Source: Rhodococcus sp. IITR03
GTDB lineage: Bacteria; Actinomycetota; Actinomycetes; Mycobacteriales; Mycobacteriaceae
Reading direction: 5' to 3'
DNA: 30,515 nucleotides
Assembly: GCA_001017865.1 (NCBI GenBank)
Contig: LATQ01000279.1
Location: 1-30,515, forward strand
Part shown: in pieces, positions 1-30,515 of the stretch
How the letters are laid out: the number at the start of each line of letters is the position of its first letter
Numbering within the stretch: position 1 is the stretch's first letter
Notes under the pieces: generated by a model
The model's input: the letters and a program-made list of their open reading frames with translations, nothing else
Database searches by the model: none
What the model was told of the DNA's origin: nothing
Program-made: the position numbers and the translations under genes

Positions 1-325
1 GCGCGAACAGTGCGTCGCTGCCGACCTCCTTGAGCACGATGGTGCCGCCGCCGCGTCGGGAGACTTCTTCGATCAGGGTGCCGCGTCGCACGAGATCATC
101 TGCGGTGGCGGGGGCGACGTAGAAGGTACTGACCGTCTCGCCGTCGACCTCGGTGACCGCCAGGTCGGGACGGTCGGCGGCGATGTCGAAGCAGATCGCC
201 GAGTGCTCGACCGCCAAGGCCAGTTCCGGGTGTGCCGTAACGTCGGCGACCTGCGCGCCGCGGTAGAAGACACGTCGGTCGTCCGACAGAGCCTTCCGGT
301 ACGCGTCAGATGAGCGAATAGTCAT
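1..325 (-). CDS. HpaB / 4-hydroxybutyryl-CoA dehydratase family flavoprotein, N-terminal part (cut by window edge)
   Basis: The first 108 residues of a protein that runs off the window. The ATG at 325 has an AGGAG ribosome site just upstream. The opening (residues 5-40: SSDAYRKAL, VFYRGAQVADVTAHP) follows the N-terminus shared by 4-hydroxyphenylacetate 3-hydroxylase (HpaB) and 4-hydroxybutyryl-CoA dehydratase. The later stretch TADDLVRRG and the segment ending GSDALFA resemble the dehydratase branch (which has GMDA-type residues there) at least as much as the hydroxylase branch (SPDY). The family is FAD-binding; members either hydroxylate phenols with FADH2 or dehydrate 4-hydroxyacyl-CoA. The gene lies 87 bp behind an acyl-CoA synthetase on the same strand, probably in one operon, so a CoA-thioester substrate is possible. 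The Cys/His cluster ligands that would decide between branches lie outside the window. Confidence 0.75.
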   Translation of the reverse strand, partial: MTIRSSDAYRKALSDDRRVFYRGAQVADVTAHPELALAVEHSAICFDIAADRPDLAVTEVDGETVSTFYVAPATADDLVRRGTLIEEVSRRGGGTIVLKEVGSDALFA

Positions 326-412
326 GAATTCTCCTGAGTGAAAAAGTTTACCCACCGTGGTGTGGTTTCGAGGTGGCGGTGCGAAGCGGTAATGCAGCGG
401 GGTTTTCCGGCG

Positions 413-2010
413 CTAGGTGCGGGCGATGGATAGCTCGCCGGAGAATTGCTCGCGCAATCGGCGCTTGAGAATTTTGCCGCTGGGGTTCTTCGGAAGGCTG
501 TCGACGATCACGACGTGTTTCGGGACCTTGTAGCCGGCCAGAGTCTTCCGGCAGTGCTCGACAACGGTGGTCTCATCGATCTCGGAGGCTGCGACGACTA
601 CGGCTGCGGCGACGGCTTCGATCCAGCGAGGATGAGGAACGGCGAAGACTGCTACTTCCTCCACGCCGTCGAGGGTGTAGATGACCTCTTCGACTTCTCG
701 GGTGGCAACATTCTCACCGCCCGTCTTGATCATGTCCTTCTTGCGGTCCACGACCCAGAGATAGCCTTCGTCGTCGAGGTAGCCGAGGTCACCGGAGTGG
801 AACCATCCCCCAGCGAACGCTTCTGCAGTCTTTTTGGGTTGGCCGAGATAGCCGACCGTGGCATGCGGACTGCGGTGTACGATCTCCCCGATTTCTCCTG
901 CGGGCAGGGGTCGGTCCTGGTCGTCGACGATGCGGGTTTCTACGTTCAACGCCGGCCGCCCGGCGGATCCGGCTTTGCGAATTTGGTCTTCCGGTCCTAA
1001 TGCGGTTGCCAAGGAAGCCATCTCGGTTTGGCCGTAGAAGTTCCACAGTCGGATTCCGGGTAGTCGACGGTTCATCTCGTGCAGGATCTCGACGGGGAGG
1101 GCGGAGGCGCCGTAGTAACCCTTGCGCAGTGACCGAAGATCGGTGGTGTCGAAGTTCGGCGAATGCAGCAGTCCGATCCATACGGTCGGAGGGCAGAACA
1201 GATTGGTGATCTGTTCTTCTTCAATAGTGTGTAGCAACAACTCCGGGTCTGGTCTGTCGAGGATGACACTGGTGCCCCGAGATAGATATCCGTGCTGAGG
1301 AAGTTGTCCAACTGAGCGCAATGATAGAGCGGAAGAGCATGGACTTCCTTGTCTCCGGTCTCCATTCCGCCGGTGACGATGCAGCTGATGTACTGCCACA
1401 TCAACGAGCGGCTGGTGAGCAGTGCGCCTTTCGGACGGGACTCCGTGCCCGAGGTGTACATGATCCGGATGACGTCATCGTCACCGACCGACACGTGCGG
1501 CGCTGCCTCGCCGCGAAAGTCCGTCCACTCCGATATCGGTGTCCACCCTTCCGGCAGTGGGGAATCGGACAGTTCGATACCTACTTTGATCCGGACAGTT
1601 CCCGCGGACTCGGCGAGGGCCTGACCGGCGATGGGGGTGAGGGAATCTTCGACCACGAAGGCGTCGGCTCGACAGTCGTCGAGAATGTAGGCGATCTCCG
1701 GTCCGGTGAGCATGAAGTTGACCGGGACGAAGACGATCCCGAGACGCGCTGTCGCGAAGTTGAGGACCGGGAGCTGCCAGCAGTTGTGCGACAGCACGGC
1801 CAGGCGGTCGCCGCGGCGTAGGCCGGCATCGTGTAGCGCGGCTGCGACACGGTCGATCACGGCATCGAGCTGCGTGAACGTCAACCGAATCTCGCGGTGC
1901 ACGATCGCGAGTTTGTCCGGGAAGCGTGCTGCGGATCGGCGCGGAAGGTCGCCGATGGATTGTGTGCGTGCCTGGGACACGACGGGGGAGTAGGCGCTGT
2001 CGAACTGCAT
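413..2010 (-). CDS. Acyl-CoA synthetase (AMP-forming, FadD-like), one frame break
   Basis: ATP-dependent ligase forming acyl-AMP and then acyl-CoA; about 532 aa once repaired, normal for the ANL superfamily. The start is the ATG at 2010 with AGAGG upstream. Motifs in order: the phosphate loop MYTSGTESRPKG, GYYGASALP, the adenine motif WNFYGQTEM, the hinge region GWFHSGDLGYLDDEGYLWVV followed by DRKKDMIKTGGEN, and the C-terminal catalytic Lys in NPSGKILKRRLR. The reading frame slips at a C run (1275-1278): one extra G on the coding strand restores DIYLGGTSVILDRPDP without a gap, so I treat the break as a missing base. It leads a minus-strand unit with the HpaB-family gene. A CGTAG-type direct repeat shared with two other promoters lies about 110 bp upstream (2121-2138). 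The substrate cannot be read from the sequence. Confidence 0.88.
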
Positions 2011-2120
2011 GTGTGGACCTCTTTGTTCAGGTGTGCGTCGGAGTCGGTGGTGGTCTCCGTCTCGCGGCGCGACTCGTGGGTGAACTGTGCCTGTGCAGGC
2101 GGGGGAGCCGATACCGTCCA

Positions 2121-2138
2121 ACTACGTGGTCACTACGG
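2121..2138 (-). promoter_or_regulatory. CGTAG direct-repeat operator upstream of the acyl-CoA synthetase
   Basis: On the minus strand this reads CGTAGTGACCACGTAGT: two CGTAG units 11 bp apart. The GACCACGTAGT core recurs upstream of the acyl-CoA dehydrogenase-like gene (21238-21248) and the SDR unit (29837-29847), each with a further CGTAG unit 12 bp before it. It lies about 110 bp before the ATG at 2010. The CATTGTGAT element found 30 nt downstream of the core at the other two sites is not obvious here. The regulator is unknown; one of the LuxR proteins in the window is a natural candidate. Confidence 0.6.
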
Positions 2139-2284
2139 ATCGGGACCAGGCTTCGGTTTCGGGGTGAAAGATCCAGCTCACCCGCTCGTGTACCGAAAGA
2201 GTCACTGCGGCTATGTATCTGTACTTACGGGTGACACATCCTGACCCCTGTCATCCGCCACGGAAGTGTGATGTGGAGCGGCAG

Positions 2285-2310
2285 TGTCCCCCTAAGTGGA
2301 CTGGATCACA
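2285..2310 (+). promoter_or_regulatory. 26-bp element shared with the 8.1-kb promoter
   Basis: This block matches 8141-8166 at 23 of 26 positions. Both read TGTCCCCC, two variable bases, AGTGGACTGG, one variable base, then TCACA. It contains an imperfect dyad (GTCC...GGAC). It lies about 90 bp before the first phosphohistidine-domain gene. A second shared block, CATCTGCGTACCC, follows at 2345-2357 (and 8208-8220). The rest of 2011-2397 contains no gene I can support. Confidence 0.6.
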
Positions 2311-2344
2311 CCCGGATGAGTTCATATGGTTCCGTCAGCGCGTA

Positions 2345-2357
2345 CATCTGCGTACCC
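2345..2357 (+). promoter_or_regulatory. Shared leader block CATCTGCGTACCC
   Basis: An exact 13-base match to 8208-8220, in both cases 34-41 bp after the 26-bp shared element and 40-60 bp before the start codon of a phosphohistidine-domain gene. Because it lies between promoter element and start codon it may be in the untranslated leader. Its function is unknown. Confidence 0.45.
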
Positions 2358-2397
2358 CGATTCACCCGCGCCCTCCAAGGGCGGAAACGGAGCAGCA

Positions 2398-2772
2398 ATG
2401 AACGAAAATCTCGCTGAAGTCGGAACAGGAACCAATCTCTTCACCGCCGGGACGGTCCGAGGCGTGGCTCGGTGGTTCAACGACACGTCGGACGTGCTGT
2501 CGATCGATGACGACGACCTCGAAGACACAATCGCGTTCGTCAACAAGGGCGGCATGACCTTCCTGTCGCCGATTCTGCCGGATCTGAAGGGCATCGTCTG
2601 TACCGCGGGCAGCCGCGAATCGCATCTGGCGATCTTGTGCCGCGAATCCGACGTGCCGTGTGTGCTGGCGGCAGACCTCGTCGAGTCCGTCTCCGACGGC
2701 GATGTCATCGTGCTTGATCTGTCCGATTCGGAGACGGCGCGTATCGCTCTGGCGGCCGAGGTGTCGGCATGA
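2398..2772 (+). CDS. Stand-alone PEP-utilizer phosphohistidine (mobile) domain protein, copy A
   Basis: A 124-aa protein made almost entirely of the swivelling His domain of the PEP synthase / pyruvate phosphate dikinase family. The family's GG-TSHxAI-ARE-xPxV pattern appears as TAGSRESHLAILCRESDVPCVL, with His76 as the expected phosphorylated residue and DGDVIVLDL as the closing strand. It has no ATP-grasp domain and no PEP-binding barrel, so it must work with partners; a truncated dikinase encoded at 12668 is the obvious phosphate donor. The ATG at 2398 follows GGAG. Its stop overlaps the next start (ATGA at 2769), indicating translational coupling to the unknown partner. The frame is intact. 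Phosphorylation of His76 is inferred from family knowledge. Confidence 0.85.
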   Translation: MNENLAEVGTGTNLFTAGTVRGVARWFNDTSDVLSIDDDDLEDTIAFVNKGGMTFLSPILPDLKGIVCTAGSRESHLAILCRESDVPCVLAADLVESVSDGDVIVLDLSDSETARIALAAEVSA

Positions 2773-4136
2773 CCGCACAGTTGACCACTCCGGCGAATCT
2801 GGATCTCCTCTACACGGACCCCGCCTACGAGCCGACACTCGACGAGTGGAATTGGCTGGTGCACAAGGCTGGTGTTGCATACAAGTCCGAACTTTCCGCT
2901 CGCACGGTGTTCGAATCGGAACTGTTCGGAATGAACACCTACATCATCATGTCGATGATGGAGGACTATCTGCGTGTGCCCGAGCGCATCCGGACGATCC
3001 GCAAGCACGCGACGCCGGCCGAACTGGTCCGGAAAGCTCTGCCAATCGGCTCCAAACGGAGCTTCATCAATCTGACGGCCACTCCGTTGCACTATCTGAC
3101 CGGCCGCGAGCTGTTCGTGGACCTCGGCGAGAACACGCTCGCCGACGGACTCGAGGACCAGCTGGAGGTTCTCCGTTTCTGGCGCGAGGCGACCATCGCG
3201 ATGCGCACGGACGGTGCACTGTTCAACATGGATGCCGAGCCCGCGAACAGCTCTCACGTCGTCGACGACCGACTACTCTCCGAGATTCGCGCGGCATTGG
3301 TCCCTGCCGACGGTCCCACCAAGACAGCGATCCGCAAGTTCGGAGCACGCCTGACCGCGTGTGCATTCCTCGAGAACTGTGATGCACGAATGGCTGTGTG
3401 CGACACGGGACCGTACGTCCTCGAGGACGGAACGTTCCTCGCCTTACGTGAAACCTGCGCTGATGGTGAAGGCGACTTCCCTTGGCTCGACGGAATCAGG
3501 GAGTCGCTGCCGTACCATCACTTCGTCATCGCCTATCGGCTGCCGAGCACGGTGCAGATGGACAACAACGTCTGGGGTACAGCCTGGTTCACACCGAGCG
3601 ATTATCAGGGCGACATTCTCGAAACCCGTGTGTTCACGACGGACGATGGCACTCTCCGGCCTCTGGACCTGGACGAAATCGAGGCTGCAACGAAGGCTGT
3701 TCGTAAGGCCCACCGCGCTTTGTATGAGCGGCTGGCAAACACTGATCCGCAACAGCGCAACCTGTATGCAACCCAGATGTACGCGTGGAAGCTCAAAGCG
3801 TGGGCCCGACTCGCCGAGTGCTACGACGACATCGACTGGAGCGTCACACCCCGCATCGCTGAGTCCTTCCAGAAGTTCAGCGACCCGGATCTGGCGTTGA
3901 ACATGATCGGCGGCGTGTTCGTGCCGGGTGATCGTGATAGCTGCTTCCGCCGCTGGGAGGTTGATGGCCGAGTCTCGCGTGGCGTTGATCCCTATAGCTG
4001 CCGTCCCGCTCACGACCGAGCCGACGCGCCGCTGAGCACCACGCTCTCGGGTGGAGGGCGCGCACCGGCCCCGACAGCCGGGGGTAGGGATCGCCCCCGA
4101 GCACGCTTCGTGCCGGCTGGGCCGGAGAACTGCTGA
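2769..4136 (+). CDS. Unknown-family partner of phosphohistidine protein, copy A
   Basis: No recognised family. It is homologous to the products at about 4546-5891 and 9001-10577. Shared blocks: a GREL/GREM motif near residue 115, a CDTGPY / HNSGPY motif near 215, GDFPWLDGI near 235, a WGTAWFTPSDY block, and near the C-terminus YATQMYAWKLK followed by DIDWSV. It is largely soluble, with no signal peptide or membrane segment. The start overlaps the stop of the phosphohistidine gene (ATGA). Similarity to copy B ends near position 3955, after which the frame turns Arg/Pro-rich. One missing base before 3955 would bring in a TGA at 3962-3964, so the real C-terminus is probably there. The constant pairing suggests it is the substrate-binding or phosphotransfer partner, but no catalytic residue can be assigned. 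Confidence 0.75.
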   Translation: MTAQLTTPANLDLLYTDPAYEPTLDEWNWLVHKAGVAYKSELSARTVFESELFGMNTYIIMSMMEDYLRVPERIRTIRKHATPAELVRKALPIGSKRSFINLTATPLHYLTGRELFVDLGENTLADGLEDQLEVLRFWREATIAMRTDGALFNMDAEPANSSHVVDDRLLSEIRAALVPADGPTKTAIRKFGARLTACAFLENCDARMAVCDTGPYVLEDGTFLALRETCADGEGDFPWLDGIRESLPYHHFVIAYRLPSTVQMDNNVWGTAWFTPSDYQGDILETRVFTTDDGTLRPLDLDEIEAATKAVRKAHRALYERLANTDPQQRNLYATQMYAWKLKAWARLAECYDDIDWSVTPRIAESFQKFSDPDLALNMIGGVFVPGDRDSCFRRWEVDGRVSRGVDPYSCRPAHDRADAPLSTTLSGGGRAPAPTAGGRDRPRARFVPAGPENC

Positions 4137-4162
4137 TTTGCCCTACTGGAAAAGGACCCCGC

Positions 4163-4750
4163 ATGACTACTGCCGCGACACCAGCGCGCTACAAAGGAGT
4201 GAGCTCGTACAACTTCGGATCTGCGTTCGGCACGATCCGTGCCTTCCACACACCGCAGGACGTCATCGACGTCTTCGGTGACGACCTCGGTAGTGTCATC
4301 GCGCTGGTGGAGTCCGGCGGCACTACCTTCCTCTCGCCGATCCTCGGCCGATTGGGCGGAATCGTCTGCACGTCCGGCACCTCCCGGTCGCACTTGGCTA
4401 TCGTGTCGCGAGAATACGAAGTTCCGTGCCTGCTGGCCGTCGACCTCGCCGACTGGATGCCTGCCGACGGTGATGCGGTGCGTATGGAGTCGTCGTCCGA
4501 CAACGAAGGTTGGCTGATGCCGGCCAGCGAGGCAGACGTGTCGGGCGGGAGTACGCCGATGTCCTTGCTATCCTGCCTCCGTATCCGACGACATCTCGCA
4601 CGCGGGGCCGACCCGCCAGTACACCTCCGACACAACCGGCTGTCCTGTCACCGACTGGTGGAACTACATCGCTACCGTCGGAGACGAGATCGGGCGCAAG
4701 CCCTTTCCGTCATCGGTCACGGTCGACACAGTGAAGCAGCTGTGTCGTGA
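4163..4750 (+). CDS. PEP-utilizer phosphohistidine domain protein, copy B (3' end unclear)
   Basis: The start at 4163 has an AAAAGGA ribosome site. Residues 40-110 match the His domain of copy A closely: TTFLSPILGRLGGIVCTSGT, then SRSHLAIVSREYEVPCLL, with His77 as the expected phospho-acceptor. The recognisable protein ends around residue 128 (about 4545). The open frame to 4750 then becomes Arg-rich and is not believable. From about 4540 the convincing reading moves to another frame (REYADVLAILPPYP), and again at about 4585 (SDDISHAGPTRQY). No stop codon separates it from the copy B partner once single missing bases are restored, so a fusion of His domain and partner is possible here, unlike copies A and C. 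Confidence 0.75.
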   Translation: MTTAATPARYKGVSSYNFGSAFGTIRAFHTPQDVIDVFGDDLGSVIALVESGGTTFLSPILGRLGGIVCTSGTSRSHLAIVSREYEVPCLLAVDLADWMPADGDAVRMESSSDNEGWLMPASEADVSGGSTPMSLLSCLRIRRHLARGADPPVHLRHNRLSCHRLVELHRYRRRRDRAQALSVIGHGRHSEAAVS

Positions 4751-5891
4751 GGAGATGAGCGACAACCAATTGGAACAACTCATCTTGCACATGGTCGGTC
4801 CTTCAAGCCGGAGATGACACGACGGTCCGGCTTCACTTCCGAGATCTTTCCAATGATGCCGTACATGTCCATGTCGGTGATCGAAGACTTCTACAGCTAT
4901 CCCGACCGGATCCGCGTGATCGATGCCGCCATGACGGCCGAAGAGATCGGTGCTCGACTGCGTATGCAGTCGGGGCAGATCAGTCCCCTGTGGATCTGGA
5001 TGGTCGGGTATCACTACCTTTGTGGACGCGAGCTTCTCATCAGTCTCGGAAAGCTCGGTCCGAATGATGCCCTCGATGACGTGCGGACCGTCGTCGACTT
5101 CTGGAGACGACTCACGCTCGCCCATCGAGGCGACGGCACGCTCGACTACAAGGACGCCGGCTTCACCAACAGTACCTGCCGCCGCAGGAAGTGGACTCCT
5201 TGTGCCGGACTCTTCGACCCTTGGACGCCGCGACGAGCAAAGAGTTGAAGCAGATCAACGCTGCGCTGTCAGGGTATTGCTTTATGTACTTCACCGACTC
5301 GCGGGTCGGCATCTGCGACAACGGGCCCTATCCGGACGAGAGTCGGGGCACTGCGGTCCTGGTACGGGACTTCCTGAGTTTGGACAGTGGCCCCTTCGCT
5401 TACCCCTGGGCTGAGCAGTGCAATCCCGGAGTCAGTGGCGTGACGTTGACGCTTGAGTACTCACCGTCGGCGTTCCGCGACTTCGAGATCAACGATTGGG
5501 GTACCACCTTCACCGAACCCGACCACTTCCTTTCTGCGGTCGTCAGTGCGTCGGTGGTGGCCCGATATGCCGACGGAACCACCGCCGTACTCTCGCCGGA
5601 AGAGTGGCCGGAGCTCGCCAAACGTCTGGGCGCCGAGCACCTCGGTTGTATCGGAGCTTCAGCGACATGGACCGGGAGAGCCGCATCCTCGCAGCCACGA
5701 GAATGTACAGCTGGGGACTGCGGCCGTTTGCGCGTCTTGCCGGGGTCGAAGACGCCGTCGACTGGTCGTTCTCGGACCATACGATGGCTCTCTTCCCTGA
5801 ACCGCTCGCAGACGACGATCAAGCAGCAGCAATCTTCGGCGGAGCGCTCGTCGCCCACGAGCGTCCCAGTGCTTTCACGGGTTTCAACTAG
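4546..5891 (+). CDS. Unknown-family partner, copy B, with several frame breaks
   Basis: Homologue of the copy A partner, readable only across four frame changes, each repaired by one added base: about 4585, about 4800 (restores HMVGPSFKPEMTRRSG), about 5170 (restores YLPPQEVDSL) and about 5640 (restores HLRLYRSFSDMDRES). Shared blocks: FPMMPYMSMSVIEDFYSYP, YHYLCGRELLISLG, CDNGPY, a VRDF block, INDWGTTFTEPDHF, ATRMYSWGLRPFARLAG, then DAVDWSF, ending IFGGALVAHERPSAF. It carries a segment of about 50 residues (WWNYIATVGDEIG through LEQLILHMVG) that is longer than the matching part of copy A. The 5' limit is uncertain; the TAG at 5889 is secure. The function is unknown. Confidence 0.65.
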
Positions 5892-5965
5892 ACCACCGCG
5901 CCCGAATGACCGCACAACGCACCACACGAAGTGGCCGCCGGCAGGTGGCCCGAAAGGTAGAGATC

Positions 5966-7113
5966 ATGCGTCAGTCAATGCAGCTCGTGACACCTGCAGA
6001 CGAATACCTGATCCATCAGACGCCGGATACGTTCTCGATCGTGTCCGATTCGGATGTGTCGTGGACGGAACGAGTCTGGTGCTCACTGTTCGCTCGCGAC
6101 GGCTCGCTCCAGATCGATTTCGGCCTGGGTAAATACCACAACCGCAATGTCATCGAAGGATTCGGTGGTATTTCCCGAGGCGTAGAGCAGATCACCGTAC
6201 GAGCGAGCACCGAGCTCGACCAACACCCCGAGCGGACAGGTGTCGGACCGATCGACTACGAGATCATCGAGCCGATGCGCAAGGTCCGGTGCATCCTGCG
6301 TGAAAACGACGTCCAACCCCTGTCCTTCGACGTCACCCTCACGGCGGTCCTGCCACCCTTCCTCGAACGCAAGGATGCGCAACGCGGGATGGACGGCCTG
6401 CGGATCTCCTCGGACCTGCGTCGATTCCATCAGCTGTGCACTGTCTCCGGGTGGGTCGAGATCGACGGCGAGAGAACGGAAATCACCGACGAGACCTGGC
6501 TCGGATACCGGGACCGCTCGTGGGGTGTCCGTATGGACGTGGGTGAACCGGCGCCGGACGTCCACGCGCCGAACCGCATGAACCAGAATTTCCTGCTTAC
6601 CTGGAGCCCGATGTACTTCCAGCCGGCAGATGGCAGTGCCCCGTACGAGATTCACCATTACCTCCAGTGGGTCGACGGCGAAGTCCACTACTTCTCCGGG
6701 TTCGTCAACTACGCGGATGGTCGTCAGGAGCCATTGCACGGCATGGTGGACGATCTGAAATACGACCCTGCCACACGCCGCTTGCTCGGCGGCACGATGA
6801 CCTTCGATTCCGGCTGGGGTAAAACGCGCACGGTGGAGATTGCGCCCGTGTCCGACATCGGATTCCACCTCGGCACCGCACTCTACTTCGGGTACAAGGG
6901 CGAACGGCACGGCGGTGGAAGGGCATCGACCACGTCGACGGCGAGCGGTACAAGGACATGACCGACCGTCAAACGCTGCTCGAAGCTCACCAGCTGCGAG
7001 ACTGCGTGATCACCACCCGTGAAGGTGACGCAACAGGGTTCGGAATCTTCGAATCGATGGTCATCGGCGACCATCCGCGCTACGGCCTCCGTGGTCAGGA
7101 CTCATTCCTCTGA
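5966..7113 (+). CDS. CrtC/AttH-like (DUF7064/7065-type) protein, one frame break
   Basis: About 382 aa after repair. The ATG at 5966 is preferred over an in-frame ATG at 5906 because GAAAGG sits 8 bases before it. The block TWLGYRDRSWGVR is the conserved signature of the hydroxyneurosporene hydratase (CrtC) / AttH beta-barrel superfamily, in mycobacterial-type proteins annotated as DUF7064/7065. Trp- and Tyr-rich strands (HHYLQWVDGEVHYFSGFVNY) fit a lipocalin-like double barrel. At about 6915 one missing G (GGCGG to GGCGGG) breaks the frame; repair gives HGGWKGIDHVDGERYKDM and a C-terminus ending GLRGQDSFL. No signal peptide is seen. It closes the 2398-7113 operon. A hydratase or lipid-binding role is only a family-level guess. 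Confidence 0.7.
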
Positions 7114-7140
7114 CGGTCACCGTGACGCAGTCTGCCCGAA

Positions 7141-7184
7141 TCGGCCGCCGTACCCTTGCGGAACTCAGAGGGTACGGCGGCCGA
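7141..7184 (+). terminator. Strong hairpin after the first phosphotransfer operon
   Basis: A perfect 15-bp inverted repeat (TCGGCCGCCGTACCC with GGGTACGGCGGCCGA) with a 14-nt loop, 27 bp after the stop at 7113. There is no clear U tract, as is common for actinobacterial terminators. Confidence 0.8.
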
Positions 7185-7276
7185 CGCCGTTTCGGGTCGT
7201 GGCCACCGAACAGGTGACGCCGATCGTCACGGAATGCGCACTTCAGCAGTTGGTTTGATACGTGTCGGCGCGCCTG

Positions 7277-7319
7277 GGCCGGCTCCTCGCGGCATCGTGG
7301 ACGTCGCGAGGAGCCGGCC
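7277..7319 (-). terminator. Hairpin terminator of the LuxR gene
   Basis: A perfect 15-bp inverted repeat (GGCCGGCTCCTCGCG with CGCGAGGAGCCGGCC) with a 13-nt loop, 13 bp beyond the stop of the minus-strand LuxR gene at 7333. Together with 7141-7184 it separates the two convergent units. Confidence 0.8.
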
Positions 7320-7332
7320 TGATAGCGCCTCG

Positions 7333-8150
7333 TCACCGCCGTTGCGAGCGCGCGAGCAGCGCCAACTCCATCCTGGACTGGCAGCCAGTGGCGGTGAGGA
7401 TGCGGGAGATGTACTTCTTGACACTGTCTTCGGCCAAGGAAAGCGTCTCCGCGATCTGCGCGTTGGACAGGCCTTCGGCAACGAGGTGGACCACCTGTTG
7501 TTGCCGCTCCGGAAGTCGGGTCAAGGTAGCGAGCGGCCGCGTGGTGGGTAGTCCGCGGGCGATGGCGGACAGTTGGCGGCTGAGCAATCGAAGGGTCGCC
7601 ATTTCGTGCACGCCGAGCTTGTTGGGCTCGGGATCGAACATGCCGACCAGGGCAGTGTGTCCGCCACCGAGTTCGAGTCGCATCGCGGCGGCAGTTTCCA
7701 TTCGCCATGTCGAGCGCAGGAAATGCCGGACGTACGCGGCTGCGCCGGCGGCAGGGGCGTGACCGCCTGCAGTTCCGTCATGGAGGCGACTCCACTGGTC
7801 ACCAGTTGCTGCACTGCGGCGCTGCAGCCGAATATATCGTGGCGGGCCCACCGTTCCTGGTATTCGGGCAGCATTTTCGCTGTTGCACCTTCGGTCAGCG
7901 GGGCGGCGTCCTCGAAGACGGTGTGGAAGGTCGCTCCGGCGAAGAAGGATACGTGTTGCAGGCCGAATTGATCTTGCAGGGCTTGGACAGTGCGTTCTTT
8001 GAAGTCGGGGACGGACGCCGCATCGGCGCAGCGTTCGAGTACGTCGAACGCGAGCTCGTAATCACGCGGTTCAAGGACTTTGCGTATTGGGGACCTGGTC
8101 GACGGGGGTGCGGAACGAGTGTTCCGAAGGCCTGTCGAATTGTCCCCCAT
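7333..8150 (-). CDS. LuxR-family transcriptional regulator, one frame break
   Basis: About 272 aa after repair. The C-terminal 60 residues form a LuxR/NarL HTH: RLPERQQQVVHLVAEGLSN, then AQIAETLSLAEDSVKKYISR. The N-terminal 190 residues (RDYELAFDVLERCADAASVP, DQFGLQHVSFFAG) look like a GAF/autoinducer-type sensing domain of unknown ligand; there is no receiver-type phosphoacceptor pattern. The frame breaks at about 7743; one added base joins AVTPLPPA to AAAYVRHFLRSTW. The ATG at 8150 lies inside the 26-bp shared promoter element; an upstream ATG at 8210 is in the same frame, so the true start is unsettled. It is divergent from the long operon at 8281 and is the likely regulator of that operon, possibly also of itself. 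Confidence 0.82.
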
Positions 8151-8166
8151 AGTGGACTGGGTCACA
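8141..8166 (+). promoter_or_regulatory. 26-bp element shared with the 2.3-kb promoter
   Basis: Twenty-three of 26 positions match 2285-2310. It sits in the divergent region between the LuxR gene and the long operon, 115-140 bp before the ATG at 8281, and overlaps the possible LuxR start. The AGTGGAC half also occurs in the perfect palindrome at 30041-30055. Likely an operator for coordinated control of the two phosphotransfer operons. Confidence 0.62.
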
Positions 8167-8207
8167 GCGCGCATAGTAGCTAGATTTCGGTCACAGAGTA
8201 AGAGGTT

Positions 8208-8220
8208 CATCTGCGTACCC
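8208..8220 (+). promoter_or_regulatory. Shared leader block CATCTGCGTACCC
   Basis: An exact 13-base copy of 2345-2357, placed 41 bp after the 26-bp element and 60 bp before the start at 8281. Read on the other strand it would include a possible upstream LuxR start codon (ATG ending at 8208), but the copy at 2345 has no such gene, which favours a regulatory role. Confidence 0.45.
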
Positions 8221-8280
8221 GCCGGTAGGTGCCGGTTGTTGCACCACGGCTCGGTCACTGCACGACTCGAGTGAGGAACA

Positions 8281-8997
8281 ATGTCTGATTCTGAATGGAC
8301 CAGTCCTAAATGGGGAGCTACGGAAGTGCTTCCGTTGCCGAGCCGCTTCAACTCCATGGTGCGGACGCTCGCGGCGGACCGTTTCGCAGCGACCGGTGCA
8401 CGATGGAAGGACGTCGTCTTCGAGCGCGAATTCGAATTGTTCTCGCGCGCAGACGCGGACACGATCGAGAAGGAAGTCCTCGACTCCGGCTACCGCTTCG
8501 ACTTCTCGGCAACGGTGTCACTCGAATCCGAGCCGGAGAAGTACAGGCGACCTGAACGTGAAACACCCGGATTCGCCGAGGAACAGTCCACAGACGGCCG
8601 TAGACAGGTCGGTGTCGGTGACAACGTCATCAGCAAGGCGCAGACGGTCGTCGGCCCCGTTGCTCTGATCTCCACCATCGAACAGGTGATGGGTTACCTC
8701 ACCGATGGGGTGCCTGCCGGCACCATCGCGGTGATCGACGATTCGGGCGGCACCTTGACCGCCCCGATCATCGAAGGGTTCGCGGGGGTCATCTGCCTCG
8801 GCGGTACGGTCCGCTCTCACCTGGGCATCCTCGCTCGGGAGTACGACGTTCCCACCCTGATGAACTGCAAGATCGACGAACTCCAGGACGGAGATCTGGT
8901 CGAGCTCGAAGTGACCGCGGCACCTCCCGCCTCGGATGCATACGAAACCGGCGACATCGGGCACGCCCGAATCTGGCTGATCGAGAACGAGGGCTGA
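8281..8997 (+). CDS. PEP-utilizer phosphohistidine domain protein with N-terminal extension, copy C
   Basis: A 238-aa protein with an intact frame; GAGGA precedes the ATG. Residues 125-215 form the swivelling His domain: GVICLGGTVRSHLGILAREY, then DVPTLMNC, with His180 as the expected phospho-acceptor and DGDLVELEV closing the fold. The first 120 residues are a charged extension absent from copies A and B (WKDVVFEREFELFSRADAD); I do not recognise it. There is no ATP-grasp and no PEP barrel. It is first in a long operon that also encodes a truncated dikinase able in principle to charge it from ATP. Its stop is three bases before the next start. Confidence 0.85.
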   Translation: MSDSEWTSPKWGATEVLPLPSRFNSMVRTLAADRFAATGARWKDVVFEREFELFSRADADTIEKEVLDSGYRFDFSATVSLESEPEKYRRPERETPGFAEEQSTDGRRQVGVGDNVISKAQTVVGPVALISTIEQVMGYLTDGVPAGTIAVIDDSGGTLTAPIIEGFAGVICLGGTVRSHLGILAREYDVPTLMNCKIDELQDGDLVELEVTAAPPASDAYETGDIGHARIWLIENEG

Positions 8998-9000
8998 AAC

Positions 9001-10577
9001 ATGGCGAACCTGAACTACCGGTCCCTGCTCGAGACCAACAACTACGTGCGGAATCTGTCCGACACCACCTACTGGCTGTGCATCACCCGCACGGTGCAGG
9101 AATCGAAGCTCTTCCCGATGAGCCCCTACATGCTGCTGAGCTATCTCAACAGCTTCTACCGGCTGCCACCCAGCTGAGAGAGATCGATGCGATCACTCCC
9201 GCAGAAGAACTCGGCGACCGTGCACGCGAGGTCAGTCTCAAGGTCAACACCGTCAACGGCGCCTGGGGCATGCCCACCTTCTACCTCCTCGGCCGCGAAA
9301 TGCTGATGAACTGGGGTCTGATCCGGCCCACGGACGCAGTCGACGACGTCGTCGACGTGCTCGACTTCTCGCGACGGTTCAACCTCGCATACCACCGCAA
9401 CGACGGTCATCTCACCAACAAGGAATTCGGCGACCGCAGCCAGTTCCTGCCCGAGCGCACCGTACAGGTCTTCGAAGCCGACCTGCACGGGGTCACCCCC
9501 GGCGACCGTCTGCACACTGCAGCCACCAAGCTCATCGCCCAGTTGTCACAGTTCGCGTTCCTCGCGCACTGCGAGTGCCGCATCGGCCTGCACAACAGTG
9601 GGCCGTACGACTTCGGTAATGACCGGCAGATGATCGTGCGGGACTTCTTCGATCTCACCGAAGGCGACTATCCCTGGCTGGACGGCATCGCGACGCGACT
9701 GCCGTTCAACAATCTGACAATCCCGATTGTCTTCAAGGACACGAACTTCCATCTGATGGATGACTGGGCGTCGTTCGAAGCCGAACCGAGCTACAACGCC
9801 TCCAACATCGTGGCCATCGGCATGTACAGCTCCGATGCCCTGACCGACGGTTATGTGCCGGTCGGGATGGACAATGCCGACACCTTGGCCGACACCATGG
9901 AGCAGTACCGCGAGATCCTCAACGAAGCGACCACCGACCTGTGGAAGCGCATCGCGTCCTGGTCCCGGGAACAGATGATCGACGCCGGCGCCCTCGTCTA
10001 CTCCTCGGTGGGCAAGGATTTCGCACACCTGGCAGGAACCTACCGCCAGGACGACTGGCTCCAACTCGACGAACGCGTCCAACGCTTCAAGCCTCTGATG
10101 AACGACGAGTACGGACGCGACCACCTCGGCGAAATGGTCGGCCTGCTCGGACTGCCGCACCAGTCCGCCAACGAATACACGATGGCGCGCTACTCGTCGC
10201 AGAACCGGAACATGATCAACGGCATACCCTATTCGGTACTCACCGATGACGACTATGCCCCGACCGTAGGTGACCACTTCTCCGGCTCGAGCAGCCTGCC
10301 CGTCAAGACCGGGCTGTGGACAACCAGCGCCGGACGGATCGACATCGACGATTACAACGCGCGAGCGCGCGGGTTCACTCCGGCAGTGCTCGACGGTGCG
10401 CACCGCTACCACGACGAAGAATGGGTGAAATGGCACCACGGGAGCGCGCAAGCCGACGAGCTCTACCGCCTCACCCAGCGTGGCTCGCGCAACCTCGAGG
10501 GACGCGGTTCCGCACTCAGTCGTGCAGACCTGACTGGTCTTGGTGACCCGAAAGGCGACGACCATGCAGATCGGTGA
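9001..10577 (+). CDS. Unknown-family partner, copy C, one frame break
   Basis: About 525 aa after repair; the longest of the three paralogues. The frame breaks at about 9166; one base restores FYRLPTQLREIDAITPAEEL. Blocks shared with copies A and B: SKLFPMSPYMLLSYLNSFY, YLLGREMLMNWG, DVVDVLDFSRRF, LHNSGPY, IVRDFFD and GDYPWLDGIATRLPFNN. The C-terminal 180 residues (QNRNMINGIPYSVL onward) extend beyond the other two copies. No known catalytic motif, membrane segment or signal peptide. It starts three bases after the phosphohistidine protein and overlaps the next gene by 14 bp. The fixed pairing with a His-domain protein in all three copies is the only functional clue. Confidence 0.78.
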
Positions 10578-12033
10578 CCTGATCCGACGCGCCGGCGCGC
10601 AGTTCGGTTCGGCACCGGCGTTGATCCACGAGGACCGGGTGGTGAGCTTCGCCGAATTCGACGAACTCACCGACCGGCTCGGTAACGCCCTGCTAACCGC
10701 CGGTCTCACAGCCGGCAACCGGGTTGCAGTGCTCATGCCCAACGGCATCGATGGAGTTGTTGCTTATTATGCGATTGCGAAAGCGGGATTGGTTCGAGTT
10801 CCGCTCAACGTCCGCGAGACCGCATCCGAGCACGCGTACAAGATCGACGACTCGCAGGCCCGCGCTCTCATCTACGCAGGAGACCCGCCTGCATCGGTCG
10901 AGGTGATGATCACCGCCGACGAACTTCCCGGCCTCATCGCGGGTGCCTCGCCCGGCCCGTGCGACATACGACGTGAGCAGGATGCACCGTTTCGTCTGGC
11001 CTACACCGGCGGGACCACAGGAAAACCCAAAGCGGTGGTCCTGACCACGCGCAGCGAACTCGCGGAGGTCGCCAACTTCCTCGTTGATCTGCTGCCCAAC
11101 CTTCGGCCGGATTCGGTGATGCTGCATGCAGCGCCCATCACGCACGGCAGTGGTGCGTTCTTCCTGCCGCATCTGGTCAAGGGCGCTCCGAACGTGATCC
11201 TGCCGAAGTTCACCTCCGCAGCCTTCCTTGAGGCAGCACAAAAATACCGGGCCACAACGACGTTCATGGTGCCGACGATGATCGCGCTGCTTCTCGAGGA
11301 TCCGGACGCGGCGACAGCGGATCTCACCCTCGAGCGCCTGTGCTACGGCGGAGCTCCGATCGCTACCAGCGTGCTGCAGCGTGGTCTCGATCTGCTCGGC
11401 CCGGTCTTCGCCCAGCTGTACGGGCAAGCGGAAGCTCCGCTGGCGATCACATGCCTGCAACCGTGGGAACACACCCCGGAGCGGCTCACCTCCGCCGGCA
11501 AGCCGTACACCTTCGTCGAGGTCCAGATCCGCGACACCGACGGCAACGTCCTCGGTCCCGGCGGGGTGGGAGAGGTTCTCACCAGAGGTCCTCACACCAT
11601 GAGCCGGTACTGGCGACGTCCCGAGGCGACCGCCGAGACGATCGAACCGGACGGGTGGCTGCACACCGGCGACATCGGACGGTGGGACGACGACGGCTAC
11701 CTGCATCTGCTCGACCGCCGGCACGACGTGATCATCTCGGGTGGCTTCAACGTCTACCCGCGTGAGGTCGAAGACGCCCTGCTGACCCATCCGTCTGTGA
11801 TCGAAGCAGCGGTTGTCGGCCTTCCCGACGACAAGTGGGGTGAGCGGGTCGCGGCTGCCGTGGTCACCCGCAGCGAAACGCGTCCCGAGGAGATCCTCGA
11901 GTTCTGCGCGGACCGGCTGGCCGGATTCAAGCGCCCGCGTGCCATCGAAATCTGGCCCGCAATCCCTACCAGCCCCGTCGGCAAGTCGCTACGCCGCGAA
12001 GTACGCGACCGAATGGCCGCGGCCCGGCAGTGA
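10564..12033 (+). CDS. Acyl-CoA synthetase (AMP-forming)
   Basis: A 489-aa ANL-superfamily ligase with an intact frame. The ATG at 10564 is chosen because GAAAGG lies 8 bases upstream; an earlier in-frame start at 10540 lacks a site. Motifs: phosphate loop LAYTGGTTGKPKAVV, LCYGGAPI, LYGQAEAPLAI, hinge GWLHTGDIGRWDDDGY, then RRHDVIISGGFNVYPREVE, and catalytic Lys in TSPVGKSLRREVRD. It resembles the medium-chain / coumarate-CoA ligase-like branch. Between the phosphotransfer genes and the biotin carboxylase genes, it could activate the acid made by the carboxylase, giving a CoA ester for the thiolase at 18267. Substrate not readable. Confidence 0.9.
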   Translation: MQIGDLIRRAGAQFGSAPALIHEDRVVSFAEFDELTDRLGNALLTAGLTAGNRVAVLMPNGIDGVVAYYAIAKAGLVRVPLNVRETASEHAYKIDDSQARALIYAGDPPASVEVMITADELPGLIAGASPGPCDIRREQDAPFRLAYTGGTTGKPKAVVLTTRSELAEVANFLVDLLPNLRPDSVMLHAAPITHGSGAFFLPHLVKGAPNVILPKFTSAAFLEAAQKYRATTTFMVPTMIALLLEDPDAATADLTLERLCYGGAPIATSVLQRGLDLLGPVFAQLYGQAEAPLAITCLQPWEHTPERLTSAGKPYTFVEVQIRDTDGNVLGPGGVGEVLTRGPHTMSRYWRRPEATAETIEPDGWLHTGDIGRWDDDGYLHLLDRRHDVIISGGFNVYPREVEDALLTHPSVIEAAVVGLPDDKWGERVAAAVVTRSETRPEEILEFCADRLAGFKRPRAIEIWPAIPTSPVGKSLRREVRDRMAAARQ

Positions 12034-12063
12034 CCCGCCGACCAGCACCGAAAGGACCCCATC

Positions 12064-12671
12064 ATGCTCGATCCGTACGAGCTCACCGTGCACACCCTGA
12101 CTCTGCGCCAACTCGGTTCCGCCGAAGATCTCAGTGACATCAACGGTCTTGCGGTCGACGACGTCGAAGCGGCACTGGAGAAGGCCGTCGTCGAAGGCAC
12201 CGTCATGGCCGCGCGCGGAAACAACATGATCACCCCGCGGGCCGTGAATTCCTCGACACCGTGTACCCGCGCACGTTCGCTGCGCTGCGGGCCGACACGG
12301 CTGTCACAGCAGCGATGGATGCCTTCGAAACGGGCGTGAACAAACAGATTCTCGCACTGACCACCGACTGGCAGACCATCGAGATCGACGGCGATCGGGT
12401 GCCCAACGACCACGGCGACCAAGACTACGATTCCAAGATCATCACCAAGCTCGGCCGGGTGCACGAGAAGACCTACAAGGTCCTACGCCCGCTGGCCGAC
12501 GCAGACCCTCTCGTCGATCGATTCCTCGACCGGATCGGCGACGCTCTCGTCCGCGCGGAAGGCGGCGAAACCGACTACGTCAGCGGGGTACGGGTCGACT
12601 CGGTGCACACCGTGTGGTTCCAGATGCACGAGCACATTCTTCGGCTGACCGGAAGGGAACGTCCGGAATGA
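12064..12671 (+). CDS. Winged-helix-like small protein coupled to the truncated dikinase, one frame break
   Basis: About 202 aa after repair. The ATG at 12064 follows GAAAGGA. The N-terminal 70 residues (LRQLGSAEDLSDINGLAVDD, then VEAALEKAVVEGTVMAARG) have the helix-helix-wing look of a winged HTH; the rest is helical and acidic and includes KIITKLGRVHEKTYKVLRPL. The frame breaks at about 12240; one base restores PRGREFLDTVYPRTF. The stop overlaps the dikinase start (ATGA). From memory, the truncated M. tuberculosis dikinase Rv1127c has a neighbour of about 200 aa (Rv1126c) that may be the counterpart; I could not check this. A regulatory or accessory subunit of the dikinase is more likely than a DNA-binding repressor, given the tight coupling. 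Confidence 0.65.
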
Positions 12672-14406
12672 GTACCACAACGAGTTTGCAGTGGCTGGTC
12701 GTACCGGACGAGGTCGCAACCGAACCGAGCCGGGATCTGGTGGGTGGAAAAGCATGGAGCCTGTGGCGCATGCGGTCCCTCGGACTGCGGGTTCCTCCTG
12801 CCTTCGTCGTCACCACCGAGGCCTGCACGGCGTATTTCGCCGAGGGTCACATGCCCGAGGGTCTCGACGAGGAGCTGGTCGCGGGAATCCGTTTCCTGGA
12901 ACAAAAACTAGGCCGTACTTTCGGTGGTAGCGAACGCCCGTTGCTCGTCTCGGTGCGATCGGGTGCTGCCATCAGCATGCCCGGCATGATGGACACGATC
13001 CTCGACCTGGGATGCAACGACACCGTCGAGGCCGCCCTGGCCGCCGAGAGCGGCGATCCGGATTTCGCGGCCGAAGTGCACCGCCGATTCACAGGTTCTA
13101 CGGCCGACTGGTGCTGGGATGCACCGAAGACCTCGACGACTTGCCTGACACCATCGCCATCCGTGCGGCCATCGCCGAGGATGTCGACGCGACCGTACCG
13201 GCAGACCCGTGGGAACAACTCCGCGCCGCTGTGGCCGCGGTGTTCGAGTCGAGTCGCTCGCGACGTGCGCTGGCCTACCGCAAGCACTACGGCATTCCCG
13301 ACGACCTCGGAACGGCGGTCACCATCCAGGCGATGGTCTTCGGCAATCTCGACGACGACTCCGGTACCGGGGTGCTTTTCACCCGTAACCCCGTCGACGG
13401 CACCCGAGAGCCCTACGGTGAGTATCTGGCCAAAGGGCAGGGTGAGGACGTGGTCTCCGGCCGGATCACGCCGGAACCGTTGTCCTACCTCGCCGCTCGC
13501 TGGCCTTCGGTGCACGCCGAACTTCTCGAGGCTGCAGAGTGTCTCGATCGCGAGGGCCGCGATGCGCAGGACATCGAGTTCACCGTCCAGAGCGGCGAGC
13601 TGTTTCTGCTCCAGTCGCGTCCGGCGAAGCGGACCGCCCGAGCAGCGGTGCGCATCGCGGTCGAACTCGTCGACGAAGGCGTCCTCGAACCGGACGAAGC
13701 GCTGTCGCGAGTGACCGCCGATCAGATCCGGACCCTGTTGCGGCCCGAGATCGCTCCCGGGGCCGCTGACGACACCGACGTGCTTGTCAGTGGTGTGCCT
13801 GCCAGCCCCGGAGTGGCAACGGGACTGGTGGTCGACACCCCGGAAGCTGCGCAAGCCACGCCCGGTTCCATCCTGGTTCGCAAGTCGACCAGTCCCGACG
13901 ACGTGCACGGGATGATCGCCGCGTCTGCGGTGATTACCGAGCAGGGCGGGTCGACCTCGCATGCGGCGGTCGTCAGTCGGGCGTTGGACACACCGTGCGT
14001 CGTTGGATGTGGCGCCGGCACGGTCACGGCTCTGGTGGGCCGTACCGTCACGGTCGACGCGACGACCGGTCGCGTCTACGCCGGTGAGCTGCCGACCTCG
14101 GCCGTGGATGAAAGTGAGGACGACGATCTGCGCCGCCTCACCGAATGGGCCGAACGCGCCGCACCGCTGACGGTGAGCACGACTGCCGTGCTCGAGCCGG
14201 TCTTCGACGCGGATGCCACGGCTATCGACGATCTCGGCGAGAAACTGCCCGACATCCCTGCCGGCACCAAATCTGTTCGCGGAGGAATTTTCTGCGCCCC
14301 CGACGGTGTGCGCGCTGCCATGGACGCCGGCGTCGAGGAGATCGTCACCGCCCACCGGCTTCCGGTGCTACTCGCTGCCGTCGCACACCACAGGAGAATC
14401 TCATGA
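12668..14406 (+). CDS. Truncated pyruvate phosphate dikinase-like phosphotransferase (ATP-grasp + His domain, no PEP barrel), one frame break
   Basis: About 579 aa after repair, against roughly 880 for full-length PPDK. The N-terminal nucleotide-binding domain shows VGGKAWSLWRM, the signature SMPGMMDTILDLGCND, GTAVTIQAMVFGN, GTGVLFTRNP and FLLQSRPAKRT. The His domain follows, with EQGGSTSHAAVVSRALDTPC; His432 is the expected phosphohistidine. The C-terminal PEP/pyruvate TIM barrel is absent, so the phosphate from ATP must go to another acceptor or carrier, as in phenylphosphate synthase-type systems. About 120 residues after the His domain are of unknown function. The frame breaks at about 13092; one base restores RRFTRFYGRLVLG. 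Overlaps on both sides are ATGA. The stand-alone His-domain proteins are plausible relay partners. Confidence 0.86.
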
Positions 14407-14962
14407 CCACACCGGAGCGTGTCACCTACCGCGACGTGCGGGAGATTCTGCGTACCTTCCGCGACTCCGGCTGGGCCGCGATGACGCTGGAAATGGACGG
14501 AATGCGCATCACCGTCGGCAAGGACGGTCCGCCGACGGCCCCGGCACGAGCTGTTGCCGATGTACCGACACCGGCCCGGCAGGTCGCGTCGGCGACCGTC
14601 CCTGCGGTGACGCACACACCGCCGACCAGCACAGCCGATAGTACGAACGCCGCCGATACGGCGCCTGGCGTGTATGTCCCAGTCCCGGTACCGGCGGCGT
14701 CGGCGGACACCAGCGGATGCATCGAGATCACGTCACCGACCGTCGGTGCGTTCTGGGTGGCGCCGAGCCGGGTGAACCGCCGTTCGTGCAGGTCGGGCAG
14801 AAGGTCGAGGCCGGCGAGCAACTCGCGATCGTCGAAGTGATGAAGCTGATGAATCCGGTCGTTGCGCCGCAGAGCGGCGAGATCGTACAGATCTGCGCCA
14901 AGAACGCCGATCTTGTCGAGTTCGACCAGGTGCTGTTCTTGATCAGGCCGACCGATGACTAG
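14403..14962 (+). CDS. Biotin carboxyl carrier protein, one frame break
   Basis: About 186 aa after repair. An N-terminal helical segment (REILRTFRDSGWAAMTLEMD) and an Ala/Pro/Thr-rich linker (residues 40-100) lead to a biotinyl domain: EITSPTVGAFWVAPEPGEPP, VQVGQKVEAGEQLAIVEVMK, LMNPVVAPQSGEIV. Lys148 in EVMKLM is the biotinylation site. The frame breaks at about 14764; one base joins VGAFWVAP to EPGEPPFVQVG. The arrangement resembles AccB of acetyl-CoA carboxylase. The start overlaps the dikinase stop (ATGA), placing the carboxylase in the same translational unit as the phosphotransferase. It would carry CO2 from the biotin carboxylase at 14984 to the carboxyltransferase at 16360. Confidence 0.88.
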
Positions 14963-14983
14963 CCTTCGAATCTGGCAACCACG

Positions 14984-16363
14984 GTGTCCGAAGGCTTTCC
15001 CCTGCGGCGCGTGCTGGTCGCCAATCGCGGTGAAATTGCAGTTCGTGTCATCAAGGCGTGCCGCGACCTCGGTATCGAAACGGTGGCTGTCACCTCGACG
15101 GTGGACAGAGTCGGTCTCGCGGCCCGGATGGCGGATCGAGCGGTATGCATCGGTCCGCCGCCCGCCGGCGACAGTTACCTGTCCATTCCTGCGGTGCTCA
15201 CCGCCGCACTCGGAACCGGTTGTGATGCGGTACATCCAGGCTACGGATTTCTCTCCGAGAATCCCGAGTTCGCTGCGGCGTGTGTTGCCGAAGGGCTGGT
15301 GTTCGTCGGTCCTCGCCCCGATGCGGTGGCCGAGGCGGGGGACAAGGCACGGGCGCGGGAGTTGGCGCGTTCGGCGGGGATACCGGTGCTGTCGGGATCG
15401 CCTGTGCTCGACTCGACCGAGGCTGCAGTCGCGGCAGCCGCCGAGCTGGGTTACCCGGTCCTGGTCAAAGCCGCGGCCGGCGGCGGTGGACGCGGCATGT
15501 CCGTCGTCGAGAACGAAGCCGAACTTCGCGCACGGTGGTCGTCGGCCGCCGCCGAAGCACAGTCGGCGTTCGGTGACGGCCGCACCTATATCGAACGGTT
15601 CATTCGCAATGCCCGACACATCGAGGTGCAGGTCCTCGGCGACAAGCATGGCTCGGTGATCCATCTCGGTGAACGCGACTGCACGCTCCAGCGCCGTCAC
15701 CAGAAGGTGGTCGAAGAGTCGCCGGCACCGAACCTGCCGGAGAAGGTGCGGCAGGATATTCGGTGCAGCGGCGTCGCCTTCGCCCAGGCACTGGGTCTCG
15801 ACAGCGCCGGCACCGTGGAGTTCATCTATGACTCCGACACCGAGGAATTCGCGTTCCTCGAATTCAACGCCCGGATCCAGGTCGAGCACCCCGTCACCGA
15901 GATGGTCACCGGCGTGGACCTGGTCGTCGAACAACTGTGCTCGGCGGCGGGTATTCCGCTGCGGTTCGCCCAGGACGACATTCACATCGTCGGGCACGCT
16001 GTCGAGGTCAGAATCACCACCGAGGATCCGGCACGTGGATTCCTTCCCAATCCCGGCACGGTCACCCGATGGGAACCGCCGAGGGGGGAGGGGATCCGCG
16101 TCGACAGCCACTGCGAAGCCGGCTATGTCGTTACTCCCTACTACGACTCCCTCCTGGCCAAGATCGTCGCGCACGGCCCGGACCGAGACACGGCCGCGGA
16201 CCGTATGGTCGCTGCACTGGGAGATCTGGGCGTCTCCGGCGTCCCCACGACCGCAGGATTCGCACGGGTAGCGCTCGACCATCCGGACTTTCGGGCGGGA
16301 ACTGTGACCACCGACTGGATCGCCTCTCGGGGCCTACCCCACTACTTGGAGAAGATCTCATGA
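14984..16363 (+). CDS. Biotin carboxylase subunit
   Basis: 459 aa, the usual AccC length, with an intact frame. It carboxylates biotin on the carrier using ATP and bicarbonate. Motifs: RRVLVANRGEIAVRVI, HPGYGFLSEN, VKAAAGGGGRGM (ATP-grasp Gly loop), HIEVQVLGDKHG, LGERDCTLQRRHQKVVEESP, EFNARIQVEHPVTEMV (catalytic Arg and metal Glu) and PNPGTVTRWEPP. The GTG at 14984 gives an AccC-like N-terminus but has no ribosome site. An ATG at 14955 overlapping the BCCP stop would reach the same protein if one base were missing near 14983, which fits the pattern in this window. Followed by the carboxyltransferase with an ATGA overlap. Confidence 0.92.
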   Translation: MSEGFPLRRVLVANRGEIAVRVIKACRDLGIETVAVTSTVDRVGLAARMADRAVCIGPPPAGDSYLSIPAVLTAALGTGCDAVHPGYGFLSENPEFAAACVAEGLVFVGPRPDAVAEAGDKARARELARSAGIPVLSGSPVLDSTEAAVAAAAELGYPVLVKAAAGGGGRGMSVVENEAELRARWSSAAAEAQSAFGDGRTYIERFIRNARHIEVQVLGDKHGSVIHLGERDCTLQRRHQKVVEESPAPNLPEKVRQDIRCSGVAFAQALGLDSAGTVEFIYDSDTEEFAFLEFNARIQVEHPVTEMVTGVDLVVEQLCSAAGIPLRFAQDDIHIVGHAVEVRITTEDPARGFLPNPGTVTRWEPPRGEGIRVDSHCEAGYVVTPYYDSLLAKIVAHGPDRDTAADRMVAALGDLGVSGVPTTAGFARVALDHPDFRAGTVTTDWIASRGLPHYLEKIS

Positions 16364-17857
16364 GCTATCTGGACTGCGCCCCGCGCAATGCCGACGGCAG
16401 CCGCCGCACCATCGACATCGTGGACCAGACCTTGCGCGATGGTCCGCAGAGTTGGTGGGGCATGCGCCTGCGCAAAGACATGGGCTTACCCATGGCAGCG
16501 GAACTGGACCGCACGGGCTTTCACACCATCGATCTCGTCGGAAGCTCCATCTTCGAGGTGCTGGTGCGGCACTGTAAGGAGGATCCCTGGGATCAACTGA
16601 TCTCACTGTCGGAGGCCATGCCGAGAACCACGGTGCGGGCCGGCACTCGAAGCAACGGCATCGTGACCTTCGGGCTCACGGCAGACAGTGTGATGGATCT
16701 GTGGGTGCAGCGGTTGTGTGCACATGGCATCGGCAGCTTCTGGATCTACGACGGACTGTTCAACATGGACAAGATCGGTCGGCTGGTCAAGACGGTGCAG
16801 GCCGAAGGTGCCCAGGCCATTCCGTGCATCCTCTATGCGGACACGCCCTATCACACCGACGAGTACTACGCTGCTCGCACGCGTGAGCTCGTCGCCACCG
16901 GCGCGGACGGAATCGAGCTCGAGGACGCTGCCGGTCTGCTCACTCCAGAACGCACGCGGTCGTTGATCGCGGCGATCAAGGGCGCAGCCGGTGATCTGCC
17001 GTGGAGATCCATTTTCACAGCAACAATGCGATGGCACCGGTGAACTATCTCGAGGGTGTGCTCGCCGGCGCCGACCGTGTCCACACCGCCAGTCGTCCAC
17101 TGGCCGCTGGCGTGTCTTTGCCCTCCACCGAGAACACGGTGGCGAATCTGCGCTATGCCGGGTTCGACGTCGATCTCGATGACTCCTACTTCGCTGCCGT
17201 CGAGGAGCACCTGCTTCGCGTGGCCGATTACGAGGAGTTGCCGGTCGGTCAGCCCGCGGAGTACTCCTTGTTCCAGTATCGGCACCAGCTGCCGGGCGGG
17301 ATGGCCGGTACGTTCAAGGCGCAGCTGCGTGATCGTGGCATGGAGGACCGTTTCGAAGAGGTACTCGACGAAATGTCGGTGGTACGCGAGGAACTGGGCT
17401 ATCCCGTGATGGCGACGCCGTTCTCGCAGCTGGTCGGCACGCAGGCGTACTCAACGTGGTGACCGGATCGCGCTACTCGGTCGTGCCGGATGAGGTGATG
17501 ATCTACGCTAACGGCTTCTATGGTAAGCCCGTCGCTCCTCTCGATCCCAATGTCCTCGACAAGATCATGAGCTCGCCCAAGGCGAAGAGCTACGAGAACT
17601 GGGAGCCCCCACAGCCCAGCCTTGCAGACCTGCGTGCGAAGTTCGGCGGCTCGATCAGTGACGACGAGCTGATTCTGCGGCTTCTGGTGCCGGAAAACGA
17701 TATCGACGTCATGCGCGCGACCCCTCGACGTCAACGTGACTTCTCCCCGACGAGCAAGCAGACGCGGTACATCCAGGAACTGGTCGAGACCGCGGTCGGT
17801 GCCTACTTGCACATCGAAGCCGACGACTTCTCGCTGACCTTGGAAGGGGACCACTGA
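16360..17857 (+). CDS. Carboxyltransferase subunit, transcarboxylase 5S / pyruvate carboxylase CT type, two frame breaks
   Basis: About 499 aa after repair, the length of transcarboxylase 5S. DQTLRDGPQS opens the barrel (Asp22), HFHSNN supplies the paired metal-ligand histidines (His218, His220), and PFSQLVGTQAVLNVVTGSRY is the conserved C-terminal barrel signature. These place it with CTs that carboxylate keto substrates (pyruvate, oxaloacetate) rather than acyl-CoAs. The residue that should be the carbamylated metal-ligand Lys (5S Lys184, in IKDMAG) is Glu188 here (IELEDAAG). TRSNGIVTFG replaces the usual LLRGAN stretch. Breaks at about 17000 (restores LPVEIHFHSNN) and 17446 (restores GTQAVLN) each need one base. 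ATGA overlap with the biotin carboxylase. Substrate unknown; a ketone or modified keto compound is my inference. Confidence 0.87.
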
Positions 17858-18267
17858 TGAGCGAGCTCGGCGTGGGTCGACCCACCAAGCGGCGAGCCGG
17901 TTCGGCGGTCGGCGGTCTTCCGGTGGCCGACCCGCGGCCGACCTTCGACGGCGAAGTCGTGCTCGGCACGCGGTGCACCGAATGCCGATATCCGACTGCC
18001 CAGCAAGGACTGCCGTGGTGTCCGGTGTGCTACGCGGCCATGGACGATGCACGTTTCGCTCGGACCGGAAAAGTCTGGTCGTCCACGGTGGTTGCCATCC
18101 CGGTCGGCACGCATCGACCTCCGTTCGGTTTGGCCTATCTCGACCTCGACGATGGTCCCCGGGTGCTCGTCCATCTCGCGGAGCCTGCCGTGCTCGAACT
18201 CGGCGCTCGTCTCGAGATCACCGGGACAGACGACGGCAACCTTGTTGCGTCCAGAAAGGTGCAGTGA
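17857..18267 (+). CDS. DUF35 OB-fold protein with zinc ribbon
   Basis: 136 aa, intact. Two Cys pairs form a rubredoxin-like zinc ribbon (CTECRYPTAQQGLPWCPVC, residues 44-62), followed by an OB-fold strand set (GKVWSSTVVAIPVG, PPFGLAYLDLDDGPRVLVHL, GARLEITGT). DUF35 proteins bind acyl-CoA and usually form a complex with a SCP2-type thiolase or aldolase, as in steroid side-chain degradation. The thiolase is the next gene, overlapping by one base (TGATG), and this gene overlaps the carboxyltransferase stop the same way. It probably presents the CoA ester to the thiolase. Confidence 0.88.
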   Translation: MSELGVGRPTKRRAGSAVGGLPVADPRPTFDGEVVLGTRCTECRYPTAQQGLPWCPVCYAAMDDARFARTGKVWSSTVVAIPVGTHRPPFGLAYLDLDDGPRVLVHLAEPAVLELGARLEITGTDDGNLVASRKVQ

Positions 18268-19406
18268 TGGAACAGGCGATGCTGTGGGGTGTGGGAACCT
18301 CCGCCTATGGCCGGTTCCCGGACCGGAGGGTGGAGTCGCTGGCCTGGACGGCAGTGGCCGAGGCGGTCCGGGATGCGGGTATCGAGCCGGGGCAGATCGA
18401 TGCGATCATCGTCGGCTCGGTGTTCGGTCCGCCGGGGGTGGCCACCCGGGTCCAGCGAGGGCTCGGAATCCCCTCCGTTCCGATGTGGACGGTCGAAAAT
18501 GCCTGTGCCAGTGGAACGAGCGCCTACCACGAGGCAGTCGAAGCGGTACGTCTGGGTAGGTTCGGTTGCGTACTGGTACTCGGCGTGGACCAGATGTCGA
18601 CCCTCTTCTCCGGCGCGATCGTCCCCGAGGCCACCGATCCCGAAGGGGCGTCGTCGTTACCGCTGCCCGGCCTGTACGCACTGCAGGCACAACGGTATGT
18701 GGGGGAGTTCGGCGTTACCCCCGAGCAGCTCGCGACCGTCGCGGTGAAGAACAAACGCAACGGCATGGACAACCCGCGTGCCCAATTGCGGGACGCAGTA
18801 CCGACCGTGCAGGAGGTGCTGGACTCCCGCATGATCGCGGAACCTTTGACCTTCCTGCAGTGCTGCCCCACGAGCGATGGTGCGGGCGCTGCGATCGTCG
18901 GGGGCGAACGAGGCAACCCGAACGACCTGCGTATCGAATCCTCCGTCCTGGTCTCCGGTGCGTTGTGGGATCACCGCAGCGAGGAGGTGTGGGGGTACGC
19001 GAGCGTGGCACGCGCCGCCGAGAAGGCATTCGCAGAAGCCGGCCGCACTGCTCAGGAGATCGATGTACTCGAAGTGCACGATGCCTTCACGATCGGCGAG
19101 ATCATCACCTTGGAGGCTTTGGGCCTTGCGCCGCGCGGTAAGGGTGCCGAACTTGCCCCCTCCGGACACACCACGCGTGATGGGGTCCAGCCGGTCAATC
19201 CGAGCGGGGGGTTGTTGTCGCGTGGGCACCCCCTCGGCGCCACCGGCATGGCACAGATCGCCGAGATCTCGTGGCAGCTGCGTGGACGAGCCGGCGCTCG
19301 ACAGGTCGCGCGGCATCGGGTCGGTCTGGTGGAGACCATGGGGGGAGGGGCGGCCGGAATGGACGGCAATGCCTGCGTGATCACGATCCTGTCGACCCAG
19401 TCATGA
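18267..19406 (+). CDS. SCP2-type thiolase / lipid-transfer aldolase-like
   Basis: 379 aa, intact. Thiolase fold with the nucleophile in VENACASGTSAYHEA (Cys80), the His loop EVHDAFTIGE, GHPLGATGMAQIAE, and a C-terminal Cys in GNACVITIL. Having both cysteines and both histidines favours true thiolysis over the retro-aldol Ltp2 members, which usually lack part of the set. It should cleave a beta-ketoacyl-CoA, which fits a pathway in which the carboxylase makes a beta-keto acid and the ligase at 10564 activates it. Paired with DUF35 by TGATG overlap; overlaps the phosphatase gene by ATGA. Confidence 0.88.
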   Translation: MEQAMLWGVGTSAYGRFPDRRVESLAWTAVAEAVRDAGIEPGQIDAIIVGSVFGPPGVATRVQRGLGIPSVPMWTVENACASGTSAYHEAVEAVRLGRFGCVLVLGVDQMSTLFSGAIVPEATDPEGASSLPLPGLYALQAQRYVGEFGVTPEQLATVAVKNKRNGMDNPRAQLRDAVPTVQEVLDSRMIAEPLTFLQCCPTSDGAGAAIVGGERGNPNDLRIESSVLVSGALWDHRSEEVWGYASVARAAEKAFAEAGRTAQEIDVLEVHDAFTIGEIITLEALGLAPRGKGAELAPSGHTTRDGVQPVNPSGGLLSRGHPLGATGMAQIAEISWQLRGRAGARQVARHRVGLVETMGGGAAGMDGNACVITILSTQS

Positions 19407-20179
19407 CGTCCTCATATGCGGGACTGCTGGGGTTTCGGGACCTGGGCGGTTTGCGGACGAACGACGGTGGACGCGTTCGACATGGCGTGCTCTACCGCAG
19501 TGGAACCCCGCAATTTTTGGACCTGCACACAGCCCGCGAGTTGATCTCTGCGACCGGGATACAAGCGACGATCGACCTACGCCTGCCTCATGAGGTCGCG
19601 GTGGAAGGTCGAGGTCCGCTCGACGAGTTGCGTGTGGCCCATCTTCCGAACCCGTTCAGTATTCCTGACACAGTCGCGTCGGACTCGGCTGTGGCCCCTA
19701 TGGTCGGCGACGATCCTCTTGTCACGAGATATCTCTCGTACCTGGAGGCCGACGCAGCTGGGGCGGTGGCGGTGCTGTCCCGGTTGCTCGAACCGGCTAC
19801 GCTGCCGGTGCTGGTGCACTGCACTGTCGGCAAGGACCGAACCGGAGTGGCGATCGCGCTGGTGCTTTCTGCCATCGGCGTGCGGCGTGGAGACATCGTC
19901 GCCGATTACGCGGCTGCTACCGACGACGTGGTTGCGTCGATGCGCAGATTGCGTGAGATGGCCTCGTACGGTCCTGCGGCGGATCTATACCCGCCGGAAG
20001 CGTGGACTGCGCCGCCGGACGCGATGGAACGCTTTCTCGACCGTGTCGATCGAGAACACGGCGGAGTGTCGGCGCTACTTCAGCGTCATGGGATCGGGCC
20101 CGATGCGGTCGAAAGGTTGTCGAAGCTTCTCGTTGCCTATGACATCGCCGAAACGGAGGAAGACGATGCAGGTGAATGA
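19403..20179 (+). CDS. Tyrosine-phosphatase-like (MptpB-type) protein
   Basis: 258 aa, intact. The P-loop HCTVGKDRTG (Cys140, Arg146) is that of the Y_phosphatase3 family, which includes mycobacterial PtpB; GFRDLGGLRT and LYRSGTPQFL near the N-terminus are also typical. The family removes phosphate from phosphotyrosine and phosphoinositides. It is unusual inside a catabolic operon and overlaps the thiolase stop by ATGA. In an operon built on phosphotransfer it may act on a phosphorylated intermediate or on a phosphorylated protein; neither is shown by sequence. No signal peptide, so cytoplasmic. Confidence 0.85.
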   Translation: MTSSYAGLLGFRDLGGLRTNDGGRVRHGVLYRSGTPQFLDLHTARELISATGIQATIDLRLPHEVAVEGRGPLDELRVAHLPNPFSIPDTVASDSAVAPMVGDDPLVTRYLSYLEADAAGAVAVLSRLLEPATLPVLVHCTVGKDRTGVAIALVLSAIGVRRGDIVADYAAATDDVVASMRRLREMASYGPAADLYPPEAWTAPPDAMERFLDRVDREHGGVSALLQRHGIGPDAVERLSKLLVAYDIAETEEDDAGE

Positions 20180-20579
20180 AAGTCGAGTTGTTGCCGCTGA
20201 CCCGGCGACGGTATGGAAGATCGGTGGCGACACCGCGAATGTCGCGGATTGGATTCCCGCGCTGGAAAGCTCGTATCAGCGTGGAGATATGCGGTACACG
20301 ACGTTCGCCGGTGGTGGTGAAGCCGTCGAACGGATCGTCGAGCACGATGATCAGCAGAGGCGTTACGTGTACGACTATGTCTCGGGTCCCTTGCCTCTCG
20401 AGGTGTACCGGTCGGTCTTCGCTGTGGTCGATCATCCCGATGGTGCACGGATCACCTGGGACGCAGATTTCAGGGGTACTTCCGCTGAGGAGGACGCTGC
20501 GCTGGCCCAGGCGATCTCGGAGATCTACCGTGCGGCACTGGATGAGCTGGAGAACCGCGTCGTTCGCGATCGAGTATGA
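20166..20579 (+). CDS. SRPBCC / polyketide cyclase-like small protein
   Basis: 137 aa, intact. It starts at the ATG 20166, overlapping the phosphatase gene by 14 bp. The pattern VVAADPATVWKIGGDTANVA, then DWIPAL, with RYVYDYVSGPLP in the middle and a long amphipathic C-terminal helix (AQAISEIYRAALDELENRV), matches the START/SRPBCC helix-grip fold that binds hydrophobic ligands. Some members are cyclases or dehydratases; no catalytic residue can be named. Last gene of the long operon, followed by a hairpin. Confidence 0.78.
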   Translation: MQVNESRVVAADPATVWKIGGDTANVADWIPALESSYQRGDMRYTTFAGGGEAVERIVEHDDQQRRYVYDYVSGPLPLEVYRSVFAVVDHPDGARITWDADFRGTSAEEDAALAQAISEIYRAALDELENRVVRDRV

Positions 20580-20594
20580 GTGATTCCTGGAGAC

Positions 20595-20631
20595 GATGAT
20601 CCCTTCGGCCGAGCACGGTCGAAGGATCATC
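20595..20631 (+). terminator. Hairpin ending the long operon
   Basis: GATGATCCCTTCG pairs with CGAAGGATCATC (one bulged base) around a 12-nt loop, 16 bp after the stop at 20579. No pronounced U tract follows. Confidence 0.7.
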
Positions 20632-21230
20632 GTTTCCGCAAGCGTGATGACGCTATGTTCCGGGCTCGTCACGACGCCGGCTCGCCATCTTCCTGGTATG
20701 TGTCCACGAGACGGTTCCGTTTCTCGTACGCCATGTCGAGGGCAAGGCTTTCAAGTTCTGCCACGATATGGAGGATCGAATGCGCCGGATATCCGAGGTT
20801 CTTACCGGACTGGGGATTGCGGGTCATTGCTTTCCTCGCTGTCGTCATGCCGTGTGTCGCCTGGTCGGAAGCGGAGATGCCGTGCAAGCGAAACTAATCG
20901 AAGTTGCACATAATCGAGTCGATCAACTCGACGAGTGTGCTGATTCTATCTGCGGTAAGCGAATCTCTCACGAAGATTCTGGTGAAAAACCTTGTGGGAG
21001 CGGGTGCTTGCAAGCGGTACACAGCTCTGTGGGCTACGGATTGGTGGCCTGGGTGTATCACCTGCGGGTGTTCGGCATTGTGGGTGTGATGTCCTGTGCA
21101 CTGATGCCACTGACACATCTTGACCGTGACGTCCGGGTAGCGGAGGGGTAGGTGTCCCCGTCGCGCTGAGTGACGTTGTGCAGGCCAGATGTCGTTACTG
21201 CTGTGGCTGCGTACGCGGGTGTCGCGGTCC
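20632..21230. other. 600-bp gap without a convincing gene
   Basis: This stretch has somewhat lower GC than its surroundings and several short open frames on both strands, none with a ribosome site. A minus-strand frame at 20669-20887 (72 codons, TTG start) has a natural-looking composition but no other support. It may be a decayed gene plus the upstream region of the flavoprotein gene at 21337. Confidence 0.5.
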
Positions 21231-21287
21231 CGTAGGCGACCACGTAGTTGCCCCGCTGTCGAGACATGAGTGGCGAGTCATTGTGAT
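21231..21287 (+). promoter_or_regulatory. CGTAG direct-repeat operator plus CATTGTGAT element
   Basis: CGTAGGCGACCACGTAGT (21231-21248) holds two CGTAG units 12 bp apart. Exactly 30 bases later comes CATTGTGAT (21279-21287). The minus-strand promoter at 29798-29859 has the same core, the same 30-base gap and the same second element. It lies 50-106 bp before the ATG at 21337. The direct repeat at about one helical turn suggests an activator binding next to RNA polymerase; TTGTGA could serve as the -35 element. Confidence 0.65.
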
Positions 21288-21336
21288 TCCAGTCATATGC
21301 AGGTACTCGTCGTACCCACATGGAAGGAATCCTCGG

Positions 21337-22535
21337 ATGACACTCACCGCGCCTGTTCTCTCGACCTACCAGCAGCGTGCTCGCGGAGCGGAGTATCTCG
21401 ATCGTGCCCGTGAAGTAGCCAAGGTCATCGACGCCGAAGCAAACGCTATCGAAGCCGGAGCGACGATCACGCGGCCCGTCTACGACGCGCTGGCCGAGGC
21501 AGGCTTGTTCTGGATCCTGGTACCGGAGGAGTACGGTGGCGCCGGCCTCGACATCGTCAGCGCCTTCAAGGTTATTCAGGAACTCACGCGCGCCGACGGC
21601 TCCACCGGGTGGGCGTTCATGGCCAACTCGTGCAGCACCGGTGTTGCCGTCGGTTACACGAATCCCGAGGGTGCTCGCGAGATGTTCGCCGGAGTCAACA
21701 AGGGCATCACCGCGGGAATGATCGTCCCCACGGGCAAGGGAGTCCGCGTCGAGGGTGGCTATCGCGTCACGGGCCGCTTTCAGTTCGCCAGCGGTTCGGC
21801 GCATGCTCCTGGATCGGTGCCGGTTTCGTCGTCCACGACGACCAGAGCAATCCCATCGTCGATGCGAACGGTCAGCCCGAGGCTCGCATCGCGTGGATTC
21901 CCAAGGAGAAGGTCGAGTTCCTCGGCAACTGGAGTGTCATGGGCATGGTCGGCACCGGTTCGTACGACTACCAGGTGAGCGACGAGTTCGTGCCGGAGCG
22001 GTTCACCATGGATACCTTCTCGACCGTTCCCGTCCGTCCCGAGGCGGTCTACCAGCTCGGGCTCCTGGGCATCGGTGTCGGTGGCCACGCGCCGGTGGCG
22101 CTGGGGCTCGCCGAGCGCGCCCTGGAGGAGATCGCGCGCATCGTGTCGGGCAAGGTGCGCCCGGGATACGACGGTTTCGTTGGTGACTCCGATGTCTTCC
22201 GGATCGAATTCGCGCGTCACGAAGCGCTGTTCAAGGCTGCGTGTGCGTACGTCTACGAGGTGTTCGGGGACGCGGAGGACACGGCGGCGGCAGGACTGCC
22301 CATCTCGGACGAGCAGCACGCGCGGCTGCGGCAGGCTGCGACCTGGGTGCAGGAGGTCGCCGGCGATGTCGTGATGTTTGCGCATCGTTGGGCCGGTAGC
22401 GCGACGGTGCGTACCCCGAGCGTTCTCGGGCGGTGTGTGCGTGATGCTGCGGTCGCCACTCAGCACGCCCTGATCGACCGCATGACGTTGAGGGACGCCG
22501 CCGGGGCGATCCTGCCCGGCTACCAGCAGAGCTGA
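21337..22535 (+). CDS. Acyl-CoA dehydrogenase-fold flavoprotein (HsaA-type monooxygenase or dehydrogenase), one frame break
   Basis: About 400 aa after repair; the ATG at 21337 has GGAAGGA upstream. The N-terminal domain (GLFWILVPEEYGGAGLDIVS, then TRADGSTGWAFMAN) and the middle stretch GRFQFASGSAHASWIGAG resemble flavin-dependent group D monooxygenases such as HsaA and the HPAH oxygenase component, which share the acyl-CoA dehydrogenase fold with a type 2 C-terminal domain. No clear catalytic Glu of a classical dehydrogenase is visible. The frame breaks at about 21806; one base restores SAHASWIG. Its promoter carries the shared CGTAG operator. A flavin reductase at 26600 could supply FADH2 or FMNH2. 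Dehydrogenase remains the alternative. Confidence 0.8.
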
Positions 22536-22555
22536 TCGGCTCTCTGCACGGGTGT

Positions 22556-22585
22556 TCGCCCGGGTCGTGATGGCGACCCGGGCGA
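22556..22585. terminator. Bidirectional hairpin between convergent genes
   Basis: A perfect 12-bp inverted repeat (TCGCCCGGGTCG with CGACCCGGGCGA), 6-nt loop, between the stop at 22535 (plus) and the stop at 22596 (minus). Confidence 0.82.
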
Positions 22586-22595
22586 CCGGGGCTGT

Positions 22596-25239
22596 TCAGG
22601 TCGAGAAGAGTGCTCGGGGCACTTCGGTTCGTCGGGACAGGCACAGCTTGCGTAACAGGTGCTCCACATGTCCTTCAATTGTCCGAGGTGAGAGCACCAG
22701 CTTCTCGGCGATCTGCTTGTTCGTCAGGCCCTGCGCAACCAGATCGGCGACCTCGCGTTCACGAGGTGAGAGAAGCTCGAGTTGAGAGGTGTCGGCGTTC
22801 GTGGTGGCGCGGGTGAACAGACCTCGGTCCGGGACCGGATGCTCGTCGCCGGTGCAGTCCTCGTCGAAGATGTAGGCGAGCAGTTCGGGTGCGGTCATGG
22901 CCTGTCCTCGGGCCCATGCGGCGTCGAACGCGGATGTCCCGATGTGGCGTCGTGCCGTATGGACTGCGCGTTCGCGCAACGTATTCCAGTGGTCGGCACC
23001 GTAGAGTTGCTGGCCGATCGAACCCCACATGGACGAGGCGGCGCCCAGGACGACGGCGGCACGTGCACCGTGGCCCTGCGCGGCGAGTGCCATCCGAGCA
23101 GGTCGGCCATCACGGTCTTACCGATGGGGTCGGCGAACTCTCGCTGATATCGAAGTGCTTCGAGGGCGCGCTGGACAGCGGTGTCGGGGGCGTTCTCGAG
23201 CAGGGCGACGTGGCCGAGTCCGTAGGTCGCGTAGGAGTGGAACCACAGCTCGCCGATTTCGTCGGTCTTGGTGAACACTTGGTTGAACGCCTCCGCGGCG
23301 CTGGAGACGTCCTGTGTGGAGCAGAGCAGCATGCCGCGGTGGATCTGCAGCATCGATACCAATTCCGGCTCGGAGCCGTACAACTGGTAACCGCGTTCTG
23401 CTTCGTCGAGGTATGCCATTCCGGAGTCGGGCCGGCCGGCGAAGAAGTCCCGTAGTCCGGTGATGTGCACTGCGAACGACCGGGTAACCGGATCTTCGCG
23501 GTCGCCGGCGAGCTCACGGGCTCTGCGTAGGGTGAAGTCGGCGGCGTCTCGGTCGCCTTGCAGTGTTTGAACCAATGCGAGCACGGTCAGGATGCGTCCT
23601 CGTGCGGTCCTCGAGACTCCGGGCAATTCGAGCGCCTGCGTCAACCACATGCGGTGTTCGCGTACGGAGATTCCGCATGCCCACAGGAATCTCGAGGCTC
23701 CCAGGGTGTCCGCGGCCCGTTGCACGAGTGCGGGGTCGGCGGGGTCGTTCGTTACCGAATGCAGCGCCGCGCGGATGTTTCCGCGGTTGATCGACACCGC
23801 GGTTGCTCTCGCCAACTGTTCGGGGCCGTACCAGGACGCTGTTGATTCTTCGATGATGTGTGCGCAGTACTCGAGCAGGTTCGTGTTCATGTGGCGGCGT
23901 TCCGGGACGGTCAGTTTTCCCCATCCGTACTCTCGTATCGATTCGAGCAGTCGGAAGCGGACACCGTCCTGCGATGTCTCACGCACAACCACGGACTTGG
24001 CGACGAGTGCTGCGGCTGCTTCCATGATTTCGTCCTCGGACAGGACGTTGTCGGAGCACACGGCTACTGCTGCGGCGAGGTCGAAACTGTCTGCGAAGAC
24101 GGAGGCTCTGCACCACAGGGTGCGTTCGGTTTCCGAGCACAGTTCGTAGCTCCAGTCGATGGTGGCCTGCAGGCTGCGATGGCGTGGTGTGCGTCCGCGT
24201 GCGGAGACGGTGAGCATCGACAGGCGCCGATCCAGTCGTTCGGCCAAGTCTTCGACGGAAAGGACGTTGAGGCGGGTGCACGCCAGTTCGATGGCCAGGG
24301 GGAGTCCGTCGAGTCGCTGACAGATCCGTCTGACGGCCTCGACATTCGAATCGCTGAGTTCGAATCCCGAGAGCGCCGACTCGGCGCGGTTTGCGAACAG
24401 TTCGACGGCTCCCGAGCCTGTCCCTGCGTGCGTCGGCAGGGGAGGGAGATGGAAAACGTACTCGCCGGGAATGGCGAGGTATTCACGTGACGTGGTGAGG
24501 ATCCGAAGGTTGCTGGTTTCCTCGATCAGACGGCTCGCGAGGGCGGCGACTCCTTCGACGAGATGTTCGCAGTTGTCGAGGATCAGGAGCATCCTCCGAT
24601 TGCGTAAGTACTCGATGAGGATGTCGTCGGCAGAGCTTTCCGGACCGTCGCGGGTTTCGAGTCCGAGTCGATCGGCGATCGCCTGACTCAGCAGGTTTTC
24701 GCTTCGCAGAGAAGCGAATTCGACGAAGCGTACACCGTCGGGAAATGCCCGTCGGTATTCTTCCGCGGCGCGTACGGAGAGTCGGGTCTTTCCGATTCCT
24801 CCGGGCCCGACTACAGACACCAATCGGTGGTCCCCGAGAAGCCGACGGACTTCACGCAGCTCGTGGTGTCGCCCGACGAAACTGGTGGGCTGCTGGGGAA
24901 GGCCGGTCCCGATCGAAGGATGCTCGAACGCGGGAGTGGTCATCTCGGTCTTGATCTGGTTCACCTTGCGTACGAGAAGCGTGCGGGAGTGGTTCCACTC
25001 GATACATCTGCCGAGCTCTGCGATGGAGATGTCCGGAGTCCGCTGGAGGAGGTCGCGGATGCGTGCATCCGCGTCATCGGCTACCGAGCCTTCAACCTTC
25101 GGTGGTCGTGCGGCGGTTCTGGCATGGCAAGGGCCCGGCGCACCGTGTTCCGGGAGATACCCAAGCGCTGGGCAATGCCCTTGATTGATTCACCTTCACC
25201 CCGGCATCGATGGATTTCGGACCATTCGTCGGCGTTCAC
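22596..25239 (-). CDS. Large regulator: IS21-type HTH + NB-ARC/AAA-like ATPase + LuxR HTH, two frame breaks
   Basis: About 881 aa after repair. Chosen start: GTG at 25239, with AGGAGGT four bases upstream. Residues 1-90 match the N-terminus of IS21 transposase IstA: VNADEWSEIHRCRGEGESIK, GIAQRLGISRNTVRRALAMP, and further on ISIAELGRCIEWNHSRTLLV. The ATPase follows (P-loop VGPGGIGKTRLSV near residue 145, Walker B MLLILDNCEHLVEG, RILTTSREYL, GLPLAIELAC), then a helical repeat region, and a C-terminal LuxR HTH (LLSPREREVADLVAQGLTNK, then QIAEKLVLSPRTIEGHV). Breaks at about 25085 and 23091 each need one base. An ATG at 24943 would give only the ATPase-LuxR part, but the 24965-25080 stretch is clearly coding. 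Signal-responsive ATPase activator; the inducer is unknown. Confidence 0.85.
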
Positions 25240-25411
25240 CGCACCTCCTATGAGACCCACATCACTTTGCTGGGGGAAGGCGATACGCCGCAAGAAGGGG
25301 GGTCAAGATGTGTCAATCACGACTTTACAGGAGGTGGCCGCCACTCAATTCCCCCGAACAAAAAGCCCATGAACAGCAAAAACTGCGATCGCGACGGTGG
25401 GATCACCACCC

Positions 25412-25430
25412 CCGTAGCCGGTCACGTGTC
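25412..25430 (+). promoter_or_regulatory. Weak CGTAG-type site upstream of the SnoaL-like gene
   Basis: CCGTAGCCGGTCACGTGTC agrees with the flavoprotein-gene operator at about 14 of 21 positions over the aligned stretch, on the same strand, about 75-90 bp before the ATG at 25501. The second CGTAG unit is degenerate. A possible fourth member of the regulon only. Confidence 0.3.
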
Positions 25431-25500
25431 GGACGGTTACCGGATGCCGCCGCCCTTGCGAAGGTGGTGTGGACCACATCCCATTGACGGAGGTACACCA

Positions 25501-25896
25501 ATGACCCAGCAGAACGCCGACGCACTCACCAAGGCCTTCGCCGCAGCCGACCAGGGTGATCCCGCACCCCTCCTGGACCTGTACGACGACACGATGACGT
25601 GGGCCGGATTCACATTCGACGGCTCGCAGCGGGTCTACACCAAGGCGGAGTTCCTGGAGGGACTCGGCGTGCTCGCCAAGCTCGACGCCTCGGCAAACGA
25701 AGTGCTCAGCTGCGACGTGATCGACGACGAGCTCGTGGTGGCCAAGATCCGGGCATACCGCAAACTCGGGAATCACGAACTGGATATCACCATGGTCATG
25801 GGCCACCGGTTCGTCGACGGCAAGGTCGTGCGCGGCAACGATCTCGTGCCGTCCTCGTTCGAAGCGTTCTGGTCCGCCACCGGACTCGCCGGCTAA
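25501..25896 (+). CDS. SnoaL/NTF2-like protein
   Basis: 131 aa, intact, with GGAGG seven bases before the ATG. The opening TKAFAAADQGDPAPLLDLYD, then DTMTWAG, and the later block GHRFVDGKVVRGNDLV follow the cone-shaped NTF2/SnoaL fold used by small isomerases, dehydratases and cyclases. The putative pocket cannot be assigned a reaction. First gene of a plus-strand unit that continues with RibB-like, flavin reductase and nitronate monooxygenase-like genes, so a role in the same flavin-linked catabolic step is likely. Confidence 0.82.
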   Translation: MTQQNADALTKAFAAADQGDPAPLLDLYDDTMTWAGFTFDGSQRVYTKAEFLEGLGVLAKLDASANEVLSCDVIDDELVVAKIRAYRKLGNHELDITMVMGHRFVDGKVVRGNDLVPSSFEAFWSATGLAG

Positions 25897-25908
25897 CGGG
25901 TGATGGCG

Positions 25909-26553
25909 ATGAGCATCGCACAGCACCGCACGCGCACCACGGCTCTCGCCGCCGCCGTCGAGGCACTACAGACCGGTAGCCCGGTGCTGGCACTCGACGA
26001 TCTGAACGGCACCGGCATCGACATGATGATCCTGGCCGACCGGGCTTCGACATCCATCGTGGCCGAAATGATCCGTGAAGGAAGCGGATTCATCTGCGTC
26101 ACCGTGAGCTTGTCCGATGCTCATCGCCTGTGCCTCCCGCCGATGACCTGGGACACAGGTACGTCATACAGCGGACCGATGTGCGTGGCAGTCGACGCCG
26201 CGGAAGGCGTAGCGACCGGCATCTCCGCACGAGACCGTGCGGTCACGCTCCGCACCCTGGGCGATCGGCGATCGACTCCCGCGTCGTTCACCCGACCGGG
26301 TCATGTCATCCCTGTCCTGGCAACGGACGACAACACCCCCAGCAGACCGCGCATGATCGCGGAGGCCGGGTACCTCTGTACCGCGACGGCGCCGGAAGCA
26401 CCGGGCTGTCCGGTGGCATTCACCTCCCTGGTCTCGCGCATCGATCCGCGTCGAGAGGCCGGCATCGACGAAGCCCGGCACTGGGACCTGCCCACGATTC
26501 GTTACTCGGAACTGTGGGCATCGATCATCAGCAGTCATTCCGCCGTTGCCTGA
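25909..26553 (+). CDS. RibB-like (DHBP synthase fold) protein lacking the catalytic acidic motifs
   Basis: 214 aa from the ATG at 25909 (GGGTGATGG upstream; GTG 25900 and ATG 25903 are alternatives). The fold of 3,4-dihydroxy-2-butanone 4-phosphate synthase is recognisable: IREGSGFICVTVSLSDAHRL, VAVDAAEGVATGISARDRAV, FTRPGHVIPVLA and the C-terminal TSLVSRID tail. The catalytic loop DDEDRENEGD of true RibB reads DDLNGTGIDM here (residues 30-39), losing the Arg and Glu residues, and the HTEA motif is replaced by SRPRMIAEAG. Standard DHBP synthase activity is therefore unlikely. It sits between SnoaL-like and flavin reductase genes, so a flavin-binding, flavin-supplying or new enzymatic role is possible. 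Confidence 0.8.
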   Translation: MSIAQHRTRTTALAAAVEALQTGSPVLALDDLNGTGIDMMILADRASTSIVAEMIREGSGFICVTVSLSDAHRLCLPPMTWDTGTSYSGPMCVAVDAAEGVATGISARDRAVTLRTLGDRRSTPASFTRPGHVIPVLATDDNTPSRPRMIAEAGYLCTATAPEAPGCPVAFTSLVSRIDPRREAGIDEARHWDLPTIRYSELWASIISSHSAVA

Positions 26554-26599
26554 ACGGCATCACCCACCGCACTCGACGTCACGGGGAGACCGACCGTCC

Positions 26600-27106
26600 A
26601 TGAGCATCTCCAACTCGACCACCTACGCCGAAGACGAACTGCGGGTCGACTTCAAAGAGGCAATGGCGCACATGTGCGCACCGGTTACCGTCGTCACGAC
26701 GATGGACGGCGATCGCCCGCACGGCACGACCGTCAGCGCCGTGATGTCCCTATCGTTCGAACCACTGTTGATCGCAGTGGCGATGGCAACGACATCGGAA
26801 AGCCTGTCCGCCATCACACGCGCCGGCACCTTCGGAATCAACGTCCTCGGGGCGCAGCAACACGCCCTCGCCGCACGCTTCGCCACCAAGGGCGACGACA
26901 AGTTCACGGGAACACTCTGGCATCAGCACGATTCGATACCGCGACTCGACGAGACCGCGATCTGGCTCTCCTGCCAGGTCGACCAGATCCTCCCGGGCGG
27001 CGATCACGCCATCGTCGTCGGAGCCGTCACCGGCGTCGACACCGACCCGACCGCCGCACCACTGACCTACCACGGTCGCCGGTTCGGAACACACACTCCG
27101 CACTAG
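26600..27106 (+). CDS. Flavin reductase (HpaC/HsaB-like)
   Basis: 168 aa, intact. Small-component flavin reductase domain: MAHMCAPVTVVTTMDGDRPH, GTTVSAVMSLSFEPLLIAVA, FGINVLGAQQHALAARFA, HAIVVGAVTGVD and the closing LTYHGRRFG. These reduce FMN or FAD with NAD(P)H and deliver it to a separate monooxygenase. Candidate partners in the window are the acyl-CoA dehydrogenase-fold protein at 21337 and the HpaB-family protein at 1-325. The ATG at 26600 is 46 bp past the previous stop and has only a weak GGGGAGA site further upstream. Confidence 0.88.
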   Translation: MSISNSTTYAEDELRVDFKEAMAHMCAPVTVVTTMDGDRPHGTTVSAVMSLSFEPLLIAVAMATTSESLSAITRAGTFGINVLGAQQHALAARFATKGDDKFTGTLWHQHDSIPRLDETAIWLSCQVDQILPGGDHAIVVGAVTGVDTDPTAAPLTYHGRRFGTHTPH

Positions 27107-27148
27107 CACGTGCTGCAGTATCACCGTGCTGCTGAAAAGGATCCGACA

Positions 27149-28125
27149 TTGAGTCTTCCGCCTGTTCTCCACGACCGGCTTCGTCTGCCCGTGGTCGCCT
27201 CCCCCTTGTTCATCGCTTCCAACCCCGATCTGGTCGTTGCACAATGCACCGCCGGAGTCATCGGCTCGTTCCCCTCGCTCAATGCGCGACCTCAGCCGAT
27301 GTTGCGTGAGTGGCTCACCGACATCACCGGGAGGCTGGCGAAACACGACGCGAACAATCCGGAGGCACCGTCCGCTCCGTACGCGGTCAACCTAATCGTG
27401 CACAAGTCCAACGCTCGGCTCGAGGAGGACCTCGACACCATCGTCGAGTTCGAAGTTCCGATCGTGATCACCTCGCTCGGTGCCCGCATCGACGTCAACG
27501 ACGCCGTCCACTCGTACGGCGGCATCGTCCTGCACGACGTCATCGACAACACCTTCGCCCGCAAGGCTGTCGCCAAGGGCGCCGACGGTCTGATCGCTGT
27601 CGCTGCCGGAGCCGGTGGCCACGCGGGATACAATCCCCATTCGCGTTGATCCAGGAGATACGTGCGTGGTTCGACGGCCCGCTGTTGCTGTCCGGAGCCA
27701 TCGCTCACGGTCGCGCCGTCCTCGCAGCGCAGGCTGCCGGAGCCGACCTCGCTTACATAGGTTCCGCCTTCATCGCCAGTGCCGAAGCCAATGCCGACCC
27801 CAGGTACAAGCAGATGATTGTCGACTCGACCGCCGGCGACATCGTCTACTCGAACCGGTTCACCGGTGTTCACGGCAACTACCTGCGAGGAAGCATCGAA
27901 GCAGCCGGGCTTGATCTCGACGCCCTCACCGGCTCCCGGCCCACTGTGCCGAACTTTGGGATCAACGAAGACTCGGAGCCGGAAACCAAGCCGCAGCCGA
28001 AGCCATGGCGCGATATCTGGGGCGCAGGTCAGGGCATCGGTGCTGTCGACGACGTACTGCCGGCTGCAACGATCATCGAACGCCTCAGCGCCGAATATGC
28101 GCAGGCAAGAGCTGCGTTGCTGTGA
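27149..28125 (+). CDS. Nitronate monooxygenase-like FMN protein, one frame break
   Basis: About 325 aa after repair. The start is the TTG at 27149 with AAAAGG eight bases upstream. TIM-barrel FMN enzyme: LPVVASPLFIASNPDLVVAQ, AGVIGSFPSLNAR, SLGARIDVNDAVH, KGADGLIAVAAGAGGHAG, then LIQEIRAWFDGPLLLSGAIA, GADLAYIGSAFIA. The family oxidises nitronates or acts on enones and quinones; the NPD-like bacterial members are often NADH:quinone reductases rather than nitronate oxidases. The frame breaks at about 27637 in a C run; one base joins HAGYNP to FALIQEI. Last recognisable gene of the 25501-28125 unit. Confidence 0.88.
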
Positions 28126-28437
28126 CAGCCGGTCTCGTTCGGCCGCTTCGAGGCTGCGGTCAGTCATCCGCCAGGGATGCACCACAGGTTCACCGTCACA
28201 CAGCGCCTGCTATCGCACAGTTCGAAACCACGCCGTAGCCGACTTCGATCACCGAGTCGAGCACCGTGCGCGATTCGGGAAGCAGGCGCGAAGTACATCG
28301 GGAGACGATCGGTCGGGAAGCGTCAGGCCAGTGGAGCCGCGATGTCGGTTTCCCAGGTCACAGGATTCGTGCTGAGGAGTCACTATCGCCCGGTGATCCG
28401 GCTCGACGGATCGCATCAGGGAGGCGATCCCATTTAG

Positions 28438-28645
28438 CAGGAGGTGGCGGCGCACGTCGCTCCGGGGATTACCGACAAGGACATCGTCGCTGCGCTGGTT
28501 CGTTCGCCGCACCCGGTCGGGGACACGTCGAACACCTTCTGGAGAAGTTGGCATGAGCAGGCGTGACGCGATCGCCGAGGCGCTTGTGCGGAGCGGGGCA
28601 CACCGAGCTGGTTCCGGGTGCCCCGCTCCTCGCGGGGTCCGCTGA
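28438..28645 (+). pseudogene. Remnant of a LuxR-type HTH protein
   Basis: Three adjoining frames together give a LuxR HTH C-terminus: EVAAHVAPGITDKDIVAALV, then GHVEHLLEKL, then GMSRRDAIAEALVRSGA. Single added bases at about 28511 and 28550 join them, but an in-frame TAG precedes the first segment and no sensor or ATPase domain is readable upstream in 28126-28437. I take it as a decayed or badly sequenced regulator fragment. The rest of 28126-28437 holds nothing I can support. Confidence 0.55.
28590..28629. terminator. Hairpin between convergent units
   Basis: A perfect 12-bp inverted repeat (GGAGCGGGGCAC with GTGCCCCGCTCC) with a 16-nt loop, just beyond the stop of the minus-strand SDR gene and inside the LuxR remnant tail. 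Confidence 0.75.
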
Positions 28646-29482
28646 TCAGACTTTGTTGAGCGCGCCCGCGTCGACGGGCATTGCGATGCCGGTGACGTAG
28701 CGTGCCGCATCCGAAGCTAGCCACACCACGGCGTTGCTGACATCCACCGGTTCGATCCAGGGAGTTGGCAGCACGTTCATCGCTGTCTCGCACGCTTCAC
28801 GAAAATCCTCATGTGTGGGCGTTTCGAGGTCGGGACGGAACAGACGGTACATGTCCACGTTGTCGATCATGTCCGTCAGCACAGAGGTGGGATGGATGGA
28901 GTTGCATCGAATCCGATGGGTGCCCAGCTCATTGGCGGCAGTTCGGGCGAGACCGGTGACGCCGTGCTTCGCAGCGACGTAGTGGGCGAAATTGGGGAAA
29001 CCCTGCAACCCGCCGGTGGAACTGATCAGGACGATCGACCCGCCCTCACCCTGCTCGATCAGGACGGGAACCGTCGCGCGCATCGTCTTCCAGACGCCCG
29101 ACAGATTGATATCGATCATTTCGTCCCATTGCTCTTCGGTCAGCTCATGCAACGGAGCGGACGAGAAGATACCGGCGTTCGCCACCACGGTGTCGAGACG
29201 CCCGAGCTTTGCGACACCCTCGGCGACCACGTCCTGGAGCCGATTCAGTGACCGCACGTCGGCGACCGCGACGTGGGCACGCCGCCCGAACTTTTCGATG
29301 TGTTTGGCCGTTTCCTGGAGTTCGTCCTCCGTCGCGCCGCGGTACTTTGTCGTTGCCGGCGTGGCGCAGATGTCGACGATGATGACGTCGGCGCCTTCCT
29401 CCGCGAGCCGGATGGCGTGCGAGCGCCCTTGCCCGCGTGCTGCTCCCGTTACCAGCGCGACCTTGCCTTCAAGCTGTCCCAT
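28646..29482 (-). CDS. Mycofactocin-type short-chain dehydrogenase (carveol dehydrogenase-like)
   Basis: 278 aa, intact; GGAAGG precedes the ATG at 29482. Cofactor loop GAARGQGRSHA (residues 13-23), NAG at 102-104 and the triad Ser155, Tyr168, Lys172 (HYVAAKHG). The insert after the second strand (DICATPATTKYRGATEDELQ) and the GAARGQGRSHA loop are hallmarks of the mycofactocin-coupled SDR subfamily, where NAD stays bound and mycofactocin takes the electrons; carveol dehydrogenase of limonene metabolism belongs here. The likely substrate is a secondary alcohol. The unit starts at the small ORF at 29717 and carries the shared CGTAG operator. Confidence 0.9.
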   Translation of the reverse strand: MGQLEGKVALVTGAARGQGRSHAIRLAEEGADVIIVDICATPATTKYRGATEDELQETAKHIEKFGRRAHVAVADVRSLNRLQDVVAEGVAKLGRLDTVVANAGIFSSAPLHELTEEQWDEMIDINLSGVWKTMRATVPVLIEQGEGGSIVLISSTGGLQGFPNFAHYVAAKHGVTGLARTAANELGTHRIRCNSIHPTSVLTDMIDNVDMYRLFRPDLETPTHEDFREACETAMNVLPTPWIEPVDVSNAVVWLASDAARYVTGIAMPVDAGALNKV

Positions 29483-29528
29483 CAAGGGTCCTTCCGTGAT
29501 AATTACGGTTGTGAATGGACGGGGTGTC

Positions 29529-29717
29529 TCAACAAGCTGTCTTCTCGTCGACGCGCAGGATCGGGGTGGTGTCGACGAGGGAGGATTCGACCGACCGGTG
29601 TGTGCTGCGTTGCCATGGTGGCGTCGCCACGCACGGGCCGAGCGCACCCAGCGGTGAGGTGGGCGCAGCGCGTCGGTGCGTCAGAACAGATACTGATCGG
29701 TCGATGGCTTGCGTCAT
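29529..29717 (-). CDS. Small hypothetical protein ahead of the SDR
   Basis: 62 aa. The ATG at 29717 has an excellent AGGAAGG site eight bases upstream (29726-29732), one of the best in the window, and the frame ends 46 bp before the SDR start. The sequence begins MTQAIDRSVSVLTHRR, is rich in Ser/Thr/Pro in the middle and ends in VDEKTAC. It has no signal peptide, membrane segment or known domain. It could be a small accessory protein, a peptide precursor or a translated leader. Real translation is likely from the ribosome site; the function is unknown. Confidence 0.5.
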   Translation of the reverse strand: MTQAIDRSVSVLTHRRAAPTSPLGALGPCVATPPWQRSTHRSVESSLVDTTPILRVDEKTAC

Positions 29718-29797
29718 GAAAATGACCTTCCTGGTGTGCAACTCGCTTGTCGTCCCTCGCGCGTTTCGACGGGGGACGAGAACGCGGTATGCCGTGG

Positions 29798-29859
29798 ATC
29801 ACAATGGTCGGTCCGCGAGTTGCGCACAGGCGGGTGACTACGTGGTCCGCTACGTGGTC
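29798..29859 (-). promoter_or_regulatory. Tandem CGTAG operator plus CATTGTGAT element upstream of the SDR unit
   Basis: Read on the minus strand: GACCACGTAG (29859-29850), then GACCACGTAGT (29847-29837), 30 bases, then CATTGTGAT (29806-29798). Both cores are nearly complete here, making this the best copy of the motif. Spacing to the second element equals that at 21231-21287. It lies about 80-140 bp before the small ORF start at 29717. Confidence 0.65.
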
Positions 29860-30006
29860 ACCCATTCGGGTAGTTGCACGAACCCATGGCCACGGGCATC
29901 AAGGGTGGTATCGCAGACCGGCGGCTCGTAAGGGGCGGTCACGCAACTGCGCGGAGGCTCGCTCTGTGTCCACGGCGCGATCGCGGCAGGTCGGTGTCGT
30001 GCGGGT

Positions 30007-30055
30007 CCCGATCGATTGTGATCGGGTGCTCTGTCAAGTCGTCCACTGAGTGGAC
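30007..30055. repeat. Two inverted repeats in the 580-bp gap before the thiolase
   Basis: CCCGATC/GATCGGG (7-bp arms, 6-nt loop, 30007-30026) and the perfect palindrome GTCCACTGAGTGGAC (30041-30055). The second shares the AGTGGAC half with the 26-bp elements at 2285 and 8141. They sit about 265-310 bp before the thiolase start, so they may be operators for it or for the divergent SDR unit. Apart from these and the operator at 29798-29859, I see nothing else in 29742-30319. Confidence 0.5.
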
Positions 30056-30319
30056 GAACCGGATCGTCGGATCTTTCCAGGCGATCAGATTTCAGCACAC
30101 CACTTTTACCGCTTGCTCGGGACGAGACGTACTGGTGTACTGACGCCAGGCACCGCTAATCGTTCATTGGGTGGACGAGGATGCTCGAAGCCGGCCCGCT
30201 GGGCCCTGCTGTCTGTTGTGCTGGGGACGGTATCGGTGGTTGGCGTGCCTGTAGGTGACATCGAGCCCCCGTGCGCGGTGGACGAAGAGTTGGATGACGA
30301 CATAACTAGGGAAATATCA

Positions 30320-30515
30320 ATGACTGCAACTGTTTCGGTGATTATCGCTGGTGCCCGCACCCCGATGGGGCGTCTGCAGGGTTCGCTCAAGGATTTCTCC
30401 GGTTCGGATCTCGGTGGCGTGGCGATCTCCGGTGCACTCGAACGCGCCGGTGTGGCTGCGGAGCAGGTCGAATACGTCATCATGGGCCAGGTGCTCACCG
30501 CCGGCGCCGGCCAGA
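30320..30515 (+). CDS. Acetyl-CoA acetyltransferase (thiolase), N-terminal part (cut by window edge)
   Basis: 65 residues before the window ends. The ATG at 30320 has AGGGAA upstream. [20 protein letters not shown] and [16 protein letters not shown] are the standard N-terminal strands of the degradative/biosynthetic thiolase I/II family. The catalytic Cys would lie just outside the window. It probably condenses or cleaves acetoacetyl-CoA or a longer 3-ketoacyl-CoA. Confidence 0.88.

Follow-up and report, generated by a model that had tools for sequence, protein, structure and literature searches.

The window, a stretch of 30,515 nucleotides from a Rhodococcus sp. IITR03 contig, carries at 8281..20579 an operon whose products include a swivel protein, a long unfamiliar protein, an AMP-forming acyl-CoA synthetase, a PPDK-type dikinase, a biotin carboxyl carrier protein (BCCP), a biotin carboxylase (BC), a carboxyltransferase (CT), an OB-fold protein of the DUF35 type, a thiolase, a tyrosine-phosphatase-family protein and an SRPBCC protein (Table 1). 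The window contains indel errors: single-base deletions break up several of its ORFs, as comparison with an intact copy shows. This copy, 99.3% identical, lies on plasmid pA of Rhodococcus pyridinivorans P23 (L001). In the intact copy all 12 genes run in one direction, and 9 of the 11 junctions are overlaps of 1-14 bases, the other two being gaps of 3 and 30 bases. The original prediction had counted thirteen same-strand genes, mostly overlapping, between 8281 and 20579; the co-directional set and the overlaps stand, but the count drops to 12. Nor does the unit start at 8281, as had been supposed: the conserved unit begins near 2326, with a co-inherited block at about 2326-6961 that encodes a DUF7065-like protein and adds a further two dikinase units of swivel and acceptor. 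Within this block, swivB is related to g1 and fusC (32-44% identity), and the N-terminal part of a modelled fusC homologue (pLDDT 88.6) has swivel domains as its structural matches. The natural fusion of a swivel with a g2-like domain in fusC was counted in favor of reading the operon as a phosphorylation-dependent pathway for ketone degradation, and the block (swivB, g2B, fusC and the DUF7065-like gene) probably carries out additional phosphorylations for which g5 is again the source of phosphate. The original prediction was silent on the phosphatase gene g11, on the upstream block and on the difference between this kinase and the known phenol kinases.

Table 1. Features of the operon and of the region upstream of it, in window coordinates. 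Counts out of 15 come from a comparison of flanks in 15 genomes; the fetched flanks vary in extent, so a low count for an outer gene is a minimum.
Feature	Position	Strand	Remarks
swivB: free-standing swivel protein (relative of PEP-utiliser mobile domain)	2326..2772	+	P23 annotation: PEP-utilizing enzyme; 15/15 genomes
g2B: second acceptor-type protein, g2 paralogue	2769..3964	+	27.6% identity over 352 aa; window frame broken; 15/15 genomes
fusC: natural swivel-acceptor domain fusion	4163..5891	+	window frame broken; clear match in 13/15 genomes
DUF7065-like protein, conserved partner of upstream block	5906..6961	+	below Pfam cutoff; frame broken near end; 15/15 genomes
LuxR-type regulator, divergent from operon	7333..8174	-	15/15 genomes
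g1: swivel protein with invariant histidine	8281..8997	+	PF00391
g2: putative phospho-acceptor (substrate-binding) protein	9001..10577	+	525 aa in intact copy; window frame broken
g3: AMP-forming acyl-CoA synthetase	10564..12033	+	PF00501, PF13193
g4: about 200 aa, no known family	12064..12671	+	window frame broken; some homologues are fusions with g2
g5: PPDK-type ATP-grasp plus second swivel domain, no pyruvate domain	12668..14406	+	window frame broken
g6: biotin carboxyl carrier protein	14403..14962	+	VMKLM biotin site in sequence; P23 annotation: biotin/lipoyl protein; window frame broken
g7: biotin carboxylase	14955..16363	+	46.5% identical to Hpe biotin carboxylase
g8: carboxyltransferase, OADA/PYC type	16360..17857	+	sister clade of Hpe carboxyltransferase; window frame broken
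g9: DUF35-type OB-fold protein (OB_ChsH2_C)	17857..18267	+	CxxC...CxxC motif read from sequence
g10: thiolase	18267..19406	+	NACASG cysteine and GHP histidine motifs read from sequence
g11: tyrosine-phosphatase-family protein (Y_phosphatase3), dephosphorylation candidate	19403..20179	+	PF13350, E 4.8e-47
g12: SRPBCC protein (Polyketide_cyc2)	20166..20579	+	domain match

Linkage of the operon genes across genomes

In 53 loci the sequence around the CT reaches far enough in both directions to be judged. The acceptor gene g2 is present in 44 of these flank-complete loci and the full g1-g7 set beside the CT in 40, while 36 keep g1-g8 on one strand in the order of the window, with both Actinomycetota and Proteobacteria represented. 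In 401 sampled genomes of the family, a set that comes without completeness data and was scored on the best 3 candidates per listed genome (at most 3 acceptor matches each), g2 and the close CT clade are both present in the same 17. Here they share a contig, 7.3-7.4 kb apart from start to start in 16 genomes and 4.5 kb in G020, where the g2 match is partial. Because of this co-occurrence and the recurrence of g2, of the g1-g7 set and of the g1-g8 order, the grouping is not chance. The prediction that genes for phosphotransfer, carboxylation, ligation and thiolysis make up one linked unit is supported.

The same data bear on the possibility that dikinase and carboxylase serve separate steps of one pathway, the former activating an alcohol (for example for elimination, together with a DUF7065-like protein) and the latter using an unphosphorylated ketone or ketoacid. 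Some clusters, among them L103, L104 and L144-L148, do contain dikinase components but no carboxylase; a P450 is found in L103, L147 and L148, a ferredoxin reductase and an aldehyde dehydrogenase in several such clusters, and DUF7064/7065 proteins in L104 and L145-L148. Moreover, two further swivel/acceptor units adjoin the operon itself. Nevertheless, the close CT clade is absent from the eight sampled genomes that have only distant acceptor paralogues and present in 17 of 17 with the main g2, and the g1-g8 order extends to the Proteobacteria, all of which makes such a division of labor unlikely.

Dikinase components

The dikinase had been described as PEP-synthase-like, but g5 is of the PPDK type: PPDK structures match it with an E value of 3e-112, in an alignment that covers most of the ATP-grasp and swivel length, and the larger of its window pieces passes the NCBIfam NF004531 cutoff. 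While g5 shares ATP-grasp and swivel domains with PPDK, Pfam found only PPDK_N and PEP-utilizers in its two pieces, with no C-terminal pyruvate/PEP domain, and the intact protein has 579 aa against about 874 for PPDK. It seems that g1, g2 and g4 stand in for the pyruvate/PEP domain. The swivel phospho-histidine domain is of the type present in HpeHI, PpsAB and CreHI, and its histidine is invariant in g1 (53 of 53 aligned rows) as well as in g5 (55 of 55), P23 being counted twice in each alignment. There is no Pfam model for g2, whose best PDB sequence match has an E value of 0.33, and the model of a g2 homologue (pLDDT 83) has no clear fold match, an absence that is compatible with an RPH-like acceptor domain. 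No similarity to HpeH, the acceptor component of Hpe, was found for g2 (hhalign probability 0.4%), and g1 likewise gave no match to it. The fusion of g4 to g2 is seen in homologues P0104 and P0109.

Judged by these sequences, the g5/g1/g2/g4 set is probably a new dikinase class. A more far-reaching idea, which we offer tentatively and would not make our first expectation, is that of an undescribed class of modular small-molecule dikinase. In it, a single PPDK-type ATP-grasp protein would phosphorylate itself on histidine and supply a number of exchangeable units of swivel and acceptor, of which the Rhodococcus plasmid has three. The acceptors would have a new fold, and one unit would serve a biotin-dependent ketone carboxylase with its canonical lysine replaced. 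Such a soluble phosphotransfer hub for catabolism would resemble the sugar PTS in its layout.

The carboxylase and its relatives

For comparison, an hpe cluster was recognised by its HpeI, which scores 794 bits against PDB 9goj, taken by us to be HpeI. The proteins of this cluster are 46.5% (BC), 35.0% (CT) and 46% (BCCP, over 71 aa) identical to those of the operon, and in the tree the CT clade and the Hpe group form one clade, rather than one with OadA, with a support of 1.0. The residue alignment covers 60 of the 87 locus CT ORFs and 5 others, the rest being without the start motif or too short; the window CT is represented in it by the intact P23 protein, and the P23 sequence therefore appears twice. 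After PGGMx, the CT clade and hpe have in common a G-T pair where OadA has S-N. Together with the BC and CT identities and the joint clade, this pair was counted in favor of an Hpe/Acv-like working. The canonical lysine of the IKDMA type, which Hpe keeps, is retained in 0 of 61 CT-clade rows, its position being held by Glu (44/61), Tyr (13/61) or Gly (4/61); the intact copy of the window CT has Glu there and Gly-Thr for S-N. Hence the carboxylation chemistry may differ from that of Hpe. The Asp and His positions of the metal ligands are mostly conserved. A CT from Caballeronia NK8, canonical at these positions, is 42% identical to the window CT and thus more alike than Hpe (34-35%), so that the tie to Hpe lies in the tree and the two positions.

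A further possibility is that the enzyme is an ordinary pyruvate or acyl-CoA carboxylase of anaplerotic function, that a PPDK happens to lie nearby and that the neighborhood is incidental. The CT does have the OADA/PYC architecture (HMGL-like plus PYC_OADA, both precomputed on most listed CT homologues; on the broken piece in the window, PF00682 scores under its curated cutoff), and the BC lies just above the cutoff of an acetyl-CoA carboxylase BC subfamily model (598.4 against 597 bits). However, a CT without the canonical lysine and the OadA S-N pair, only 28.6 and 30.1% identical to two OadA proteins, is not what such an enzyme would possess, nor would its partner be a g5 without the pyruvate/PEP domain, nor would g2 and CT be linked across 401 genomes; we regard this explanation as highly improbable. 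The original prediction had set the enzyme apart from this class, and the altered active-site positions and the grouping with Hpe support it in this. Hydantoinase-type subunits, characteristic of acetone and acetophenone carboxylases, were also sought, and no such Pfam domain was found in the operon pieces scanned; a biotin carboxylase is present and a BCCP annotated.

Proposed pathway and known systems

The original claim that no described pathway has such a combination does not hold: in the Hpe pathway, published in 2022, a phenolic dikinase is combined with a biotin-dependent ketone carboxylase, and a phosphatase, a CoA ligase and a step of beta-keto cleavage complete the route (PMC9618137). 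In the Hpe/Acv pathway a hydroxyphenyl ketone is phosphorylated, biotin-carboxylated, dephosphorylated, CoA-ligated and cleaved, in that order (PMC9618137, PMC12167813, PMC13101465). HpeCBA is reported there to carboxylate phosphorylated ketones and not free ones, the phosphate staying on the phenol oxygen during methyl ketone carboxylation; the enzyme was produced in strain RHA1, expression in E. coli having failed (PMC9618137).

On balance, we lean towards an operon for phosphorylation-dependent ketone degradation that would work like Hpe and Acv with other parts, the favored substrate being a hydroxylated ketone. In a first step, g5 would take a phosphoryl group from ATP onto its own histidine in the manner of PPDK, with inorganic phosphate as co-substrate, and pass it by way of the histidine of the free swivel g1 to the hydroxyl of the ketone held by g2, with g4 assisting. 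The carbon beside the ketone of the phosphorylated substrate would then be carboxylated by g7, g6 and g8, as family and linkage suggest; g11 would remove the phosphate, g3 would form the beta-ketoacyl-CoA, and g9/g10 would cleave it with CoA to acetyl-CoA (or an alkyl homologue) and a shortened acyl-CoA. The two-way linkage of g2 and CT, the conservation of g1-g7 and the invariant swivel histidines count for a phosphorylation-dependent pathway. The order of phosphorylation, carboxylation, CoA ligation and thiolysis in the original prediction is supported. Against the Hpe/Acv-like reading we count the lack of any detectable relation of g2 and g1 to HpeH, a conserved core with no gene that marks the substrate as phenolic, and the HpaB of the P23 plasmid, found in 0 of 15 relatives within the stretches fetched.

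The phosphatase cuts both ways. Its slot is held by unrelated families (a PTP in the window operon, a HAD enzyme in hpe, and SurE in 9 of the 81 loci), which counts for a sequence of phosphorylation, carboxylation and dephosphorylation; a PTP, SurE or HAD phosphatase is near the CT in only 30 of the 53 flank-complete loci, which counts against it. Across the 81 loci there were no matches to HpeD or HpeH and 2 stray matches to HpeI.

The natural acceptor of PPDK is an enolate, and the PPDK-type g5 might phosphorylate the enol oxygen of an unsubstituted ketone, the CT carboxylating the activated enol directly. In keeping with this, 23 of the 53 loci have none of the three phosphatase types; the Glu, Tyr or Gly in place of the lysine suggests that metal-assisted enolisation may have changed; and an alcohol dehydrogenase, an SDR and a 3-hydroxyacyl-CoA dehydrogenase, none aromatic-specific, are among the recurrent neighbors in distant loci. 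But a phosphatase, where there is one, would be idle if the phosphate left during carboxylation, and the Asp and His positions are mostly kept. The enol phosphate of the original prediction finds no direct support, and the nearest known pathway has its phosphate on the phenol oxygen (PMC9618137); we consider this route improbable.

The phosphorylation-carboxylation logic that we favor is known in kind; the predicted differences are in the phosphate-transfer parts, the phosphatase, the cleavage enzymes and the CT active site. Like Hpe of Rhodococcus rhodochrous GD02 (HpeHI, HpeCBA, HpeD, HpeE, HpeF; PMC9618137, PMC12167813), the window operon unites dikinase, biotin-dependent ketone carboxylase, phosphatase, CoA ligase and beta-keto cleavage. 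In contrast to Hpe, its acceptor g2 is unrelated in sequence to HpeH, it has two swivel histidines (g1 and g5), and its ATP-grasp is of the PPDK and not the PEP-synthase/RPH type; for the HpeI of L105, apart from 9goj, the best matches are to PEP synthase and RPH. The two also differ in phosphatase (PTP, g11, against the NagD-type HAD HpeD), in CoA ligase (g3 has only short weak matches to HpeE), in cleavage (thiolase plus DUF35 against a hydrolase), in the lost CT lysine and in the two extra dikinase units upstream. The g9/g10 pair combines a thiolase fold with an OB-fold partner, as does BbsAB, though matches to BbsA and BbsB are weak and far below cutoffs. In a single genome, G020, an hpe cluster is present in addition to this operon, as might be expected if the two had different substrates; the argument is weak because G020 is a MAG (its contig equals L003) whose operon is without g3, g4 and part of g2.

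If our reading is correct, phosphorylation before biotin-dependent ketone carboxylation would be a general strategy, served by two or more sets of dikinase parts, and not a speciality of lignin catabolism. It would give a function to the g2 family, mostly annotated "hypothetical protein", to short "pyruvate, phosphate dikinases" without the pyruvate domain and to their DUF7065-like partners; it would single out a clade of carboxylases whose active site is altered, of interest to enzymology and as a means to obtain beta-keto acids from ketones and CO2; and it yields a testable prediction on plasmid-borne ketone degradation in rhodococci.

Acetone and acetophenone carboxylases (Acx, Apc) also turn a ketone into a beta-keto acid with ATP, as proposed here, but are biotin-independent and of another protein family. 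Acv of Sphingobium lignivorans SYK-6 and MarK of Novosphingobium aromaticivorans likewise combine a kinase, a three-part carboxylase and a phosphatase on hydroxyphenyl ketones; Acv is described as Hpe-homologous and MarK as a kinase of one component, and a multi-component set of the PPDK type is described for neither (introduction of PMC13101465). The phenylphosphate synthase PpsAB and CreHI are, like the window dikinase, multi-protein enzymes with a phospho-histidine swivel, acting on phenols, and are set apart by the PEP-synthase-type ATP-grasp motif given in their description, sequences having been compared by way of HpeHI only (PMC12167813). Finally, XccBCA of Aromatoleum aromaticum EbN1 is a biotin-dependent carboxylase in ketone degradation that is clustered with hpeHI homologues, and the kinase linked to it is, as described, of the Hpe type, unlike that of the window operon (PMC9618137).

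The operon and its upstream block

A compact run of genes occupies 8281-20579 on the plus strand. All 30,515 bases of the window are collinear, at 99.3% identity, with plasmid pA of Rhodococcus pyridinivorans P23, relative to which the window (1-30515) has many single-base deletions throughout that disrupt reading frames; because of these, several genes that are intact on the plasmid (locus L001) are frame-broken here. The deletions resemble those of uncorrected long-read assemblies. The intact copy has 12 genes and 11 junctions, 9 of them overlaps of 1-14 bases and 2 of them gaps (3 and 30 bases), and so the thirteen genes of the original prediction were one too many. Families were assigned with Pfam and NCBIfam, g2 and g4 being scanned as longer window pieces only. 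A piece of g5 scored above the cutoff of NCBIfam NF004531, an equivalog named "pyruvate, phosphate dikinase"; since g5 has no pyruvate/PEP domain, labels of this kind may mislead.

Genes of the operon (g1-g12, plus strand), the upstream block and the outer set
Gene	Assignment	Window position	Basis
swivB, g2B, fusC, DUF7065-like protein	upstream of the operon	~2326-6961	
g1	swivel protein (PEP-utilizers)		Pfam/NCBIfam
g2	no family matched (longer window piece)		Pfam/NCBIfam
g3	acyl-CoA synthetase		Pfam/NCBIfam
g4	no family matched (longer window piece)		Pfam/NCBIfam
g5	PPDK-type ATP-grasp plus swivel	12668-14406	Pfam/NCBIfam
g6	VMKLM biotin site; annotated biotin/lipoyl protein		site read from sequence
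g7	biotin carboxylase (BC)		Pfam/NCBIfam
g8	carboxyltransferase (CT), HMGL-like/PYC_OADA		Pfam/NCBIfam
g9	DUF35-type OB-fold		Pfam/NCBIfam
g10	thiolase		Pfam/NCBIfam
g11	Y_phosphatase3 (PTP)		Pfam/NCBIfam
g12	Polyketide_cyc2		Pfam/NCBIfam
Outer set	HsaA-like flavin enzyme, large LuxR regulator, NTF2-like, RibB-like, flavin reductase, nitronate-monooxygenase-like and mycofactocin-coupled SDR genes	~21300-29500	

The operon that had been predicted is real, and the co-occurring unit is larger than the stretch first proposed, taking in the upstream block. There, fusC naturally joins a swivel to a g2-like domain in one protein and, like g2B, is a paralogue of g2 (30.7% identity for fusC, 27.6% for g2B); the DUF7065-like protein scored 22.1 bits, under the Pfam cutoff of 27. 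Of 15 same-family genomes, all carry swivB, g2B, the DUF7065-like gene, a divergent LuxR regulator, g1 and g2 within the fetched flanks, and fusC is clear in 13; in the other 2 it is matched at 34% only, which could perhaps reflect its paralogue. In two of these genomes the fetched flanks ended before the carboxylase genes, and a separate search placed the carboxyltransferase on the same contig. Members of the outer set are less frequent, recurring in 4-7 of the 15 within the fetched stretches: 7 genomes have the HsaA-like enzyme (which scores far under the HsaA cutoff), 7 the NTF2-like gene and 6 the SDR. HpaB was found in none of these stretches.

Conservation across genomes

A scan of genome contigs with a CT alignment, covering 84,980 species at one genome per species, returned 257 stretches with a relative. 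The best 80 of the 257 (79 loci) were taken and, with two plasmid loci, gave 81 loci for comparison, 53 of them with sufficient flank (flank-complete). Genes g1-g7 are all present in 23/23 flank-complete loci whose CT is at least 75% identical (the close loci), and among the 30 more distant ones g2 is found in 21 and the whole of g1-g7 in 17. The window order of g1-g8 on one strand is kept in 36 of the 53, including 13 outside the close clade, and on the CT strand 13 of the 53 carry fewer than eight of these genes. Three actinobacterial loci (L033, L034 and L037) put the carboxylase trio first, and a Bacillus locus has yet another gene order. The loci span Actinomycetota and alpha-, beta- and gammaproteobacterial genomes.

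The association of these genes exceeds chance. Among 401 sampled family genomes, 17 encode the main acceptor g2 (E <=2.5e-198) and 17 the close-clade CT (E <1e-260), and the two sets are identical. The close CT is absent from all eight further genomes with only distant g2 paralogues, one of which (G1136) carries a distant CT elsewhere in the genome. In the 10,436-base contig of Rhodococcus MAG PMG_259 (L003, identical to L161), g2 stops after about 330 residues and continues straight into g5, with g3 and g4 missing, from either a deletion or an assembly fault.

A carboxylase related to HpeCBA with an altered active site

According to PMC9618137, the Hpe pathway of R. rhodochrous GD02, which acts on hydroxyphenyl ketones, comprises the dikinase HpeHI, the biotin-dependent carboxylase HpeCBA and the phosphatase HpeD, with a CoA ligase and a hydrolase that are both predicted; in that study HpeCBA carboxylated the ketones in phosphorylated form and not in free form. 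PMC12167813 characterizes HpeHI, and pathways homologous to Hpe are treated in PMC13101465. An hpe cluster was found in locus L105 (genome G020), where HpeI matches PDB 9goj (794 bits over 367 residues), an entry that we infer to be HpeI from this match and the HpeI structure reported in PMC12167813. BCCP, BC, CT and then a HAD protein follow HpeI, whereas Table 1 of PMC9618137 lists CT before BC; the masses given for HpeA (57.4 kDa) and HpeB (49.3 kDa) would also fit swapped CT/BC labels.

Between the window type and the L105 cluster, identity is 46.5% for BC, 35.0% for CT and 46% over 71 residues for BCCP. The g5 swivel and ATP-grasp match HpeH and HpeI only distantly (32% over 128 and 27% over 253), the CoA ligase g3 gives short, weak matches only, and g1, g2, g11 and the thiolase have no meaningful match in the cluster; when their profiles were compared, g2 and HpeH aligned with a probability of 0.4%. 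From these comparisons, the operon carboxylase is a sister of HpeCBA, with the remainder of the pathway built from families other than those of Hpe.

The CT alignment has 65 rows, 61 from the clade and four from outside it (hpe, two bisphenol-plasmid clusters and Caballeronia NK8). At the position aligned with the lysine of OadA, pyruvate carboxylase and the 5S subunit, lysine is found in the four non-clade rows only, and the 61 clade rows have E (44), Y (13) or G (4). This lysine is carbamylated and bridges the metal, with D22, H218 and H220 as the other ligands; these three are retained in 64, 61 and 54 of the 65 rows. After PGGMx, the clade reads G-T (G in 61/61, T in 59/61), as does the hpe row; the bisphenol-plasmid rows read T-T and S-T, and NK8 and two OadA proteins S-N. 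In a FastTree phylogeny rooted on OadA, the clade is monophyletic (support 0.995) and joins the hpe group (1.0), with NK8 outside. Identity to the window CT runs against this grouping, being higher for NK8 (42%) than for hpe (34-35%).

The original prediction, of a ketone carboxylated, ligated to CoA and thiolytically cleaved, stands in outline; the novelty it claimed for the logic does not, given the Hpe pathway (PMC9618137), and the enol phosphate it suggested was left unsupported. Such an intermediate is possible, and the lost CT lysine lends it some weight. Within the literature searched, two elements are new: a PPDK-type dikinase of several components, whose acceptor is of unknown family, and the CT clade with its altered active site.

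Substrate, later steps and related loci

A hydroxylated ketone is favored as the substrate because the Hpe logic needs one. The nearby mycofactocin-coupled SDR would fit secondary-alcohol oxidation and the HsaA-like enzyme phenol oxidation, both genes lying outside the core. The operon and an hpe cluster occur together in genome G020; as the operon contig there is that of a MAG (identical to L003) without g3, g4 and part of g2, this co-occurrence says little on substrates. The phosphatase slot is filled by a PTP in the window operon, SurE in 9/81 loci and HAD in hpe, and the repeated recruitment of phosphatases from unrelated families argues for a dephosphorylation step; all three are absent in 23 of the 53 flank-complete loci. 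All 23 close loci with complete flanks have the thiolase/DUF35 pair, as do five distant loci of shorter extent, Panacagrimonas and Nevskia included, and a different, thiol2-type thiolase is found in 22/30 flank-complete distant loci.

Six loci (L046, L048, L049, L050, L056 and L066) have at least two carboxyltransferase genes; among the four in which both were typed, L049, L050 and L056 pair a Y-type with a G-type and L048 has two Y-types. Mixed subunits or two substrates are perhaps the reason. On plasmids of S. bisphenolicum AO1 (L082, 4963-10348) and P. putida YC-AE1 (L083, 5874-11356), both degraders of bisphenol A, a Tm-1-like ATP-binding protein lies immediately 5' of BCCP, BC, CT and a HAD protein, and is possibly another type of kinase supplying a ketone carboxylase. 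Dikinase components also occur without a carboxylase (L103, 2257-16725; L104, 9917-14705; L144-L148), as a PPDK-type protein and a swivel/acceptor, often with g4-like and DUF7065 proteins. A P450 adjoins in three of these loci, and several have ferredoxin reductase or aldehyde dehydrogenase genes; their role is perhaps the phosphate-activated dehydration of alcohols.
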